A stretch of 63,608 bases of DNA from Verrucomicrobiia bacterium (GTDB taxonomy: Bacteria; Verrucomicrobiota; Verrucomicrobiia; JABWAM01): positions 1 through 63,608 of the forward strand of contig JAQUAF010000027.1 in assembly GCA_028687435.1 (NCBI GenBank). The letters are read 5' to 3'. The notes below the pieces were generated by a model. That model made no database searches and was not told where the DNA came from. It saw only the letters and a program-made list of their open reading frames with translations. Below are positions 1 through 63,608 of the stretch, in pieces; within the stretch, counting starts at the first letter, position 1; every line of letters begins with the position of its first letter. The position numbers were made by a program, and so were the translations under genes.

Positions 1-96
1 ACCCCCTCCCAAACAAGACAACAACTGAACAAAAAATTTTACCGAACTTGGAACAACACGGACCAACAAAATAACAACATTTTCAAACCGGCGGTT

Positions 97-822
97 TTAG
101 GACATTTTCAGACCGGCGCTTACACATGGCGCGGGACCTTTCAAAAATGCAATCCGTGTGTATCCCAAGGAAATCAAATGGTTCGTCAATTGATAACTTC
201 CTTCAAAATTTTTGCTGGTCACACTGCTGACTTTATCTTGCAATGGCCCAGTTGCTTCTGAATCTATTAAAACCACTTTTTGTCCTGCCCCATGAAGAAT
301 TGCCAATGCCTCATTATTGGCTTGGGTTCCATGGATGCCGCAAATTGGCATAAAAAGAGTTCCCATGGTCTTGAGTTGGTTCAATTGGATTGCCATATTC
401 AACAGCTCACATGCATCATGTTGGGGATTGAGGCAAACCAATTGAAAACCTTCTTCACGTGCCGTATCCTGCGCCCCCTGAATGATTTGCTCTATTCCAC
501 CCGGATGGGAATCCGTTTTGGAAAAAATCATTCCAAGGAGATTTTGCTGGCTTGGCAAACGGTTCAGATTGACCACCGTTCCTCGTTTGCGATGACGAGA
601 AAGCAACCCTTCTTGAACTAAATCGAGAATGGCGCGTCGAACCGTATTGCGAGAAATGCCATACTGATGGCAGAGAACCCCTTCTGTTGGAATCTGTCGG
701 CCCGGAGAAAGTTTTCCAGTCAATATTTGGGTTTTTAAAATTTTCTTCAATGCCACATAATGCGACTCACCATTGGGACGCGGTAATATTTCTGACTTTA
801 CTTTTGTGAAAATCTTGTGCAT
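97..822 (-). pseudogene. GntR-type regulator with LacI-like sensor, C-terminally truncated
   Basis: Transcriptional repressor of the hybrid type: an N-terminal GntR winged helix (motif LSPGRQIPTEGVL, then SRNTVRRAILDL and the wing HRKRGTVV) followed by the start of a periplasmic-binding-protein-like ligand domain (NLLGMIF, QGAQDTAREEGF, GYTRIAFLKGP). Such proteins usually have about 350-390 residues. This frame stops after about 240, right after the GYxRIAFL strand, and the stop lies beside a direct repeat (two copies of ACATTTTC-A/G-ACCGGCG at 79-118). I see the start and middle of the family but not the end, so it is probably a pseudogene. The ATG at 822 is preferred over an upstream TTG at 876; neither has a clear ribosome binding site. 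Confidence 0.7.
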
Positions 823-916
823 TAATAATTTAATGTTCCATTTAAGGAACTTTATTTTAAGGTTAAAATAAGACAAAACTGTTTATTTGTCAAATAAAAG
901 GAACAAAATTGTTTAT

Positions 917-2038
917 TTAATTTTTAAAGTCTCTTTTGGGCTTAAATGGGAGCTCAATCGCCTGCGGTTCAATCCAAACAACAGCATCTTCAGGTGTTTG
1001 ATTGACTGCCAGCGTTTCAAGTTGAGACCAAAGGCGGTCAACCACCTGCATTAAATCAATCTGGAGCAGAATTAGGGAATCCTCCTTGGCTTGCGGCAGG
1101 AAGGCGCCTTTATTGATATGAGTGGCCACCCAAAAATCACATCCGAGTCGAAAGCCCAGTTTTTTCAATGCCTGAATGGCTCCCGGAGTCAAAGCATCGT
1201 CAACACTCAACAAGCCGTCGGGAAGATTGCCACAGAACTTTTCACGCTCTTCAAAGAATCTCATAACGGCCCTATAGGCAAGTTCCTCACAGCCTTGGAT
1301 CGAAGGAGTGGCGTTGACATCTTGCATGGGATTCAAAACCCAACTCGAATGAATATCAGGGTTGAATTTGGCAAGGCCAGAGTGAAATATTGAAATAATA
1401 TGGTCGACAGTCTCCCGATTTGAATAAACAGGCGGCAGAAAGATGGGGCGATGGCAGCCCTGCTCAAGCAGCAGTTTGACTCCAAGCTCGACGAGATGCA
1501 CATGATTTATTTTGACACTCCATGGAAAGCAATCACGCGCTGAAAATGCAACACAGGGTGTTGAACAGTGAAGAAGCCAGCCGGGAATATGAAAATTTCC
1601 TGAATCAAGAAGAATGACACCATGAACGCGCCTTTGATTTAGATCAAACTCGAGGTCGCTGTACGAAGGAGGTTCTCCCTCGTTGGTTGGAAAATCCAAA
1701 TAGAATTTGATTCTCATCTTTCCCAACGCCGCCCGGTTTCGCATGTATTCGATAAACATTCTAAAGAACAACGGGAGATTTGATTGAAACAAATTGCAGT
1801 CAGAAGCCAGCGCAACCACCTTCTGACCTGCAAATGGCGAAACAAAAATTCCCACGCCATGTTTTCTTTCAATCACATGCTCAAATTCCAAATTTTGCAG
1901 ACACCGGTCCAAGGTAGCCACACTAACCTGCAAGTCCCTGCAGAGTTGTTTTACAGTTGGCAACTTGGCTTCGGGACCAAGACGATTTGCCAGGGAAACA
2001 AGCTGGTTGTGGACAGATTGAATTTTTGTAATTTTCAT
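917..2038 (-). CDS. GntR-type transcriptional regulator with LacI-like sensor domain
   Basis: A 373-residue regulator. The N-terminus is a winged helix (GPEAKLPTVKQLCRDLQVS, then TLDRCLQNLEFEHVIERKHG) with the GxGIFV wing. The rest is a LacI/periplasmic-binding-type domain (VHGVILLDSG, LLEQGCHRPIFLPP, DGLLSVDDALTPGAIQALKKLG), expected to bind a sugar or other small effector. The length is normal for the hybrid family. It lies tandem with the truncated relative downstream on the same strand, but the two are not close in sequence, so they are separate family members. The target operon is not evident. Family assignment is from visible motifs; the effector is unknown. Confidence 0.75.
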   Translation of the reverse strand: MKITKIQSVHNQLVSLANRLGPEAKLPTVKQLCRDLQVSVATLDRCLQNLEFEHVIERKHGVGIFVSPFAGQKVVALASDCNLFQSNLPLFFRMFIEYMRNRAALGKMRIKFYLDFPTNEGEPPSYSDLEFDLNQRRVHGVILLDSGNFHIPGWLLHCSTPCVAFSARDCFPWSVKINHVHLVELGVKLLLEQGCHRPIFLPPVYSNRETVDHIISIFHSGLAKFNPDIHSSWVLNPMQDVNATPSIQGCEELAYRAVMRFFEEREKFCGNLPDGLLSVDDALTPGAIQALKKLGFRLGCDFWVATHINKGAFLPQAKEDSLILLQIDLMQVVDRLWSQLETLAVNQTPEDAVVWIEPQAIELPFKPKRDFKN

Positions 2039-2407
2039 GGAAACACTAAACTCTCACCACCAAAAGAAAATTGCCACTTACAAGCAGTCATTTTCAACTC
2101 TTCTAGAATACTATAACACAAAAAGGGGTACTGTCAACATCATTCCTCTGCTTGCAGCGATTCGGGTGCTTGACAGAAAAGTTGGTGAACAACTTTTTGA
2201 AGGGGAAAACAACGACTTTTTAGATACAACTGCACTCTTTGGGCTGACTTTTGGCCCTGCTGATTGGCAAGAAGCAGCTGTTGTATTCAATATGGATGCT
2301 GATAGTCTCCATTTTCCCTGCAAAAATCCCGCACCAACAATTTTGTCAAACACCTCCGCTTCCCTTTCAGCCGCAACTCCAATTCGCGACGCACTGCGCC
2401 ACGAAAG
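2039..2407. other. intergenic region, no convincing gene
   Basis: About 370 bp between two minus-strand regulators. Open frames exist on both strands but none has a recognisable domain. The plus-strand frame reads protein-like between about 2130 and 2350 and could be a relic, which I cannot support further. The right end holds a degenerate copy of the 27-bp palindrome found at 7461 and 7951. Confidence 0.4.
2381..2407. repeat. degenerate copy of a 27-bp palindromic repeat
   Basis: Begins AATTCGCGACGCACTGCG like the intact copies at 7461-7487 and 7951-7977, but the right arm has decayed to CCACGAAAG. Confidence 0.7.
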
Positions 2408-3427
2408 TCAACGGGCTTCTCCGGGACAGTCCACCGACTCCCGCCAATCCAAGACACCCGGCACCCGCGGCGTTGGCGCCAATGTCATCTTACCTTGGAT
2501 GCGGTTCAGCATCACCTCCGCCGCCAGCGCCGCCAGCCCCGGAATATCCTGCCGCACCACGGTGATGGGCGGATTCCAGCAGGCGGCCAGCGGAAAATCG
2601 TCGAATCCGGAAAAGGACATTTGCCGTGGAATTTCCACGCGCGTCTCGCGCAAGCCCGCCAGCGCCCCCATCGAAAGCGCCTGGGAAAGCGCCGCCAAAA
2701 CGGTCGGCTGTCGCGAACCATCCCGGATTTCCAGGATCGCCCGACGGGCGGCGGCGGGGGTGTTTTCCATGTTCAAGACCTCCACCTCCCCGCCAAAAAC
2801 AGACGTGAAACCCTCGACACGCTCCTCCATGCTGCGATCCCCGCGCGGCGCGCTGAACAGAGTGATCCGGCGATGCCCCGCCTCATGAATCCTGGCGGCC
2901 AGTCCAGCCGCGGACTTCCGGTTGTCGGTGGCGATCAGCGGAATCGAATCGGGATGTCCCGGCCGGTCCAGCAAAACCAGGGGAAAAGCCTCCTCAAGCC
3001 CCGCCTCCGCCCGCCGCACCTTTGATCGCACCGGCGCCCACAAAATGCCATCCACTCCGCGCGCCAGCAAGATCCGCACCAACTCTCCCTCGGTCCGAAC
3101 GTTTTCCCCGCTATGCGCCACCAAAACCTGGTAACCAGCCTTGCGCAACTCGGTTTCGATGCCTTCTGTCAAAGCGCTAAAAAACGACAATTGTCCCGAG
3201 GGCAAAATCAGTCCGACCATCTGGCTGCGACGGGTGCGCAGGGAGCGGGCATGGACATTCGGCTGGTAACCCAGTTTCCGCGCCATCGCCTCAACCCGCC
3301 GGATGGTTTCGGGGGCATAGGTAAAACCATCGAACGCGTGGTTCAATATCTTCGAAACCGTGCAGGTCGAAAGCTGGAGGCGGCGCGCCAATTCAGCCAT
3401 GCTGATCCGTTGTGGGGAATGTTTCAT
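2408..3427 (-). CDS. LacI-family transcriptional regulator
   Basis: A 339-residue LacI/GalR protein of normal length. The helix-turn-helix is at the N-terminus (ISMAELARRLQLSTCTVSKIL), followed by the hinge (ARKLGYQPNVHARSLRT) and the periplasmic-binding-like core (VGLILPSG, VDGILWAPV, PLVLLDRPG, ISFSGFDDFPLA-type strand near the end). A repressor responding to a sugar is expected; the ligand cannot be read from sequence. GC content is higher here than in the regulator to its left. It is divergent from the LacI gene starting at 3765, and each could regulate the other or the glycosidase downstream. Confidence 0.9.
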   Translation of the reverse strand: MKHSPQRISMAELARRLQLSTCTVSKILNHAFDGFTYAPETIRRVEAMARKLGYQPNVHARSLRTRRSQMVGLILPSGQLSFFSALTEGIETELRKAGYQVLVAHSGENVRTEGELVRILLARGVDGILWAPVRSKVRRAEAGLEEAFPLVLLDRPGHPDSIPLIATDNRKSAAGLAARIHEAGHRRITLFSAPRGDRSMEERVEGFTSVFGGEVEVLNMENTPAAARRAILEIRDGSRQPTVLAALSQALSMGALAGLRETRVEIPRQMSFSGFDDFPLAACWNPPITVVRQDIPGLAALAAEVMLNRIQGKMTLAPTPRVPGVLDWRESVDCPGEAR

Positions 3428-3764
3428 TCAAAACACAAATCAAGTCCCGCTCCCGCCACGGCGGAACGGGACAACAGCCCGATGCTCGACGCTGAATCCG
3501 AAAAACCTGTCAAGCCTGTCCAAAAAAATCAATCCCAATTTCGCATCCTTTCTTCCGCCAACATTCAAATTCCCGAACATTAAATTGACTCCGGCGGAAT
3601 TTCGGCATGCCAAAAATTCGCGCCATGCCGGAATGGCTTCAATCCCAAGGCTCGACGCAGAAAACCAACAAGGAGGGAACCCGCACCGCTTGCCCGATTT
3701 TGGGGCGGCTGTAAAAAAATTTGCCTTTTTTAAAAAAAGATGATACTATGTAGAATCAAAATTC
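3428..3764. other. divergent intergenic region with dispersed repeat
   Basis: Separates two divergent LacI-type genes. It contains a short hairpin repeat (AAGTCCCGCTCCCGCC...GGCGGAACGGGAC, about 3440-3472) that recurs at 19089-19120, and an A/T-rich tract next to the start at 3765. No ORF or clear sigma-70 promoter could be fixed. Confidence 0.5.
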
Positions 3765-4847
3765 ATGAAACCTTGCACCCAGGCCGATGTGGCCAGAAAA
3801 CTGAAAATCTCCCAACGAACCGTCGCGACGGTGCTGGGCAAGGTCAAAACCAATTCAACTGCCCGCGTCAGCGACCGTTTGCGCCGGCGCATCCTTCAAG
3901 CTTCTCAAAAACTTGGTTATACCCCCCACCTCTACGCCCAGGCGCTTCGAAATAAACGCAGCGGTTTGATCGGGCTTCTCCAGTTTGGCGCAACATCAAA
4001 CCTCAACAACCTTCGAATCCACCATCTGACCCGGCTGCTCCAGCAACAGGGCTGCATGCCGTTGCACCACTGCATCGACTGGTTTCAGGGAAACGTCAAA
4101 CCCTCGCTCGACTTTTTTCATGGCGCCCGGGCGGAAGGCATCATTCTGATTTCCCCTCCCATGTGGATCCCCAGGGATGGACTGGCCCTGCTGTCCAAAT
4201 GTCAGATTCCCATGACCGTCATGGACGGGATGCGATTGCCAGGCGTTCCCCAGATCCGAAGCGACATCCGCCAGGGCATGCGCGATCTGACCCGGCATCT
4301 TTTGGAGCAGGGGCATCTCCAACTGACCCTGCAGATTCGCCGATGGAAAGACAATCCGCGGGAACGATCCTATTGGCAAATTCAGGAAAGAATCCAGGGA
4401 TTTCAGGATGCAATTAACGCCTTTGAGACGAAGGGTAAAAATGTGAAAGGCGGCGTATTTTATGCGGAAGGAGAACAGGACTGGAGAAACCCCTATGAAA
4501 TGGGTTATCGCGCAATGGAACAGCTTCTTGCCCAACGCCCCCGCCCCCACGCAACGCTTTGCGGCAATGACCTGTGGGCCGTCGGCGCCATGGCCTGCTG
4601 CGCGGCCAAAGGATTGAAAATTCCGGACGACATGGCCATCACCGGCTTCGACAATGACGCGATCTCCGAATACACCGTCCCTTCCCTGACCACCGTTGAA
4701 CAGCAAAACGAAATTCTGGCCGTCGAAACCGTCCGGCTTCTCATGGAGCGCATCAATCCGCCCCCCCAGAAAAAAAATCCGGAAGTGATCAAAGTGCCCT
4801 GCCGCCTCATTGTCCGGGCTTCGAGCGGCAAACATTCAAAGACATAA
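3765..4847 (+). CDS. LacI-family transcriptional regulator
   Basis: A 360-residue regulator. The N-terminal helix-turn-helix reads TQADVARKLKISQRTVATVLG, followed by a hinge (ASQKLGYTPHLYAQALRNKRSG) and an effector domain with the closing strands DDMAITGFDNDAISEYTVPSLTTVEQ, typical of LacI/GalR proteins. It ends just before the GH36-like glycosidase and is probably co-transcribed with it, which suggests control of alpha-galactoside use. That functional link is inference from position. Confidence 0.9.
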   Translation: MKPCTQADVARKLKISQRTVATVLGKVKTNSTARVSDRLRRRILQASQKLGYTPHLYAQALRNKRSGLIGLLQFGATSNLNNLRIHHLTRLLQQQGCMPLHHCIDWFQGNVKPSLDFFHGARAEGIILISPPMWIPRDGLALLSKCQIPMTVMDGMRLPGVPQIRSDIRQGMRDLTRHLLEQGHLQLTLQIRRWKDNPRERSYWQIQERIQGFQDAINAFETKGKNVKGGVFYAEGEQDWRNPYEMGYRAMEQLLAQRPRPHATLCGNDLWAVGAMACCAAKGLKIPDDMAITGFDNDAISEYTVPSLTTVEQQNEILAVETVRLLMERINPPPQKKNPEVIKVPCRLIVRASSGKHSKT

Positions 4848-4965
4848 ACAACAATTTGGGGTATTCCGGAGGCAGCGTGGAAAATCCAGGGTACATGTAT
4901 TATCATCTGTATCCAAAATCGGAATAAGGTTTTCCCGAAAACCGCCCAAAAAACCTGGTCCCGCC

Positions 4966-6882
4966 TTGAACGACATCATCTCCCTTTCCCCCAAAACCGG
5001 GATTTTCAGCATCCATCTTCCCGGTTATCCCCCCATCCGAAGCCAGAGCAGGCTTTGGTTCGGGAATTCCCCCGCCGGCGGCATCCCCTTGCGATGGAAA
5101 CGCGAAAGAGGTTCCGCCAAAAACTTCAAATGCGAAAATAAATTTGGCAAATGGTCGTTGCAATTTGTCATCGTCACCCAGCCGGAAGGACCAACCCTGC
5201 GAATCTTCCTGCGCGGCAGGATCAAAAAAAATCTCCCAAAATTGACCCTCGCGCCCCTTTGCGTCCGGCGTCTGCCTGCCGATCACGTGTTGGAACACGG
5301 GCGGGCGGGCGGGCATTGCCATTTGACCCTGGCCAGGCTCTTGAAACAAAAACGCCCTTTCCGGGGCGGTTTTCAGCACATCCTGACTTATCGGGGAAAA
5401 TCGCTGCAAATCTCCAATCCCCAGATGCAAAACCACCTGACCTGGATCACCGGATCAATCCACGGAAACTCAACGGTTGATCTCAAGGTCGAAACCGAAT
5501 CGGGGGACGCGGTCAGGGGACAAAAGATTTGCGCGGAGATGGTTTCCCTGCGCGTCTCAAGCAATGGGCATGATCTGATGCGATCATGGGCCGCCGAAAA
5601 TGTGGAGGTTAAAAAAAATCCGGCTCCCATGAAAGCCGGTTGGAACTCATGGGATTACTACCGATGGACCGTCACCGAGGAGGATGTTCTGAAAAACGCG
5701 GAATTCATCGCCTCGGATCCCGTTCTTTCCAGGCATGTCCGCCGGATCATCGTTGATGACGGGTGGCAATACTGTTACGGGGAATGGGAGGCCAATTCCC
5801 TGTTTCCGTCCGGGATGGAACGTCTGGCGCGCAAGCTGCGGACAATGAAATTCGAGGCGGGACTTTGGATCGCCCCCTCCATTGTCGAACCGCAGGCGCG
5901 CATTGCGCAGATCCAAACCGAAATGCTGGCAAAGGGGGAGTCGGGACTGCCCTGCCTGTCCTTTTCCTGCATGGAACGGCATGGGTTTGTCCTGGACCCC
6001 ACCGTGCCAAAGGTCCAAAAACATCTTTTCAAGATTTTCCGCCGATATGTCAGTTTTGGCTACAGCCATTTCAAACTCGATTTCCTGCGCCAGACGCTGG
6101 GCGCCCCCCGCTTCGCCAATCCGGCTGTTCCACGAGGCAAGATCATCCGAACCCTTCTCGATCCCATCAGGCGGGCCACAGCCGCGCACGCGACGATCAT
6201 GGGATGCAATTATCCATTTGAAGCCGGAAACGCCTGTGTGGATGAAGTCCGGATTTCGTCGGATATTCTGGCAAACTGGGATGCGGTCCGCGAAAACTCC
6301 GTCTCAATCGCCTCGCGCTTCTGGAGCAATGGGATATTCTGGCGAAATGACCCGGATTTCGTCCTCTGCCGCGGCTTGGAAACAGCCAGCGATCCCGACC
6401 AATTCAACTTGAAGCCCCTTCTGGTCCTTGTGAAACCCGCGTCAAAAGACGTTCCCGCAACTTATGGCCAATCCCTGGTCGGCAACCGGGAAAACGAGGT
6501 GAAAGTCCTTCTGAGCATGGCGCTGATCAGCGGCGGAATGGTGAATCTTTCCGACAACCTGCCGCGGTTGAATCGAAAGGGGTTGCAACTGGCCCGAAAA
6601 GTGGTCGCTGCGGAAAACGGAAAGGCCGGCATCCCCCTTGATTTGTTCCGTTCCGAACACCCATCCTGCTGGCTGCAGGAATTGGGCAACCGCCGCGCAC
6701 GCATCCTTTTGATCAACTGGAAGGATTCACCCCAACGGTTGGGCATGGACTTGATCAAGCAGGGGTTTGGCAACCATCTCCGGGCCACGGACTTCTGGAC
6801 CGGCAAGCCGGTCAAAATTCTCCATGGAAAAATCCAATCAACATTACCCCCCCGCTCCTGCCTGCTGACGGAAGTAAATTAA
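4966..6882 (+). CDS. alpha-galactosidase-like glycoside hydrolase (GH36/melibiase type)
   Basis: A large glycosidase with an N-terminal beta-sandwich, a TIM-barrel core and a C-terminal beta domain. Core motifs: GWNSWDYY at the barrel start, IIVDDGWQY, MKFEAGLWIAP, FKLDFLRQ (the Asp fits the family nucleophile) and EVRISSDILANWD (the Asp fits the acid/base). The C-terminus has ILLINWKD and TDFWTGK. The frame is open back to 4810 but overlaps the end of the LacI gene, and residues before about LNDIISL do not look like the family, so I place the start at the TTG at 4966. No good ribosome site is visible, and the true start or an N-terminal frameshift is uncertain. No signal peptide is seen in this frame, so location is unclear. 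Confidence 0.75.
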   Translation: MNDIISLSPKTGIFSIHLPGYPPIRSQSRLWFGNSPAGGIPLRWKRERGSAKNFKCENKFGKWSLQFVIVTQPEGPTLRIFLRGRIKKNLPKLTLAPLCVRRLPADHVLEHGRAGGHCHLTLARLLKQKRPFRGGFQHILTYRGKSLQISNPQMQNHLTWITGSIHGNSTVDLKVETESGDAVRGQKICAEMVSLRVSSNGHDLMRSWAAENVEVKKNPAPMKAGWNSWDYYRWTVTEEDVLKNAEFIASDPVLSRHVRRIIVDDGWQYCYGEWEANSLFPSGMERLARKLRTMKFEAGLWIAPSIVEPQARIAQIQTEMLAKGESGLPCLSFSCMERHGFVLDPTVPKVQKHLFKIFRRYVSFGYSHFKLDFLRQTLGAPRFANPAVPRGKIIRTLLDPIRRATAAHATIMGCNYPFEAGNACVDEVRISSDILANWDAVRENSVSIASRFWSNGIFWRNDPDFVLCRGLETASDPDQFNLKPLLVLVKPASKDVPATYGQSLVGNRENEVKVLLSMALISGGMVNLSDNLPRLNRKGLQLARKVVAAENGKAGIPLDLFRSEHPSCWLQELGNRRARILLINWKDSPQRLGMDLIKQGFGNHLRATDFWTGKPVKILHGKIQSTLPPRSCLLTEVN

Positions 6883-6983
6883 ATCCGCCTGTGCCAGACA
6901 ACTTTTCGCGCCGGAATAAACGGAAATTACGGGGTTGTTTGGCCATGCATCCGAATAGGGCCTTGCGCAAAAATTCCTGAACA

Positions 6984-7253
6984 TCATTGCGCCGGGACGC
7001 GGCACCCGGATGGAACACGCGCGGCGTCCGCTTCGTCTTTCTTTCTCCCGGCCACAAGGGCAACCGCCGCGCAACTGACAAGGGAGTTCAAGAGAAAAAG
7101 CAAACCGTTGAAAAATGGCTCGAATAGCATCAGCGCAAAAATAATGGGCGCCGAGGGAACACCCATGGGGTCCAACACGATCTTGATCAAGGCCACCCAT
7201 AACACGGCGGCGGCGGCAATGGCGGAACGCACTGCCGCCATAACGTCTGGCAT
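6984..7253 (-). CDS. possible small membrane protein or relic
   Basis: An 89-residue frame with two hydrophobic stretches (AAVRSAIAAAAVLWVALIKIV and FNGLLFLLNSLVSCAAVALVAG) followed by a charged tail. The hydrophobic pattern is membrane-like, but there is no clear ribosome site and no recognised family, and it lies in repeat-rich DNA. It may be a fragment of a larger transporter-like gene. Confidence 0.25.
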   Translation of the reverse strand: MPDVMAAVRSAIAAAAVLWVALIKIVLDPMGVPSAPIIFALMLFEPFFNGLLFLLNSLVSCAAVALVAGRKKDEADAARVPSGCRVPAQ

Positions 7254-7460
7254 TCGGATAGGTCGGTGACAACCTGGATGGCGTTCATCGGATCTTTATT
7301 GAGTGCCTCCGGGCGGAGACAAACATCAGACTGCCCCATCCCATCGCCGTCCGGCAGGCCGGCTCCCCAGCGTCAGTTTTCCAAACTTTTGCATCGTTTG
7401 TTTTTCAGACTTAAAGCTTCGGGCATGCCGTAGCTCAAGACCCCGGCATGATGCAAGCCC

Positions 7461-7487
7461 AATTCGCGACGCACTGCGTCGCGAATT
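7461..7487. repeat. 27-bp perfect palindrome (REP-like)
   Basis: Arms AATTCGCGACGCA and TGCGTCGCGAATT around a single central C. Identical to the copy inside the nuclease gene at 7951-7977; a decayed copy lies at 2381. Confidence 0.9.
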
Positions 7488-7612
7488 GGGAATCGCCCCG
7501 CAAAACAAAGCCGGGAGGTTCCCTCTTTCGCCAAAATGCCGCCGTCTGGCGGGGTGCAAGGAAAACTCCTCCATCCATTTGACAAGTTCTGTCAATCGAC
7601 CCATGGGAAGGC

Positions 7613-8890
7613 ATGAACAAAAAAAATCCGCCCAACTCATCGAAATCGGTCCTTACTCCACCTCAACAATATCCGGGCGCCCGGAGAAGTTTCAACAGGC
7701 TGCTCACAAATTTACGCACACTCATCCAACAGGCAAGACAACAAGCCTTGAGATCAGTGGACACCATTCAGGTTCGCACCTGTTGGGAAATAGGCAAACA
7801 TATCGTGGAATTTGAACAAGGAGGAACAGCGCGCGCCCAATACGGGGCTCAACTATTGTCCCGGCTGGCAGAAAGGCTGACGTCCGAATTCGGCAAGGGG
7901 TTCGACATCAGCAACCTGCGACACATGAGGGATTTTTACCAGACCTTCCCAATTCGCGACGCACTGCGTCGCGAATTGAGCTGGACTCATTACCGCACCC
8001 TATTGCGTGTGGAAGATGAAAAATCCCGCCTCTGGTACATGCAGGAAGCGGCCAGCCAAAACTGGAGTTCCCGCGCGCTCGAACGCCAAATCGGCACCTG
8101 TTACTGCGAACGCCTGCTGATGAGCGGTGACAAACAAAACACAAGCGACAAGACCAAAAATAACGCTTCAAAACAGGCGTCTCCGGCCAGGGAAATGGTT
8201 CGCGAGCCGGTTATGCTTGAATTTCTTGGTTTTCCAAATCCGGGACAGGTGAATGAATCGAAATTGGAACAGGCGTTGATTGATAATTTGCAGACCTTCA
8301 TGTTGGAATTGGGCAAGGGCTTCGCATTTGTCGCCAGACAACAAAGGATCAGCACGGAATCAAAGGATTTCTATATTGATCTGGTCTTTTATAATTACCT
8401 TCTCAAGTGTTTCGTTTTATTCGACCTGAAAGCCGGCGAACTAACCCATCAGGACATCGGCCAATTGGACATGTACGTCCGCATGTACGACGACCAACGG
8501 CGCGGTCCCGGGGACAATCCCACTGTCGGCATCATCCTCTGCGCCAAAAAGGATTCCTCCATTGTGCGTTATTCCATTCTGCACGAAAACAAACATCTTT
8601 TGGCCACAAAATACAAACTGGTGCTTCCCGCAGCCAGGGAATTGCAATTGGAAATCGAACGCGAACGGCGCAATTTGCTGGAGACAGCAAGCTTTTCATC
8701 CAAATCCATCGAGAAGGAAGATAAAAAAGAAAAACGGACCTGCTCAGCGCAAAAAAATCGATTCGTCAAACCGAATCAAATCATTCCTCCGACAAAATTT
8801 TTTCCATCTCCGCGTGATCGCGCCGGGAGGCAAAATCCGAAAAGGATTCCCCGATCTTCCTTTGTTCGGAATAATGGCGGAAGATCCTGA
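7613..8890 (+). CDS. YhcG-type PDDEXK nuclease domain protein (DUF1016)
   Basis: Carries the DUF1016 N-terminal helical domain (LLTNLRTLIQQARQQALRSV, RLTSEFGKGFDISNLRHMRDFYQ, ELSWTHYRTLLRVED) and a C-terminal PDDEXK-like nuclease fold (MLELGKGFAFVARQQRI, DFYIDLVFYNYLLKCFVLFDLK with the D...DLK catalytic pattern, YDDQRRGPGDNPTVGIILC). Family members are about 350-375 residues; this one has about 50 extra residues rich in K/R/P that overlap the convergent reductase gene by 110 bp, probably an extension after loss of the original stop. An intact 27-bp palindrome is embedded in frame and encodes PIRDALRREL just before the conserved SWTHYR. The cellular role of the family is not settled; links to mobile DNA or defence are often proposed. 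Confidence 0.85.
   Translation: MNKKNPPNSSKSVLTPPQQYPGARRSFNRLLTNLRTLIQQARQQALRSVDTIQVRTCWEIGKHIVEFEQGGTARAQYGAQLLSRLAERLTSEFGKGFDISNLRHMRDFYQTFPIRDALRRELSWTHYRTLLRVEDEKSRLWYMQEAASQNWSSRALERQIGTCYCERLLMSGDKQNTSDKTKNNASKQASPAREMVREPVMLEFLGFPNPGQVNESKLEQALIDNLQTFMLELGKGFAFVARQQRISTESKDFYIDLVFYNYLLKCFVLFDLKAGELTHQDIGQLDMYVRMYDDQRRGPGDNPTVGIILCAKKDSSIVRYSILHENKHLLATKYKLVLPAARELQLEIERERRNLLETASFSSKSIEKEDKKEKRTCSAQKNRFVKPNQIIPPTKFFPSPRDRAGRQNPKRIPRSSFVRNNGGRS
7951..7977. repeat. 27-bp palindrome embedded in the nuclease CDS
   Basis: Same 27 bp as 7461-7487, here inside the reading frame, contributing residues between FYQTFP and LSWTHYR without breaking the frame. Confidence 0.9.
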
Positions 8891-10394
8891 TCAGGGCGGA
8901 GGGGAGCTGTTGGACTGGAACGGTGGCGGTTTCAACGCCAAAACGGGCGCGGTCCGCGCCGATCCGTCCGCCAAGACTGATCCGATAGGCAAAAACCTTT
9001 TTTTCATCCACACGCCGGGAAAGGCCGCACAGGCCGATTTCGCCAACCGGGTGATGTCCGCAACTGTTGGGACAACCGCTGACGCGAACTTGAACGCCAT
9101 TCAAAACATCCTCCGGCAACCCGGATGTCTGCAATGCCCGGGCGCATTGCCTGGCGGCTTCCCTCGAATCGCAAATCCCGGGACGGCAAATGGAGGCGCC
9201 GGTGCAAACCGTCCATGAATGCAGGGGGGTCGGCGCCAGAAAATCCGGATTCAATCGTGATACTTCCTTCACAAGGCGATCCATCTCCTGCGGGGCAACG
9301 CTTCGGATGCAGATTTGCTGCCCGGCTGTCAGACGCAATGTTTTCTCTGCGCTGAAAGAATCGGCAAAAGCCGCCAGCCGCTCAAGTTCCGCGGGCCGCA
9401 GATTTCCCAGGGGCGGAAAGATGGGGATAGCCGCCAAGTCGCGGTCTTTTTGGGGTATGCCAATTGTCCCCGCCATTTTCTGAAAAGAAGGAAATTCCGT
9501 CGCGGTGGATTCAATGGCAACCGTATCCCCATTCAGAAGCGGAACCTGGCCGGCATCCGCCACTTCCCTCAAATGCCTCAAAAAAAGATCCCGGAACGCC
9601 TCTGTCCCCATCTTTTGAGCAACAAAACGCAGCCGCGCCCTGGCGCGGTTGGTCCGGTCACCATGTTGCTCAAAAATCCGGCGCATGGCTTCCCCGGCTT
9701 GCAGGACCTGCCGGGCTGGCAGGAAATCCATCAAACAATCCCCTATGCGCGATTGATTGCCCATGCCGCCTCCGCCATACACCCGGAAGCAAGCCTGGCC
9801 ATCCCTGCTGGCGGCAACAAAACCAAGATCCGTCAGCGCAGCCATGGAACAATCGGCGGGACAACCGCTGAATGCCGTCTTGAATTTCCGAGGAAGACCG
9901 TAGCTGCCTTTCCGGGCAATCAGGTATTCCGTCAAACGCAACGCAAAGGGGGTGACATCAAAGGATTCGCATGAACAGACGCCCGCCAGGGGGCATGCGG
10001 CCACATTGCGCACGGCATTGCCGCCGGCGCCCATGGTCGTCAAACCGGCGGCCAGCAGGCGGCGAAGCAGATGGGGAATGGAATCAAGAGACAACCCATG
10101 CAACTGAACATCCTGCCGGCTGGTGAGATGAAGATGGGAAACGCCGGATTCGGAGGCCAGCGCGGCAATGGCCCTGGCATGCCCGGTTGGCAACACACCT
10201 CCGGCCACCCGGACGCGCAGCATGAAAACCCCATCCTGCCGCTGATCGCAAATTCCAAACAGGGTTCTCCTGCCTTTGAAAGTTTCCGGATCAAGGGTCC
10301 CTTGCTGGAATTTCAACACATCCTTTTCAAATTCAGAAAGGCTCCGGGCCGCATCATCCGGCAATTGACAGCCTCCGCATGTCTGGGAAGTCAT
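8781..10394 (-). CDS. nitrite/sulfite reductase haemoprotein (sirohaem and 4Fe-4S)
   Basis: Six-electron reductase of nitrite or sulfite. Two ferredoxin-like repeats are visible, each with a sirohaem-domain half: LHLTSRQDVQLHGL, and later the cluster-binding C-X5-C motif in VCTGASICRPGICDS with C-X3-C in VSGCPNSCGHH. The first half also has a Cys-containing CPLAGVCSCESF segment and SGCPADCS. At about 537 residues it matches the ferredoxin-dependent NirA/Sir family. I start at MTSQTCGG (10394) because the upstream 12 residues look non-coding. Nitrite versus sulfite cannot be decided. It overlaps the YhcG gene convergently and is divergent from the TrpF-like gene 46 bp away. Confidence 0.85.
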   Translation of the reverse strand: MTSQTCGGCQLPDDAARSLSEFEKDVLKFQQGTLDPETFKGRRTLFGICDQRQDGVFMLRVRVAGGVLPTGHARAIAALASESGVSHLHLTSRQDVQLHGLSLDSIPHLLRRLLAAGLTTMGAGGNAVRNVAACPLAGVCSCESFDVTPFALRLTEYLIARKGSYGLPRKFKTAFSGCPADCSMAALTDLGFVAASRDGQACFRVYGGGGMGNQSRIGDCLMDFLPARQVLQAGEAMRRIFEQHGDRTNRARARLRFVAQKMGTEAFRDLFLRHLREVADAGQVPLLNGDTVAIESTATEFPSFQKMAGTIGIPQKDRDLAAIPIFPPLGNLRPAELERLAAFADSFSAEKTLRLTAGQQICIRSVAPQEMDRLVKEVSRLNPDFLAPTPLHSWTVCTGASICRPGICDSREAARQCARALQTSGLPEDVLNGVQVRVSGCPNSCGHHPVGEIGLCGLSRRVDEKKVFAYRISLGGRIGADRARFGVETATVPVQQLPSALIRIFRHYSEQRKIGESFSDFASRRDHAEMEKILSEE

Positions 10395-10440
10395 GGGTAT
10401 CACTATTGCAAAGAAACATCTTTCATGCAAGGCATGTCAC

Positions 10441-11109
10441 ATGACCAAACCGGTGCAAGTCAAGATTTGCGGAATCAAGCGGGTGGAGGATGCCGGAATG
10501 GCGGCGGAAGCGGGGGCGGATGCCATTGGGGTTTTGGTCGGACAACGGCACCCCAGCGGGGATTTTATGAATCTGGAAGCCGCCCGGGATATCTTTATGA
10601 CGCCGCTTCCCCATGTTTTGAAGGTCATGGTCACCCATTTGAAACGGCTGGAGGAGTTGGCGCCGCTCATCGAAGAACTTCAACCGGATGTGGCACAGCT
10701 TCATTCCTCCATCTCCCCCGATGAAATGGGCCGGCTCCGCCGCCATTTTCCAACATTGAAACTCTGGCGGGCACTCCATGTGCCGGATCAATCGGGGCTT
10801 GAATCCGGCCGTCCTTTCATCGGGATGGCCGATGGGTTCGTGCTTGATTCATTCAATCCCGCCACGGGACAGGTGGGAGGGACGGGACAGGTCAATGATT
10901 GGACGTTGAGCCGGCAAATGGTCGCGAAATATGAAATTCCTTGCTGGCTGGCGGGGGGGCTCCACCCCGGCAATGTGGCGGCGGCGGTGCGCGAAGTCCA
11001 TCCTTTCGGCGTGGATGCAAACACCGGAACCAAGGCCCCGGATGGATTCAAGGATGAATTGAAGGTGCGCATGTTCATGGAACAGGCAAAACTCCACTTC
11101 AGCACCTGA
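10441..11109 (+). CDS. phosphoribosylanthranilate isomerase-like protein (TrpF family)
   Basis: A 222-residue TIM barrel with the TrpF signatures VKICGI (catalytic Cys), AGADAIGVL, FVLDSF (catalytic Asp), QVGGTGQVNDW and WLAGGLHPGNVAAAV followed by PFGVDANTG. Length is normal. No other tryptophan genes are nearby. The HPSGDF stretch after IGVLVGQR replaces the usual FAPSPR segment, so substrate specificity may have shifted. Start at the ATG at 10441, since upstream codons in the same frame have no ribosome site. Confidence 0.7.
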   Translation: MTKPVQVKICGIKRVEDAGMAAEAGADAIGVLVGQRHPSGDFMNLEAARDIFMTPLPHVLKVMVTHLKRLEELAPLIEELQPDVAQLHSSISPDEMGRLRRHFPTLKLWRALHVPDQSGLESGRPFIGMADGFVLDSFNPATGQVGGTGQVNDWTLSRQMVAKYEIPCWLAGGLHPGNVAAAVREVHPFGVDANTGTKAPDGFKDELKVRMFMEQAKLHFST

Positions 11110-11148
11110 ACTGTTGCGACTTTTCAGGCAACCTGCTAGAAAAAGAAC

Positions 11149-12609
11149 GTGCGCAAACCGATGACTGTGGTGGTCTCCGTTCTGCTTGCCTTGGCGGTCC
11201 TGCTGATCACCTTGGTGGGGACGGCCTATGCCTTTTTGAATTCCGAGCGTTTCCAGAAAAGGCTGGTGACGGAAATAAACCGCCGAACCCAATGCGAGGT
11301 AAAGTTTTCCCGCATGCGCATTCACCTCTGGCGCAGCGCAAACCTTTATGACGTCCAACTGTCCAGTTCCCGCATCCGTCCTTGCGATTTTTTGAAAGCC
11401 GGACGGCTGCATTTGCATTTCAATCTTATCAAGGCACTGTTCAACCAGCGGATCGCCCTTGAGGAAATCAAGTTGACGGCGCCCTTGCTGACCCTGGACC
11501 TGAGCCGTTCGGATGTAACCGGGGCGTTAAAGGAAATTGCCACCGTTTCCCATGCAGACGGGCCTTCTGTTGACGAAGGAGGCGGTGAAAATCACGTTGA
11601 AACGGGCCCGCCGGCGGTTGACCCCGTCAAGGGGACAGCGTCTGTTTCCACATGGCTTCGTCCGCCTCCCATCAATTTGGAACGTCTTTTGACGGAGGAT
11701 GGCAAACTGATTCTGATTCTGCCCGACCGGAAACGGATCATCCTTCACGAAATGCAACTCAAGGCATCGTTTGCCGCAGATCCTTCGCCCGGTTGCATGG
11801 GCACCATTTTATGCGGCAAAGCCGATGCGCCATACGGGTTGATTTTTACCGAAGTGAGGCTGGATTTCTTCTGGCGGGCGGAAGGATTTGAGATTCCGCG
11901 TTTCAAGGCCAGATGTTATGGCGGAACGGTGGAAGCGCGGTTCAAACTGGATGCCACAACCGCCGAAATGCCTTTCGATCTTTCAGGAGTGGCCAACGGC
12001 ATCAGCACAGGTGACTTGATGGCCGGCAACCGGGCAAAAAACCGGATGGTTGAAGGCATTCTGCAAACCCAACTCACCCTGCAGGGCCTGCTGGTTGACC
12101 CCCTGCAAGCCAGCGGAGTGGGACAAATCCGCATGTTGGAGGGACGCCTGATCAACGTGCCAGCGCTGGTTTACCTCGGAGGTTTTCTCAATCGCACAGA
12201 TGAATACAGTCGTTTACCCCTGAAAAAATGCGAACTGGATTTGATGCTGCATGCGGGAACCCTGCAAATCCCCCGCTTAACCCTGGCTTCCGCAGCCATT
12301 GAATTGTCAGGAAACGGCAGTCTGCGATTGACGGATCAAACCCAGGAATTCCAAATGAAACTGGCTTTGGCCAAGGATGTGGCCGGTCTTTTGCCGGAAA
12401 GCACCATGGAAGGCGCAACCAGCCGGCCTGACGGAGGGGTGGAAATCCCCTTCCGCACATGGGGGGGAATCAACCGTCCCAAACATGACTTGGGAAACCG
12501 GTTTGCCCCGCTGGCCACCAAGGCGTTCACTGGCGCCCTGTTCGACCGTCTATTCAAAGAGGTCGGCGGCAAACAGGCGCAACGCAAAGATCCCCATTCC
12601 AACCGTTAA
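11149..12609 (+). CDS. AsmA-like envelope protein
   Basis: A 486-residue protein starting at a GTG. A single N-terminal membrane anchor (TVVVSVLLALAVLLITLVGTAYAFL) is followed by an AsmA/DUF3971-type repeat-rich region (FQKRLVTEINRRTQCEVKFSRMRI, LKAGRLHLHFNLIKALFNQRI) and a C-terminal part with LEGRLINVPALVYLGGF and SAAIELSGNGSLRLTDQTQEF. Family members are proposed to span the periplasm and help move lipids or assemble outer-membrane components. It precedes rsmD closely and may be co-transcribed with it. Confidence 0.7.
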   Translation: MRKPMTVVVSVLLALAVLLITLVGTAYAFLNSERFQKRLVTEINRRTQCEVKFSRMRIHLWRSANLYDVQLSSSRIRPCDFLKAGRLHLHFNLIKALFNQRIALEEIKLTAPLLTLDLSRSDVTGALKEIATVSHADGPSVDEGGGENHVETGPPAVDPVKGTASVSTWLRPPPINLERLLTEDGKLILILPDRKRIILHEMQLKASFAADPSPGCMGTILCGKADAPYGLIFTEVRLDFFWRAEGFEIPRFKARCYGGTVEARFKLDATTAEMPFDLSGVANGISTGDLMAGNRAKNRMVEGILQTQLTLQGLLVDPLQASGVGQIRMLEGRLINVPALVYLGGFLNRTDEYSRLPLKKCELDLMLHAGTLQIPRLTLASAAIELSGNGSLRLTDQTQEFQMKLALAKDVAGLLPESTMEGATSRPDGGVEIPFRTWGGINRPKHDLGNRFAPLATKAFTGALFDRLFKEVGGKQAQRKDPHSNR

Positions 12610-12621
12610 ACCCCGTTTGCC

Positions 12622-13209
12622 ATGAGAATCATCAGCGGCGAGGCGGGAGGACGTTTTCTGCGATCGGCAAAAAGGTCAAACCTTCGTCCGACACCTTCCA
12701 GGGTCAGGGAGGCATTGTTTTCCAGTCTTGCGCCGCGAATTGCGGGAACGCGAACGCTGGACCTCTTCGCGGGCACAGGCGCCTTTGGCATGGAATGCCT
12801 GAGCCGCGGCGGCGCCGGGGCGGTTTTCGTGGAAAAAGACGGGCGCAGCGCGGCGGTTTTGGAATCCAATCTTGAATCATTGGGATACACCGCCCGCTCC
12901 CGGGTTTTGCGCGACGATGTTCGCGATGCCCTGGAACGGTTAAGCGGGGAAAAACAATGCTTCGACCTGGTATTTGCCGACCCGCCATACAACAAGTCCC
13001 GTTGCCCCAGGCCGGATGAAACAGCCTGGTTCGCAGAGTTGCTGCAATCCTCCACACTGGCTTCCCTTCTGGCGAAGGAGGGGCTGTTATTGATTGAACA
13101 TTTCAAAAAGGACACGGCCCATCCCCCCACCCACTTGATATTGCGGCGCGAATACCGTTTTGGCGACACCGTGGTTTCAGCCTTTGAAAACGCCGCAGGC
13201 CAGGGCTGA
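12622..13209 (+). CDS. rsmD: 16S rRNA (guanine966-N2)-methyltransferase RsmD
   Basis: A 195-residue SAM-dependent enzyme. Family signatures: MRIISGEAGGRFL at the start, RPTPSRVREALFSSL, the SAM-binding LDLFAGTGAFGMECLSRG and the catalytic DPPYNK (D/N-PPY). Length and order of motifs match RsmD. It methylates G966 of 16S rRNA during 30S assembly. Confidence 0.95.
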   Translation: MRIISGEAGGRFLRSAKRSNLRPTPSRVREALFSSLAPRIAGTRTLDLFAGTGAFGMECLSRGGAGAVFVEKDGRSAAVLESNLESLGYTARSRVLRDDVRDALERLSGEKQCFDLVFADPPYNKSRCPRPDETAWFAELLQSSTLASLLAKEGLLLIEHFKKDTAHPPTHLILRREYRFGDTVVSAFENAAGQG

Positions 13210-13351
13210 CTCGGAAAAAGGCATTGAAAATCAATCATGGATTTCAAAAACGCAAAAGACGCCAGGGAATCCGGACAAAAACTTTGTCTTTGCAAATCAA
13301 CGCCGGGCTGTTAGATTTCGCACTCAATTCAACCTAAAAAAGGAGCATCTC

Positions 13352-13585
13352 ATGGCTGTATTCGCCAACCGACATAAAGAAAATGTGCCCGGCAAGTATT
13401 ATGTGGATGATCAATGCATCGACTGTGATCTCTGCCGCGAAACGGCACCCAACAACTTTACCCGCAGCGAAGAGGGCGGTTTCACCTACATCTCAAAACA
13501 ACCTGCCGGCGAAGCCGAGGAAAAGCAGTGCAAGGAAGCCATGGAAGGCTGCCCTGTGGAAGCCATTGGCAACGACGCCAAGTAA
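13352..13585 (+). CDS. small 4Fe-4S ferredoxin
   Basis: A 77-residue ferredoxin preceded by an AAGGAG ribosome site. Cluster ligands are visible as CIDCDLC and CPVEAIG (CxxCxxC...CP), as in single-cluster soluble ferredoxins of the Thermotoga/Clostridium-like type. It is an electron carrier in the cytoplasm; the partner could be the nitrite/sulfite reductase at 8.8-10.4 kb, but that is inference. Confidence 0.9.
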   Translation: MAVFANRHKENVPGKYYVDDQCIDCDLCRETAPNNFTRSEEGGFTYISKQPAGEAEEKQCKEAMEGCPVEAIGNDAK

Positions 13586-13627
13586 TCCATCCGCACAACG
13601 GATGTTTTGCTGAATCTTCGAGTCTTC

Positions 13628-14008
13628 ATGGATCCGCGGACACGGCGCCTTGTCTTAAGCGAATGGCAGGGCGCCGTGTTCCCCAACGAAAGTCCGTGTC
13701 CTGCGGCTGATTTGCGCAAAGCTCTGGATCAGGCATGCAAACGGTTCGGTTTTGCGGAACGTCTGCGCGAGAGTGTCTTGATGGACGCTTGGGCGGAAAT
13801 GGTGGGCCCCACGCTGGCTTCACACTGTGATCCGGCTGGAATTTACCGGGGCGTGTTAACCGTGCGGGTCGAAAACTCAGGGTGGCTGCACCAGATTTCT
13901 TTTGCGCATAAAAAGGACATCCTGAAGGCGGTGCAAGGCCGGTTCCCTCACCTTAAAGTAAAGGACCTCCGGCTGCGGATTGAAGGCCGCAGCAGAAAAC
14001 AGCAATGA
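13628..14008 (+). CDS. DUF721 (DciA-like) protein
   Basis: A 126-residue protein with the DUF721 pattern: WAEMVGPTLASHCDPAGIYRGVLTVRVENSGWLHQISFAHKKDIL in sense order (VGP...A...P...G.L.V.V..S.W...L). Some members act as the replicative helicase loader DciA; others have no known role. It overlaps the start of hldD by 4 bp (ATGA), implying translational coupling. Confidence 0.75.
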   Translation: MDPRTRRLVLSEWQGAVFPNESPCPAADLRKALDQACKRFGFAERLRESVLMDAWAEMVGPTLASHCDPAGIYRGVLTVRVENSGWLHQISFAHKKDILKAVQGRFPHLKVKDLRLRIEGRSRKQQ

Positions 14009-14949
14009 AAAATCGTTCAAATCCAAAGCATATTCTGGTCACCGGCGGCGCCGGCTTCATCGGCTCCAACCTGGTCCTGACACTCCAGGAGCGTTTCCCC
14101 AAAGCGTGGATGGTGGTCGTGGATGATTTTCGTTCGGGAAACTTCAAAAATCTGACGGGTTTTCGGGGCGATGTGATTGCCCGGGATGTTTCGCGGATGA
14201 ATTGGCGGGAACAGTTCGGCAAAACGCGCTTCGATGTCATTTTTCACGAGGCCAGCATCACCGATACAACCGAACATAACCAGCAATTGCAGACGCATGA
14301 CAATGTGGAAGGTTTCCGCCGGGTGTTGGATTTCGCCACGGACGTCGGAACCCCCGTGGTTTACGCATCGTCCGCGGCAACCTATGGCATATCGACCGAC
14401 CAGATCAATGTGGAGACACAATCTCCCAAGCCGGCCAATGTGTACGCCTTTTCCAAAGTCATTCTGGACAATCTGGCCAGGCATTATGCCCGTCGTTTTT
14501 CCCGGACACCCATTGTGGGAATCAGATATTTCAATGTTTATGGCCCCCGCGAAGCGCACAAAGGAGTGCCGGCCAGCATGATTTATCATCTGGCACAGCA
14601 AATCCGGGCAGGCAAGAGACCAAGAGTGTTCAAATACGGGGAACAAAAACGTGATTTTGTCTATGTCAAGGATGTGGTCGCGGCCACGATGCTTGGATGG
14701 GGCGCGCCCAGCGGAGTTTACAATGCGGGCAGCGGCTGCGCCTGCTCCTTCAACCAGGTGATCAACGAATTGCAACGGGTGATGGGAACAAAATTGAAAA
14801 CGGAATACTTCGACAATCCCTATTCTTTCTATCAACCCCACACGGAAGCGGATTTGACTCTGTCCCGAAGGGTTCTGCGTTATCGTCCGCAGTACAGCCT
14901 GCGACAAGGCATCGAGGATTATCATGCCAGCGGTTTCCTGGCGGGTTGA
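14005..14949 (+). CDS. hldD: ADP-L-glycero-D-manno-heptose-6-epimerase
   Basis: A 314-residue short-chain dehydrogenase-type epimerase. The NAD(P)-binding motif is ILVTGGAGFIGSNLV; the catalytic YxxxK is YAFSK. Family-specific stretches include FHEASITDTTEHN, GIRYFNVYGPREAHKG and EQKRDFVYVKDVV. It makes the heptose precursor for lipopolysaccharide core, which supports a Gram-negative host. Confidence 0.9.
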   Translation: MKNRSNPKHILVTGGAGFIGSNLVLTLQERFPKAWMVVVDDFRSGNFKNLTGFRGDVIARDVSRMNWREQFGKTRFDVIFHEASITDTTEHNQQLQTHDNVEGFRRVLDFATDVGTPVVYASSAATYGISTDQINVETQSPKPANVYAFSKVILDNLARHYARRFSRTPIVGIRYFNVYGPREAHKGVPASMIYHLAQQIRAGKRPRVFKYGEQKRDFVYVKDVVAATMLGWGAPSGVYNAGSGCACSFNQVINELQRVMGTKLKTEYFDNPYSFYQPHTEADLTLSRRVLRYRPQYSLRQGIEDYHASGFLAG

Positions 14950-14990
14950 TCATGGATGATTTTGCAAGCGTGTCTTGAAATGAGGCGGTC

Positions 14991-16424
14991 ATGAAATGGC
15001 AGAAAGGTTTGTGCGGAATATTCCTGTTTGTTTTGCTGTTGGCGGAAGAATCGGCCCTTCCCGCCCTGGCTCAATCAGCTTCCGTGACAACATCCGCAAC
15101 GTCCGGAACAAAGGCCGCAACCGACAACACGAAGAAGGAAACTCCCGCCAAAGAGGATTCCCTTGAGGCTTGGTTCAATGCCACAAAAAATCCGGTGGAC
15201 TGGTTTTCATGGGGCATGGATATGCGGGTGCGCGAGGAATACCACAACAATGCCCTGACCCTCAACGGCAGCGTCCCCAATCACGAGTACAACTATCAGC
15301 GCTACCGGACTCGGATCTGGGAAAGTTTCAAACCGAACGACCATTTCAGCATCAATTCGCGCCTCACTTGGGAATGGCGCGACTTCAGCAAACCCATTGC
15401 CCTGCGCGACATCAATCTGGACGAGGTGATTGTGGACGCGCTCAACGTCAAATGGAAGGAAATCGGCGGCGAACCGCTGGCCCTGACGTTTGGAAGACAG
15501 GATATCTGCCTGGGCAACGGCTGGCTGGTCATGGAAGGCACTCCTTTGGACGGATCGCGAACATTCTTTTTCGACGCCGCCCGCATCAACTATGAGGCCA
15601 AGGAACTCAAAACACTGTTCGACCTGATCTACGTGGATCAGGCCGCCGATTCCGACCATTGGTTCGAGCCATTTTACGAACGCGAACGTTACCTGATCGA
15701 GAATGACGAACGCGGGCTGATTCTTTACGCCAGCAACAAGTCCATCATTCCCCAATCCCACTGGGACGAATATTTCATTTACAAACATGACCGCAGGGTG
15801 CTGGCCAACGGGGACAATGCGGATATTTTTGTTCCCGGCACCCTGATTGAGGGAAATCTGGACGAACACTGGAAATATTCCGCCGAGATGGCGCCGCAGG
15901 TGGGGCAAAAAAACGGCCGAAAATTGCTGGCCTATGGATTCACCGGCTGCGTCAGTTATTTTGTCAACGACCCGTTGAACAACAATTTTCGCCTGGGGTA
16001 TGAATATCTTTCGGGAGACGACCCATCCAGCGGAACAAACGGCGCGTTTGATCCGCTTTGGGGCCGGTGGCCGCTATGGACCGACCTGCTTGGATTCACC
16101 TATGCCCGCGAAACAAAGGTGCAGGAGTTGACCAACCTGCACCGTCCGCATGTGGGATGGAGCTTCAACCCGTGGAAACCGATTGAGATCGTGGTGGATT
16201 ACGATCTGCTGTTCGCCGACGAAAACACCCGCCGGGGCAGCGCCGGTTTCAGCGACACCGGCAAGGAACGCGGACAGTTTGTTTCCACCTATCTCAAATA
16301 CAAATTCACCGAACACCTCTCCGGCTGGTTGCAGGCGGAGTATTTTTTCCCCGGCGATTATTACAGTCCCTCCATGGGTGACATGGCCACCTTTTTCCGA
16401 TACCAACTCGTGTTGAAGTGGTAA
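14991..16424 (+). CDS. outer-membrane porin, alginate-export family
   Basis: A 477-residue secreted protein with a signal peptide (GLCGIFLFVLLLAEESALPALAQ) and then a beta-barrel of the AlgE/alginate-export type: RVREEYHNNA, YQRYRTRIWESFKPNDHFSINSRLTWEWRDF, LTFGRQDICLGNGWLVMEGTPLDGSRTFFFDAARI, YRYQLVLKW-like final strand ending in an aromatic residue. It probably lets an anionic polysaccharide or oligosaccharide cross the outer membrane; the actual cargo is unknown. Confidence 0.75.
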   Translation: MKWQKGLCGIFLFVLLLAEESALPALAQSASVTTSATSGTKAATDNTKKETPAKEDSLEAWFNATKNPVDWFSWGMDMRVREEYHNNALTLNGSVPNHEYNYQRYRTRIWESFKPNDHFSINSRLTWEWRDFSKPIALRDINLDEVIVDALNVKWKEIGGEPLALTFGRQDICLGNGWLVMEGTPLDGSRTFFFDAARINYEAKELKTLFDLIYVDQAADSDHWFEPFYERERYLIENDERGLILYASNKSIIPQSHWDEYFIYKHDRRVLANGDNADIFVPGTLIEGNLDEHWKYSAEMAPQVGQKNGRKLLAYGFTGCVSYFVNDPLNNNFRLGYEYLSGDDPSSGTNGAFDPLWGRWPLWTDLLGFTYARETKVQELTNLHRPHVGWSFNPWKPIEIVVDYDLLFADENTRRGSAGFSDTGKERGQFVSTYLKYKFTEHLSGWLQAEYFFPGDYYSPSMGDMATFFRYQLVLKW

Positions 16425-16517
16425 GCAAAATATTATTAAAACAACTTGCCTATTGCCATGATTTGAATATGCTGGGCGGGTTATTTATCAGCAAAAAGGC
16501 ATTCCATATCCATTCCG

Positions 16518-17306
16518 ATGAAGAAACCCTTTTCCCCTCTTCCGACAACCGCCTCTCCAAGCGCAACAACAGCAGTCGTTCCCCCAGCCAGCCTGCATTA
16601 CTATGTGTTTGCCGCCGACCGGCAGGTTTACGGCCCCGCCAATCTGAGCCTTTTGCAGGACTGGATCGCCCAAGGGTTGATCGATGGGGAATCATGGGTC
16701 TACGACGAAGGCAACGATGTCTGGCGCCGGGTCAAAAGCATCAAGGAACTGCGAAGCTCTCTGCAATCCCCCATCGCCCTGAAGGAGGATGAGTCCGATG
16801 TCAGCCCGGCCCATCTGCGCCGCATCCGCTTGTTTTCGGACATGGATGATCACCAGTTGAAGGAAATCCTGTCCTACCTGAAAAAAGTCAGCATTCCAGC
16901 CATGCAACCGGTGGCCCGCAAAGGCGCCCACTCAACCTCCATGCATCTGCTTTTGTCCGGGGAAGCTTCCATGTTCACCATTGTGGACGGCATGCAGAAA
17001 GGCCTGGCGACGATCCAAGTGGGTGATTTCTTTGGCGAATCCACCCTGATCGAGGAAGGCCCCTGCCCTTTCGACATCAACACCACACAGGAATGTGTTT
17101 TCCTGCGGCTGCGTCATTCGGATTTTCAGGACATGCTTTGCAAACAACCCGATCTGGCCGCGCGTTTTCTCACGGCATTGGTCCGTCATCTCAGCTATAA
17201 CAATATAGCAACCCGGGATCGTTTCGCCAAGGCCAAGGCATTGGTCAGGGGCAGCCTCGCCCGGACCGGCAAAATCGTGGTCCCCGACTTCAAATTCAAG
17301 CGGTAA
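16518..17306 (+). CDS. GYF_2 / cyclic-nucleotide-binding domain protein
   Basis: A 262-residue protein. Residues about 25-75 form a GYF_2 (DUF4339) domain (YYVFAADRQVYGPANLSLLQDW...WVYDEGNDVWRRV). The C-terminal half is a cyclic-nucleotide-binding beta-roll (LRRIRLFSDMDDHQLKEILSYLKKV, GDFFGESTLIEEGPCPFDINTTQECVFLRL, PDLAARFLTALVRHLS). No DNA-binding helix-turn-helix follows, so it is not a CRP-type activator. It likely senses a nucleotide and interacts with other proteins. Confidence 0.8.
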   Translation: MKKPFSPLPTTASPSATTAVVPPASLHYYVFAADRQVYGPANLSLLQDWIAQGLIDGESWVYDEGNDVWRRVKSIKELRSSLQSPIALKEDESDVSPAHLRRIRLFSDMDDHQLKEILSYLKKVSIPAMQPVARKGAHSTSMHLLLSGEASMFTIVDGMQKGLATIQVGDFFGESTLIEEGPCPFDINTTQECVFLRLRHSDFQDMLCKQPDLAARFLTALVRHLSYNNIATRDRFAKAKALVRGSLARTGKIVVPDFKFKR

Positions 17307-17348
17307 ACTGTTCCTGGCGATGTGGCGGCGCAGGAGCCCGCCCTTCTG

Positions 17349-19085
17349 ATGAAACACAACTGGAAATTTCATTGTTTGCTGGGGCTGGTGTTTGGTTTTC
17401 TGGGGTTGTTTCTTGTCTATCCCATCGTTTGCGTGCTGCAGGGCAGTTTCATGGTGGAAATGGAAGGCCGCAACCGGTTCACCCTGGTCTTTTTCAAATT
17501 ATTCGCGGAAAGCCCGCTGATGTGGCGGTGTCTGGCCAACAGTCTGGGGCTGGCTGCGCTGACCACATTCGCCTGTCTGCTGGTGGCAACACCACTGGCG
17601 CAGATCTTTGTCCATTACCGGTTCGGGGGCAAGACCTGGTGGCAGACCCTGATGATGAGTTCGCTGATTCTGCCCCCCTTTGTCGGCGCCATCGGCATGC
17701 AGCAGGTTTTCGCGCGATTTGGCACGTTGAATCACTGGCTGGGTTTGGTCGGGCCAAATGTGTCCAATCCCCACCCCATTGACTGGCTGGGAGCGGGCGG
17801 CTTTTGGGGAGTGGTCATCATGCAAACCCTGCATTTGTTTCCAATCCTCTTTCTCTACGCCCACGCCTCGCTGGCTGGAATCGATCCTGCGGTTCGGGAG
17901 GCGGCGCGCAGCCTGGGGGCATCCCCTGCGCGGGTATGGCGGACGGTGACCCTGCCCCTGTTGATGCCCGGCCTTTTTGCCGGCTCGGCGCTGGTTTTTG
18001 TCTGGGCTTTCACGGACCTGGGCACCCCTCTTGTCTTTGGTCTGAATCAAGTGGTGGCGGTTCAGATTTTTGACAAGGTGAATGAAACGGGATTCAACCC
18101 CTTTGGCTACACGCTGGTCATCGTGGTGCTGGCCATCACCGTGGGACTGTTTGCCTTTTCCCGCCGGCTGCTGGTGCGGGGCGAATTTGTGACCGAAAAA
18201 CGTTCCACAATCCAGGAGGACTGTGAACCCTTGCGGGGACTCAAAGGCGCGTTGATTCTCGGCGGGATGGGACTTCTGGTATTGGTGTCCCTGCTGCCTC
18301 ATGCCAGCGTGGTGGCGCAATCCCTCAGCGATCACTGGTTCATGAGCGCCCTGCCCCAAAAATGGACAACCTCCCATTACGTGGAAATTTTTACTCTTCC
18401 CCTGACCTTTACAGCCCTTAAAAACAGCCTGCTTTTCGCGGCGGCGAGCGCCTTGCTGGACATGGTGCTGGGCGTGCTGATCGCCTTCTGGCTGGTTCGC
18501 CGGGAATTTGCCGGCAAAACCCTGCTGGACATGCTCACTGTTTTGCCACTGGCCCTTCCCGGGTTGGTGCTGGCCTTCGGTTACGTGGTGGGATTCAATG
18601 TGCCCGTCAAATGGCATGGACTGGATCTGTCCTGGTTGCGGTCGGTTTTGAATCCGCGGGAAAACCCCATCATCCTCCTGATCGTCAGTTACAGCATTCG
18701 CCGGCTGCCCTATCTGGTTCGCGCCGCCCATGCCGGATTCCAACAACTCCATGTGTCATTGGAAGACGCCTCACGGAATCTGGGCGCGGGACGCTGGACC
18801 ACCATCCGGCGGGTGGTGCTGCCGCTTTTGCGGGGACATCTGGTGGCGGGCGGAGTGTTGACCTTTGCCTTTGCATTTCTTGAGGTAAGCGACAGCCTGA
18901 TCCTGGCCATGCAGGAACGGTATTTTCCCGTGACCAAAGCCATCTGGTCCTTGTTGGGACGCATCGAGCCGGGCGCCGCGAGCGTGGCCTGCGCGCTGGG
19001 CGTGCTGGGAATGGCGGTTTTGTTCGCGGCTTTTTACACCGCCAACCGGATTCTCGGAAAAAAAATGGGGAATTTGTTCGGGTGA
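17349..19085 (+). CDS. ABC transporter permease, fused two-domain (Fe3+/binding-protein-dependent type)
   Basis: A 578-residue inner-membrane protein with two BPD-transport permease domains in one chain, as in FbpB/ThiP-type transporters. Each half carries the EAA loop: AAREA-type REAARSLGASPARVWRTVTLPLL and LEDASRNLGAGRWTTIRRVVLPLL. About 12 membrane segments are visible. The start at 17349 is preferred because AGGAG lies 12 nt upstream; an in-frame GTG at 17322 is possible. No ATPase or binding protein is adjacent. Confidence 0.9.
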   Translation: MKHNWKFHCLLGLVFGFLGLFLVYPIVCVLQGSFMVEMEGRNRFTLVFFKLFAESPLMWRCLANSLGLAALTTFACLLVATPLAQIFVHYRFGGKTWWQTLMMSSLILPPFVGAIGMQQVFARFGTLNHWLGLVGPNVSNPHPIDWLGAGGFWGVVIMQTLHLFPILFLYAHASLAGIDPAVREAARSLGASPARVWRTVTLPLLMPGLFAGSALVFVWAFTDLGTPLVFGLNQVVAVQIFDKVNETGFNPFGYTLVIVVLAITVGLFAFSRRLLVRGEFVTEKRSTIQEDCEPLRGLKGALILGGMGLLVLVSLLPHASVVAQSLSDHWFMSALPQKWTTSHYVEIFTLPLTFTALKNSLLFAAASALLDMVLGVLIAFWLVRREFAGKTLLDMLTVLPLALPGLVLAFGYVVGFNVPVKWHGLDLSWLRSVLNPRENPIILLIVSYSIRRLPYLVRAAHAGFQQLHVSLEDASRNLGAGRWTTIRRVVLPLLRGHLVAGGVLTFAFAFLEVSDSLILAMQERYFPVTKAIWSLLGRIEPGAASVACALGVLGMAVLFAAFYTANRILGKKMGNLFG

Positions 19086-19164
19086 TTTAAGTCCCGCTCC
19101 CGCCGTGGCGGAACGGGACAGATGCTCGACGCCGGGAAAAAATCCAATTGCAATTTCCATTTTC

Positions 19165-19977
19165 ATGGCAAACTCCGAAATTCCCAAACATCAAGATTCA
19201 AAATCCACCGGCAAAATTCCGCCATTGGACCGTCCGTACGCAAAGCGCGGACTTTATGAATCCTTTATCCGGGCGGCGGCGTGTTTGGGATGGAAACGGG
19301 GACGCCGGGTGCTGGTGGGCTTGTCCGGCGGGCGGGATTCCGTGGTTCTCCTGCATTTGCTGCTGGCCGCCGGGTTCCGGGCGGAAGCGGCGCACCTCAA
19401 TCACCGGTTGCGTGGAGCAGAAAGCCGGCGCGACAAAAAATTTGTAAAAAATCTGTGCCGGACCTGGGGGGTGCCTTTGGCGACAGGCGCCGAGGCGGTT
19501 GCAAAACGATCCCTCCAATATGGTCTCTCGTTGGAAGACGCGGCGCGAACCGCCCGCTACCGGTTTCTGGCCCAGACAGCGCAACAACGAAAGATCCGCA
19601 CGGTGGCGGTGGCGCATCACTTGAATGACCAGGCTGAAACCGTGTTGATGAAAATCCTGTTTGGCGGCGGGCAGGGAAAACCGCGCGGCATGGCCATGCA
19701 GCGGTCTTTTTCACCGCCCGCATGGCCGGGAACAAAATCCTCAAAAACCAACTCCTCCCTGGAACTGGTCCGCCCCCTGCTGGAAATTCCCGCGGATCAA
19801 GTGGCTCTGTATGCCCGCCAAAACAAACTCCCTTTTTGTGAGGATTCCAGCAACCGCGACCTGCGCCACCCCCGCAACTGGATCCGCCGCCGCCTGCTGC
19901 CCTACATCGAGAAAGGTCTGCGCCGGAATGTGGTCAAACCCCTGGCCCGGTTGGGAAATTTGTCTTCTGGTGGGTAA
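19165..19977 (+). CDS. tilS: tRNA(Ile)-lysidine synthase, probably C-terminally truncated
   Basis: PP-loop ATPase that converts C34 of the CAU-anticodon tRNA-Ile to lysidine. Motifs: LVGLSGGRDSVVLLHLL (PP-loop), AHLNHRLRGAESRRDKKFV, SLEDAARTARYRFL, VAVAHHLNDQAETVLMKIL, PFCEDSSNRD and RNWIRRRLLPYIE. The core is complete but the frame ends after about 270 residues at LARLGNLSSGG, shorter than usual (at least 310-330), immediately before the toxin-antitoxin module. Truncation by insertion of that module is likely; the remaining core may still be active. Confidence 0.85.
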   Translation: MANSEIPKHQDSKSTGKIPPLDRPYAKRGLYESFIRAAACLGWKRGRRVLVGLSGGRDSVVLLHLLLAAGFRAEAAHLNHRLRGAESRRDKKFVKNLCRTWGVPLATGAEAVAKRSLQYGLSLEDAARTARYRFLAQTAQQRKIRTVAVAHHLNDQAETVLMKILFGGGQGKPRGMAMQRSFSPPAWPGTKSSKTNSSLELVRPLLEIPADQVALYARQNKLPFCEDSSNRDLRHPRNWIRRRLLPYIEKGLRRNVVKPLARLGNLSSGG

Positions 19978-19987
19978 TTTTCCGGAA

Positions 19988-20024
19988 TTGACATGACGTA
20001 TAATATGCTATATGTTATACGTCA
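19988..20024 (+). promoter_or_regulatory. promoter/operator of the toxin-antitoxin pair
   Basis: TTGACA (19988-19993), 17-nt spacer, TATGTT (20011-20016). Transcription would begin at about 20023-20024, on the ATG itself, implying a leaderless message. The imperfect palindrome TGACGTATAA...TTATACGTCA (19994-20024) covers the spacer, the -10 box and the start codon, the expected layout of an autoregulatory operator. Confidence 0.7.
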
Positions 20025-20266
20025 TGGATGCCAAATTGACACTCCGGCTCGAAGACACGCTGATTCGGCGCGCCAAAAAGGAGGCATGCCGCCGCGGCAA
20101 ATCCGTTTCCCAGATGGTTTCGGACTTCTTCAATTCGTTGAGAGACGACACTCCCGATAAAACGTTCTCCCATCCACCCATTACCACCTCGCTGGTGGGC
20201 CTTCTTAAGAACAGCCGGATTTCGGAAGATCATTACAAAAAACACCTCCGGGAGAAATACCTTTGA
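20024..20266 (+). CDS. ribbon-helix-helix-type antitoxin (VapB-like)
   Basis: An 80-residue protein (MDAKLTLRLEDTLIRRAKKEACRRGKSVSQMVSDFFNSL in its first half, a classic ribbon-helix-helix) with a C-terminal tail (HLREKYL) expected to wrap the toxin. It resembles the DUF6364 antitoxins. It overlaps the toxin gene by 4 bp. No Shine-Dalgarno precedes it, in line with the leaderless promoter arrangement. Confidence 0.85.
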   Translation: MDAKLTLRLEDTLIRRAKKEACRRGKSVSQMVSDFFNSLRDDTPDKTFSHPPITTSLVGLLKNSRISEDHYKKHLREKYL

Positions 20267-20676
20267 AAGTGATCATCGACACCAATGTCGTTCTCGACGC
20301 GCTGCTCTTCCGGGATCCTTTTGTTCATGCGGCGGCCAAAATCCTTGGCATGGCTGAACGTTCCGAGATCGAAGCCTTTCTGGGCGCGACAACGGTTACG
20401 ACCATTGACTATCTCATCGAACAATCCCTGCCGGAACGGGAGGCTCGGGCCGCCCTCCGCCATCTGTTGGAACTTTTCGATGTCGCTCCGGTCAACCGCG
20501 CTGTTCTTGAGCGAGCACTGGCCATGAACATGCGCGACTATGAGGACGCGGTGATCTCTGCGGCTGGCGAACTGGTCGGGGCTGAGGCTGTTGTGACCAG
20601 AAATACGAAGGACTTTGTCAAATGTCCCTTGAGGGTATTACAACCGGATGAATTTTTGGCCATCCTGAAAGGTTAA
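20263..20676 (+). CDS. PIN-domain toxin (VapC-like ribonuclease)
   Basis: A 137-residue PIN domain. Acidic active-site positions are in IIDTNVVLDALL, DYLIEQSL, RDYEDAVISAAGE and VVTRNTKDF, in the family order. It is expected to be an Mg-dependent ribonuclease (many VapCs cut tRNA anticodon loops or rRNA) held inactive by the antitoxin. Its position between a truncated tilS and a tRNA-rich island is noteworthy. Confidence 0.9.
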   Translation: MKVIIDTNVVLDALLFRDPFVHAAAKILGMAERSEIEAFLGATTVTTIDYLIEQSLPEREARAALRHLLELFDVAPVNRAVLERALAMNMRDYEDAVISAAGELVGAEAVVTRNTKDFVKCPLRVLQPDEFLAILKG

Positions 20677-20691
20677 AAATCAAATGCGCGG

Positions 20692-21279
20692 TCACCGATG
20701 CGGCAAGAAATGATCCCAATCCGGGATTTGATGGGGATTGCGGAGAAAAAAAGTGACCGGCAGCTCGCGGGGGAGTTGGGGGGTTTTGAGCAGCTTCAAG
20801 CCGGCTTCCTCGGGCAACCGGTCGGCCTTGGAGGCGTTCACCTCCCGGTGCGCCAGAACGCAGTTTTCCCAGGAAGTCTTGCCACCTTTGGAGCGCGGCC
20901 GCACGTGATCGATGCTGGCTTCATGGCGATGAAGCCGTTTTCCGGTGTATTGGCACAGGCCGCCATCGCGGTCCCATATTGCCTGGTTTGAAAAACGTGG
21001 GCGCCGTTTGGGTACCTGGTTGTAACCCACGCAGACGATGACCGTGGGAATCCTGATTTTTCCGCGCGGGGTTTGTGCAAAGGAGTCGTCTTCCCGGACG
21101 GGCAGGGCAAGCCATTGATTCCAAGTCACAGGCAACATGACATCCATCCCCTGGATGTCCAGAGCTGTGGCCGCATCGGAAGCCATCATGCAAAAGGCTT
21201 GCGCCGGCGTTTTCACATGGATCGCCTGCCAGTTCCGGTTCAAAACCAAAACAGTCGGTTGATTGAGTCGATCATTCAT
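20692..21279 (-). CDS. HNH endonuclease
   Basis: A 195-residue protein of the common bacterial HNH family with an N-terminal VLVLNRNWQAIHV segment and the nuclease motif CQYTGKRLHRHEASIDHVRPRSKGGKTSWENCVLAHREVNASKADR in consecutive order (His-Asn-His pattern IDHVRP, ENCV, H-N). The metal-binding second Cys pair is incomplete. I chose ATG 21279 over the TTG at 21291. Confidence 0.85.
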   Translation of the reverse strand: MNDRLNQPTVLVLNRNWQAIHVKTPAQAFCMMASDAATALDIQGMDVMLPVTWNQWLALPVREDDSFAQTPRGKIRIPTVIVCVGYNQVPKRRPRFSNQAIWDRDGGLCQYTGKRLHRHEASIDHVRPRSKGGKTSWENCVLAHREVNASKADRLPEEAGLKLLKTPQLPRELPVTFFLRNPHQIPDWDHFLPHR

Positions 21280-21344
21280 AATATTTTCCAAATATCCCCG
21301 GTATTTGTTCTTTGTCGTTTATTTGTTCCCAGACAACCCTAAAA

Positions 21345-21436
21345 TGGCGGAGCGCCGAAAAATTGCGTCCCATCCCGATGAGTCGGGACCATCTCGTTAG
21401 CACCGAGTGCCGGCACGCTTGTCCGGTTGACGCTCC
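21345..21436 (-). tRNA. tRNA-Ser(GCT), non-canonical T-loop
   Basis: Acceptor GGAGCGT/GCGCTCC, anticodon loop GTGCTAA, long variable arm (GTCCCGA...CGGGAT) as expected for serine, encoded CCA. The T-loop is CGCAATT, the same as tRNA-Ser(GGA) in the main array. One weak T-stem with G-T pairs. Confidence 0.8.
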
Positions 21437-21441
21437 ATATA

Positions 21442-21521
21442 TGGTTCCCGCGGCAGGATTCGCACCTGCACCATCCAAGGTTTGAGCTTGGCGCCTCTGC
21501 TGTTGGGCTAGTGCGGCGGGA
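21442..21521 (-). tRNA. tRNA-Leu(CAA), non-canonical T-loop and short variable loop
   Basis: Anticodon arm CCAAG-CTCAAAC-CTTGG; T-arm GCAGG-TGCGAAT-CCTGC; encoded CCA. The D-loop has AGCA, not GG. The variable region is only about 5 nt (ATGGT), whereas bacterial leucine tRNAs normally have a long variable arm. Lies 6 nt from tRNA-Ser(GCT), same strand. Confidence 0.75.
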
Positions 21522-21682
21522 ATGACTGAGGGTGATAGCCTCTTCGTTCATACGACTATCGTTTTGGGGTTGGAACCGAATCCTTACCCAAGAACTCCAG
21601 GGACACCCAATCTAAAACTTACTCTCGATATTGCCAAGGGGCTTTTTCGTTAAAAAGGCGGGATCACTGCCAGCAACCGAAT

Positions 21683-22630
21683 TTATCCCTTCAGCAACCG
21701 CTTGAGCTTGCTTTCATCGGTCCCGGCGGCCCAGCCCATCTGTCCCATGACCCAGTTGGTCTTGCGATCACCCTTGAGCCCGGCTTTGACGGCCGATTCC
21801 CAGAGGGTCTTGGCTTTCCGGGCCTCCTCTTCGCGGGAAAGGCGGTTCATGCCCAGCTTCAGGCCCTGTCGGGGCACACCCCGCGCCCGGTGCAGTGCCG
21901 CAATGGTGCGCCATTTGAAATCGCGTTTGTAGTCGAGACTCCAGTAGGCGGGAATGAAGATCATAGTGCCGTAGGGGGTCAGGTTCACCGTCAGACGGAG
22001 TAAAAGAGGAAAATCTTCCTTCATTCCGTAGAGGTTCCAACGATGGCAGAAGGCATCGAAGAGTTCCTGGAAGCGGTCGGCTTCCTTTTCCCACCGGAAC
22101 CCAAAATCCGGACGAAAATTGCGTTCCTGCACCATGCGCCTGCGGATGATCTTCTTCCGGTCTTGGAATTTCCGGACGTCCGCCAGTGACTGGATATGCT
22201 TCCATTCGGCGATGAATTCCGGGTTGGCGAGAAGATCCTGTTCCTGAAACTCATATTTGTGGCCCGCCATCAGCAGGGAATAGTACTCCCCCTTCTGAAC
22301 CTGATGCTCATGCTGCCTCACCAGATCCTGAACGGGATGGTCCGGCGGGTTCCCCAGAAGATCGGTGAGCAATACCAAGGAGTGATCCAAACGGCGCCCT
22401 TGGCGGATTTTCTCCACAACATGAAGCCCCAGCCCGTTGATGTCCACCGGCCAGAGCGTGAGGGGAACAAAGATCCAGCGGTGCAGGGCCTGCAGGACGC
22501 TGTAATCCGGATGATTTTGGCATTTCCGGGGCAGCCGATGGATTTTCCGCAGGAGTTCCCCGCTCCATTCGTCCCGGTGATAGGCCAGTTTCTTCAGGCG
22601 TTCGAGGTCGGTTTGCAGGGAACTGTTCAT
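21683..22630 (-). CDS. hypothetical protein upstream of the tRNA-Leu/Ser pair
   Basis: A 315-residue protein I do not recognise. It is soluble, rich in charged and aromatic residues, with WIFVPLTLWPVDINGLG, YYSLLMAGHKYEF and a basic C-terminus (ARKAKTLWESAVKAGLKGDRKTNWVMGQMGW). No signal peptide or membrane segment is evident. It is read towards tRNA-Leu(CAA), which begins about 160 nt past its stop on the same strand, so co-transcription is possible. RNA binding can be suspected from basicity and context only. Confidence 0.6.
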   Translation of the reverse strand: MNSSLQTDLERLKKLAYHRDEWSGELLRKIHRLPRKCQNHPDYSVLQALHRWIFVPLTLWPVDINGLGLHVVEKIRQGRRLDHSLVLLTDLLGNPPDHPVQDLVRQHEHQVQKGEYYSLLMAGHKYEFQEQDLLANPEFIAEWKHIQSLADVRKFQDRKKIIRRRMVQERNFRPDFGFRWEKEADRFQELFDAFCHRWNLYGMKEDFPLLLRLTVNLTPYGTMIFIPAYWSLDYKRDFKWRTIAALHRARGVPRQGLKLGMNRLSREEEARKAKTLWESAVKAGLKGDRKTNWVMGQMGWAAGTDESKLKRLLKG

Positions 22631-22670
22631 GGTTCGGATCCTACCATGAAATGTTCACGCCGTCAGGGCA

Positions 22671-22732
22671 GATTGTGGGGACATTCTTTGCCCTGATGGA
22701 TCTTTACTTTTGCGTGCAGAATATGGACATGA
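22671..22732 (+). repeat. duplicated leader of module 1
   Basis: GTGGGGACATTCTTTGCCCTGA, then about 20 variable nt, then GTGCAGAATATGGACATGA. The same arrangement occurs at 26321-26383 before the second module, marking an ancestral segmental duplication. Confidence 0.8.
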
Positions 22733-23154
22733 AACAAATCTTCCTTTCTTCGTTCACCGGGCTTGCTGCACTGTGCGCAAGCGTCCTTTTTCTCGGATGC
22801 GCCATGGCTCCCAGTGTTCAACGGCTTAAAGTCGAGCCGCGTTTTCAACAGGCTGCCACCGAATTGGCGACGGCTTACCTTGAAAGCCAGAAAAAGGGTG
22901 AAAGCATGCCGTCGTTTGGTCCCGGTGCCGCGCATTTCTTCAACCTGGCGGAATACAAGATTGTTTCCTGCGGATGGGAATGGCGCCAACCGGCTGTTTT
23001 TGTTCATGTCAAGGCAGGCAACAAGATCGGTGGCAACCCTGTTTGGGCCAACTATGCCATCCGAATGGGCCATAATGCACAATTGGAGGCAGGCGGAGAT
23101 CGTTATCTTGGGTTGCGAATTGCTTCGGTGGGGCAAGCCATGGTGAATTTTTGA
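22723..23154 (+). CDS. putative lipoprotein
   Basis: About 143 residues with a type II signal peptide: MDMKQIFLSSFTGLAALC followed by the lipobox LFLGC. The mature part has no recognised domain (AYLESQKKGESMPSFGPGAAHFFN, then WANYAIRMGHNAQ). It sits 6 bp before the helical-repeat protein gene. Confidence 0.6.
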   Translation: MDMKQIFLSSFTGLAALCASVLFLGCAMAPSVQRLKVEPRFQQAATELATAYLESQKKGESMPSFGPGAAHFFNLAEYKIVSCGWEWRQPAVFVHVKAGNKIGGNPVWANYAIRMGHNAQLEAGGDRYLGLRIASVGQAMVNF

Positions 23155-23160
23155 AACATT

Positions 23161-24009
23161 ATGAACCGATCCAATATGAACCCACCGGGACGCGCCCAAG
23201 CGCCGGACAAGCAATCGTCGCCACACTCCGTTGTGCGAGAACTTTCTGGTTATGCTGAAATGGGCATGTGCAAGGAGGCGTTGGCTTTGGCCCGACGGGT
23301 TCTGAAAAGGTCGCGTCTGGAACCTGAAGTCTTCAACGAGGCGATCCACACGTTTCTTGTCCACCAGACAAAGCTTAAATCCGTACTGCCGCTGGTTACG
23401 GATGCCTATTTTCGTCTGAAAAAGAAAGATCAAAGGAAGGTCCGCCACTCGATGCTGGATTTTTACTTCAGCCTGGGTGATCATGGAAAGGCGTTGTTGT
23501 TTACCACCTTTCGTCCAAAAAACGGGATGGATTATTTGCTCTCTTTCAGGGTCTTTTTGGCGCTGGACCTAAAAAAAGAGGCAAAGCGCATGGCGCACCT
23601 TGGCCGGAGAATGCTGAGCCAACATGGACGCCCGAAAGAAATCGCGATCTTGCCCGCCTTGGCGAAATATTGTGAGTTCATAGGAGAGCTGGACATTGCT
23701 TTGTCAATGTGGCGGTTAATCCCCACCCAGGAATCGACGATTTACGACAAGCAGGGATCCATGGTGCGGAATCGTGTGGCGGAAACGCTCAAGATTCTGA
23801 ATGAGTCGCTTGAAGAAATCGAAGACCTTGCCCAGAACTCTGATCGTGAATTGGATGTTTCGCATCCCGGGTTGGATAAAAAATTGATCGAGGATTCACG
23901 CAAGGAATTACTCACCTTTCGGAAAGTGTTGGAAAGAATTTTGCCACAAAAACAGTGGAAGGCCTTCGGCTTGGTTGATGAAGAGGAAATTCATGAACAG
24001 AAAATTTAA
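23161..24009 (+). CDS. helical-repeat (TPR/PPR-like) protein, module 1
   Basis: A 282-residue all-helical protein (YAEMGMCKEALALARRVLKRSRLEPEVFNEAIHTF in its first third) with a conserved end: HPGLDKKLIEDSRKELLTFRKVLERILPQKQW. The gene at 26373 encodes a paralogue with the same order of segments. The alternation of short helices suggests TPR-like superhelix; partner unknown. It is followed by a relic of an AAA ATPase C-terminus, as is the paralogue. Confidence 0.6.
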   Translation: MNRSNMNPPGRAQAPDKQSSPHSVVRELSGYAEMGMCKEALALARRVLKRSRLEPEVFNEAIHTFLVHQTKLKSVLPLVTDAYFRLKKKDQRKVRHSMLDFYFSLGDHGKALLFTTFRPKNGMDYLLSFRVFLALDLKKEAKRMAHLGRRMLSQHGRPKEIAILPALAKYCEFIGELDIALSMWRLIPTQESTIYDKQGSMVRNRVAETLKILNESLEEIEDLAQNSDRELDVSHPGLDKKLIEDSRKELLTFRKVLERILPQKQWKAFGLVDEEEIHEQKI

Positions 24010-24135
24010 ATTTTGCCCGAGCATGAAGGTGATGATCTTGAAAGATGCCGAAATGGGTTTGACGACACAGGAATCTGACAATCCGGACCTCCTGTCGGCG
24101 TTGTTGAACCTCACCGACGGACTGAGGGCATCCAT

Positions 24136-24330
24136 TTGCAGTTGCAGATTATTTGCATGTCGAATTGCGAATTTGGCCAGATGGACCTGGCGCTCATCCG
24201 ACTCGGGTGCCACCTGGCCACGCAGGAATTCGCACCGTTGCCGTTTGAACAGGCACAGCGGTTAGCGGCGAAGATTGGAAAGACGTTGCCCAAAAATCGG
24301 TCATGCACCATTGCAAAATTTATTTCATGC
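24136..24330 (+). pseudogene. relic of AAA ATPase C-terminus, copy 1
   Basis: Reads SNCEFGQMDLALIRLGCHLATQEFAPLPFEQAQRLAAKIGKTLP in register with the better-preserved copy at 27406 (NCEFGKMDPAILRPGRLLALREF...). This is the sensor/arginine-finger end of an AAA-type ATPase (LRPGR motif, here decayed to IRLGC). No upstream ATPase body is present. Confidence 0.65.
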
Positions 24331-24467
24331 CGGGAATGGGTGAAGAATGGCGAAACTGAGAAAAATGTCCTTGTTTTTCAACCCTCGCAGGAACAGGCTG
24401 ACCAAGTTTGGGTTGGTAAAGTTCAATCCTTAATCACGCCTATTCTCTCCATCAAATAAAAAATCCG

Positions 24468-25109
24468 ATGCCAAAGTTTTACGTTTATAAAATGGTGTGT
24501 GATAACGGTGGTGCACCGTGCGTTTATCCCCAAAACTCAGCGAATGCAGTACTTTCCTTGTCAATCTGTAAGCCAATGATTCGATCGAGCGCTTGCAAGG
24601 GGGATTGGCTATTCGGCTTCGGAGGCAAGAAACTCGGAGGGCGACTGATTTATATAGCAGAAGTTGATGAAGTGCTGAAAGGTGGCGAGTATTACCGCAA
24701 TCCGAAATATATGATACGTCCCGACTGCATCTACCAGAAGGAGGGGGTGAACTACAGTTGGAAAAAAGGATCTGATTTCCACAAGAATGGTTCCAATATC
24801 GATCATGATCTTGGTAAATTCCCTGAACGTAAAAGAGCAATCGCCCTTCTCATCAACAACTTTCGTTATTTTGGCGAGGAAAACACCCTTAACTGGCAAG
24901 AGAAGTACGACCACTTGAAAACGATGTTGGATGATTTGAAGCAAGGTCATAGAGTAAACCATTCCACAGAAGTGGAATCCGACCTTAATAAACTGAAGGA
25001 TGCAATTTGGCGGCAGTATCCTGACGAAAAGCAGCTTGGCCTCCCGACAAACCGCGAAAAGTGTGGTAAATCCTCAACCCGGAGTTCAAAATGCAACTGT
25101 GGTTCCTGA
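24468..25109 (+). CDS. Nmad2-type protein (nucleotide-modification-associated domain 2)
   Basis: A 213-residue protein. The start MPKFYVYKMVCDNGGAPCVYP, then LSLSICKPMIRSSACKGDWLFGFGGKKLGGRLIYIAEVDEVL and GGEYYRNPKYMIRPDCIY match my recollection of Nmad2 (computationally linked to nucleic-acid base modification systems). Basic function of the family is unknown. The frame overlaps the next gene by 19 bp; both probably form one operon. Confidence 0.6.
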   Translation: MPKFYVYKMVCDNGGAPCVYPQNSANAVLSLSICKPMIRSSACKGDWLFGFGGKKLGGRLIYIAEVDEVLKGGEYYRNPKYMIRPDCIYQKEGVNYSWKKGSDFHKNGSNIDHDLGKFPERKRAIALLINNFRYFGEENTLNWQEKYDHLKTMLDDLKQGHRVNHSTEVESDLNKLKDAIWRQYPDEKQLGLPTNREKCGKSSTRSSKCNCGS

Positions 25110-26281
25110 GAGTGGCTGATGAGAATATCAGTCCTGAAATCATTAAAGGCAGCAACTTGGCAGCGGTTCTTTTTAAGCAGATACCGTTTTCCGAGTGTCG
25201 CCTTGGAATGGATCATAAAAAAATTGATGAATTGGTCGAAAAGTATTACCAAGGTGAATCAAGTGGAACCAAGGGGCAATTCAAGGGATCACTCCACCGT
25301 TTCCTGACCGAGGCGGGTGAGGGTGATCTTGTAGCTGTCTGTGTCAACGGGGATCAGAACTTGCTTTGGGGCGAACTCCTTCGGGGACAACTAACCCTAT
25401 TACCTGGTTTTGAAAAAGAAAATATCAAGGGGCGACCAGTTCGTTGGCTGTCACTACATGAACAGGCGACGATTGAGAAGATGTCGCCGCCTGATGCCGT
25501 CCGAAAATATCGTGGCACCATCTGCAAATGGCTCGATGATGTAGAATGGCCTGATGAGGAAGAAGAAAAACGGCAGCATTATTACTCGACGCCACCGGCT
25601 GAGAAACAGCGGCAGGTGAAATTTATCCGGGTTGGCATAGATACGGGTTGCGGCGGACGCTTGTCCAGGATGTTTCCTGGAAATTATTACCATTTCATTC
25701 CGATCCCAAAACACAACGATCCTGAATTTCGGCGTTTTACGTATGGTGATGTGAAAGGTCCAACCAAATTTCAAAGCCTTTTGGCCCTACGGAAAGGCGA
25801 TCTTTTAGTTTTATATGCAGGATTTGATCCGGAAAGAGACTTTAATCAGTGCCGATGTGTGGGCATTTTCTCGTACTTCGTAATCAAAGAGGTCTTTTTG
25901 TTTAAGAAAAAGGGTGGTTGTGCCCTGCAAATTGCCGAGACATCACGAACCAGCGATCCGGTCGGTGTTTTTAATAAACTTGCATCCCGCGAGACCTTTG
26001 ACGAAATGAGACGTGTTTATGGCCCATACAATCCTCACGTTGAAGAAGACCGTGACGAAATGCAGATTCTCATTTGCGGGGATACGAGTTTAAGTCGCTT
26101 GTTGAGCAAGGTTGAAGTCATCGCTGAAGCTGACAAAACGACAGGCAAGTATATCTTGAGCGAGGACAATGCCCATAAATGGGGGTTAAAAACAGGGGCC
26201 GATCTGACGCGCTGTTCTGTCCGAACGGTTGATTCAGAACATGTTGACGAGGCAGTCAAGTATCTTGAAAAATTACCTTGA
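25091..26281 (+). CDS. Nmad3-like protein with N-terminal restriction-type domain
   Basis: A 396-residue protein. The first about 150 residues (QFKGSLHRFLTEAGEGDLVAVCVNGDQNLLWGELL) resemble N-terminal reader-like domains of restriction-associated proteins. From about residue 175 comes VKFIRVGIDTGCGGRLSRMFPGNYYHFIPIPK, the Nmad3 entry motif, and LLALRKGDLLVLYAGF. Members of this group were predicted to act with base-modification or restriction systems. Assignment is from motif memory and should be searched. Confidence 0.55.
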   Translation: MQLWFLRVADENISPEIIKGSNLAAVLFKQIPFSECRLGMDHKKIDELVEKYYQGESSGTKGQFKGSLHRFLTEAGEGDLVAVCVNGDQNLLWGELLRGQLTLLPGFEKENIKGRPVRWLSLHEQATIEKMSPPDAVRKYRGTICKWLDDVEWPDEEEEKRQHYYSTPPAEKQRQVKFIRVGIDTGCGGRLSRMFPGNYYHFIPIPKHNDPEFRRFTYGDVKGPTKFQSLLALRKGDLLVLYAGFDPERDFNQCRCVGIFSYFVIKEVFLFKKKGGCALQIAETSRTSDPVGVFNKLASRETFDEMRRVYGPYNPHVEEDRDEMQILICGDTSLSRLLSKVEVIAEADKTTGKYILSEDNAHKWGLKTGADLTRCSVRTVDSEHVDEAVKYLEKLP

Positions 26282-26320
26282 AGTTTTTTTCCACTTCAAA
26301 CAGTTGTTCCTTAACGTTCT

Positions 26321-26383
26321 GATGTTGGGGACATTCTTTGCCCTGATATTCTCACGGATATAAGTGCAGAATATGGGCATGAG
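26321..26383 (+). repeat. duplicated leader of module 2
   Basis: Second copy of the leader at 22671-22732 (GTTGGGGACATTCTTTGCCC, then GTGCAGAATATGGGCATGA). Confidence 0.8.
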
Positions 26384-27359
26384 ATCATCAATTACATCAT
26401 CTGCCGGCCCAGCGAATCTTTCCAGACCCCCGGTTAAAAAGACCCTTTTGGATGAAATGGACGGTTATGGAGAACTGGGCATGCATCGGGATGGCCTTCG
26501 ATTGGCCCGGCGAATTCTAAATCAAAAGGTTTTGGTCGCAAAAGAATTCGAGGGGGCCATGATGGTCATCTTGTCGACCCAGAAGCGCTTGAAACAGAGT
26601 GCTCCGCGGATTGAGCGGGCTTATCGACGGTTATCAAAACCGGATCAAAGAAAGATGCGGCCCGTCATATTGAGGCTTTATATATGCATCGACGATTACG
26701 CAAAAGCGCTCCCCTTTGCCGCCCGTCGACCAATCAACGCCATGGATCTCGCATTTTCGCTGGATACTTTCTCCGCCGCGGGAAAAAAAGACGTTGTGGA
26801 TCGTTTGGTGAGAATGGGGGTGAACTATTTGTGGCAACTGGAGTATTTATGCGCCGAGAATCTGATTCGATCAACATTGACTGCCGATTTTGTGCAGGAA
26901 GGGCAGTGGATGCGGGCTTTGGCCCTGTGGAAAGGCGTTCCGAGCGATGTTGCGTTGAATTCATGCGACCAGAATCTGATTCGATCATCATTGGCTGACC
27001 ATTTTGTGCAGGAAGGGAAGTGGACGCGGGCTTTGGCCCTGTGGAAAGGCGCTCCGACCGATGTTGCGTTTTGCTGCCAAAAGTTCAGTGATCGTGTGCA
27101 GATTCATGCCGCGCAAGGTTTGAAAATCATCCGGGAAGGTCTTGCCGAACTGGCACGGTTGGAATCCCGGGGTGATCCGGATTTTGATCTCGCCCAACCT
27201 GGATTGTCCAAGGGCTTGATTGGGGATTCCCGTCGCGAACTTCTTTCGTTCCGCAAGGCGCTGAAAAGGATTTTGCCCCGGAAATACTGGGAAAAGTACA
27301 GATTGGACAAGGAAGCCCAACCTTCCGAACCGGAAACCTTGGATTCGTCCCTCGATTAA
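26373..27359 (+). CDS. helical-repeat protein, module 2
   Basis: About 328 residues, paralogue of the 23161 protein (DGYGELGMHRDGLRLARRIL; SKGLIGDSRRELLSFRKALKRILPRKYW at the end). It carries a tandem internal duplication of about 35 residues, each unit reading NLIRS-(T/S)L-(x)ADxFVQEG-(Q/K)W-(M/T)RALALWKG. The duplication extends the superhelix relative to module 1. Start codon uncertain among ATG/GTG codons at 26364-26379. Confidence 0.6.
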   Translation: MGMRSSITSSAGPANLSRPPVKKTLLDEMDGYGELGMHRDGLRLARRILNQKVLVAKEFEGAMMVILSTQKRLKQSAPRIERAYRRLSKPDQRKMRPVILRLYICIDDYAKALPFAARRPINAMDLAFSLDTFSAAGKKDVVDRLVRMGVNYLWQLEYLCAENLIRSTLTADFVQEGQWMRALALWKGVPSDVALNSCDQNLIRSSLADHFVQEGKWTRALALWKGAPTDVAFCCQKFSDRVQIHAAQGLKIIREGLAELARLESRGDPDFDLAQPGLSKGLIGDSRRELLSFRKALKRILPRKYWEKYRLDKEAQPSEPETLDSSLD

Positions 27360-27405
27360 GTCAGAGACCAAAACCGAAGCCTTTGATTCGGACATTCATC
27401 TGCGG

Positions 27406-27603
27406 ATGCAGATCAAACGAACGATGAACTGCGAATTCGGAAAGATGGATCCCGCTATTCTCCGGCCCGGCCGGCTCTTGGCGCTGCGAGAATTCAAACC
27501 GCTTCCACGCGGACAAGCGGATCGCCTGGCAAAAGACCTCGGCAAAACGTTGCCGCCAAAACAGGAGTACACCCTCGAGGAAGTTTCAGAACTCCTGACA
27601 TAG
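27406..27603 (+). pseudogene. relic of AAA ATPase C-terminus, copy 2
   Basis: A 65-residue frame: NCEFGKMDPAILRPGRLLALREF then PLPRGQADRLAKDLGKTLPP and YTLEEVSELL. Corresponds to the end of an AAA ATPase (LRPGR sensor 2 region) without its P-loop body. Could be translated as a small protein, but three copies with different decay argue for a duplicated relic. Confidence 0.65.
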
Positions 27604-27758
27604 GGCACCGTTTCTCCTATGAAAACTGTTTTTTGAACCTCGAACCCAAACCTGTCCGCTTTTTTGGGCTCAAAACAACATCTCCCCTCGAGAAAACCTC
27701 TTTCGGTTGCAAAAAAGCGGCCATTCTCGTACCCCCCTATGTCAGGAGTTCTGAATTT

Positions 27759-28553
27759 TCATGGCCAAGTCAATCCAGCAAGCAGGTCAAAATTCGGATT
27801 CTTTTTTCGAATGGAGTTTCTGAGAATAATAGCTCTCTTCCAACCATCATGAGTTGTTAGATCGCAAATTGCACGACATGCTCTGGTTGAGAAATTCCAC
27901 CTGATTCCATGATGCCAATTCAGTTTTTCTCCAGAAGCTGTTCGAACAGTCTTCAGTAATAAACTCGATGATTTGTAAATTCCTAAATCAACGGCCTTTT
28001 CGAAAAGCATAGAATGTCTTTTTTGTCCGATAAAAACACGATTGTCTTTGCCGATCAGACCTTTAAAAACATGGGCATTTGCTTTGGCCCGCAATCGATT
28101 TCTGGCAGTAGCATCACTTGGGTGTTGGCCTTCATCGAGAATTTCATCAATTCTTATTGCTCCAATCAAACACCATTGACGCGGATCATCTCCGTCAGTT
28201 TGTTCCCGTTTCTTATCGGTCCATTCAATCCACCCTTTTCCATTATTTTTCCACAACAAGGCCCAAAACAGAAAAATGTCATTCCTCTCTGCATGCCATA
28301 AGGCAGCACTGCGCCTGCACCATCCATCGCCATATGTCAGATTTTTCCAGTCTGGATCACAATGGATATCTCTCCCATTCATTTTATGTCTTTGAACAAA
28401 TGGCCGAATTTCGTTTGAGAATTTCATATACCCGTTTACACCTTCTTTAGTGAATGGGGCATAATAAAAACCTCCGTCTGAGAAAACAGGGCTTCGTACA
28501 ATTGATTTATCTGCCATATTTGCGCCAACATTTATCAAATAGATTTTCGACAT
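27759..28553 (-). CDS. Nmad3-family protein (nucleotide-modification-associated)
   Basis: A 264-residue protein beginning MSKIYLINVGANMADKSIVR, then SPVFSDGGFYYAPFT, the family start pattern VNVGAN...RSPIF.DG.F.F.P. Further stretches: CDPDWKNLTYGDGW and RNDIFLFWALLW. Opposite orientation to the module-2 genes and lying between two ATPase relics. Role in nucleic-acid modification is predicted for the family, not shown. Confidence 0.65.
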   Translation of the reverse strand: MSKIYLINVGANMADKSIVRSPVFSDGGFYYAPFTKEGVNGYMKFSNEIRPFVQRHKMNGRDIHCDPDWKNLTYGDGWCRRSAALWHAERNDIFLFWALLWKNNGKGWIEWTDKKREQTDGDDPRQWCLIGAIRIDEILDEGQHPSDATARNRLRAKANAHVFKGLIGKDNRVFIGQKRHSMLFEKAVDLGIYKSSSLLLKTVRTASGEKLNWHHGIRWNFSTRACRAICDLTTHDGWKRAIILRNSIRKKNPNFDLLAGLTWP

Positions 28554-28689
28554 AGGTTTTTTGGGGTTGCTTGATGTTTGGGGTGGGCCCCGTTATTCGG
28601 TCAGATCCAGCGGAAAATAAGCGATGGCGTCTGTTGGATCGGAGGGTAGGTAAACAGGATTGGTCGGACAAGCCGAAAGGTGAACACGC

Positions 28690-28745
28690 GGCTTGCTCCC
28701 TCACTGGGAATTCAAACCACTTCCCCATGAACAGGCGGAGAAAAA
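28690..28745 (+). pseudogene. relic of AAA ATPase C-terminus, copy 3
   Basis: Only the stretch WEFKPLPHEQAEK survives, matching REFKPLPRGQADR of copy 2. It runs directly into the DUF2779-like fragment. Confidence 0.5.
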
Positions 28746-28751
28746 ACCCGC

Positions 28752-29225
28752 CATGAGGGTTTTCTGGCGGATGGTCCTCACGATCCGCGCCCGGAATTCA
28801 TGGCCCAGCTCCGGGATTTGCTTGGGTCAACCGGGTCCATCATCGCCTACAATGCCACGTTTGAGCGGAACTGCCTGAAGGACTGCGCCCGATTGCGACC
28901 GGAATGGACATTCTGGTTGGAAACCATCGCTCCACGGATTCTGGACCTCCTGGCGCCTTTTCGTACCTTTCACTATTACCATCCTGACCAAGGCGGCAGC
29001 GCATCCCTCAAGGCGGTATTGCCGGTTCTGGTGGGGCAAGGTTATAAAAACCTGGCCATTCAAGAAGGCAGCATGGCCAGCCGGGAATTTCTCCGGTTGC
29101 AATCCGGACAGGTCACCCAAGCCGAACGAAAAGAGATTCGCGCCAATCTGGAGGCCTATTGTGCCCGTGACACCTTGGGGATGGTGGAGATTCTTGACCG
29201 GCTGAATGGGCTTGTTCGGAAGTGA
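28752..29225 (+). pseudogene. C-terminal fragment of a DUF2779 protein
   Basis: Residues HEGFLADGPHDPRPEFMAQL, LLGSTGSIIAYNATFERNCL, RILDLLAPFRTFHYYHPDQG, GSASLKAVLPVL and AYCARDTLGMVEIL match the C-terminal nuclease-like (exonuclease-fold) half of DUF2779 proteins, which are normally around 500 residues. The N-terminal part is missing and replaced by the ATPase relic. The ATG at 28800 is internal. Confidence 0.7.
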
Positions 29226-29370
29226 CTCAAGCGCCCATAGAATTTTGTTTTCAGCCTTGTTCCTCGCCAAAAATCTCCCACGAGGGTTTCATTGCCCACT
29301 TTTTATACGTCACCCTCATTTTCGACAGAGGTTCCAATTCAGGTACTGGATTGCACCACATGGCAGAAAA

Positions 29371-29448
29371 TGGGGCCGGCGGCGGGTCTCGCACCCGCTT
29401 TCTCGTGCTCCCAAGGCACGCGGATCGGCTTCTTCTCCATCTGCCCGT
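29371..29448 (-). tRNA. tRNA-Pro(TGG), first copy, non-canonical T-loop
   Basis: Anticodon arm CGTGC-CTTGGGA-GCACG, T-arm GCGGG-TGCGAGA-CCCGC, encoded CCA. The acceptor is poor (ACGGGCA against CGCCGGC, 4 of 7 pairs), so this last gene of the array may be decaying. Confidence 0.65.
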
Positions 29449-29453
29449 AATAA

Positions 29454-29695
29454 TGGATCCACCCGACGGACTTGCACCCAATAATCCGGGCAGTCCCTCG
29501 GTTCGGCTCCTTGCCTTGTGCGCGGGGAAGGGGAGGGGTTGCGGCCCCCTGAAACAAGCGGGCGGTTCGTTATCGGAACCTCATGAAACTGATCGCTCCC
29601 AGGTCTGTCGATCCTCCTTGGTGGGAAGAAACGCTGTGGTACTCGCGAATCAGGTTCCACGCATGGATCATCCATGCTGCCGCAACCCCGAAAAA
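29454..29695 (-). pseudogene. degenerate tRNA remnants
   Basis: Begins with a CCA and a T-loop TGCAAGT, like the other units, but only 2-3 pairs of the T-stem and no acceptable anticodon arm can be formed. A second CCA-like end at about 29620 precedes a GCATG-GATGATC-CATGC hairpin without T33. I read this stretch as one or two broken tRNA genes. Confidence 0.4.
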
Positions 29696-29783
29696 TGGCG
29701 GAGGTCGGGAGAATCGCACTCCCAATCCCTGGGAAGGGACAGCCGGGTTCAAGCCGGGATCCTCGTCTATTCGGACGACCTCC
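29696..29783 (-). tRNA. tRNA-Ser(TGA), non-canonical T-loop
   Basis: Acceptor GGAGGTC/GACCTCC fully paired, anticodon loop CTTGAAC, long variable arm (TCCC...GGGA), T-arm GGGAG-TGCGATT-CTCCC, encoded CCA. Its 5' end abuts the TTTA target duplication of the MITE. Confidence 0.85.
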
Positions 29784-29787
29784 TTTA

Positions 29788-30075
29788 GGAGCCGCGCAAA
29801 AATTAATTCACATTCTGGCAAAGGCACCGTGCAGGCAGATGCCAGACGCGAGGAAGGAGAATATCCCTCGTGGACCCCGCAGCAGCGGGGCTGATCCCGC
29901 ACAGCGGGACCGCAGATGCCTGCACGCTGCCGCGCCCCTGTGGGCTGGGGGGATTTGGCCGGCTGGTTGCGTTGCTCGCGACTCACAGCCCCATGAAGGG
30001 GATGCTCGTCACTCGCGCCTTGCCATCCGGCCAAATCCCCTCCAGCAGAATGTGAAGTAATTTTTGCGCGGCTCC
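29788..30075. mobile_element. 288-bp MITE-like element between two tRNA genes
   Basis: Terminal inverted repeats of 30 bp with 29 matches: left end GGAGCCGCGCAAAAATTA (29788 on), right end complementary (30046-30075). The element is flanked by TTTA on both sides (29784-29787 and 30076-30079), a 4-bp target duplication. No transposase is inside. The interior has several GC-rich hairpins (for example GATTTGGCCGG...CCGGCCAAATC). Confidence 0.85.
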
Positions 30076-30080
30076 TTTAA

Positions 30081-30155
30081 TGGCTCCAGCGCATGGACTC
30101 GCACCATGACCGCGCCGCTTAACAGGCGGGCGTGCTGCTTTGACACCACGCTGGA
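30081..30155 (-). tRNA. tRNA-Asn(GTT), non-canonical T-loop
   Basis: Acceptor TCCAGCG/CGCTGGA paired, anticodon loop CTGTTAA, D-loop with AGCA, T-arm CATGG-TGCGAGT-CCATG, encoded CCA. Confidence 0.85.
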
Positions 30156-30164
30156 TCGAATAAA

Positions 30165-30240
30165 TGATCGGGCTGGTGAGATTTGCACTCACGATCTTTC
30201 GCACCCCATGCGAACGCGCTGACTACTACGCAACAGCCCG
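30165..30240 (-). tRNA. tRNA-Pro(GGG), non-canonical T-loop
   Basis: Acceptor CGGGCTG/CAGCCCG paired, anticodon arm TTCGC-ATGGGGT-GCGAA, T-arm GTGAG-TGCAAAT-CTCAC. The 3' end reads TCA instead of CCA, one of the few units without an encoded CCA. Confidence 0.8.
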
Positions 30241-30244
30241 AAAA

Positions 30245-30319
30245 TGGTACTCCGCCAGGGTACTGCCCCCTGTTCCCCGGGTTAAAAGCCCGGTGCTTCA
30301 CTTGTAAAGCTTGCGGAGC
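30245..30319 (-). tRNA. tRNA-Lys(TTT), G54-G58 T-loop
   Basis: Acceptor GCTCCGC/GCGGAGT, anticodon arm CCGGG-CTTTTAA-CCCGG, D-stem GCTT/AAGC, T-arm CAGGG-GGCAGTA-CCCTG, encoded CCA. Confidence 0.85.
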
Positions 30320-30328
30320 GCAAAGAAA

Positions 30329-30402
30329 TGGTCCGGGCTGGAGGTTACGCTCCCCCGTCAGCTGGGTGTAGGCCAGCGGTCCTGCTATTGAACGAAGCCC
30401 GG
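30329..30402 (-). tRNA. tRNA-Val(TAC), A54-T58 T-loop
   Basis: Acceptor CCGGGCT/AGCCCGG paired, anticodon arm GCTGG-CCTACAC-CCAGC, D-loop AATAGCA, T-loop AGCGTAA, encoded CCA. Confidence 0.85.
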
Positions 30403-30408
30403 GACAAA

Positions 30409-30492
30409 TGGTCGGCGCGGAGGGACTTGCACCCCCAAGGATTACACGTTCTAAGCGTGCAGGCTCTGCTTTTCGCTCTCATCCACGCGCCG
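30409..30492 (-). tRNA. tRNA-Leu(TAG), non-canonical T-loop, short variable loop
   Basis: Acceptor CGGCGCG/CGCGCCG paired, anticodon arm GCACG-CTTAGAA-CGTGT, T-loop TGCAAGT, encoded CCA. The D domain is long (contains AAAAGCAG) and the variable loop is only about 7 nt, unlike ordinary bacterial leucine tRNAs. Confidence 0.75.
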
Positions 30493-30498
30493 GAAAAA

Positions 30499-30572
30499 TG
30501 GTGCCCAAGGCAGGTGCCGCCCCTGCGTCTGCCGCTTATCAAGCGGCCGCTCTGCTGTTGAGCTACGTGGGC
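30499..30572 (-). tRNA. tRNA-Ile(GAT), G54-G58 T-loop
   Basis: Acceptor GCCCACG/CTTGGGC (one mismatch), D-arm GCTC-AACAGCA-GAGC, anticodon arm GCCGC-TTGATAA-GCGGC, T-arm GCAGG-GGCGGCA-CCTGC, encoded CCA. Confidence 0.85.
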
Positions 30573-30580
30573 ATTGATGA

Positions 30581-30654
30581 TGGCTGTCCCGGCTGGATTT
30601 GCACCAACGCGAACGAGGTCAGAGCTCGTCATGCTGCGATTACATCACGGGACA
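30581..30654 (-). tRNA. tRNA-Gln(CTG), non-canonical T-loop
   Basis: Acceptor TGTCCCG/CGGGACA paired, anticodon arm ACGAG-CTCTGAC-CTCGT, T-loop TGCAAAT, encoded CCA. Confidence 0.85.
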
Positions 30655-30655
30655 T

Positions 30656-30729
30656 TGGCACCCGATCCGAGATTCGCACTCGGTACTCCAGCTTGAAAGA
30701 CTGGCGACTTACTCATAGTCGAATCGGGC
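30656..30729 (-). tRNA. tRNA-Glu(TTC), non-canonical T-loop
   Basis: Acceptor GCCCGAT/ATCGGGT, anticodon arm CCAGT-CTTTCAA-GCTGG, D-loop with AGTA, T-arm CCGAG-TGCGAAT-CTCGG, encoded CCA. Only 1 nt separates it from tRNA-Gln. Confidence 0.85.
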
Positions 30730-30735
30730 AAAAGA

Positions 30736-30831
30736 TGGCGGAAGCCAGGGGAATTGCGCCCCATTCCGGCTTGGCGGCCGGAACCCGTCCGCTTCCAACG
30801 GAGGCCGGCGCGCTGGTCCGGTTTGGCTTCC
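30736..30831 (-). tRNA. tRNA-Ser(GGA), C54 T-loop
   Basis: Acceptor GGAAGCC/GGCTTCC paired, anticodon loop TTGGAAG, long variable arm (TTCCGGC...GCCGGAA), T-loop CGCAATT as in tRNA-Ser(GCT), encoded CCA. Confidence 0.8.
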
Positions 30832-30842
30832 AAAAGGCAAAA

Positions 30843-30917
30843 TGGTCGCTCCGGATGGAGTTGCACCATCATTGCGCGGCGTATGAAACCGGCACATTCC
30901 TGTTATGCTACGGAGCG
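30843..30917 (-). tRNA. tRNA-Met or Ile2(CAT), non-canonical T-loop
   Basis: Acceptor CGCTCCG/CGGAGCG fully paired, so not initiator-like. Anticodon loop TTCATAC, D-loop AACAGGA, T-arm GATGG-TGCAACT-CCATC, encoded CCA. Elongator Met or lysidine-modified Ile2 cannot be separated here. Confidence 0.75.
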
Positions 30918-30921
30918 TCTA

Positions 30922-30994
30922 TGGTTGCAGGGGGCGGAGTCGCACCAGCCAAAGGAAGGTTATGGGCCTTCCGGGGGACTCTCCCCGCCCTGCG
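30922..30994 (-). tRNA. tRNA-Met(CAT), initiator-like C1-A72, non-canonical T-loop
   Basis: Acceptor CGCAGGG/CCCTGCA with a C1-A72 mismatch, the hallmark of bacterial initiator tRNA. Anticodon arm GAAGG-CCCATAA-CCTTC (two of the three initiator G-C pairs), T-loop TGCGACT, encoded CCA. Confidence 0.75.
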
Positions 30995-30999
30995 TTAAA

Positions 31000-31074
31000 T
31001 GGTGGAGCCAGACGGTTCCGCCCCGCCGTTTCCTCCATGCCATGGAGGCGTCCTCCTAATTGGACGATGGCCCC
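31000..31074 (-). tRNA. tRNA-Ala(GGC), G54-G58 T-loop
   Basis: Acceptor GGGGCCA/TGGCTCC, D-arm GTCC-AATTAGGA-GGAC, anticodon arm CCTCC-ATGGCAT-GGAGG, T-loop GGCGGAA, encoded CCA. The G3-T70 pair is in the position of the usual alanine identity pair. Confidence 0.85.
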
Positions 31075-31080
31075 GCAAAA

Positions 31081-31156
31081 TGGTGGACCGGAAGGGGGTT
31101 GCACCCTTCACACCCGGTATGCAAGACCAGGTCGCCGCTTGGGAACATGCCGGCCC
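31081..31156 (-). tRNA. tRNA-Ala(TGC), non-canonical T-loop
   Basis: Acceptor GGGCCGG/CCGGTCC with a G3-T70 wobble (alanine identity element), anticodon loop CTTGCAT, T-arm AAGGG-TGCAACC-CCCTT, encoded CCA. Confidence 0.85.
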
Positions 31157-31162
31157 AAATAA

Positions 31163-31239
31163 TGGTGCGCCATGAGAGACTTGCACTCTCCCCGCCTGTT
31201 TGGAAGACAGGCATGCTTGCTTTAAACACCTATGGCGCA
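31163..31239 (-). tRNA. tRNA-Gly(TCC), non-canonical T-loop
   Basis: Acceptor TGCGCCA/TGGCGCA paired, anticodon loop CTTCCAA, T-arm GAGAG-TGCAAGT-CTCTC, D-loop with AAAGCAA, encoded CCA. The G-T-G-C stretch matches, from memory, the replacement seen in staphylococcal cell-wall tRNA-Gly. Confidence 0.85.
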
Positions 31240-31247
31240 TTAAAAAA

Positions 31248-31321
31248 TGGAGCCACCAGCGGGTAACGCTCCCGCGTCTGGGCTTTACCAAAGCCCCGTT
31301 CTGCTTTTGAACCATGGCGGC
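31248..31321 (-). tRNA. tRNA-Thr(GGT), A54-T58 T-loop
   Basis: Acceptor GCCGCCA/TGGTGGC, D-arm GTTC-AAAAGCA-GAAC, anticodon arm GGGCT-TTGGTAA-AGCCC, T-arm GCGGG-AGCGTTA-CCCGC, encoded CCA. Confidence 0.85.
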
Positions 31322-31328
31322 TTGAATA

Positions 31329-31403
31329 TGGTCCGTCGCCCGCGTGCTGCCCGCGGTATCTCGTGATCCCGAATCACGCGGATTACTGTCTTCCTCGCGA
31401 CGG
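31329..31403 (-). tRNA. tRNA-Pro(CGG), G54-G58 T-loop
   Basis: Acceptor CCGTCGC/GCGACGG paired, anticodon arm CGTGA-TTCGGGA-TCACG, T-arm CCGCG-GGCAGCA-CGCGG, encoded CCA. Confidence 0.85.
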
Positions 31404-31408
31404 ATAAA

Positions 31409-31484
31409 TGGAGCGCCGTACAGGAATTGCACCTGTCTGTCCCGGGTTGCAGCCGGGTGCCTTAAGCTGCTCGGCCAACGGCGC
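31409..31484 (-). tRNA. tRNA-Cys(GCA), non-canonical T-loop
   Basis: Acceptor GCGCCGT/ACGGCGC paired, anticodon arm CCCGG-CTGCAAC-CCGGG, T-arm ACAGG-TGCAATT-CCTGT, discriminator T (cysteine identity U73), encoded CCA. Confidence 0.9.
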
Positions 31485-31488
31485 TAAA

Positions 31489-31563
31489 TGGTCCAGCACC
31501 CCGGTACTGCCCCGGATATCTCGCCGTCCCAAGCGGCGCGGATTACTTTCTTCCTCGTGCTGG
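31489..31563 (-). tRNA. tRNA-Pro(TGG), second copy, G54-G58 T-loop
   Basis: Acceptor CCAGCAC/GTGCTGG paired, anticodon arm CGCCG-CTTGGGA-CGGCG, T-loop GGCAGTA, encoded CCA. Same family as tRNA-Pro(CGG) at 31329. Confidence 0.85.
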
Positions 31564-31570
31564 TGAAAAA

Positions 31571-31685
31571 TGGCGCGCCCGGCGGGCCTTCGCCGCGACG
31601 AAGTGGCCGCGGCCACGCAGGCGGGTGCCGCCCCCGCTCTATCCCGTTAGACAGACGGGCAGCTCTGCTGTTTGCTCTCGGGCGC
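31571..31685 (-). tRNA. tRNA-Asp(GTC) interrupted by a 39-nt insertion
   Basis: Without positions 31582-31620 the gene is a perfect tRNA: acceptor GCGCCCG/CGGGCGC, anticodon arm CCCGT-CTGTCTA-ACGGG, T-arm GCGGG-GGCGGCA-CCCGC, encoded CCA. The insertion lies between the T-stem and the 3' acceptor strand and is bounded by a direct GCGGG repeat. Confidence 0.85.
31582..31620. repeat. 39-nt REP-like insertion inside tRNA-Asp
   Basis: Contains CCTTCGCC...CGACG.AGTGGC..CGGCCACGCAG and is flanked by GCGGG (31582-31586 and 31621-31625). A close copy, also bounded by GCGGG, interrupts a Gfo/Idh gene fragment at about 56528-56571. Confidence 0.8.
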
Positions 31686-31690
31686 GCAAA

Positions 31691-31765
31691 TGGGGTGCTG
31701 GGCCGGTTACGCTCCGGCGTCGTCCCGTTCACAGCGGGCTGATCTGCTATTGATCTACAAGCACC
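31691..31765 (-). tRNA. tRNA-His(GTG), A54-T58 T-loop
   Basis: Anticodon loop CTGTGAA, T-arm GCCGG-AGCGTAA-CCGGC, D-arm GATC-AATAGCA-GATC, encoded CCA. An extra 5' G opposite discriminator C73 is encoded, the specific histidine identity element. Confidence 0.9.
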
Positions 31766-31801
31766 GTCAAAAAGCTTGCCATCCAAAGGATGGGAATCTA
31801 T

Positions 31802-31876
31802 TGGAGCCACCGGCCGGAATTGCACCGGCATCCTCCGTTTACGAAACGGACACTCTGCTGGCTGAGCTACGGCGGC
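31802..31876 (-). tRNA. tRNA-Thr(CGT), non-canonical T-loop
   Basis: Acceptor GCCGCCG/CGGTGGC, D-arm GCTC-AGCCAGCA-GAGT, anticodon arm TCCGT-TTCGTAA-ACGGA, T-arm GCCGG-TGCAATT-CCGGC, encoded CCA. Followed by a 36-nt gap, one of the few longer spacers. Confidence 0.85.
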
Positions 31877-31881
31877 TGAAT

Positions 31882-31956
31882 TGGTATCCCCACCTGGATT
31901 CGCACCAGGATCCCCGGCTTCGGAGACCGGAACTCTTCTGTTTAAGCTATGGGGAC
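31882..31956 (-). tRNA. tRNA-Arg(CCG), non-canonical T-loop
   Basis: Acceptor GTCCCCA/TGGGGAT, anticodon arm CCGGT-CTCCGAA-GCCGG, T-arm CCTGG-TGCGAAT-CCAGG, encoded CCA. Confidence 0.85.
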
Positions 31957-31957
31957 A

Positions 31958-32033
31958 TGGTGGCCAACCGCGGAGTCGCACCGCGCCTTTCCGCTCTTCA
32001 GGCGGACGCAATCACTACGATTGCTTGTTGGCC
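31958..32033 (-). tRNA. tRNA-Phe(GAA), non-canonical T-loop
   Basis: Acceptor GGCCAAC/GTTGGCC paired, D-stem GCAA/TTGC, anticodon arm TCCGC-CTGAAGA-GCGGA, T-arm CGCGG-TGCGACT-CCGCG, encoded CCA. Spacer to tRNA-Arg(CCG) is 1 nt. Confidence 0.9.
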
Positions 32034-32037
32034 AAAA

Positions 32038-32114
32038 TGGTCTCCCCGCGACGATTCGCACGCCGATTCTCCCGGTTCGTAGCCGGGTGTGTTATCTATT
32101 TACACCACGGGAAG
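32038..32114 (-). tRNA. tRNA-Arg(ACG), non-canonical T-loop
   Basis: Acceptor CTTCCCG/CGGGGAG, D-stem GTGT/ACAC, anticodon arm CCCGG-CTACGAA-CCGGG, T-arm CGGCG-TGCGAAT-CGTCG, encoded CCA. A34 would need deamination to inosine. Confidence 0.85.
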
Positions 32115-32115
32115 G

Positions 32116-32212
32116 TGGTCCGCCCGGAAGGAGTTGCACCCTCATGACCCGCACATCTAGCGGGTGTTTTGCGAGATATAAGCTCGCGGTTTTGCTGTTA
32201 AACTACGGGCGG
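32116..32212 (-). tRNA. tRNA with TAT anticodon on a long-variable-arm body
   Basis: Acceptor CCGCCCG/CGGGCGG paired, D-arm GTTT-AACAGCA-AAAC, anticodon arm GCGAG-CTTATAT-CTCGC, T-loop TGCAACT, encoded CCA. The variable arm is long (ACCCGC...GCGGGT), normal for Ser/Leu/Tyr but not for an isoleucine (AUA) reader. Isotype uncertain. Confidence 0.75.
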
Positions 32213-32215
32213 AAA

Positions 32216-32251
32216 TGGCTTGTCTTGGGAAGACTTGCCTAAAAGATGAAT
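32216..32251 (-). pseudogene. tRNA 3'-end remnant
   Basis: A CCA end with GGCAAGTCTTCCC, resembling a T-arm and acceptor strand, but no anticodon or D-arm before the next gene. Confidence 0.4.
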
Positions 32252-32327
32252 TGGTGGAAGCGACGGGAGTTGCACCCGCCTCACGGTCCTTGCGAAAGAC
32301 CATCGCCACTACGGCACATGCGCCCCC
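32252..32327 (-). tRNA. tRNA-Ala(CGC), non-canonical T-loop
   Basis: Acceptor GGGGGCG/CGCTTCC with a G3-T70 wobble, anticodon arm GGTCT-TTCGCAA-GGACC, T-arm GCGGG-TGCAACT-CCCGT, encoded CCA. Confidence 0.8.
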
Positions 32328-32336
32328 AAACAAAAG

Positions 32337-32412
32337 TGGCGCGCCAGGCAGGGGTTTCACCTGCGACCTTCTCGTTAGGAACAAGTGGCTCTATAAACTG
32401 AGCTACTGGCGC
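32337..32412 (-). tRNA. tRNA-Arg(CCT), T-loop with G55 and A56
   Basis: Acceptor GCGCCAG/CTGGCGC paired, D-arm GCTC-AGTTTATA-GAGC, anticodon loop TTCCTAA, T-arm GCAGG-TGAAACC-CCTGC, encoded CCA. C56 is replaced by A and the D-loop lacks G19. Confidence 0.8.
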
Positions 32413-32416
32413 GAAA

Positions 32417-32491
32417 TGGCGCTTCCGGCGGGTTTTTCTCCTGCATCTTTCGGTTTAGAAGACCGATGCTCTTTAATTGAGCTACGGAAGC
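32417..32491 (-). tRNA. tRNA-Arg(TCT), T-loop AGAAAAA
   Basis: Acceptor GCTTCCG/CGGAAGC paired, D-arm GCTC-AATTAAA-GAGC, anticodon arm TCGGT-CTTCTAA-ACCGA, encoded CCA. Both C56 and G19 are replaced by A. One mismatch in the T-stem. Confidence 0.8.
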
Positions 32492-32495
32492 GAAA

Positions 32496-32615
32496 GGATT
32501 GAGCGGGTGGAGCCTTCTCTCCACTGATCGCCAGCTCGCGAGGCCCGGCTGGCATGGAACCAGCCATGACGATCACACTTGTAACGACAAGTTGGTGCGT
32601 ATACGCAACCGCTCA
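32496..32615 (-). other. 120-nt divergent tRNA-like unit
   Basis: Has a perfect acceptor (TGAGCGG/CCGCTCA) and the array spacing, ending ATCC not NCCA. The interior holds extra hairpins: ACTTG...CAAGT, GGCTGG-TTCCATG-CCAGCC (a possible CCA anticodon arm) and an outer GATCG...CGATC stem. The T-arm GTGGA...TCCAC has an 8-nt loop. It is not a standard cloverleaf; it could be a tRNA with an expanded variable region or with an insertion. Confidence 0.45.
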
Positions 32616-32617
32616 AA

Positions 32618-32710
32618 TGGTGGGCGGGGCTGGAGTTGCACCAGCGATGTTCAGCTCATGGCCCCCGTTTTACAGACGGGTCCAACACATCTGGCAGTTG
32701 GCTCCCACCC
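32618..32710 (-). tRNA. tRNA-Tyr(GTA), non-canonical T-loop
   Basis: Acceptor GGGTGGG/CCCGCCC, anticodon arm CCCGT-CTGTAAA-ACGGG, long variable arm as in bacterial Tyr, T-arm GCTGG-TGCAACT-CCAGC, encoded CCA. Confidence 0.9.
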
Positions 32711-32714
32711 AAAA

Positions 32715-32787
32715 TGGTTCCAGGGGATGGAATCGAACCATCGAAAACAAGCGTATGAGACTTGCGGAGGGCCATCCTCTCCCTGGG
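32715..32787 (-). tRNA. tRNA-Met(CAT), initiator-like, with canonical T-loop
   Basis: The only unit with a normal T-loop: GATGG-TTCGATT-CCATC. Acceptor CCCAGGG/CCCTGGA has a C1-A72 mismatch. Anticodon arm CAAGT-CTCATAC-GCTTG. The short D-loop contains ATGG. Encoded CCA. Confidence 0.75.
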
Positions 32788-32871
32788 GAAAACACTTCCG
32801 GCTTTCACGGCCTCTTCAATTTCATCCTGTGGATGGCGCCTCGTGTCGTAGGCGCAAGGATTCTTGCTAAC
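32788..32871 (-). other. 84-nt gap in the tRNA array
   Basis: Longest spacer in the array. It contains a GCGCCT...AGGCGC hairpin but no cloverleaf; it may be a decayed tRNA. Confidence 0.35.
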
Positions 32872-32946
32872 TGGCACCCAGCGTGGGACTCGCACCCACC
32901 CACAAGGTTTTGGAGACCTCGTCGCCGCTATGGAACATGGCCGGGT
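32872..32946 (-). tRNA. tRNA-Trp(CCA), first gene of the array
   Basis: Acceptor ACCCGGC/GCTGGGT, anticodon arm GAGGT-CTCCAAA-ACCTT, T-arm GTGGG-TGCGAGT-CCCAC, encoded CCA. It is the promoter-proximal unit if the array is one transcript. Confidence 0.85.
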
Positions 32947-33203
32947 TAATAAACGACAAAGAACAAACACCGTTGCGAGTGTCTCCGTGTGGGGCACGGG
33001 TTTCTCGCAGCCGCAGGTCTTTAAGCGCGGACGTTTCAGTGTTTAAAGGCACACCTCCCGGAAAGCCATTGGCGGGATGGTCGCAGACATAAAACACCGG
33101 CAGGTGTCGCAAGCACATAACTTGACACCTCCTGTGAACAGGACTAAGTTGCCGTTGGTTGCGGATTGGCGGACTTAGTCCGTTCGATCTGTGTTCCATC
33201 CCG
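32947..33203. ncRNA. structured region upstream of the tRNA array (candidate leader or antisense RNA)
   Basis: Rich in nested inverted repeats: AGGTGTC...GACACCT, GGACTAAGT...ACTTAGTCC and GCGAG...CTCGC. On the minus strand AGGAGGTG lies 8 nt before an ATG (33118), but that frame has no stop until after tRNA-Trp, so a leader peptide is doubtful. On the plus strand a terminator follows. A 17-nt motif (TTGTTCTTTGTCGTTTA) near the tRNA end recurs at about 21305. I do not recognise a known RNA family. Confidence 0.4.
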
Positions 33204-33240
33204 GCCCCGCATCAGTTAGCGCTGATGCGGGGCTTTTTTT
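33204..33240 (+). terminator. strong intrinsic terminator
   Basis: 12-bp perfect stem GCCCCGCATCAG/CTGATGCGGGGC with a 6-nt loop, followed by seven T. It points away from the tRNA array, implying a plus-strand transcript from the 33.0-33.2 kb region. Confidence 0.85.
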
Positions 33241-33285
33241 ATTGCGGATATGCGATAATTGAGCCTCCTTTCCTGGTTTTATTTG

Positions 33286-33327
33286 AAAAACAAAAAACCC
33301 CGCTTTCCTCGGGGGAGAGCAGGGTTT
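33286..33327 (-). terminator. intrinsic terminator of the short-ORF unit
   Basis: On the minus strand AAACCC.GCT ... AGC.GGGTTT followed by TTTTTTGTTTTTC. Lies about 25 nt past the stop of the 39-residue frame. Confidence 0.75.
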
Positions 33328-33350
33328 GAGAAATCAAAATGTAAGTTCTC

Positions 33351-33470
33351 CTACCTGCCCATCCCTCCCGTGTAAATCTGGCCAACCAAAAACATGCCAC
33401 ACGGGCGCGACACGACTTTTGCCGCATGCCGTTCGGTCTTGGTCAGCCATATGTTGGATGAGAGGTTCAT
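33351..33470 (-). CDS. 39-residue small protein with its own promoter and terminator
   Basis: Reads MNLSSNIWLTKTERHAAKVV, then SRPCGMFLVGQIYTGGMGR, with the stop just before an intrinsic terminator. A near-consensus promoter (33503-33531) lies upstream and a GGAG is 13 nt before the ATG. No family is recognised. It could equally be a roughly 200-nt small RNA; the tight promoter-ORF-terminator layout is what supports it. Confidence 0.45.
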   Translation of the reverse strand: MNLSSNIWLTKTERHAAKVVSRPCGMFLVGQIYTGGMGR

Positions 33471-33502
33471 TGAATGTTAAAAACTCCGATTAATTGTGCG
33501 TC

Positions 33503-33531
33503 TATATATCATCAGTCGGCTGAATTGTCAA
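33503..33531 (-). promoter_or_regulatory. near-consensus sigma-70-type promoter
   Basis: TTGACA, 17-nt spacer, TATATA on the minus strand; transcription would start at about 33496. Confidence 0.7.
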
Positions 33532-33615
33532 ATGATTTAGTGAATTTTTTAAAAGCAATAACTTATACTTGTTGCGGCTGCAAATAATGCCACCCTCTTC
33601 CGTGGGCCGCTGTCC

Positions 33616-34437
33616 TCAAAACCCAAAAGTGATATTCGTCGTCTGGCCGGGCTGAATGGTGATTTCCTTTCGCAGCCTGCAGATACCCACGACATTCACC
33701 GCGTTATCGGCCTCGCACACCAAAAGATATTTTCCCGGCGCCAAACTCATTGAAAAGTGTCCCGAATCATCCGACCGCGTGCTTCCAACCAGCTCATCCT
33801 TTGGCCCCATCATCGGTTTCCCGCCAATCTGTTTGCCCACCACGGCGATAACCTGGCGATAGGCAAAAATCGTGTATCCCGGTTTTTGGGCCACCCACAC
33901 TCCCGCGGTGGCGTTGAAAATATTGGTGCCGGCATAAGCGCCCGTGATTTGGTTTCCGATATACCGCCGGTAACATGAACCTTCAACTTTTCCCTCTTTT
34001 TTCGCCTCGGCATCGGTGGCCGCCTGCCGGTCCTGCTCCCGTTGTCTGGCATCCATTTCGATTTTGCGTTTTTCCAGCAAAACCTTCATTTCGCTTTCAG
34101 TGTAAACCCGCTCGAAGTTTGCCTTCTCGGCATACAATGTCGTTTTGGCGCCCTTGATCTCCCATTCAAAAAAAACCCACTGATCCTTCATGGATTTCAC
34201 CGTCACCACCGAATTGACCGGGACAACATTGACGGTTCGATATTCCTGGAAAATCGGTTTGACCCCCAATATTTTTGCCTGGCATCCCGGCTGCAGTCCC
34301 TCGATTTTTTCCAAGGGATCCTGCGTCCATCCCGCCCCGCCCGACAAAATCAGGATGGCTGCAAACCATGCGCCTCCGCCAAAAAATACCCGCGCCAGGG
34401 ACTTCAAAAAACCGGGCGCTAAGAACGGCCTTTTCAT
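33616..34437 (-). CDS. secreted hypothetical protein with carboxypeptidase-regulatory-like domain
   Basis: About 273 residues from ATG 34437, which gives a signal peptide (FFGGGAWFAAILILSGGAGW). A coiled, charged middle (LLEKRKIEMDARQREQDRQ) leads to a C-terminal domain (GSTRSDDSGHFSMSLAPGKYLLVCE) typical of small Ig-like carboxypeptidase-regulatory folds. An upstream ATG at 34518 exists but would put 27 charged residues before the signal. Exported; function unknown. Confidence 0.6.
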   Translation of the reverse strand: MKRPFLAPGFLKSLARVFFGGGAWFAAILILSGGAGWTQDPLEKIEGLQPGCQAKILGVKPIFQEYRTVNVVPVNSVVTVKSMKDQWVFFEWEIKGAKTTLYAEKANFERVYTESEMKVLLEKRKIEMDARQREQDRQAATDAEAKKEGKVEGSCYRRYIGNQITGAYAGTNIFNATAGVWVAQKPGYTIFAYRQVIAVVGKQIGGKPMMGPKDELVGSTRSDDSGHFSMSLAPGKYLLVCEADNAVNVVGICRLRKEITIQPGQTTNITFGF

Positions 34438-34576
34438 TTCAACCGATTCTTGCGCCTCCACCGCCTTTTTCAAGTTCAAACATGCCTCCCGTCCCTCGCG
34501 CTTCAATTCACCCATCATCCCTCGGAGGCATTCTTTGTTTCACCGATGACCGGAAAAAAATGGGTGAATCCGCCAG

Positions 34577-34996
34577 CTATTCCCCGATGATTTTTACCAG
34601 CACACGTTTTTTGCGGTGGCCGTCGAATTCGCCATAAAAAATCTGCTCCCACGGCCCCATGTCGAGCTTGCCGTTGGTAATGGCCACCACCACTTCACGC
34701 CCCATGATCTGCCGCTTCATATGCGCATCGGCATTGTCCTCACCTGTGCGATTGTGACGATACCCCTCCACCGGTTCGTGTGGGGCGAGTTTTTCCAGCC
34801 ACTGGTCATAATCCTGAATCAATCCATCCTCGGCATCGTTGATATAAACGCTGGCCGTGATATGCATGGCATTGACCAGACAAAGCCCCTCTTTCACCCC
34901 GCTTTTTCGGACAAGATCCTCAATTTTATCCGTAATGTTCAAATAGTCGCGCCGATGAGGGGTCTGGAACCACAGATGCTCCGTTAAGTGCTTCAT
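34577..34996 (-). CDS. YjbQ family protein (UPF0047)
   Basis: A 139-residue protein with [70 protein letters not shown] in order, the complete family pattern with its conserved His and Glu. Some members show thiamine-phosphate-synthase-like activity in vitro; the physiological role is unclear. Start at ATG 34996. Confidence 0.9.
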
Positions 34997-35115
34997 GGCC
35001 AAATAGATACGCGAAACCCCCCGTTTTACACAAGACTTTCTTGACAAAAGCCCATATTGACGTTTTGCAGATTTCGCCGTAGTATTTCGGGGATACCAAC
35101 CTTTAGGATTAATAT

Positions 35116-35202
35116 ATGGGTTCCCTTAAGAAACGCCGCAAAGCAAAAATCAACAAACATAAACGCCGGAAACGTCGTCGGGAAGACCGACACAAGAAAT
35201 AA
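35116..35202 (+). CDS. 28-residue basic COX24/AURKAIP1-like ribosome-associated protein
   Basis: A short gene: [19 protein letters not shown] followed by RRREDRHKK, with a TTTAGGA ribosome site. The pattern [23 protein letters not shown] matches the tiny bacterial AURKAIP1/COX24 proteins known from Bacteroidetes and PVC bacteria, thought to be small-ribosomal-subunit associated. It is 13 bp before the TPR lipoprotein gene. Confidence 0.8.
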
Positions 35203-35214
35203 CCGTTTAAAACG

Positions 35215-36957
35215 GTGAAAATCTCGGTTCCAAGTTTTACCAAATGGATTGCCATTCTGGTCGCCGTTGGGGTGTCGGGTTGCACCTCCACCCAAATGGC
35301 GACTTCCGGTAAATCCCCTGTTGTATTTCATGCCGACACGGATGCGGTGGGCTCAGTGTCCCCCCTTCCGTCCAAACAACAGCAATTCGCCGAGGCCCTG
35401 GCCCACTACAGTGCGGGACTCATCCATATCACCCAACGCGATGACGACAAGGCCCTGAACGAATGGGAACAAGTCATTCAACTCGATCCTTCCCGCAACG
35501 ACTTGAGGGAACGGGTTGCGCAGGAATACTTCCGCAGGAATGACCTGAAAAAAGCCACGGAAATCCTCGAAGCCGGGGCGGCGCAGGATCCTGATTCAGC
35601 CTCGGCATGGGCGCTGTTGGCCATTGCCTACCGATCAACCAAAAACACGGACAAGGCGGTGGCAGCCGCTGAAAAGGCCGTGTCCTTGGAATCGAGCTGT
35701 CTGCCAGCCTACCATGTTCTGACCGAGATCGCTGTCGATCAACAAAAACTGGACAAAGCCAGACGGTATTTGGATCGCGCCACTGCCCAAAAGAACGATT
35801 CGGTTCTTTACTGGATCCATGTGGCGGATCTCTACATCACCATCAGCGCCCGCGAACCCAAACTGGACATCAAAAAAACCGATATTCTCAAACTTTACGA
35901 AAAAGCCCTGAACCTGAGTCCGGACAACATCGAAGCCCTTGAACGTGCGGCAAACTACTCCGTCATGGTCCAGGAAATGGGCAAGGCCACGGAGTATTAT
36001 AAAAAAATTCTGGAGCTTCAGCCTCAAATCACAACTGTTCGCGAAAAACTGGCGCTATGCCATGTGGCCGATGGAAAAAAGGAGGAAGCCATTCAAGTGT
36101 TGGAGGAAATCGTGCGGCGGGAGCCGCTCCGTTACCAGATTTTCACCCTGATCGGACAACTCTACGAGGACTTGAAGGATAATGGCAAGGCGCAGGTCAA
36201 CTATCAGCTATCCCTCAGCGCCAATCCCAATCAACTGCCCCCCTATCTTCGTCTGGCCCTGATCGAACTGCAAAATAAAAATCCGCAGAATGCCATCAAA
36301 CATCTTGAAAACGCCAACCAGCGGTTTCCCAACAATTTTCAGATCACCTATTTTTACGGATTGGTGTACAGCGAAACAAAGGACTACCCGCGCGCCGTGG
36401 AATATCTTGACCGGGCGTTGAAAATCGCCCAGAACACCAAGCAGGATCTGATGGACAGCGCCTTTTTCTTTTACTACGGCGCGGCGTTGGAACGGACCAA
36501 CCAGTTCGACAAGGCGGTGGTCCAGTTTGAAAAATCCCTCGCGCTGAACCCCGAAAACGCGGACACCTGCAACTACCTGGGCTTCATGTATGCGGATCGG
36601 AACATCAAGCTGAACGAAGCCATGCGTCTGGTGGAAAAAGCCCTCTCCCGGGAACCTGAAAACGGCGCCTTTCTCGACAGCATGGGCTGGGTTTATTACC
36701 GCCAGGGACAGTTGGACAAGGCTCTGCTCTTCCTCCAAAGAGCCGCCAAGCTCATTCATGCGGACGCCGTCATCTTTGACCATCTTGGCGACGTCTATTT
36801 GAAAATGGGCAACACCAACGAAGCCTTTACCAGTTATCAAAAAGCCATGGAACTCGATCCAAAAAACAAGGACGTCAAAGGCAAGCTCGACAGCATCCGG
36901 CTGCCCTCCACGCCTCCCTCGAGCCAATCGACCCAAGGCCAGCCGTCCAAGCCCTAA
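35215..36957 (+). CDS. TPR-repeat lipoprotein
   Basis: A 580-residue protein starting at GTG, with a lipoprotein signal (WIAILVAVGVSGC) and at least ten tetratricopeptide repeats, e.g. ALNEWEQVIQLDPSRNDLRE, DSASAWALLAIAYRSTKNTDKA, AVVQFEKSLALNPENADTCNYLG, AFTSYQKAMELDPKNKDVKG. Such proteins scaffold envelope or secretion complexes. The C-terminus is proline/serine rich. Confidence 0.85.
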   Translation: MKISVPSFTKWIAILVAVGVSGCTSTQMATSGKSPVVFHADTDAVGSVSPLPSKQQQFAEALAHYSAGLIHITQRDDDKALNEWEQVIQLDPSRNDLRERVAQEYFRRNDLKKATEILEAGAAQDPDSASAWALLAIAYRSTKNTDKAVAAAEKAVSLESSCLPAYHVLTEIAVDQQKLDKARRYLDRATAQKNDSVLYWIHVADLYITISAREPKLDIKKTDILKLYEKALNLSPDNIEALERAANYSVMVQEMGKATEYYKKILELQPQITTVREKLALCHVADGKKEEAIQVLEEIVRREPLRYQIFTLIGQLYEDLKDNGKAQVNYQLSLSANPNQLPPYLRLALIELQNKNPQNAIKHLENANQRFPNNFQITYFYGLVYSETKDYPRAVEYLDRALKIAQNTKQDLMDSAFFFYYGAALERTNQFDKAVVQFEKSLALNPENADTCNYLGFMYADRNIKLNEAMRLVEKALSREPENGAFLDSMGWVYYRQGQLDKALLFLQRAAKLIHADAVIFDHLGDVYLKMGNTNEAFTSYQKAMELDPKNKDVKGKLDSIRLPSTPPSSQSTQGQPSKP

Positions 36958-36962
36958 ATATT

Positions 36963-36986
36963 GGAGGGCGGGGCTCCCGCACCGCC
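36963..36986. repeat. single arm of the GC-rich hairpin repeat
   Basis: GGAGGGCGGGGCTCCCGCAC, identical to one arm of the inverted repeat at 61431-61500; it lies between the TPR gene and the end of ileS. Confidence 0.75.
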
Positions 36987-36991
36987 GCTTT

Positions 36992-39727
36992 CTAAACACC
37001 CTGACTCTTCCGTTTCCCAATCTCCTTTACCGCAGCGGCATCTCGGGCGGACAGATCCGGATACCCGGAGTCGGAACCCACCGTCACATCCCACCGCCAA
37101 CTGCGGGCGCACTTTTTGCCGAGGGGCTGCGTCACGATGGCGCGATCCGTGTCTCCCGCCTTGAGTTCCACCTGCGAGACGATGAACATTTCCGCCAGAC
37201 ATTCCTCCCTGCCCTTGAAAGCCGCCAACTCCTTTGAATCCTTGAGTTCCAGACAAACCCGGGCATCCACGGATTTGCCAATCTGTTTTGACTGACGGGC
37301 TTTTTCCAACTCCGCCGCAACCATGGTTCGCAGCTGCAGCCATCGTTCGAAGCGGGTTTCCAGATCAGAGTCAACCAAACGATCATCCGGTTCCGGCATG
37401 AGTTGCAAATGAACGCTCTCATCCGGCGCCACGCCGGGCAGGCAATTCCATGCTTCCTCGGCTGTGAAACACAGGATTGGCGCCGAAAGCCGGGCCAGCG
37501 CGCCAGCCACGGCACGCATCACGGTTTGCGTGGCCCGGCGCCGGAGCGAATCCGGCGCGTCGCAGTAAAGCCGGTCCTTGGTGATATCGACATAAAGCGC
37601 CGATACCTCCACCGCGCAAAAACTGTTCAACGCATGGTAAACCCGGTGAAACTCGTATTCCTCGTATCCCTTGCGAATCTCGCGGATCAATCCCTGCAGT
37701 TTGCCAAGCATCCAACGATCCAGCTCCACTTCCGCCCGATCCTTGCAGGCGTTCAGGTCCACGGCATGCCGTTTGGGATCGAAATCCGCCAGATTGCCAA
37801 GCAGAATGCGCAGGGTGTTGCGCACCGACCGGTACGTTTCGCCAATGCGTGTGAAAATCTCCTCCGACAACGGCACATCGTTTTGGTAATTTTCGCTCGA
37901 AACCCACAACCGCACCACATCCGCGCCATATTTGTTCACAAAGGATTCGGAATCCTTTGGTTTTTCGTAGGTCGAGGACTTGCTGATTTTGCGTCCGTCC
38001 AAATCCACCAGGAACCCGTTTGTGACAACCGTTTTATAGGGCGGTTTTCCGCCGTTTGCCGCAAGGCTGATCAACAGGGAGGATTGGAACCAGCCGCGAT
38101 GCTGGTCGCTGCCCTCCAGATAAAGATCCGCGGGGAACCGCTGTTCCGGATGGCGCTGCAACACGGCGCGGCTTGACGATCCGGAATCGATCCACACATC
38201 AAGCGTATCGTTGCGCTTGGTCACCCCGGCGGGCAACCCCAGCATTCCGGCCAGTTCCGCCGCGCTCTTTTCAAACCAGATGTTGGTGCCATGCTTTTCC
38301 ACCAAATCAGCCACCTTCAGGATGATCTCCGCTTTTAAAATCGGTTCGCCCTTTTCCGCATAAAAGATCGGCAGCGGCACGCCCCATGAGCGCTGGCGCG
38401 AGATGCACCAGTCGGAACGCGATTCCACCGTGCCGCGAATCCGGTTGCGTCCCCACTCCGGCACCCACTTCACCTGGTCGATGGCCGCCAGCGCCTGCGC
38501 CTTCAACTCCTCAACCTTGATGAACCATTGCTCAACCGCGCGAAAGATGACCGGCGTTTTGGATCGCCAGCAATGAGGATAGCTGTGGCGGATGGTTTCC
38601 GTCCGCACCAGTTTGCCCGTCTTTTGCAAAAGGGCCAGCACATCCTGGTTGGCGTCGAACACATATTTGCCCACCCATTCCGGCACCTCGCACTCGGCGG
38701 TAAACCGGCCCTGGTCATCCACGGGGGAAAGCAATCCCAGGTGTTTCGCCGTGTGATAATCCTCCTGCCCGTGCCCGGGCGCGGTGTGAACGCATCCCGT
38801 GCCGGTGTCGGCAGCCACATAGTCCGCAGTCAACACCGGAACCTCGCGCGGGAGGAACGGATGCTTCAACTTGAACTTGAGCAGTTCGGCCACAGGCACA
38901 TTTCCATCCGGCAGGGGTTGCACCCCCAGATTCGCATAGGACTCGGCGGGAAGTTCCTCGCAAAGAATGACCGTCTCATCCCCCAATTTATACCTGGCGT
39001 ATCGCAAACGGGGATGAATGGCCACCGCCAGATTGGCCGGCAGGGTCCATGGCGTGGTGGTCCAGATCATGACCGATGTGCCCGGCATGCCCGCCACATC
39101 GAATTTCACGTAAATGGAGGGGGATTCCTTGTCCACATATTCGACCTCGGCCTCCGCCAGGGCCGTCTGGGCGCCGGAACTCCAATACACCGGCTTCTTG
39201 CTGCGATAAACCAACCCCTTGTCCACAATCGCGGCAAAAACCCGGAGCACATCCGCCTCATACGCGTGGTCCAGCGTCAGATACGGATGCTCCCAGTCGC
39301 CCAGCACCCCCAGCCGCTTGAACTGGCGGCGCTGGATTTCGATGTACTTGCGCGCGAACTCCTCGGATTTCTGCCTCACCTGCACGGGCGTCAGGTTCCC
39401 CTGACTCTTCACCACCTTGAATTCGATCGGCAACCCATGGCAATCCCATCCCGGAATATAAGGCGCCCGAAACCCCATCATGGACTTGGATTTGACAATG
39501 ATGTCCTTCAGAATCTTGTTCAGGGCGGTCCCCATATGAACATCGCCATTGGCAAAAGGGGGCCCGTCATGGAGAATAAAAACCGGCGCATCCCGGCGTT
39601 TCTCCTGGATTTTGAAATAAAGTTTTTCCTGGTCCCATCTTTCGAGAAAAGCCGGCTCCCGTTTCACGAGATCCGCCTTCATGGGAAAGCTGGTCTTGGG
39701 CAAATTGAGTGTGTCCTTGTAGTTCAT
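36992..39727 (-). CDS. ileS: isoleucyl-tRNA synthetase
   Basis: A 911-residue class I synthetase. It begins MNYKDTLNLPKTSFPM; the HIGH-type motif is FANGDVHMGTALNKIL, the KMSKS-type motif is GRKISKSSTYEKP, and PGWDCHGLPIE and WTTTPWTLPANLA mark the Rossmann and editing domains. The C-terminal zinc site is degenerate: the usual KCxRCW...CPRC pattern reads GKKCARSWRW and YPDLSARDAAAV, leaving one Cys. Start taken at the second Met (39727). Confidence 0.95.
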   Translation of the reverse strand: MNYKDTLNLPKTSFPMKADLVKREPAFLERWDQEKLYFKIQEKRRDAPVFILHDGPPFANGDVHMGTALNKILKDIIVKSKSMMGFRAPYIPGWDCHGLPIEFKVVKSQGNLTPVQVRQKSEEFARKYIEIQRRQFKRLGVLGDWEHPYLTLDHAYEADVLRVFAAIVDKGLVYRSKKPVYWSSGAQTALAEAEVEYVDKESPSIYVKFDVAGMPGTSVMIWTTTPWTLPANLAVAIHPRLRYARYKLGDETVILCEELPAESYANLGVQPLPDGNVPVAELLKFKLKHPFLPREVPVLTADYVAADTGTGCVHTAPGHGQEDYHTAKHLGLLSPVDDQGRFTAECEVPEWVGKYVFDANQDVLALLQKTGKLVRTETIRHSYPHCWRSKTPVIFRAVEQWFIKVEELKAQALAAIDQVKWVPEWGRNRIRGTVESRSDWCISRQRSWGVPLPIFYAEKGEPILKAEIILKVADLVEKHGTNIWFEKSAAELAGMLGLPAGVTKRNDTLDVWIDSGSSSRAVLQRHPEQRFPADLYLEGSDQHRGWFQSSLLISLAANGGKPPYKTVVTNGFLVDLDGRKISKSSTYEKPKDSESFVNKYGADVVRLWVSSENYQNDVPLSEEIFTRIGETYRSVRNTLRILLGNLADFDPKRHAVDLNACKDRAEVELDRWMLGKLQGLIREIRKGYEEYEFHRVYHALNSFCAVEVSALYVDITKDRLYCDAPDSLRRRATQTVMRAVAGALARLSAPILCFTAEEAWNCLPGVAPDESVHLQLMPEPDDRLVDSDLETRFERWLQLRTMVAAELEKARQSKQIGKSVDARVCLELKDSKELAAFKGREECLAEMFIVSQVELKAGDTDRAIVTQPLGKKCARSWRWDVTVGSDSGYPDLSARDAAAVKEIGKRKSQGV

Positions 39728-39928
39728 GGTCATGATCCGCTGTTGGCGGAAAACCGGCAGACTAGCCCCTCATCACAATCGCGTCAATGCCCCAGCACGC
39801 GCCATGACCTCAAACTTAACAGTTCAAAAGAATCCAGGCAAAACGATCTTGCTTTCCCTCCACACAGCCGGTATCGCTTTAAAACCCTAAAAATAGGCGT
39901 GGTCGCCATTCTCAAATGGAGGGTCATC

Positions 39929-40738
39929 ATGAAAATAATTTCCAAAATTTTTGTTTGTTGGAATAAACCATGTGTGACTTTCCTCAATCAGGCGGCTGCG
40001 GTCACAATGCTGTCCGGGATCACAATCCTTCCCTGCCAGATTCGCGCGGAAACAAATTCGGCCGGTGAAAAGCCGGCGTCGATCTCATCCCAGGCAAAGG
40101 CTCAGTTCCAAGGTCAAGCCCAGAACCTGGTGGCAGTCGAAGTGCACATGTTCAAAATGCCAATCGAAACCATTGAAGGCCTGTTTAAACCCGGCATCCC
40201 TGCGATCGGGACGCAGGTCAACGCGGAAACTTTCGATCGCATCAGGGAAATGGGAAAGACAAAAAAAGCGGAACTGGTTGGCTGGATCAACAGTGTGACC
40301 GAAAACAACATGGAAACCATTTGCAAAGATTCCATTCAATGTCCGATTCCCAGCTTCAGCTTCAATTCTCAAACCTCATCCTTCACCATGACTGGTTTTG
40401 AATACAAGGATTTGGGAATGATTCTTAAGTATAAGCCCGCCATTGCCGATGATCGTCGCACAATCCGGATGAACGTGGAGTTGTTTTATTCGGGCACACC
40501 AGAACCGGAGTCGGAATTGAATGCATTGAAAATTGACCACACAAAACCGCAAGAAGTGCCAGCCTTTCAAGTCAAAGCCATCAACACAAGCATTTCGTTA
40601 TTGGATAATAAAACCATCGTTCTCACCCTGTTTGATCCATTGAGAACAAAAAAGACCGGAGCCGGCGGGATGCAACAGAAAATCCTCGTGCTTTTGACTG
40701 TGCGCGCGTTCACACCCTCCGGCCACCCGTTGAATTAA
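39929..40738 (+). CDS. secreted hypothetical protein
   Basis: A 269-residue protein preceded by GGAGGG. An N-terminal export signal (NQAAAVTMLSGITILPCQIRAE) precedes a beta-rich domain: VAVEVHMFKMPIETIEGLF, SFNSQTSSFTMTGFEYKDLGMILKYKPAI, ISLLDNKTIVLTLFDP. The order resembles the N-terminal/secretin-like beta domains of type II/IV secretin-related proteins, but I cannot assign it. The frame is open far upstream antisense to ileS, which is a shadow. Confidence 0.65.
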   Translation: MKIISKIFVCWNKPCVTFLNQAAAVTMLSGITILPCQIRAETNSAGEKPASISSQAKAQFQGQAQNLVAVEVHMFKMPIETIEGLFKPGIPAIGTQVNAETFDRIREMGKTKKAELVGWINSVTENNMETICKDSIQCPIPSFSFNSQTSSFTMTGFEYKDLGMILKYKPAIADDRRTIRMNVELFYSGTPEPESELNALKIDHTKPQEVPAFQVKAINTSISLLDNKTIVLTLFDPLRTKKTGAGGMQQKILVLLTVRAFTPSGHPLN

Positions 40739-40775
40739 CCCTTCCCCCCGGCAATCTGGCTGCCCGCGGTCAGTC

Positions 40776-43700
40776 TCAATTCTTCATCTCCCCCAGTGAC
40801 CGGAAATAGGGGCCGATCATGGATTCGTAATTTTTGGGGATGCGATCCTGGAGGCCGTTGAGAATTTCGCTCTTGTAGTTTTCGGGGAGGTAATTTTTCT
40901 CGCGGTTGGACACGCGCTCGGCGCGAACGCTGGAACGGGCGGAACCCAGGGCGTCCAGCGTCTGCTGAAAACTGCGGCGGATGGCCAGTCCGTCGCCGAC
41001 GCTGGCGGATTGCTCCAGTCGTTTCATGGAGGCAACCGCCGCCTCGATGTCGCCGGAGGGAATCCGCTGTTTCCGCAAACGCAGGGCCAGGGTCTCGGCT
41101 TCCTGCCGCAGCTTGGCCTGCTGCGCGGCCAGGCGCACCATCTGCTGTTGCAGGGAGGGAGGCGTCGGCCCGCGCAATCCTTCCTCGCCCACTCCCGCCA
41201 TCTTTCCGCCACCCGTGGCGCCGCCGCCCTGATCCTTGGATTGATCCTTCACGCTGCCCTGCTCAAAAGGGCTGGGCGTCAGGCGCGTGGGCGTCTCGCG
41301 CCCCCCTTTGCCCACCATGGTGTCGCCGACCATCTGGCCGTGGCTGCGCCCGGTGCGTCCCTCGCCGGAACGTCCCCCGATCTCCGATTGGTTGGGCAAC
41401 TGGTTGCCGGTGACGCCTCGCGCGCTCATGTTCGAAATGGGGCCGTCCACGGCATCCCAGCCAATCCCCTTGTCGGCGGAATCCATCCAGGTGCTGGTGA
41501 CATCCTCCACGTCCTCGGTCATATTCTCCTCCTTGTCGAGCAACTCGCCCACGATATCCTCAAGTTCCCCGGCCATGTCCGCCAGCGGCACGTCCGAAGG
41601 CGCCGCCGGTTCCTCCATGACCCACTTGATCTTGTCGGGCGTGTTGGGCAGCCAGCGTTCAATGTTGTGGATCATTTCCTTGGCCAATTCCAAACCGGAC
41701 TGCTCGCGCGGCACGGCAAGCGTGATGTTCTTCTTGTAAAGCGCGTCGGCGGCCATCTGGATTTCCTGATAAACACAGTTCAATTCCTGAATCACCTTGC
41801 CGTCGGCGAAATCCTGCAACGGAAGCTTGCTGAAATCGGTGAGGGCTTCTTGAAAAATCGCCGCGTGTTTGCTTTCCAAACGCGCCATCTCGGTGAGCAA
41901 TTGATCCTCGCGCGAAGTCAAATCCTCTGGTCCATGTTCGAGAATGGATTTGGAGATTTGAACGACCTGTTTCTGATCCTGGGTGAAATCCTTGAGCAGG
42001 TCTTCCAGTTTCTCCAGGGCTTCGCGGGGCGAAACGACAGGATTGTTTTTCTTTCCCGCCTCCTGCTTTTCCTTCAACGCCGCCTGCCGGTCTTCCGCAA
42101 TGTGTCCCAGGAGGGAAATGAGATCATTGAGGATGTAAGCCTGCCGTTCCTCCAACCGCGACAGATCATGGTCGAGCCGTTTTTCGTCATCCGGATTGAA
42201 CCTGGCAATCTGTTCCAAGGCGGCGGGCATCTCTCCGGCCACAATGGCTTTGAGCGTGGGTTCGTATTTTTTTGCGACAGGCTGCCGCCCGCAGGCGCCA
42301 AGCGCCGCATCGCCATCCTTCTTCGCAGCCCCCTGGCGTTCCGTGAGGGCCTTCTGATGTTTGCGCGTGGATTTGGATTTGACGGCGTCGGCAAGATAGA
42401 GGTGAAAATTTTCCGTCTGACTGTTGGCCTTGGCCTGCGAGGCAATGGTTTTTTTCAGGAGATTGAAGAGTTCCTCCAGGGGATCTCCGGGAGGAAGGGA
42501 CAAATCCTGCAGGGATCGAACCCGCAGGATGAGCGGCTTGGATACACCCTGTTGAACCGGGGAATGAAAATCCCTGGCCACCGCTTCCAAAATATATGCG
42601 GCGCCCGGCTGGAAAATGGCGGGATCAACCTCGAACGGCCAGCGTTCCCTCACCGGCCTGGGATTGCCAGGAGGCCCCATATAACTCCAGCTTTTGATTT
42701 CCTTCGCGGATTGCGGATCGTCCGACCGGGTGCATTTCACCGCCAGGGACGCCAGGCCAAAATCATCGCCGGCCTGAATCTCGATCTCCAATTTCTCACC
42801 GGGATTGACAAACCGGTTGCGGTCATCGGCCACAAAATCAACCTCCGGGGGAACATCGGGTTTCACCGTAATCTCCCCCTGGGCGACAACAGCGGGACGT
42901 TGCAACGCCGGATCGGAAACCAGCAATTCGTAGGGTTGATTTTGCGAAACCGGAAACTCGATATGCCAGCGCGGCCCAACCCGCTCAAAAAAACGTTCCC
43001 GTCCGCCCGCTTTCAGAATCAGGGAACGCACGGGCTCGCTGAGTTTGACATCGGTCTTGACCATGGATCCCACCAGGACGGTCAAGGGCGCGGGCGGTCC
43101 GGGTTGCACGGATTCCTTGAGTCCGGTGTAAGCGGGCGGCGCAATACGCACGCTGGTTTCCAGAATGCGCGGCAAACGCCGGACCTTCACCGCAACACAT
43201 GGGGAACAGGTTTCACCAGCCCAAACGCGAAAAACAAGCGGACGGCGGATTTGATTGAAGACAAACCGGTGTTGGCGTCCGGATTTGGGAACCAACAGCA
43301 TGGGCGCTTTCTCGCCTGCGGACAGGGAGGAGGGAAGACTGGCGGCGCCTTCGCGCCAGACGATCACAGGCGTAAGCGCCGGCGGCGCCAGCCGATCATC
43401 GGAGGAACGAATGTTGACCGTCACCTCCAATTTGTCGCCTTCGGTGACGGTGACCCCGTCGGCGGGGGAAATCTCCAAAATAAGATTGCTTGCGGGCGGC
43501 ACGTCGCCCAACGGCAGGGCAAATCGCACCCAGGCATTGGCGGCATGCCGCGGCGCAAAAAGAAAATACAACGTCCAGGCAACCAGCAAAAGACCGAATG
43601 CCACGCTGAAACGCGTCACCCGCCTTTGTTCCCAAAAGGGCGGGATTTTCTCCTTGTCCAGGGTTTCACGGGAATGACTGATGGCGCGATCGGCAAACCG

Positions 43701-44057
43701 GCGTTCCTCCTCGCATAAATCGGCCTTTTCGAACAAAAACGAGTTGATGATCAGATTGTCCCGCCGTCCCAACCGTTGCTCCATCAGCAGGGCTGCCTGC
43801 TCGGGACGCAAGGTTTTCATCAGCGGCAATATGACCCGCCGCACCAGCCCCAGTCCCAGAAAAAAAACCAATGCCGAGGATAATGGAAATCGAAGCGCGG
43901 ACGGCAGGCCGAGAAGATTGTCCATCAAAAACAAAACCAAGGCGATCCCCAAAGCCGGCGCCACGCACCCCAGCGAACCAAGAACCGCCTGCGACCATCG
44001 CATGGAGCGGATGGCCCGCCGCAAAGTGGCATCAATGTTGGATGGATGGGGGTTCAC
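40776..44057 (-). CDS. large membrane and coiled-coil protein (DUF4175-like)
   Basis: A 1093-residue protein. Two to three N-terminal membrane segments (LGCVAPALGIALVLFLMDNLL, LSSALVFFLGLGLVRRVILP, VAFGLLLVAWTLYFLF) are followed by Ig-like beta domains (ILEISPADGVTVTEGDKLEVTV; DVPPEVDFVADDRNRFVNPG) and a long charged helical region with low-complexity G/S/T stretches. The order resembles DUF4175-type proteins often found near MoxR/DUF58 genes in PVC bacteria. Probably envelope-anchored; function unknown. Confidence 0.6.
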   Translation of the reverse strand: MNPHPSNIDATLRRAIRSMRWSQAVLGSLGCVAPALGIALVLFLMDNLLGLPSALRFPLSSALVFFLGLGLVRRVILPLMKTLRPEQAALLMEQRLGRRDNLIINSFLFEKADLCEEERRFADRAISHSRETLDKEKIPPFWEQRRVTRFSVAFGLLLVAWTLYFLFAPRHAANAWVRFALPLGDVPPASNLILEISPADGVTVTEGDKLEVTVNIRSSDDRLAPPALTPVIVWREGAASLPSSLSAGEKAPMLLVPKSGRQHRFVFNQIRRPLVFRVWAGETCSPCVAVKVRRLPRILETSVRIAPPAYTGLKESVQPGPPAPLTVLVGSMVKTDVKLSEPVRSLILKAGGRERFFERVGPRWHIEFPVSQNQPYELLVSDPALQRPAVVAQGEITVKPDVPPEVDFVADDRNRFVNPGEKLEIEIQAGDDFGLASLAVKCTRSDDPQSAKEIKSWSYMGPPGNPRPVRERWPFEVDPAIFQPGAAYILEAVARDFHSPVQQGVSKPLILRVRSLQDLSLPPGDPLEELFNLLKKTIASQAKANSQTENFHLYLADAVKSKSTRKHQKALTERQGAAKKDGDAALGACGRQPVAKKYEPTLKAIVAGEMPAALEQIARFNPDDEKRLDHDLSRLEERQAYILNDLISLLGHIAEDRQAALKEKQEAGKKNNPVVSPREALEKLEDLLKDFTQDQKQVVQISKSILEHGPEDLTSREDQLLTEMARLESKHAAIFQEALTDFSKLPLQDFADGKVIQELNCVYQEIQMAADALYKKNITLAVPREQSGLELAKEMIHNIERWLPNTPDKIKWVMEEPAAPSDVPLADMAGELEDIVGELLDKEENMTEDVEDVTSTWMDSADKGIGWDAVDGPISNMSARGVTGNQLPNQSEIGGRSGEGRTGRSHGQMVGDTMVGKGGRETPTRLTPSPFEQGSVKDQSKDQGGGATGGGKMAGVGEEGLRGPTPPSLQQQMVRLAAQQAKLRQEAETLALRLRKQRIPSGDIEAAVASMKRLEQSASVGDGLAIRRSFQQTLDALGSARSSVRAERVSNREKNYLPENYKSEILNGLQDRIPKNYESMIGPYFRSLGEMKN

Positions 44058-44263
44058 TTGATCAGGTATTCAGGCTGCTCACCCGGCAAAACCTTGGAAT
44101 AGCCGGGAAGACAGGAATTTTTGAAGTAACAACCTGTTGGAAGGATACCGCACAGCATAAAGAAGATCAAACGGTCATTCCTGCGGTTGCCGCTCGTCCT
44201 CCAAGCCGGAATCATCCCCGGTTGCGTTTTTCCCGTTCGGAAGTATATTCTATGGAGACACTT

Positions 44264-44917
44264 ATGATTGGCGCCTTATCAACATCCTTGAGAGGAGCGG
44301 CCAGCGCGCAGGCAATGGTTGACCATGCGGCCAACAATCTGGCCAACCTCAACACAACCGGTTACAAAAAGACACGGGTCCTGCTGCAGGAAGGCTCCAC
44401 CAACAACGGGCAAACCGGTTCCGGCAGCGAAGTGGCGGCAACTCCCAGAAATTTTTCCAATGGTTCCCTGCTTTCCACCGGCGGCTCCATGGACTATGCC
44501 ATCAACGGGGAAGGTTTTTTTCAGGTAACCATGGAGGATGGCAGCACGGCTTATACCCGGGATGGATCTTTCCATAAAAACGCGTCGGGGCAACTGGTCA
44601 CAGGCCAGGGCTTGGTGGTGCAAGGGCTTGACAGTTCAGGCAAACCCGCCCAATTGGCGCGTTTTGCCAACCCGGAGGGGCTGAACGACATCGGTCAAAA
44701 CCTGTTTCTCCCCACAGACGCCTCCGGCGCGGCGGAAGCCGGAACAGCCGGACAAAATGGATTCGGAACTGTGGCGCAGGGATATCTTGAAGGATCAAAT
44801 TCCGACGAAGCTGAAAGCGTTGTCGATATGATCATCGGCCAGCGGTTGTACGAGGCCAATCTGACCGCTCTCAAGACCGCAAGCGAAATGGCGAAAGAAA
44901 TCAATCGTCTGGCGTAG
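44264..44917 (+). CDS. FlgG/FlgF-like flagellar rod/hook family protein, orphan
   Basis: A 217-residue protein. The N-terminus MIGALSTSLRGAASAQAMVDHAANNLANLNTTGYKK is the ANNLAN-type flagellar rod signature; GGSMDYAINGEGFFQVTMEDGSTAYTRDGSF is the FlgG core; the C-terminus VVDMIIGQRLYEANLTALKTASEMAK is the matching helix. Shorter than FlgG (about 260) and no other flagellar genes are present. GGAG lies 7 nt before ATG 44264; an ATG at 44252 is also in frame. Confidence 0.8.
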   Translation: MIGALSTSLRGAASAQAMVDHAANNLANLNTTGYKKTRVLLQEGSTNNGQTGSGSEVAATPRNFSNGSLLSTGGSMDYAINGEGFFQVTMEDGSTAYTRDGSFHKNASGQLVTGQGLVVQGLDSSGKPAQLARFANPEGLNDIGQNLFLPTDASGAAEAGTAGQNGFGTVAQGYLEGSNSDEAESVVDMIIGQRLYEANLTALKTASEMAKEINRLA

Positions 44918-45091
44918 GATAACACGCCGGGGTCCTTGTCAAAATAATGGAGGGCGGACTTCCAGGCCGCATTTCTTAGGGGTCGGAACAAATCCTGACC
45001 GTATTGGGGGAACCTCTCGATTTTTGAAAAGGAATCCTTATATTCATACCGCATCCATCTCCGGCAAACCATTGCCGGCTGCATATTTTCC

Positions 45092-46099
45092 ATGCAAAAA
45101 AAAACTGAATCCAAACCAGCCCCGCTTTCGGTTGGAAGACAGATTCTTCGTTCTGCGGCCAACGTCACGGAAGGCTTTGCCATGCTGGCCGGAATTGGGA
45201 CCTTGCTGGCTTTTGGCGCGCGGGAGTCGGTCTGGCTGGACAATCTCTGTCACTTCCGCGCCCAGTACGCCCTGGCGCTGGCGGCGGGCTGCCTGATCTG
45301 GCTGTCCCGGCAAAAGCGAATCCATCTGTTTCTCGGGGCGGCCATCCTTCTCTGGAACCTCATCCTTCTTTTTCCCTACCTCTGGCCGTCCGGCAGGACA
45401 GCCCATCCCGGCCAGCCAACGCTGACTGTGCTCCTGTTCAATGTCCGCACTGAAAATCCCGCTCCGGAAAAGGTGGTTGCATTTCTGAGGGAAACTCCGT
45501 CCGATGTGGTGGTTCTGGAGGAAATCAACGAAGAGTGGGTGAAAATCCTCGACCCTTGGGCCAAGCAAATGGCCGGGCGCATGGAATATCCCCAGGACGA
45601 CAATTTCGGCATGGGACTTTACAGCCGCCAACGCTTTGCCGCCACCAAATGGGAGGTTGCCAGCGACCCGAAAACCACGCCATCCCTCTCGGCATGCATT
45701 CTTTTTGACGGCAAACCGGTCAATCTCCTGGCCATCCATCCCCTGCCGCCGGGACGCGATGAAACGTGGAATCTCCGGAATCATCAACTGGGCCTGGCCG
45801 CCCGCTGGTGCGCAAAGCAGGAGGACAATGCCATTGTCATGGGCGATCTCAACCTGACGCCCTGGTCACCCTTTTTCCGCGACTTTTGCCGTCAGGCCCG
45901 GCTTGACGATCCCCGCCGAGGCCGGGGCATTTTTCCCACATGGCCTTCCCTCACCCCCCTTCTTCTCATTCCCCTCGACATGATCCTGGTACAACACAAG
46001 CTGCAAGTCACCGGCATCCGCCGCGGCCCCTCCCTCCATTCCGACCATTATCCCCTCATCGTCCAAATCCAGTGGAATGATTGTTCCTCTCAAAAATAA
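45092..46099 (+). CDS. endonuclease/exonuclease/phosphatase-family membrane protein
   Basis: A 335-residue protein with an N-terminal block of about three membrane segments (FAMLAGIGTLLAFGA, YALALAAGCLIWL, LFLGAAILLWNLILLFPYL) and an EEP catalytic domain: LLFNVRTENP, VVVLEEINEEW (catalytic Glu), AIVMGDLNLTPWS (D-x-N) and LHSDHYPLIVQ (catalytic Asp-His). The last residues WNDCSSQK are contributed by a MITE inserted at the 3' end; a duplicated fragment at 48077 keeps what looks like the original ending. Confidence 0.85.
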   Translation: MQKKTESKPAPLSVGRQILRSAANVTEGFAMLAGIGTLLAFGARESVWLDNLCHFRAQYALALAAGCLIWLSRQKRIHLFLGAAILLWNLILLFPYLWPSGRTAHPGQPTLTVLLFNVRTENPAPEKVVAFLRETPSDVVVLEEINEEWVKILDPWAKQMAGRMEYPQDDNFGMGLYSRQRFAATKWEVASDPKTTPSLSACILFDGKPVNLLAIHPLPPGRDETWNLRNHQLGLAARWCAKQEDNAIVMGDLNLTPWSPFFRDFCRQARLDDPRRGRGIFPTWPSLTPLLLIPLDMILVQHKLQVTGIRRGPSLHSDHYPLIVQIQWNDCSSQK

Positions 46100-46232
46100 T
46101 GAATATGCGACGGAGCACTTGCAAGGCAGGGCAGCGTTGACTTCAGCAGGCCAAGCGGGGATTAGCCTGCCTCGCCGCCTTGCCCAAAACCTGCGGCACT
46201 CGCAGGGCATATCCATTATTTTTGCGAGGAGC
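46083..46232. mobile_element. about 150-bp MITE-like element at the 3' end of the EEP gene
   Basis: Terminal inverted repeats: left GTTCCTCTCAAAAATAATGA, right (complement) GCTCCTCGCAAAAATAATGG, about 26 bp with few mismatches. No ORF inside. The first bases supply the last codons and stop of the preceding gene. Confidence 0.75.
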
Positions 46233-46381
46233 AACAACCGTTTGCGCTGTCATAAATTGACTCGTTCATCTCCACCGAACGCACATCTTCACGCGTTGCT
46301 TGCCACGAAAGAAGTCGAGTGGCATGGGCGGGGAATATCCGTGACAGACTCCACGGGGAAAAAAATGCCTCCCAATATGCC

Positions 46382-47587
46382 TTAATCCAGCATGAACGGC
46401 TGGGAAAACGCCTTTTCCCCGTTTTGCGCGGACGCCCTCACCCTCAGGAACACATGCTCCTTGCGCATCGGACCATCGGCTGGAACGGCAAACGAGGCGC
46501 TCGTCCCGTCAGCCGCCGAAACAACGCCTTTTTTGGTGATGAATTCAATCCTGGCCGGGTTGTCCATGACCACCGTCAGTTGGCCGTTCTCCAACCGGAT
46601 GCTTTGAAAACGAAGCCCCTCCCCCAAAATAACGCCATAAAAATTTCCCTGCCGATAGGCCCGCAGGCAATCCCCGGCGGTCCGGTTGGGCGTCAGCAAA
46701 ATGTTGAATCCTTTTATATCGTGATCCGGCACAAAAAATCCAAAACACTGTCTCCCGGTTCCCAAAATGGCATCCCAATAATCCTCCGACCATCCGGTGC
46801 GATTCAATTTCTCGGAAGTGTCGTTGTAAACCTCGATTCCCAGCACCCGGGGATCGTAATCCAGCATCTCCAGCGCCTGGGCCATGGGAAGTTTGGACCA
46901 CACCGGATGATTGATGGTCACCCCGCCCCCATCCTTGACCATCAATCCGTCGAGCATCAGGCCAAAAGCCTCCCTCCACGGCAGCCCGGTTCCAAAACAA
47001 TATCCATGTTCCCTCGATTTGAAATTGCTCCGGGCATCGAACGTTCCGCTGGCAAAAGTCGAACCCGGGCTGTTGATATGGGCGCCCGTATCCTTGAATG
47101 AATGATGCTCCGCGTTGGGCGCCTCAATCAAATCCGGGGGGACATTCGGAAACAGTTTTTTTCCCATAACAAAAGGCAGCTGTTTTTTCTCCTTCTCTCC
47201 CAGTTCGTCAATCCATCCATTAACAATGCCGTTCCACTCGATCGGACCTGGCAGATAAACGCCGTCCTTCATCACCCCATGTTCCTGGCGGACCCTGAAC
47301 CGGTTCGCGCGCATCTCCGCCAGGGGATGATAAGGCGCCGATGGATAATAATTCGATGCGGTCATGAATCGCACGCCTTTTGCATAATAAAGATCGAGAT
47401 ATTTTCCGACCGCGACATGCATGTGCGACGACGTGAGGATGTGATGGGCCTTTTCCCAATCCACCCCCGCATAAGGACAGCAAACCCTGGCCGGTTCCGG
47501 AACAACAGCATCTGCGGCGCCTTCCGCCGCAGCGGTCAGAACCCCTGAAAACATTCCAAGGAAAACTGGAAGAATCATCTTTCTCAT
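46382..47587 (-). CDS. secreted PHP-like hydrolase
   Basis: A 401-residue protein with a signal peptide (MILPVFLGMFSGVLTAAA). Motifs TSSHMHVAVGKYLDLYYAKG, MTASNYYPS, NAEHHSFKDTGAHIN and GVTINHPVWSKLPMAQAL fit a PHP-domain metal-binding phosphoesterase or a related amidohydrolase with several conserved His. It may act on an exported substrate. Divergent from the MBL operon. Confidence 0.6.
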   Translation of the reverse strand: MRKMILPVFLGMFSGVLTAAAEGAADAVVPEPARVCCPYAGVDWEKAHHILTSSHMHVAVGKYLDLYYAKGVRFMTASNYYPSAPYHPLAEMRANRFRVRQEHGVMKDGVYLPGPIEWNGIVNGWIDELGEKEKKQLPFVMGKKLFPNVPPDLIEAPNAEHHSFKDTGAHINSPGSTFASGTFDARSNFKSREHGYCFGTGLPWREAFGLMLDGLMVKDGGGVTINHPVWSKLPMAQALEMLDYDPRVLGIEVYNDTSEKLNRTGWSEDYWDAILGTGRQCFGFFVPDHDIKGFNILLTPNRTAGDCLRAYRQGNFYGVILGEGLRFQSIRLENGQLTVVMDNPARIEFITKKGVVSAADGTSASFAVPADGPMRKEHVFLRVRASAQNGEKAFSQPFMLD

Positions 47588-47875
47588 GGGAAGGATGTTT
47601 GCACCATTTCATCAATTTTCCAAGCCCCATCCGGAGGAAACCCATCCTGTCCATCGATGTGAAAACACCCTCTGATAATTAAATGCGCCTGCGGCGGACA
47701 ACTTTTTGACAGGATTAACAGAATTTACAGGATTGTTCGGCCATGCGACCGGACATTGTCTTGCATAAAAATCCTGTCACTCCTGTTGATCCTGTCAAAA
47801 AATCCATCTCCAATTCATTTTTCTGCAAACATTGAATTTCCTAAACATTAAATTAGGCCGGGCCCAAGGCCCGGC

Positions 47876-47940
47876 AAGGCGGTGCGGGAGCCCCGCCCTC
47901 CATTCATTTCGCGACAAGTGGAGGGCGGGGCACCCGCACC
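47876..47940. repeat. GC-rich hairpin repeat
   Basis: Arm AAGGCGGTGCGGGAGCCCCG and a near-complementary arm separated by about 18 nt, with one or two mismatches. The perfect version lies at 61431-61500. Confidence 0.8.
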
Positions 47941-48076
47941 ACTTTTCCCAGCAAACTTTTAAATTCCTGAACACGAATATAAAACAACTTCTCCATTCCA
48001 AAACTCAATAGAATCCTGTTCATCCATGTGAAAAACAACGCATTTCTCCATTCAGATATGGGACAGGATGCGGAAT

Positions 48077-48180
48077 GGATCCTGGTCCAGCACAAGTTGC
48101 AAGTCACCGGCATCCGCCGCGGCCCCTCCCTCCCTTCCGACCCTTATCCCCTCATCGTCCAAATCCAGCGGAAAATGTAA
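48077..48180 (+). pseudogene. duplicated 3' fragment of the EEP-family gene
   Basis: Encodes ILVQHKLQVTGIRRGPSLPS then DPYPLIVQIQRKM and a stop; about 90% identical to 45982-46073. The catalytic SDHYP reads SDPYP, so it is not functional. It ends in QRKM, unlike the intact gene. Confidence 0.85.
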
Positions 48181-48202
48181 ATTTCCGGCTGCGCTTCTCC
48201 CC

Positions 48203-49078
48203 TCATAATTCCAGTTTCATCCCATCGTAGGCGGCGGTGATTCCCTTTCCAGCCAGCAAAGGCGCAAGCTCATCGTGAACCGGCGCAAAATGCGGGGACA
48301 GATGGGATGCGCAAAACGGGCTTCCATCCTTCAATAATCCATCTTTCGCAAACAACTTCACTGCGCGCTCCAGCTTGGAATAGTTGAAGTGTCCCTCCAA
48401 GTCAGCGCCGTATCCGAAAGTTCCCTCGACCACCACAAGATCATATTTGAATTGTTTGATCATTTCATAGGTTTCGGGAAAAAACCAGCCGGTATCCAAC
48501 GCGTAAAGAATCGTCCTTCCCTTGACAAACATAATGTAGTTCAAGGGCGGGACGCCGGCCTGATTTTCGCTGTGATTGGCCTTGAGCGGGATAAAATCAA
48601 CTTTGCCGATGGAATATTTTTTGAACGGTTCCGCCAAATGAACCTCCAAGGCGCACTCCTCATATCGGAATCCCGCTTTTTTAATCAAAAGGTCCTCGAT
48701 CATCTGACAGACCAGGCGGTTGCCCACGATATGCAACTTTTTCAATTCAGTAAAACGGGAACCCACGGCGTTTGAAGGCGGGGGCGATTTGATCCGCGGA
48801 TCAAGATAGCGCCAGCCGATCGGGAAAAGATTGAAATGATCCTCATGCGAGTGCGTGACGAAAAGATACTCCAAATCAACGAGGTCAACCCCGAATCGTT
48901 CGGCCTGCATGAACACTTCGTTCGGGCAGTCGATCAAAATATTGGGCTCGATGAAAGCGCATGAGTTTTTCCGGATGTTGCGACCGCGCAATTCCCGGGC
49001 CTTCCGGCAATTTTCGCACCGGCACCACATCCCGGGATATTGTTCCCCGGCCGCTGTTCCAAGAAATTGAAATTTCAT
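48203..49078 (-). CDS. MBL-fold metallo-hydrolase (PhnP-like)
   Basis: A 291-residue beta-lactamase-fold hydrolase. MKFQFLGTAAGEQYPGMWC followed by CRCENCRKARE is a small zinc-binding insertion also seen in PhnP-like proteins; the metal site is THSHEDHFN; DTGWFFPETYEMI and FCASHLSPHFAP supply further ligands. It likely hydrolyses a cyclic or phosphodiester sugar product. It follows the GH20 gene on the same strand. Confidence 0.85.
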   Translation of the reverse strand: MKFQFLGTAAGEQYPGMWCRCENCRKARELRGRNIRKNSCAFIEPNILIDCPNEVFMQAERFGVDLVDLEYLFVTHSHEDHFNLFPIGWRYLDPRIKSPPPSNAVGSRFTELKKLHIVGNRLVCQMIEDLLIKKAGFRYEECALEVHLAEPFKKYSIGKVDFIPLKANHSENQAGVPPLNYIMFVKGRTILYALDTGWFFPETYEMIKQFKYDLVVVEGTFGYGADLEGHFNYSKLERAVKLFAKDGLLKDGSPFCASHLSPHFAPVHDELAPLLAGKGITAAYDGMKLEL

Positions 49079-49126
49079 AATTATTCAGGTTGTTCAGACT
49101 GCAGACTGTTTAAAAATCGATCCGCC

Positions 49127-51154
49127 TCAAGACAGGGAAAACCATTCGGTGACCCTTGAATATTCCTCGTGTTTTTTGAGCGACAGCAGCCGCCCGATCA
49201 TCCCGATCAAGCGGGTGGTTTTGCGCTCCTCATCCGCATATTGGGCGGCCACATGATTTTCAACCGCCTGCCCGCCTGCGATTTTTCCATAAACGCGTCT
49301 TGTCATTTGAATCAGTTTCAGCCTTTCCCCATTCAACTTCTCCAATCGCGACAAGAGCCCGCTTAAATATTCCACGTTGAACACAAGCCGGTAATGCGGC
49401 GTATAACGATGCGACACCGCCGCCATATTTTCCGAACTGTGCGCGCCCAATTCGACATCCTTCATCAACTCCTCCGACATCCGGAAAAGAAGCAATTTTT
49501 CCGCCAGATGAACGCGTTCCAAGCCCCTTAATTCGAAATCCTCAAACACCTGATGATTCTTTGCGATTCCCGGCTTCAGATCTTTCAACAAGGCAACGGC
49601 GGCCAGGGCGTCGGCCCCGGCTTTCTCGAGGTTTTCGGGGGTCAGACCCTGGGCGCCAAGCAGCATTCCCGCATGATGAATGGATTGGGCATCCTCCTCC
49701 TTCAATCCAAAGAAAGTCCTGGCAAAACCAAATTTGAAATTTTCATGGGAATTATTGGAGGCATTCCATGCCTTTTCCGCCAAAAAGGCAAAGGAATGCC
49801 AGGAATTTTGAAGGGGCAGAAGCGGCCAGGTGGTGGCAATGATTCCCCTGGCGCGATTTTCATTGGCGCGCCTGGCCCATAGGGCCATGTTGGCGACGCT
49901 CTGCTTGCTTTGGGCCCGGGCGGCGCCGATCACATCAAAGCCGCGATCCATGAAAAATTTCAAATAGGGAAGCGAATCCATCAAAACCGGAAAATTTCCC
50001 CTGTCCCAATACGGGAGATAGATTTTGCGGATTTCCTCCGGGATGTTTTTTTGAATGTCCTCCCCGAAATAGGCCCCCCATTTCCATTTTACAAACGGTT
50101 GCTCATCGCAAGTGGGCTGGTAATCCCAATACATGATCACTATTTTTTTATTGAGCCGGCCGAGTTCCTGCGGGAAAGCAACCAGCACATCGCTCCAGAC
50201 AATGGGAATTTTTCCTTTTTCAATCAGATAGTCCGCCACACGATTCACATAGTCGACAAAAAGCCTGGATTTTTCCCGCGGGCTTCGCGCGACCTTCCGG
50301 CATCTTTCGCATTCCCCCAAAAACCATGCCTCATCCCCGCCGATATGAAAATATTCCGACCCGGGATGCGCCGCGAGCAGTTCGTCCGCCAAATCCTTGA
50401 ACAGAGCGAAGGCGCCTGGATGCAATGGGCAATATTCAAATCCGCTGTCCGCCCGTTCCCTCAGCCGGGCATAAGCATCGTGTTTCAAGATATATTCAAC
50501 ATGACCGAGCGATTGCAGCAATGGAATGATTTGGATTTGGAGGGATCCGGCCCGGTCATTCAATTCCTTGATCTGCCTTCTGCCAAAAGCCAGCGGATGA
50601 TTGATCGCCGCATGTTTCCGATAGGGAAATTTATCCTCATACTCCATGATCACGGAATTGATTTTATATCCCGCCAGCCGGTCAAACGCCTCGTGAAACC
50701 ACCCGGGATCCGGGATGGAATCCTGCAGCATCAGATGAACGCCGCGGAACGGCAAATCCGGCCAATCCTCGATTTTGCATTCCTTGATGTTTTTTCCATT
50801 TTCAATAATCTGCCGGAGAGTCTGCGTTCCGTGGAAAATCCCCCTTGCGCAAGGCGCCCGCAGGACAATCCCCCGAGGCCTGATTTCCAGGCAATAGGCT
50901 TCTCCTCCTCTTGTTTTAAAATCCCAATCCGGATCCAGCTCCAAGGCAATCGAACACACTCCAGCCCTTGAAGGTCTGCCGGCGGCACGCAATGAAAAAC
51001 CCAGTCGTTTCTTCACAAATTCACAAAGAGCATCCGCAAAACAACCCAGTTTCTCATTGTTAAAAGAAATATTCCAGCGGCGGTCCAACCTGACGCATTT
51101 TCCTCCCCAGACGATTTTTTTGGGACGAGGCAGCAAAAGATGTTCACTTTTCAT
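49127..51154 (-). CDS. beta-N-acetylhexosaminidase-like glycosidase (GH20)
   Basis: A 675-residue GH20 protein. FRGVHLMLQD opens the barrel, LQIQIIPLLQSLGHVEYIL follows, and the catalytic pair is FHIGGDEAWFLGECERC (Asp-Glu). An N-terminal GH20b-like domain (LPRPKKIVWGGK...GEAYCLEIRPRGIVLRAPCARGIFHGTQTLRQI) precedes the barrel. No signal peptide from ATG 51154. The start overlaps the LamG gene by 11 bp. Substrate: a beta-linked N-acetylhexosamine glycan. Confidence 0.85.
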   Translation of the reverse strand: MKSEHLLLPRPKKIVWGGKCVRLDRRWNISFNNEKLGCFADALCEFVKKRLGFSLRAAGRPSRAGVCSIALELDPDWDFKTRGGEAYCLEIRPRGIVLRAPCARGIFHGTQTLRQIIENGKNIKECKIEDWPDLPFRGVHLMLQDSIPDPGWFHEAFDRLAGYKINSVIMEYEDKFPYRKHAAINHPLAFGRRQIKELNDRAGSLQIQIIPLLQSLGHVEYILKHDAYARLRERADSGFEYCPLHPGAFALFKDLADELLAAHPGSEYFHIGGDEAWFLGECERCRKVARSPREKSRLFVDYVNRVADYLIEKGKIPIVWSDVLVAFPQELGRLNKKIVIMYWDYQPTCDEQPFVKWKWGAYFGEDIQKNIPEEIRKIYLPYWDRGNFPVLMDSLPYLKFFMDRGFDVIGAARAQSKQSVANMALWARRANENRARGIIATTWPLLPLQNSWHSFAFLAEKAWNASNNSHENFKFGFARTFFGLKEEDAQSIHHAGMLLGAQGLTPENLEKAGADALAAVALLKDLKPGIAKNHQVFEDFELRGLERVHLAEKLLLFRMSEELMKDVELGAHSSENMAAVSHRYTPHYRLVFNVEYLSGLLSRLEKLNGERLKLIQMTRRVYGKIAGGQAVENHVAAQYADEERKTTRLIGMIGRLLSLKKHEEYSRVTEWFSLS

Positions 51155-51857
51155 TTTCAAATTCCCTTTTGATTTGTTCGGGAGACAAAGCGGCGTCAAA
51201 TAATTTCACTTCCGCAATGGAACCATTCAGTCCATGACCAAAAGCGGCGTAGGCGCCAATAAACAAGTCATCCGTCGCGGGAGTTTCAATCCGTTCAATT
51301 CCGCTCTTTTTCTCTTCCACGGCCATTCCGTCCAGATAAAAAATGACCCGGCCTTTGTCGAATGTCACCGCAACATGGTACCATTGGCCTGGATTTGGAT
51401 AGTGTTTGGCGCCCAGAAAATCCACCTGCCCGCCGTTGCCGAAGGCGAAAACCCACGAGGTCCATCCGGTGTGATAACGCAACCAGTAAAGTTTTTTGGT
51501 TCCCTCCCCGCCCCTGGCAAGAACGGTTCTTGCCTTTTCCCTTGAATAGTTCATGCAAACCCGCGACTCGATGGTGAAAACCTCCGTCAAAAGAAGGGCT
51601 TTGCCGGCCGGCGCCTGAATATAAGTTCCGGGATGAAATCCAAGCCCCTTTCCCCATGGAGTGGTTATCCAGGCAGGCAATCCGTTTCCATCCCTGGATT
51701 TGAGTTGCGCATCCTCCACATGCCCGGTCTTGTCCTTGACAACAGCGCCTTCACCCTCATCGAAATTCCACCAAGCTGCAGGTTGCGGGTCTTTTGCGTG
51801 GATCTCCCCAGCAAAAATCCGGACACACATTAAAACAACCGTCATCCAAAATCTCAT
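51144..51857 (-). CDS. secreted LamG/concanavalin-like domain protein
   Basis: A 237-residue protein with a signal (MTVVLMCVRIFAGEIHA) and one jelly-roll domain: AWWNFDEGEGAVVKDKTGH, WYHVAVTFDKGRVIFYLDG, LNGSIAEVKLFDAALSPEQI. Such domains bind glycans or act as fused modules. It lies between the large glycosidase-like gene and GH20, all on one strand. Confidence 0.8.
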   Translation of the reverse strand: MRFWMTVVLMCVRIFAGEIHAKDPQPAAWWNFDEGEGAVVKDKTGHVEDAQLKSRDGNGLPAWITTPWGKGLGFHPGTYIQAPAGKALLLTEVFTIESRVCMNYSREKARTVLARGGEGTKKLYWLRYHTGWTSWVFAFGNGGQVDFLGAKHYPNPGQWYHVAVTFDKGRVIFYLDGMAVEEKKSGIERIETPATDDLFIGAYAAFGHGLNGSIAEVKLFDAALSPEQIKREFENEK

Positions 51858-51877
51858 AAAAAATCCTCAAACAGATC

Positions 51878-54800
51878 TTACTTTGGATTTACGTTGAAAG
51901 CTGCTTCAAAAGCGCCTTCAAGCAATCCGGCCTTGGCTCGAAAGATCCATTTGCCCGGCAAATCGTTATCGGCAAAAACAAGCTGTTTTTTGAACACGCC
52001 TTCCTTGATGACATGCATGGCGCTGTAATCATTGTTTTTTCTCCCATCCGGACCAATGATCTCAATATCAACCGGCAGATTGACCGCCAACCGCCGTCCA
52101 GCCTGATCGAACAATTCAAGCTGATAATCCAGCTTTCCGCCCAAAACACATTCCTTTCCCGAAATCGAGATTTTCAATTTTGCCGGTTTTGAAGGAAGAA
52201 TGGCGATGGCTTTTCCCCACAGTTCGTCCAACTCGACCGGAATTTCCAGCATCCCCTTTGAATTGCCGGCGATCTTCAATTCCTCACGCGTGACAAGATC
52301 ATAAACAAAACATGTTTTGCGGGACAATCCGGTCTGTATTGTTGATTTCACCGCATAACGGTTATGATTGGCCATGCAAAGGTAATGCGCATTCCTGTTT
52401 CCGGCATCGAACAATCTGACCGTCACGCCATCCGTCGATGACTTGGCCACGAGGGTTTCGACCTGTCCGGCAAACCCGGCCAAAAGATCCGCGTTTTGTT
52501 CCGTAAGAAGCAGTGTTTTTCCCTTTCCACAAGCCGATATTCCGCCTCCCGCCGTCAGAATGGAGGACAGGGTTTTGACTTCCTCCTGAAATTCATTATG
52601 CGTGGCCGCCCCCTCAACGACGATCAGCAAACCTCCCTTTTCAACCCAGCTTTTGATCCTGGCCATCACATTGTCCGGAATATATCGGGCTGTTGGAATA
52701 AACAGCAGGTTATAATTCCCCAGCGTGTCTTCAACGATTTGCTCCTCGAAAATCATATCGGCGCAACCCAGAAGTTTTTCCAAAAGGATCCATGTGGTTT
52801 TATATTCCAATCCCAAAGATCCCATGAAGCTGACGGTTTTATCCGGGGGGCATTGAAGCGCAAAGTGCGTCCATGGAATCAGCATGGCGGCCTTGGCCCG
52901 CCTTTTGGCAAGCGATTGAAACAACGGTCCAATCCATCTCGCCTCCTCAAACGCCTTTTTTGCGAATCGAAAGTGATCCGGCTTTTTCACCGGGTCGTTG
53001 AATGCGCAAAAATCGTTCAGCCAGGTAAACCAGAAAAGCGCCTTGGCGCCATGAGTCAAACCGCAATACACCTTCTCGCCGGTTGTTTTGGGATAATAAG
53101 GGCCGCCCAAAGCGCAGCCGCCCGTATGGACAACCCCCGGTTGCGCCCCTTTTCCGTGGCCGGTCACCGCCCATGCCCATGAAGCGTAGTAATCAACATC
53201 ATAACCCTGGACATAGGGATCCGTTGCGACATAATCATGAAACGAGGCAAAGCCCGCCATGTCCAGAAGGCTTGTGCTGACGCCCATGCTATGCGGGGAA
53301 ATCACGCCTTCCATCTTGTATTTTCCCGGCTGCCATTCCTCCAAAAATGCCTTCATTTTTTTGGCCTGCTGAACTTGCGATGAGGTCCGGAATCTCTGGG
53401 TTTGAATATAATTTCGATCTTCCATCTTCACCGGCATCTCATAACCATATTTTGCCTTGAAAGCCTCCTTGTCCGCAGGCGTAAAACCGTTGTGGCCGAC
53501 GCCAGGCTCGTCCCACCCATGCAAGGCAAAAAGCCGGGGGGAATTTCCGTGGTATTTCCCGAGATCATCGCAAACCTTCTGATATAATGTCCTTGGATAA
53601 ACCGCCGACACACAGGCGGCGTTTTTTACCGGATAATTAAACCATTGGTCATAAGAAACCTGCGACATATAAACCAAACCGCTGCGTTGCGCCGCATCGA
53701 ACGTATTGAGATCAAAATAGTAATAAGACAAAATGCCATTGACGCCCAATTCCTTCAGCCAGGAGATTTCCCGTTCAAGCATTTCCTCATCCTTTGGACG
53801 GATTTCCCATCCCGACGTGGAATACCCCGAAAATCCCCACATGATATTCGGAAAGAAATCCTCCCTGTCCAGCCATGGGGCGATGTGAAGCGGCTGGCAA
53901 ACCTCATCGACCGTCCTGTCATCCTGCAAAAGGCGGCCTTCCAGCCGGTATTCACCCGAGGCAAGATTGCCGATTCCCAACTCCCCGCCAATTTCCTGAA
54001 CGCCATCCTTTTCCACGGGAATTTCGGGAGTTCGCAGGATTTCCTTTCCGCAAGAATCAACCAACCCCGCGCAAACCCGGCTTCCCTTCGCAACCCCTTC
54101 GGAGGTTCTCCATGTCAACCGAAGCTTTGCATTGCGTCCAAAAACAATCCTGGGACCCGGGGAAATTTCAATGTTGGCCCTGGGTTTGCCCAGGATGGTT
54201 CCATCCCGTTTCGCAAGCGTTTTTCCCCGGCTGTCTTCCAATGCAACGTGAAATTCGTGGCGGGAACGCCCCTTTTTCAACTCCATTGGAAAAGAAAATT
54301 TTTCTTCCGCTCCCGCCTTTATTTCACACTCCATTTTTTTCTCATCAACAATCTTTTTATTTTCCTGAAGGAAGCAATGAATGCGCCCCTTCCAAGGGGC
54401 ATTCCCCCCGTTTTTCACCCTTCCCTCAATGTTCCCATTTTCGCCCGACCATGACTCTCTGGCCATGGATTTGACCTGATCGAATCCAACATCGCATGTT
54501 TTTCGCGCGCACCAGCCGGCCAATTGCCTCCAAAAATCGTCGTAATAATTCCAAAAAACAAACAGGTTATCCCTGGCATTTTCCATCCCCAGACTCTTTT
54601 CGTCATCAAAGGTCAGCGGAAATGCCGCCACCCGGCCCCGGCCATGCTCCCAGACGGTCAAAAGCGGATGTCCATCGGCCTCGAGCAAAACCGCCGCTTC
54701 CTTCCTGGCTTTGACCTTGTTAAAGGCGCAACGCACATTTTCATCCCAAGGAAGCCCCCGAATAACAGGATGATCGGGACAGGCGCCCATGCGAACGCAT

Positions 54801-56440
54801 TTTTCCGGGCTGCGATCCTTGTCCGCCGAAACTTCCACAGGAAGAATTTTTTCAAGCAAAGTATCTTTATAAGTCCCCGGCCTGCCTTTTGGAGGAGAAC
54901 CTTGAAAGGCAAAAGCACCGCCCAAAACAATCATCGCGCCTCCGCTCTTCACATAGGAGTCAATCATTCTCATGTTCTGATCCCCGATGGAAAGATAGGG
55001 AATGTCCTCAAGGATCACCAAATCATATCTGGCGAGTTCCTCTTCGCTGGCGGGAAAGTCTTCCAAAGGCAGCAATTTCCCCTGTTCCGTCATGCCCACC
55101 CATTTTGCGATTGCGATACGAACCGGGTCCGGCATGGTTTTCAGCGATTTGACAACATTAAAATGACCGTCCCCCGTGTACCATTGGACAACGAGGACAT
55201 CCATGCCCTCTTTTCTGCCATTTCGCGGCGACGAAGGGTCCCTGGCGGATGTTTTGTCGGACAATGGGGGAATGGAGGTTTTTCTTGCCGTTTCAAGGAC
55301 ATAGGTTTTTCCAGTTTTCCCGCATGAAACCGGCTGGATAAAAGAATCCGTCAGCCGGCCGTTTTCCTTGAAATTCACGCGAATTCCATACGCCCCGTCC
55401 TTGACATCCTTCCACTGAAAAGAAGTCCGGACGGTTTGGGCGGCCGAAAAATCCCGGACTTGCGCTCCCAATCCGGCAACAACACGCTGATCGCAATCAA
55501 GCGCCTCGGCGGATATCTCAACTTTGGAACGGGCCGACAGGGGATAAGACTCCAGATTGACGACCAGGCCGTTTTTTTCCCGCACGCAATCAAGCGATGC
55601 CGCGATTTTTTCCGACGCGAACGAATAGGACGCAAGTTTGTCTGTCGGAACAATGAAAACCGCGGTCTCCCAATCTTCCCCGCTCTTCAACAAAACATCC
55701 CGGTACCACCATTCAATGGTTCCGCCTTTGAGTTTGCCAAGATAATAATAAAACTTTTCAAGCAAGGCGTGGTCCACGCAAAACAGGATGCCCGCGCCCG
55801 TGATCTTGTCCAGCTTGCCGATCCAACCCCTTGCGGGTTCCTTGATCATCAAGTCGCCGAATGATGTTGTCTGCAAATGCAACATTTCCACCCCCTTCGG
55901 AGTCGGCGCAAAATAGACATCCTGACTATCCTTTCCGGCTGCGACACGGACACTATTGCGGGACCGATAGTTGAAAGAACGATTCTTTCCCTCATTTTTC
56001 ACGCAAAGATTCATTTGAATGGCCGGTGTGTCATTGCGAAAAATGAAGGTTTTTCCAAATTGAAGTCCGGCAACCTGCTGGGAGACCGCCTTATACCAGA
56101 GCCTGACAACGATTTTTTCCCGTGTCTTTTCAATGATTTGATAATCATACTTTCCCGTGGACGGCTCTCCCGGCCATCCTTCATTCCCTCCAAAGTCCTC
56201 GCCAATTCCCCGCGCATCAAGCCCCAGTGAATTAAAAAAGGTCAAATCGGTTTTAGTGGATTTCAAAAACAGGGATTTCAACACTCCGCCATTTTTTGGG
56301 GAGATCTCAGCCTTGCACCATTGATTTTCAACAATAAGACTTTCATCGTTCTCCGACAGGGTCAGTTCGGAGGATTTAAGTCCAACCGGGAGGCTGGATG
56401 CCAAAAAAACGGCCGTTGCGACAAATAATAATCTTTTCAT
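51878..56440 (-). CDS. very large secreted GH42-like / beta-galactosidase-superfamily protein
   Basis: A 1520-residue protein with a signal peptide (MKRLLFVATAVFLASSLPVG). The middle has a GATase/trimerisation-like domain (VVQWYTGDGHFNVVKSLKTM; RYDLVILEDIPYLS; MRMIDSYVKSGGAMIVLGG), a beta-galactosidase-like TIM barrel (WGFSGYSTSGWEI, WLKELGVNGILSYYYFD, RLFALHGWDEPGVGHNGFT) and a second flavodoxin-like domain (NYNLLFIPTARYIPDNVMARI). Start at 56440 gives a clean signal peptide; the longer frame would add 49 non-conserved residues. Likely the main enzyme of the glycan locus. Confidence 0.7.
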   Translation of the reverse strand: MKRLLFVATAVFLASSLPVGLKSSELTLSENDESLIVENQWCKAEISPKNGGVLKSLFLKSTKTDLTFFNSLGLDARGIGEDFGGNEGWPGEPSTGKYDYQIIEKTREKIVVRLWYKAVSQQVAGLQFGKTFIFRNDTPAIQMNLCVKNEGKNRSFNYRSRNSVRVAAGKDSQDVYFAPTPKGVEMLHLQTTSFGDLMIKEPARGWIGKLDKITGAGILFCVDHALLEKFYYYLGKLKGGTIEWWYRDVLLKSGEDWETAVFIVPTDKLASYSFASEKIAASLDCVREKNGLVVNLESYPLSARSKVEISAEALDCDQRVVAGLGAQVRDFSAAQTVRTSFQWKDVKDGAYGIRVNFKENGRLTDSFIQPVSCGKTGKTYVLETARKTSIPPLSDKTSARDPSSPRNGRKEGMDVLVVQWYTGDGHFNVVKSLKTMPDPVRIAIAKWVGMTEQGKLLPLEDFPASEEELARYDLVILEDIPYLSIGDQNMRMIDSYVKSGGAMIVLGGAFAFQGSPPKGRPGTYKDTLLEKILPVEVSADKDRSPEKCVRMGACPDHPVIRGLPWDENVRCAFNKVKARKEAAVLLEADGHPLLTVWEHGRGRVAAFPLTFDDEKSLGMENARDNLFVFWNYYDDFWRQLAGWCARKTCDVGFDQVKSMARESWSGENGNIEGRVKNGGNAPWKGRIHCFLQENKKIVDEKKMECEIKAGAEEKFSFPMELKKGRSRHEFHVALEDSRGKTLAKRDGTILGKPRANIEISPGPRIVFGRNAKLRLTWRTSEGVAKGSRVCAGLVDSCGKEILRTPEIPVEKDGVQEIGGELGIGNLASGEYRLEGRLLQDDRTVDEVCQPLHIAPWLDREDFFPNIMWGFSGYSTSGWEIRPKDEEMLEREISWLKELGVNGILSYYYFDLNTFDAAQRSGLVYMSQVSYDQWFNYPVKNAACVSAVYPRTLYQKVCDDLGKYHGNSPRLFALHGWDEPGVGHNGFTPADKEAFKAKYGYEMPVKMEDRNYIQTQRFRTSSQVQQAKKMKAFLEEWQPGKYKMEGVISPHSMGVSTSLLDMAGFASFHDYVATDPYVQGYDVDYYASWAWAVTGHGKGAQPGVVHTGGCALGGPYYPKTTGEKVYCGLTHGAKALFWFTWLNDFCAFNDPVKKPDHFRFAKKAFEEARWIGPLFQSLAKRRAKAAMLIPWTHFALQCPPDKTVSFMGSLGLEYKTTWILLEKLLGCADMIFEEQIVEDTLGNYNLLFIPTARYIPDNVMARIKSWVEKGGLLIVVEGAATHNEFQEEVKTLSSILTAGGGISACGKGKTLLLTEQNADLLAGFAGQVETLVAKSSTDGVTVRLFDAGNRNAHYLCMANHNRYAVKSTIQTGLSRKTCFVYDLVTREELKIAGNSKGMLEIPVELDELWGKAIAILPSKPAKLKISISGKECVLGGKLDYQLELFDQAGRRLAVNLPVDIEIIGPDGRKNNDYSAMHVIKEGVFKKQLVFADNDLPGKWIFRAKAGLLEGAFEAAFNVNPK

Positions 56441-56457
56441 AAGAGGCTTCTGCAAAA

Positions 56458-56661
56458 CTACGATTCGCGGCGTTGCAGCGGGCATGGATTGGCTGGCAAG
56501 GCGTGGAGTCTGGTCAATATCCCCCCAGCGGGCCTTCGCCTCGACGGAGTGGCTTCGGCCACGCAGGCGGGCTTGGCCAGACGACACAACGCCGCCAGCT
56601 TGAACATATGTTCGCCTCGATGCCCATAGCCAACCAATCCGAGCCGGATCTGTTCCTTCAT
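56458..56661 (-). pseudogene. N-terminal fragment of a Gfo/Idh/MocA oxidoreductase
   Basis: Starts MKEQIRLGLVGYGHRGEHM then FKLAALC, the Rossmann start of the family, and is cut after about 27 residues by a REP-like repeat (bounded by GCGGG) closely related to the insertion in tRNA-Asp. The rest of the gene is missing. Confidence 0.8.
56528..56571. repeat. REP-like element interrupting the oxidoreductase
   Basis: GCGGGCCTTCGCC.CGACG.AGTGGC..CGGCCACGCAGGCGGG, second copy of the element at 31582-31625. Confidence 0.8.
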
Positions 56662-56701
56662 TTATTTTTCCTCTTATTCCATCGCCGTTTGTTTTGAAAA
56701 A

Positions 56702-57361
56702 TCAATTTCCCCAAAAAGCCGTCCCATCCAACACCGTGGGGACGCCCGGAAAAGAACTGACATGGTTGTCAAGGTATAACACATTGCATGAACCCTTGTG
56801 GCGGGCGTATATTCTTGCGGCTGCAGTTCCCTGATCGACAATATATCCGCCATAACCATCGATAAAAATCATGAGAGTGGAAGCCTGATTTGAAAACTTG
56901 CTTTCCCGCTGATTTTTCAGAAAGGCATTGATCGCATATCCCATATGGGAGCTTGCGCAATAAGGCCGGTCGGAAGGACATTCCAGTATGTTTCCCGGGA
57001 GCCTGTCCGCTTCAGGCGCCGACGAAGATTTCAGCTTCAAATACTGTGTCGCGAACACATGGCGGTAACACCATCCATCCGTCCATGCCGCCACGTCATG
57101 AAGGGGAAACGCCCCGTTGAAATCGCCGCCATACAACTGAACGGCCAGGCCTATCTGCCTGAGATTGTTGACGCAGCTTGCGCTTTTGGCCTGATCCCGC
57201 GCCGCGCGGACGGCAGGCGACAACAAAGAGGCCAGGAGTCCCAAAATCGCCGTGACAACCAATAATTCTATCAGCGTGAAAGCACGCGTAAATTTTCCAT
57301 TTGGAAAATCCCCCCTTGCGAAATACGCCCTGTTTTTCATGGATGTCGATTTTCTTTTCAT
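56702..57361 (-). CDS. prepilin-type secretory protein (DUF1559-like)
   Basis: About 219 residues with a prepilin signal [24 protein letters not shown] and the H-X9-DG-type end ([21 protein letters not shown]). Such proteins are very abundant in Lentisphaerae and Planctomycetes, which supports the host assignment. Exported through the pseudopilin route; role unknown. Confidence 0.85.
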
Positions 57362-57416
57362 GGGAAACCATTTTCCACCCGAAAGCGCAGGCTGGATCAT
57401 TCATTCGCCTTTCTCA

Positions 57417-58625
57417 TCATGAATTCGAATTCTCCATTTGAACCAATTCCCCGTCATTTTGAAGGGAATCAAGCCATCGAATGGTTTCATTATTCACGCC
57501 GGTCCGTTCATCCTCATTCCAACGGCCGGTTATCTTTTCAAAATTTTCGTTCAAAACCTGTCCCGTTATCTGTGATTGCAAAAGGCGCAAAAGTTCCCGG
57601 GCCACTTTCCTTGTCGGAAAAATGTAACGCATGACAGGAATGCCATAATAATGTTCGATCCCCTCATTGGCGCCGCTGATGACTGTAAGACGGGATGGAA
57701 TTTCCACGCCTCTGCGTATCATGGCCAGCGAAACGGCGCGGGTCATGATGTCATCGGCAATCAACAAAACATCGGGCCAATCATTTTCCCGCGTCCACCG
57801 GTCAATCAATTGGAGGGTTTTTTGATAAACCATCTCTTCCAATTGGGCGCCGGACACCCATTCATATTGAAGATTAAAAACCTGCGGCTCGGAAAAACAC
57901 AGGGATGACGCGGCATCCCTGGCGCCTTGAACATCGCGCGGATCGTCGAAATAAACATTCGATGAACGCAGGATGACCATTTTTTTGAGACTGTGTCCCT
58001 GCATCCATTTGACCGCATCCCAACCAAACTGATACGTGTCCATCAAGACATGCGCCTGGCCGGCTTCTCTTGGCACTCCCAAACGGACCGTCGGCGGCGG
58101 CGGAAGATTCTTGAGGCAGGGACAATCATTCAAACCAGCGCCCAGTTCAATCAAGCCCTTGAATGAACAATTTTGAAGGTCACTGGCCAGGCGTCTATGA
58201 ACAGATGTGGATTGAAAGTCCGCATTCACTTTCAATTCCGTCAGGCCATCATAAACCTGGCAAATCCAGCGGCATCCTTTCATCCGCTGAATTTCCAAGT
58301 CGATAAAACGAACCAAAGCCCGATGAAAATGGACCGATTCAGTGGTTAAAAAGGGGCCTACCAAAAGGCCAATCACAGCCTTATCGGTGTCAGATTTAAC
58401 AAAGGTACCCCTTTTTCGCCGCCGCTCAATAAGGTCGGCCTCCACCAAAAGATTCATCGCTTTATCAATGGCGGTCCGGTTCACACGCCATTGCCGGGAT
58501 AAGACATGGCTGGAAGGCAGTTTCTCTGAAGCCTTTATCTCTCCAGACTGAATCTGTTGACGAATGAAATTGGCAATTTGTTCGTAAACAGGCACAGCCG
58601 TCTGAATATTGATATTTTGATTCAT
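57417..58625 (-). CDS. GntR-type regulator with LacI-like sensor
   Basis: A 402-residue regulator: GntR winged helix (QIANFIRQQIQSGEIKASEK, RQWRVNRTAIDKAMNLLVEADLIERRRKRGTFV) and a periplasmic-binding-like domain (VIGLLVGPFL, DVLLIADDIMTRAVSLAMIRRGVEIP, VARELLRLLQSQI). It is upstream of the prepilin and glycan genes on the same strand and may control them. Confidence 0.85.
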   Translation of the reverse strand: MNQNINIQTAVPVYEQIANFIRQQIQSGEIKASEKLPSSHVLSRQWRVNRTAIDKAMNLLVEADLIERRRKRGTFVKSDTDKAVIGLLVGPFLTTESVHFHRALVRFIDLEIQRMKGCRWICQVYDGLTELKVNADFQSTSVHRRLASDLQNCSFKGLIELGAGLNDCPCLKNLPPPPTVRLGVPREAGQAHVLMDTYQFGWDAVKWMQGHSLKKMVILRSSNVYFDDPRDVQGARDAASSLCFSEPQVFNLQYEWVSGAQLEEMVYQKTLQLIDRWTRENDWPDVLLIADDIMTRAVSLAMIRRGVEIPSRLTVISGANEGIEHYYGIPVMRYIFPTRKVARELLRLLQSQITGQVLNENFEKITGRWNEDERTGVNNETIRWLDSLQNDGELVQMENSNS

Positions 58626-58686
58626 TTGCCCCTATTTCCTAAAAACAATATAATGGAGGTTTAATAAAAGGTCAAAAAATTTTATA

Positions 58687-58821
58687 TCAACAATATTCGC
58701 TTGACAAAATAAAAGCCTTCCAACGCGGATGGTGAAGGTAAGCGATCATCACCCCCATGACCGACACAACCACCAACAGCAGGTAATTCCAGAAGGTAAA
58801 ATTGAAATTCGAGTTGATCAT
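58687..58821 (-). CDS. 44-residue membrane peptide, possible gene fragment
   Basis: MINSNFNFTFWNYLLLVVVSV, then MGVMIAYLHHPRWKAFILSSEYC. One membrane segment. Its ATG is 12 nt past the methyltransferase stop, so it could be translated in the same operon; it looks like the N-terminus of a longer membrane protein cut short. Confidence 0.45.
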   Translation of the reverse strand: MINSNFNFTFWNYLLLVVVSVMGVMIAYLHHPRWKAFILSSEYC

Positions 58822-58833
58822 GCAGGCCGTTCA

Positions 58834-59640
58834 TTACTTCGCCACGCATTCCAGGATGCGGTAGGGCAGGCGGCCTCGAAATCCTTTCCTTCTGGCACGA
58901 AAGACGGGGTTTGAGGCGCCGAACCGGCGGCTGAGGGAAGTCCGGATTTTTTCCACGGCTTCATCATCCAACCCGTAGCGTTGGAGCAGTTCATCCGAAG
59001 TGAGATCGAGCGTGGGCGCCGGCACGATGGCGCGGACTTCCCAGCCGTGTCGTTCGAGAAGCCCCCTCAATTGTCTGGTGGTGGGATACCATTTTTCAAC
59101 ATTCATGCCGCGATAAAGGGCATTGATGCATTGGACTTCCCGACTGGACTCAAAGCAGGCGGTCTGATGCACGAAAAATTCGCCCACCCGCATCTGCCGT
59201 CGCAAGTGCCGAAGCAGCGGCGCCAGCCCCTGTCGTCCCGCATAGTGCAAAGCCGAACGCATCATGAAAAGGAATCGCTTGGAGGGGCGGTCAATCTGGC
59301 TTCTTCGAACATCCTGCAGGGAAACAACGTGAGCTGTCACATGCGCATCCGGATGCGCCTTCAACTGGCGGCGGGACAAGTCCACATTCGCAAAATGGAC
59401 GCCGGGATCGGGATGGCGTTTGATCAGTTCATGCAGAACAAACCCGGTGCCGCCAGCCAAGTCCACCACCACATCGGGACGGGTTTTGTCCATGACAGCC
59501 TTCACCCGTTTAATCAGCGGCGCGGCCAATCGGGGATCGCCAAAGTATCCGCCATGCATCCTGTCCCACGAACGCCCATGGAATCCGGTTTCCCGCGAAA
59601 CCATTTCAACAGCGAGTTTTTTTAGCGTAAAATTTTGCAT
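58834..59640 (-). CDS. SAM-dependent methyltransferase
   Basis: A 268-residue class I methyltransferase. SAM motif VVVDLAGGTGFVLHELI, second strand VHFANVDLS, SLQDVRR in the loop, then RFLFMMRSALHYAG. The C-terminal part (VEKWYPTTRQLRGLLERHGW) is common in small-molecule methyltransferases. Substrate unknown. Confidence 0.8.
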   Translation of the reverse strand: MQNFTLKKLAVEMVSRETGFHGRSWDRMHGGYFGDPRLAAPLIKRVKAVMDKTRPDVVVDLAGGTGFVLHELIKRHPDPGVHFANVDLSRRQLKAHPDAHVTAHVVSLQDVRRSQIDRPSKRFLFMMRSALHYAGRQGLAPLLRHLRRQMRVGEFFVHQTACFESSREVQCINALYRGMNVEKWYPTTRQLRGLLERHGWEVRAIVPAPTLDLTSDELLQRYGLDDEAVEKIRTSLSRRFGASNPVFRARRKGFRGRLPYRILECVAK

Positions 59641-59818
59641 GCGTTGGTTTCGCCCGGTGGGGATGACTTTCCGACAGGCGTTTCAGAATGGTCAGGATTG
59701 TTTGCTCATTTCCTTAAAAATCTCAAGCTTTTGAGCTGTGATCCCGCTCATGACGCCGTGGCGTCTGGATTCCCACATGCGCCAAAAATCCATTAAAACT
59801 TTCCCATAAGGACTCGCC

Positions 59819-61387
59819 TCATCTTCGCATGCGCAAGACCACTTCGTAATACAGTTCGGCGCCCGAAATCCTGGTGGAGTCAAAAGCTGCGGTTCCCAGC
59901 CGAATTTCGCATCGGTCCGGCGGCAGACCGCCGCTGCTGGAAAAAGCCAGGCATGAAGAATTCGACATCCCGCCCAAATGCGCGACGTTTCCGGCAAATC
60001 GCAAATCCGACATGGGTGTTGTTCCATAAAATGTTTTTGCCGCATAGATCGACGTGGGAATCGGGTCGCCGGACGCCGGCGCGTTGAAATCCCCGAGAAA
60101 AACCAGTTCGTTGGGCGTGATCAAGGTAAACGACCGGATGTTGGATGGAAAAACCGGCGTGCTCCTGACCTGCACTTGAAAATCCTTGAACATTCCGTTT
60201 CCGTCAAGATACCGGCTTCCCACAAACACGCGCGCATGCCCCCCGGCATCGGGCATGATGGCAGCGGGATCAATCAAAAGAATCACACGATTGACTCCGT
60301 CCGCATCGACGTGGTTGGTCACCATTGCCCATGGCGGCAAAGTCGCGGCTCTTGCATCATCTCCTCCACCCGCGTTCAGAACAAAAAGAGTCTGAGGCGT
60401 CGCAGCCGCCGGATGATGAATTCCAAACAAGCGGCAATCGGAAGGCACAGTGTAATAAGGCTGGGTATTCCGAACCACAGCCGATTCCTGGGCATCCGCC
60501 AGTGTTCCGGCCAAACCTTCCCTGAACAACCAATCCGGACGAATGCCGACTCCTGGCGACACCACCCGTTGATATTCGGCATTCCGGCGGATCGGTCCTT
60601 CCCTGGCCATTTCGGTATAACCGCGATATTCCCAGCCGGATTGGACAAAACGGATGTCCTGCCCCGCTTGTTGCAGTTCCGCGGTTGCCGCGTCGCCTGT
60701 CACCATGCCTCCTGTCACATTCAAACCCGCGCCACCACGGACCTGGCCGCCAATGTACACCGTGCCTTGCGCCTCGGAAACCAGTTGATTCGGCAATTGC
60801 AAGGCGCCCAAAGCCGTCACGGGCAGTTGCCGGACGGGCGCCTGGCAAAAAACCAGCGTGTTGGTCGCCGCCAAAGTCCGGTCGAATCCCCCACAGGGAG
60901 TTGCCGTTCTCAATTGGACAACACAAGTCAGGGGCCTTTGCGCGGCCTGCAGACCATCCCACCACGAAAAGGTGTTGGTGATCGTCCGGCAAGCCGCCGG
61001 TGTCGCCAGATCAAATGCGCCGTCAGGCAAAGTCAGGTTGACGGTTGCGTAAACCTTTCCCATTCCCGGCGAAAAAGCGAATTCCGTCCCTTGATTTGCC
61101 GCCACTCCCAACCTTGCGCCCGCCAAGCGCACCACTTGGGCCGCCTGTTCCTCTCCAAACAACAAGGAACCTCCCTGTCCGCGAAGCGTCTGCGTTTCCT
61201 GGTAATAGCCGGCGGCCAGGGATTCGAACAAAGCGCTCGTCGCCTGCTCCATGGCGCTCACGGCAGATGATCCGCGCGACACATCCAGATTGCGGCTCAT
61301 TTCCAACGCCGCCACCGCCGCAAGCAGACTCAACAAAAAGCACGACGCCAGAACCGGCGCAAGAATGCCGCCCCGTTCATGAATCAA
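59819..61387 (-). CDS. PilX-like pilus/pseudopilus assembly protein
   Basis: About 522 residues. A hydrophobic N-terminus ILAPVLASCFLLSLLAAVAALEMSRNLDVSRGSSAVSAMEQATSALFE in order is typical of PilX/PilY-associated type IV pilus proteins (single anchor, long periplasmic beta-rich domain). The best start in frame is a TTG at 61387; the bases upstream belong to a GC-rich hairpin repeat that separates it from the pseudopilin genes. Confidence 0.6.
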   Translation of the reverse strand: MIHERGGILAPVLASCFLLSLLAAVAALEMSRNLDVSRGSSAVSAMEQATSALFESLAAGYYQETQTLRGQGGSLLFGEEQAAQVVRLAGARLGVAANQGTEFAFSPGMGKVYATVNLTLPDGAFDLATPAACRTITNTFSWWDGLQAAQRPLTCVVQLRTATPCGGFDRTLAATNTLVFCQAPVRQLPVTALGALQLPNQLVSEAQGTVYIGGQVRGGAGLNVTGGMVTGDAATAELQQAGQDIRFVQSGWEYRGYTEMAREGPIRRNAEYQRVVSPGVGIRPDWLFREGLAGTLADAQESAVVRNTQPYYTVPSDCRLFGIHHPAAATPQTLFVLNAGGGDDARAATLPPWAMVTNHVDADGVNRVILLIDPAAIMPDAGGHARVFVGSRYLDGNGMFKDFQVQVRSTPVFPSNIRSFTLITPNELVFLGDFNAPASGDPIPTSIYAAKTFYGTTPMSDLRFAGNVAHLGGMSNSSCLAFSSSGGLPPDRCEIRLGTAAFDSTRISGAELYYEVVLRMRR

Positions 61388-61430
61388 GCCGGGTCCAAGA
61401 CCCGGCAACTGCTCGACGCAGAAAACCGGC

Positions 61431-61500
61431 AAGGCGGTGCGGGAGCCCCGCCCTCCATTCAATTTGCAACAAAAGGAGGGCGGGGCTCCCGCACCGCCTT
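61431..61500. repeat. perfect 26-bp inverted repeat (GC-rich hairpin)
   Basis: Left arm AAGGCGGTGCGGGAGCCCCG...CCTCC (61431-61456) is fully complementary to 61475-61500, with an 18-nt loop. Related copies at 36963 and 47876. Confidence 0.9.
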
Positions 61501-61552
61501 TTCCAGCAACATTGAATTTCCCAAACATAAAATTTTGAATTGAGAAGCTTCG

Positions 61553-62101
61553 CTAATCGCTTTCGGCATAAAGCGCATACTCCAGTCTTTCCGGCGCATC
61601 CGGCAAAAATCCCCGGGGTGCGGGCAGGGAGGCAAACACCTGCAAAAAACCCGCGGACACATCGAAACGGCAATCCGACAAACTGGCGGAAAAGGGTATG
61701 GGCGGTCCGGCGGGCGCGCCGCCGCTTCCCGCTCCCGATTCCAACCACAGGGTATGTTCCGCAGCATCCCACCAAAGCACAAACCATCCGAGCCCATCCT
61801 GCCGGTCGCAACGCAACGCCGTTCCCGCCGGAATTCGCGTCGAGAAAACCGAAGCCAGCGCGCCCGCCCGGCCGGCGTAAACCGCGCAACGCGAGGCGCG
61901 CACTTGCAATTTGAGCAGTTGTTGAAGCGGATCGATGTGCAGGGAATAAAGATGCCCGGCCCGCAAACGCCCGAAATGGGTCATCATGCCGTCCATCAAC
62001 ATCACCAATGTTCCGGCAAGGATGCCGCTGGCGGCCAAAACAGCCGCCATTTCCACCAGACTGAAAGCGCGTCTGGATTTTCTATTCGCGCCCCACGTCA
62101 T
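61553..62101 (-). CDS. prepilin-type protein
   Basis: From ATG 62101 about 182 residues, with the prepilin cleavage/methylation segment RRAFSLVEMAAVLAASGILAGTLVML. The rest is a soluble head domain. It overlaps the upstream pseudopilin gene by 20 bp, so the two are coupled. Confidence 0.75.
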   Translation of the reverse strand: MTWGANRKSRRAFSLVEMAAVLAASGILAGTLVMLMDGMMTHFGRLRAGHLYSLHIDPLQQLLKLQVRASRCAVYAGRAGALASVFSTRIPAGTALRCDRQDGLGWFVLWWDAAEHTLWLESGAGSGGAPAGPPIPFSASLSDCRFDVSAGFLQVFASLPAPRGFLPDAPERLEYALYAESD

Positions 62102-62486
62102 GCAAATGATCTCCGGTGACACGATTCGTTTTCTTTTCATCGCCATCGCATCCATCCATTGAAAAAGCCGGAGGCATGACGGTGACATCGATGGTTCCCA
62201 GCTCCTCCGCCACAAGCGGCGTCGCGGGCAGGAATCCTTCCGATCGCAAAACCGCCAGGCTCAACCGGTCCAGCCGCATTTGCGCCGGATCATCCAAATG
62301 CCGGACCACCCAGGCCTTTTGGGCGAGCCATACCTGTTGCAATTCGGCGCCGGTCCTCAATCCGCGATTCAACCGCGCGTGCGAATGCCATCCGTATGCC
62401 GCAGAAGCCATCAGAATTCCGGCGGCAGCCATGACCATGGCCATTTCCGCCAGACTTGCGCCCCGGCAATTTCGGCGCATTTTCAT
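62082..62486 (-). CDS. prepilin-type protein
   Basis: A 134-residue protein with a prepilin-like segment NCRGASLAEMAMVMAAAGILMASAAY and a small soluble head. The 4-bp overlap with the prepilin-peptidase gene and 20-bp overlap with the next pseudopilin define one operon. Confidence 0.75.
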   Translation of the reverse strand: MKMRRNCRGASLAEMAMVMAAAGILMASAAYGWHSHARLNRGLRTGAELQQVWLAQKAWVVRHLDDPAQMRLDRLSLAVLRSEGFLPATPLVAEELGTIDVTVMPPAFSMDGCDGDEKKTNRVTGDHLHDVGRE

Positions 62487-63442
62487 TTCGCTTCACCTTT
62501 TCGAAACGGCATTTGCGACAAAATTTGCGTCGAAAGCGGTTTGCCTCCGAGTTCGCGCCAGGCGGCAAGGAAATCCTTTTCCGGCAAATCCCCCCGGGGA
62601 CCACGCTGAAGCCAGGCTGTCAACATTTCCTCATCCGGCGTCTCCCAATGGCGCGCCCAATCCAAAAGATCCTTGAGTCCAAACGGTTCGGTTTCGCGCT
62701 TTCCCTCCTTGCCCATGCAACCGTATTTGGATGCCAGCATCAGAACATAAGGTTTGGGCAGTTTGATGGATGAAGCCTTCCCCAACTGCGTCACATTTTT
62801 TCTGGGCCAAAGATAAACATGCGCCACCAGGGTCAAGATCGTGTTTCCCGGCAAACACAGTCCGCCGTCAATCAAAGCCGCGGCCTCCTCGGGGCTTCGC
62901 GCGCGCTGGGCTTTGGTGAAGGTGTTTTGCGCCTGAAGAAAGGCGGGAGCCACAAGCAGAAACACCCCCAGCCATCCGCATCGCCACAACCATGCCGAGC
63001 CGGCAAAAGAAACGACCATGGCGGGCGCCAGCGGCGCGATCCGCCAGCGTTTATTTTTCCGCGACGGCAATCCCGCCCGGACAAAGCGCAATAAAAGCGA
63101 AAACGGGAAAGCCCAGAAGGCCGCCATGATCCCCGGCCACCAGGGCAGATAGGTCGCCAGCCAACCCGCCAGCAACGCGTCGCCAAGCCCCACACCCGCC
63201 ACACGCCAGCGCCAGCGGGAAAATCCCCACAAACCAAGGTAAAGCAACGCGCATGCGGCACCAGTCGGCAGGCATCGGCGGGGGTTCAACGCCACGGCCA
63301 CGGCGCCCACCCCATGCACCCACAAGGGCATCCGCAGAAAGCGGCAATCCCAATAAACCGCAGCCGAACAAGCCAGCGCCGCCAAGCCCATCGAAAAAAT
63401 CTCCATCCAACTCATGCCATCCAATGGGATGAAACTCCCCAA
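62483..63442 (-). CDS. prepilin peptidase-like protein (GxGD)
   Basis: A 319-residue protein. The first half is membrane-embedded with VYWDCRFLRMPLWV (first catalytic Asp) and the GVGLGDALLAGWLATYLPW (GxGD) signature of type IV prepilin peptidases. The N-terminal methylase domain is absent. The last about 170 residues form a soluble extension I do not recognise. It begins the pseudopilin operon and probably processes its own pseudopilins. Confidence 0.75.
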   Translation of the reverse strand: MGSFIPLDGMSWMEIFSMGLAALACSAAVYWDCRFLRMPLWVHGVGAVAVALNPRRCLPTGAACALLYLGLWGFSRWRWRVAGVGLGDALLAGWLATYLPWWPGIMAAFWAFPFSLLLRFVRAGLPSRKNKRWRIAPLAPAMVVSFAGSAWLWRCGWLGVFLLVAPAFLQAQNTFTKAQRARSPEEAAALIDGGLCLPGNTILTLVAHVYLWPRKNVTQLGKASSIKLPKPYVLMLASKYGCMGKEGKRETEPFGLKDLLDWARHWETPDEEMLTAWLQRGPRGDLPEKDFLAAWRELGGKPLSTQILSQMPFRKGEAK

Positions 63443-63608
63443 GCGTCAAGTCCCCACCTTTCGCATTTTTTCAGGAAAACTCCAGCGGTTCCGAATTAGG
63501 GATTTTTCGGGTTCGTCCGGCCAAAATCCGGCACGACGGTGGGTCCAGCCATCGCGCCAGACTTGATTGAGAGGCAAAACGCTCCCCTATGCGGGGAGGG
63601 TGCCTCCG

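Follow-up and report, generated by a model that had tools for sequence, protein, structure and literature searches.

Some Verrucomicrobia and some viruses carry extra sets of tRNA genes with a rebuilt elbow, in which G55 is accompanied by A18 in place of G18. The G18-pseudouridine55 pair is among the most conserved contacts in tRNA, and its replacement here is natural, recurrent, set-wide and clearly covarying. One such set lies in a 63,608-nucleotide stretch of DNA from a Verrucomicrobiia bacterium (the window). On balance we favor the interpretation that it is a mobile backup tRNA set, which would be charged by the host synthetases and would sustain translation when the ordinary tRNAs are cut or inactivated.

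The main array (29371..32946, minus strand) contains 33 readable tRNA genes, a divergent unit and remnants, as the sequence-only reading had claimed. A CCA-anchored parse gave 28 units (29696-32946), and 5 further units were accepted on intact 5-bp T stems (Ile-TAT, Asp-GTC with an insertion, Leu-TAG, Pro-GGG and a Pro-like unit). The anticodons cover all 20 amino acids, and 33 genes within 3.6 kb give the density of a tRNA array unit. Reading of the T loops bore out G55 in 32 of the 33 genes and in both tRNA genes at 21.3 kb. A pattern for three successive G55 units had five matches in the window but none in 100 shuffles, so the series is not due to chance. The genes are not generally recognised as ordinary tRNAs: ARAGORN recovers 14 of the 33, so that a standard tRNA finder largely overlooks the set, and the Rfam gathering score recovers 13.

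In descending coordinates the minus-strand units are tRNA-Trp(CCA) (32872..32946, T loop TGCGAGT); the only T55 unit, an initiator-like tRNA-Met(CAT) with a C1-A72 mismatch (32715..32787, TTCGATT); tRNA-Tyr(GTA) with a long variable arm (32618..32710, TGCAACT); and the divergent unit (about 32500..32617). C56 is absent despite G55 in the following tRNA-Arg(TCT) (32417..32491, AGAAAAA) and tRNA-Arg(CCT) (32337..32412, TGAAACC). Next are tRNA-Ala(CGC) (32252..32327, G3:U70 retained), tRNA-Ile(TAT) with extra sequence (32116..32212, TGCAACT), tRNA-Arg(ACG) (32038..32114), tRNA-Phe(GAA) (31958..32033), tRNA-Arg(CCG) (31882..31956), tRNA-Thr(CGT) (31802..31876, U73 as in the host), tRNA-His(GTG) (31691..31764, C73, AGCGTAA) and the tRNA-Asp(GTC)-like unit, with its insertion 3' of the T arm (31571..31690, GGCGGCA). 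They are followed by tRNA-Pro(TGG) (31489..31563, GGCAGTA), tRNA-Cys(GCA) (31409..31484, U73), tRNA-Pro(CGG) (31329..31403, GGCAGCA), tRNA-Thr(GGT) (31248..31321, AGCGTTA), tRNA-Gly(TCC) (31163..31238, A73 against U73 in the host), and tRNA-Ala(TGC) (31081..31156) and tRNA-Ala(GGC) (31000..31074), both with G3:U70 retained. Two CAT units come next, a tRNA-Met with a short D arm and C33 (30922..30994) and a Met or Ile2 tRNA (30843..30917), then a tRNA-Ser with a long variable arm, G73 and loop CGCAATT (30736..30831), whose anticodon the script gave as AAG and which by eye is probably GGA. The remainder comprises tRNA-Glu(TTC) (30656..30729), tRNA-Gln(CTG) (30581..30654), tRNA-Ile(GAT) (30499..30572, GGCGGCA), tRNA-Leu(TAG) (30409..30495, TGCAAGT), tRNA-Val(TAC) (30329..30402, C33, AGCGTAA), tRNA-Lys(TTT) (30245..30319, GGCAGTA), tRNA-Pro(GGG) with TCA in place of CCA (30166..30241), tRNA-Asn(GTT) (30081..30155), tRNA-Ser(TGA) with a long variable arm (29696..29783), a remnant (about 29453-29520) and the Pro-like unit (29371..29452, TGCGAGA). 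The pair at 21.3 kb, also on the minus strand, is tRNA-Leu(CAA) with a short variable arm (21442..21521) and tRNA-Ser(GCT) with a long one (21345..21436). The array-type HNH endonuclease gene (20692..21291, minus strand) lies beyond them.

The sequence-only reading saw G55 and overlooked A18, the covariation of 54 with 58, the conserved neighbors and the flanking inverted repeats. At bacterial array loci the G55 units have AG at positions 18-19 in 538 cases, GG in 63 and other bases in 34, against GG in 44 and AG in none of the T55 units; in viral arrays the corresponding counts are AG 229, GG 23 and other 7 for G55, and GG 99, AG 2 and other 2 for T55. The parser retains only units with good stems, a bias toward paired counts. 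In a closely similar set, 49 of 62 GG cases read AGG, which permits A18-G19-G20. Positions 54-58 of bacterial G55 units are TA (384), GG (100), AT (61), CA (40), CC (25), AA (17) or one of eight other pairs. G19 is kept, and C56 is missing in 76 of 1071 G55 units, the two Arg units of the window included. Since 18 and 55 change together while G19 and mostly C56 are kept, the elbow is rebuilt rather than decayed; A18 and G55 probably pair and preserve the L shape. Both kinds of elbow are often mixed within viral arrays, where the new elbow adjoins canonical genes.

The array is an accessory set beside the housekeeping tRNAs, of which 46, with 44 anticodons, were read in the host genome (G000). 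All except one show T54T55 and a D loop with GG. The exception is a tRNA-Phe on contig C43 with A18-G55 (D loop AGTAGTA, T loop TGCGATT); no other ordinary Phe tRNA was found in that genome. The same gene, identical or with one or two anticodon-stem changes, occurs in three relatives (G002, G003 and G005), and searches with two patterns found no canonical Phe tRNA in six genomes (G000-G005). An additional Rfam match on contig C131 was not called a tRNA by ARAGORN. The sequence-only reading had named G55 in ordinary host tRNAs as evidence against a special set; the Phe gene is the single instance. Because the ordinary Phe tRNAs of the host and three relatives have A18-G55, the elbow is probably functional in translation. 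It is no mark of tRNAs kept off the ribosome, and since it is not exclusive to arrays a purely protective mark becomes less likely.

Near-pure G55 arrays, which the sequence-only reading had proposed to look for in related genomes, were found: they recur patchily across Verrucomicrobiota beside a distinct HNH subfamily, with 8 carriers among 386 further Verrucomicrobiota genomes sampled. Units of the A18-G55 type also occur in Chloroflexales, Saccharibacteria and phage records. The D-H, N and N residues of the HNH motif are invariant across 22 aligned homologues, and among 57 genomes the array-type HNH was found only together with arrays. The neighbors in 20 loci are HNH (16), RtcB (10), TROVE (5), RlaP (4) and Band-7 (3). 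In the window's own island HNH is present, RtcB, TROVE and RlaP were not found, and the cargo consists of Nmad2/Nmad3 and unnamed genes; the only RtcB matches of the host genome fall in one 301-aa frame outside the window. Conserved inverted repeats flank the arrays. In the window one arm lies directly upstream of the array (32948..32972, minus strand) and the matching arm (21299..21323, plus strand) separates the last tRNA gene from the start of the HNH gene.

These features could also describe a mobile cassette spread by HNH and the inverted repeats, whose tRNAs merely tune codon supply and whose elbow is a neutral habit of the lineage with no protective role. The patchy presence, the matching arms, the phage relatives and the occurrence of this elbow in a housekeeping Phe tRNA all agree with it. 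So do passages of a study of mycobacterial tRNA arrays, in which HNH is the most widespread gene and is linked to tRNA diversity (Morgado and Vicente 2018, PMC5966550). However, the ordinary tRNAs of the host already supply 44 anticodons, and the near-total change of the elbow, together with its recurrence in Chloroflexales and Saccharibacteria, argues for function. We regard this alternative as rather unlikely.

The units retain the signals for charging. G3:U70 is present in 24 of 24 Ala units and 5 of 760 others, the discriminator is host-like in 622 of 707 units (mean of 305 after shuffling, with a maximum of 332 in 200 shuffles), and the long variable arm is found in 34/34 Ser and 19/19 Tyr units. 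The CAT units include initiator-like ones with poor 1-72 pairing. Against host-like charging, 44 of 51 Gly units have A73 where the host has U73. Comparison of 13 units between two Prosthecobacter islands revealed 16 two-sided paired changes and 4 broken pairs; most differences between related arrays preserve base pairing, and the random decay that the sequence-only reading had set against its own proposal is not seen. The encoded CCA and the two-sided stem changes point to charging. They weigh against the idea that uncharged tRNA mimics act as a sponge for anticodon nucleases or other tRNA-directed toxins, for which G3:U70, the host-like discriminator and the Ser/Tyr variable arm would be unnecessary. 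A sponge would explain the retained anticodon stem-loops and the company of RNA-repair genes and phage records, and cleavage-escaping phage tRNAs are described in sections of two papers (PMC10264068, PMC13096335); we nevertheless consider it quite improbable.

Very improbable is a role as aminoacyl donors outside the ribosome, for cell wall, lipid or peptide modification, withheld from EF-Tu like the staphylococcal cell-wall tRNA-Gly to which the sequence-only reading had compared the array. G55 is indeed common to both, and the 18-55 pair is reportedly important for rapid translocation (Pan 2006). The likeness does not extend further. Passages of a review describe the non-proteinogenic tRNA-Gly as having lost 18-19 and as bearing the weak EF-Tu pairs A49-U65 and A51-U63 (PMC4052509). 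The 10 copies scanned have CT or TT at 18-19 where the array has A18-G19, and they serve Gly only, whereas the array covers all 20 amino acids, with many isoacceptors and initiator-like CAT units, on ordinary T stems: A49-U65 occurs in 3% of 784 array units and 19% of 42 host tRNAs, and A51-U63 in 20% and 17%. The ordinary Phe tRNA of the host shares the array's elbow, and no aminoacyl-tRNA transferase appeared among the 25 families listed, out of 90, for 113 neighboring ORFs, in which GNAT acetyltransferases matched in two cases. Decaying tRNA pseudogenes, which would account for the divergent unit, the remnant, the TCA-for-CCA gene and the Asp unit with its insertion, are scarcely credible given the covarying elbow, the kept identity elements and the paired substitutions.

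The parallel tRNA pool proposed by the sequence-only reading is thus well supported, and its suggestions of non-ribosomal use or pure decoys fit worse than a charged backup set. The backup set is favored by G55 in 32 of 33 array genes, compared with a single one of the 46 ordinary tRNAs read in the host, by the kept charging signals and by the compensatory stem changes. The array genes would be expressed upon tRNA damage or translation stress, and their products charged by the host synthetases and then used in translation on the ribosome. Through the altered elbow they would escape an enzyme that recognises the canonical form, candidates being a modification enzyme or a tRNA nuclease from a phage, the host or a rival. 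Where RtcB, RlaP and Ro60 are present, they could meanwhile mend cut tRNAs, and the HNH protein may help the cassette to spread or act on tRNA. No enzyme that spares the A18-G55 elbow was found, and a term search of the Cas12a3 paper found no mention of the elbow. In a portion of another study, lack of pseudouridine 55 does not protect a truB mutant from the tRNA nuclease AriB, which kills it as well as it does the wild type (PMC12409363).

A bolder version, which we judge unlikely, is a second tRNA chassis common to bacteria and phages: a full A18-G55 translation set with its own permitted 54-58 pairs, which enzymes specific for G18-pseudouridine55 could not read and which is carried on a cassette bounded by inverted repeats. 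A linked or incoming HNH nuclease would attack canonical tRNAs so that only the carrier continues translating, and the Phe housekeeping tRNA would already have been taken over in one lineage. If the backup interpretation is true, a cell can hold a second translation set that outlives the destruction of the first. Hundreds of natural test cases for the purpose of the elbow exist, in one order also on an ordinary Phe tRNA, and since isolates (Chthoniobacter flavus, Geminisphaera colitermitum) are among the carriers the system is testable.

Accessory tRNA arrays as such have been described, and the present set ties them to RNA repair and phage conflict. The sequence-only reading knew of no such set, which holds for the elbow, of which a literature search of partial coverage found no description, and does not hold for accessory arrays. 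A 2016 survey reportedly covers RNA repair with tRNA-like partners. The same protein families (RtcB, Ro60, RlaP and Band-7) adjoin the related arrays; the passages of two RNA-repair papers contain no link of repair genes to such a tRNA set, and one of them places both tRNAs and RNA ligases in jumbo phages. Phage tRNAs that escape tRNA-cutting defences are, in excerpts of three papers, likewise spares that replace damaged host tRNAs (PMC10264068, PMC13096335, PMC11555353). They are altered where the nuclease acts, in the anticodon or variable loops, whereas the array is altered in the elbow of the whole set.

The nearest known systems are mycobacterial tRNA array units and the Anabaena trn operon. 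The mycobacterial units, as far as the published excerpts describe them, share dense accessory arrays on mobile DNA in which HNH is common, and an antidefence role is proposed in part of a 2026 report on Mycobacterium avium plasmid arrays (PMC12803027). Unlike the Verrucomicrobia array, an M. intracellulare plasmid array has G55 in 0 of 28 genes. Next to related HNH genes in Nostoc, Mycobacterium, Acidiphilium, Variovorax and a phage lie arrays in which 122 of 126 genes carry T55; arrays of this sort can thus do without the new elbow. The trn operon of Anabaena sp. PCC 7120 (26 plasmid tRNA genes, TrcR regulon) is likewise an extra multi-tRNA set beside housekeeping tRNAs. Sections of the report on it describe induction by translation inhibitors, aid to survival, and a repressor that also governs rtcB, a slipin and HNH genes (PMC10272220). 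The HNH, RtcB and Band-7 neighbors of the 20 loci may correspond to that regulon, though the window has HNH only. A plasmid array of Nostoc PCC 7524, read in place of that of Anabaena, adjoins a related HNH gene, as the Verrucomicrobia arrays do. It has T55 and GG in 19 of 20 genes, whereas the Verrucomicrobia set is altered nearly throughout.

The window is contig C148 of the draft genome G000 (5.97 Mb in 154 contigs, 94% complete). A parse anchored on the encoded CCA recovers 28 tRNAs of the array at 29371..32946 on the minus strand, and five additional units have perfect T stems, which brings the total to the 33 genes counted in the sequence-only reading. Its observation that G occupies T-loop position 55 (G55) in 32 of the 33, and in both tRNA genes at about 21.3 kb, was likewise borne out. 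The anticodons of the array cover all 20 amino acids. ARAGORN detects 14 of the 33 genes. Inside the array a 31-base inverted repeat (97%) at 29787-30076 has an inner part of 228 bases, which contains another inverted repeat; the whole resembles a MITE- or REP-type insert.

Canonical tRNAs pair G18 with pseudouridine 55 and G19 with C56, as described in the available part of PMC4810234. In the arrays G55 is accompanied by A18, G19 is retained and C56 is mostly retained. The contact between the D loop and T loop, the elbow, is rebuilt and not broken. D loops were classed by the presence of GG, or of AG without GG, as a proxy for positions 18-19, and the counts comprise distinct units (single array genes) with a short variable arm, C56 and G or T at position 55, three staphylococcal loci being excluded. 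The G55 units of bacterial array loci divide into 538 AG, 63 GG and 34 other, and the T55 units into 44 GG and no AG. Viral loci give 229 AG, 23 GG and 7 other for G55 units and 99 GG, 2 AG and 2 other for T55 units. Outside Verrucomicrobiota the counts are as follows: Chloroflexales (G55 units 35 AG, 12 GG, 3 other versus T55 units 12 GG), Saccharibacteria (4 AG, 1 other versus 10 GG, 1 other) and Myxococcota (2 AG, 2 GG versus 4 GG). G55 units of the window are 17 AG, 2 GG (both AGG) and 1 other; in a closely similar unit set AGG accounts for 49 of the 62 GG-bearing G55 units. Positions 54 and 58 also covary, with TA (384), GG (100) and AT (61) followed by CA (40), CC (25), AA (17) and eight rarer cases in bacterial G55 units. 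C56 is absent from 76 of 1071 G55 units, including Arg-TCT and Arg-CCT of the window, and these fall outside the 18/55 and 54-58 counts. From the covariation we infer that A18 probably touches G55.

Outside the window, the Rfam tRNA model marks 47 places in the G000 genome. One of these, on contig C131, was rejected because ARAGORN calls no tRNA there. T54-T55 and a D-loop GG are present in all 44 ordinary tRNAs examined first, and the ordinary Ser(GGA) has the canonical elbow. G55 in the ordinary tRNAs of the host would have counted against the sequence-only reading; 45 of 46 are canonical, and the exception is the sole ordinary Phe tRNA found, which has A18-G55. This tRNA-Phe(GAA), at G000:C43:157-231 (L296), has the D loop AGTAGTA and the T loop TGCGATT and is solitary within the first 6 kb of its contig. 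Ordinary solitary genes of the same kind are located at L294:1470-1544, L295:1501-1575 and L297:1470-1544, in three genomes of the order of G000. The C43-type gene occurs in G002 and G003, of the same family as G000, and in G005, of the same order, in copies that are identical to it or have one or two anticodon-stem changes. G003 and G005 have no match to a pattern of three consecutive G55 units. Matches to the A18-G55 Phe pattern in G007 and G035 were not tRNA-like on inspection.

The canonical Phe pattern matches 33 of 57 genomes and none of the six genomes G000-G005, where a looser version gave 18 matches with an ARAGORN tRNA in none of the 18 loci. These patterns miss genes, since neither kind of Phe tRNA was matched in G001 and G004 and 24 of the 57 genomes have no canonical match. 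In other families of the class the Phe tRNA is canonical. Taken at face value, bacteria with the C43-type gene decode Phe codons with an A18-G55 tRNA.

Charging signals were analyzed in 784 G55 units among 822 distinct units from 78 sources. G3:U70 is found in all 24 units with an Ala anticodon versus 5 of 760 other G55 units. For amino acids with a host reference (CAT units and Phe excluded) the discriminator is that of the host isoacceptor in 622 of 707 units, versus a mean of 305 and a maximum of 332 in 200 shuffled trials. U73 is typical of the Thr units (42/49) and is also present in 3/3 host Thr tRNAs. The long variable arm is kept in all Ser (34/34) and Tyr (19/19) units and lost in 48 of 65 Leu units. 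The Gly units, with A73 in 44 of 51 versus U73 in the host, count against host-like charging. A Watson-Crick 1-72 pair is missing from many CAT units, as it is from initiators. One recurrent CAT class, in which the D arm is very short and 1-72 pairing is mostly poor, was noted at loci L023, L027, L041, L053, L084, L096, L108 and L110; it resembles two Met units of the window.

Random decay in relatives, which would have spoken against a functional set, was not seen. Two Prosthecobacter islands share 13 matched units at 91% identity with 196 stem pairs unchanged; 16 two-sided and 5 one-sided changes are still paired and 4 are broken. Three further island pairs give two-sided, one-sided and broken counts of 13/6/4, 12/8/3 and 27/11/6, and a comparison of two very close strains gives 1/1/0, all from a parser that admits only good-stem units and so hides badly broken ones.

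One genome per species from 84,980 species was scanned for three consecutive G55 units, and at least 112 stretches match. Among the 112 matches listed, 76 hold clusters of at least four units with at least 70% G55, 7 have a lower G55 share (3 staphylococcal, 2 Chloroflexales, 1 Saccharibacteria and 1 Myxococcota), 28 have no four-unit cluster and 1 belongs to none of these classes. Verrucomicrobiota, isolates included, predominate among the matches listed. A Phycisphaerales match (L047) was discarded as a simple repeat. The suggested search of related genomes shows a patchy distribution: besides G000 itself, the pattern matches 5 of 56 relatives in one drawn sample and 8 of 386 Verrucomicrobiota genomes in another, the latter all from the class of G000. 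A further 45 viral stretches match. Of 15 viral records tested for a terminase family, one was found in 3, namely L148, L149 and L154 (16, 14 and 19 clustered G55 units), so most virus labels depend on IMG/VR. A blastn search of the window array against phages and plasmids gave no match.

Neighbours were surveyed by ORF clustering around 20 Verrucomicrobiota arrays, window included, with families named by Pfam. An HNH endonuclease accompanies 16 loci, RtcB 10, TROVE (Ro60) 5, an RlaP nucleotidyltransferase 4 and Band-7 3. The window has the HNH gene (20692..21291, minus strand), and none of the other four families was found among its tested ORFs. The HNH protein is matched in 48 of 57 genomes, mostly through a paralogue of about 35% identity. 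Such a chromosomal paralogue is common in Verrucomicrobiota, for example at G000:C111:3824-4333. Beyond the window's own gene, matches of at least 49% over most of the length occur among the 57 genomes only in G002, G023, G042 and G046, all of which carry arrays; none was seen in G001, where the array lies close to the end of a contig. A tree unites HNHs from G55 arrays with six viral HNHs (support 95/78) and sets them apart from 15 non-array paralogues (98/95); L267, a row labelled non-array, corresponds to the window gene itself. The T55-array HNHs are placed outside the G55 group, together with viral L113 and L126 from mixed arrays. At the Gemini locus an in-frame stop lies within the HNH frame. 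The HNH structure was predicted with good local confidence (pLDDT) and middling confidence in the overall fold (pTM); its two PDB matches at E of at most 0.001 are both Cas9 structures with an HNH domain, and lower-ranked matches include nicking HNH and McrA.

The cargo between the two tRNA groups (21683-28553) comprises Nmad2 (24468-25109), Nmad3 (25091-26281 and 27759-28553) together with several ORFs that were assigned to no family. PADLOC and PHROGs identified no defence system in it, returning generic HNH matches, weak PDC-S02 matches and two weak PHROGs matches. The ORF 26364-27359 contains a direct repeat at 26845-27070, with two copies of 112 bases that are 90% alike, and a 26-base inverted repeat (92%) at 27580-27760, with arms 129 bases apart, adjoins Nmad3. 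About 12 kb from the island is a YhcG/DUF1016 nuclease gene (PDDEXK; 7613-8890).

A 25-base inverted repeat (24/25) encloses the array and cargo of the window, and its 20-base core has no second site elsewhere in G000 at up to two mismatches. In 15 of the 20 loci a related core, GGTGTTYGTTCTTTGT, occurs once in forward and once in inverted orientation (twice inverted in G066); its 31 matches in 574 kb are all within those 15 loci, versus 4 matches in one shuffle. In 14 of the 15, all but G073, the forward copy comes ahead of the first parsed G55 unit; the inverted copy sits after the array. The inverted copy is clearly before HNH in G078, G073, G023, G002 and the window and before RtcB in C. 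flavus and G068 (seven in total). In six loci it runs into the 5' end of the longest ORF (HNH in G079 and G046, RtcB in G061 and G067, Band-7 in G066 and G070), whose true start is taken to lie further downstream. The Gemini copy lies ahead of the damaged HNH frame; for G077, the last of the 15, no gene was assigned. Beyond the core, the arms within a locus resemble each other more than arms from different loci do. The repeats may be the ends of a mobile element; because the second copy is at HNH, RtcB or Band-7 starts in most loci, a shared control or processing site is equally possible. Comparison of the arms does not favour a long-range RNA stem as the sole explanation: 390 arm positions gave 319 matches, 13 G-U pairs and 58 other mismatches.

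Judged from sequence, a charged backup set beside RNA repair would fit best. The elbow change could be a protection, a guess that would call for a matching nuclease, and we know of no nuclease that reads 18-55. The available parts of the sources describe an HNH-containing system, PtuAB, that cleaves tRNA-Tyr (PMC13096335), and AriB, which is modelled in contact with the tRNA D loop and for which pseudouridine 55 is dispensable (PMC12409363). The proposal that the units are decoys is disfavoured in its pure form because identity elements are kept. The strongest point against non-ribosomal aminoacyl donors is the ordinary Phe tRNA; the full set, the initiator-like units and the unremarkable T stems also disfavour them.

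Relatives of the HNH were examined in 8 of 126 matching plasmid and phage records. Accessory arrays are beside those of Nostoc (20 tRNAs), Mycobacterium intracellulare (28), Acidiphilium (36), Variovorax (23 and an RNA ligase) and phage Tunturi_5 (19 and a tRNA ligase); the other three loci showed no tRNA array. In contrast to the Verrucomicrobiota arrays, the ARAGORN-read genes of these five have T55 in 122 of 126, C55 in 3 and G55 in 1. The single G55 is a Glu(CTC) gene of the Nostoc plasmid array (L259:6685-6761), with TGC in the T loop and canonical neighbours. According to the available part of PMC10272220, the trn operon of Anabaena is silent until translation inhibitors induce it and contributes to survival, and its repressor TrcR also controls rtcB, slipin and HNH genes. 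Mycobacterial tRNA arrays, in which HNH is the most widespread gene, are discussed as antidefence in the accessible portions of PMC12803027 and PMC5966550. The sequence-only reading knew of no description of such a set. In a partial coverage of the literature we found none of Verrucomicrobia tRNA arrays, of G55 elbows or of a tRNA cluster with RtcB, HNH and the T-loop change. Accessory arrays as a kind are already known from the Anabaena and mycobacterial examples, which leaves the elbow as the novelty.
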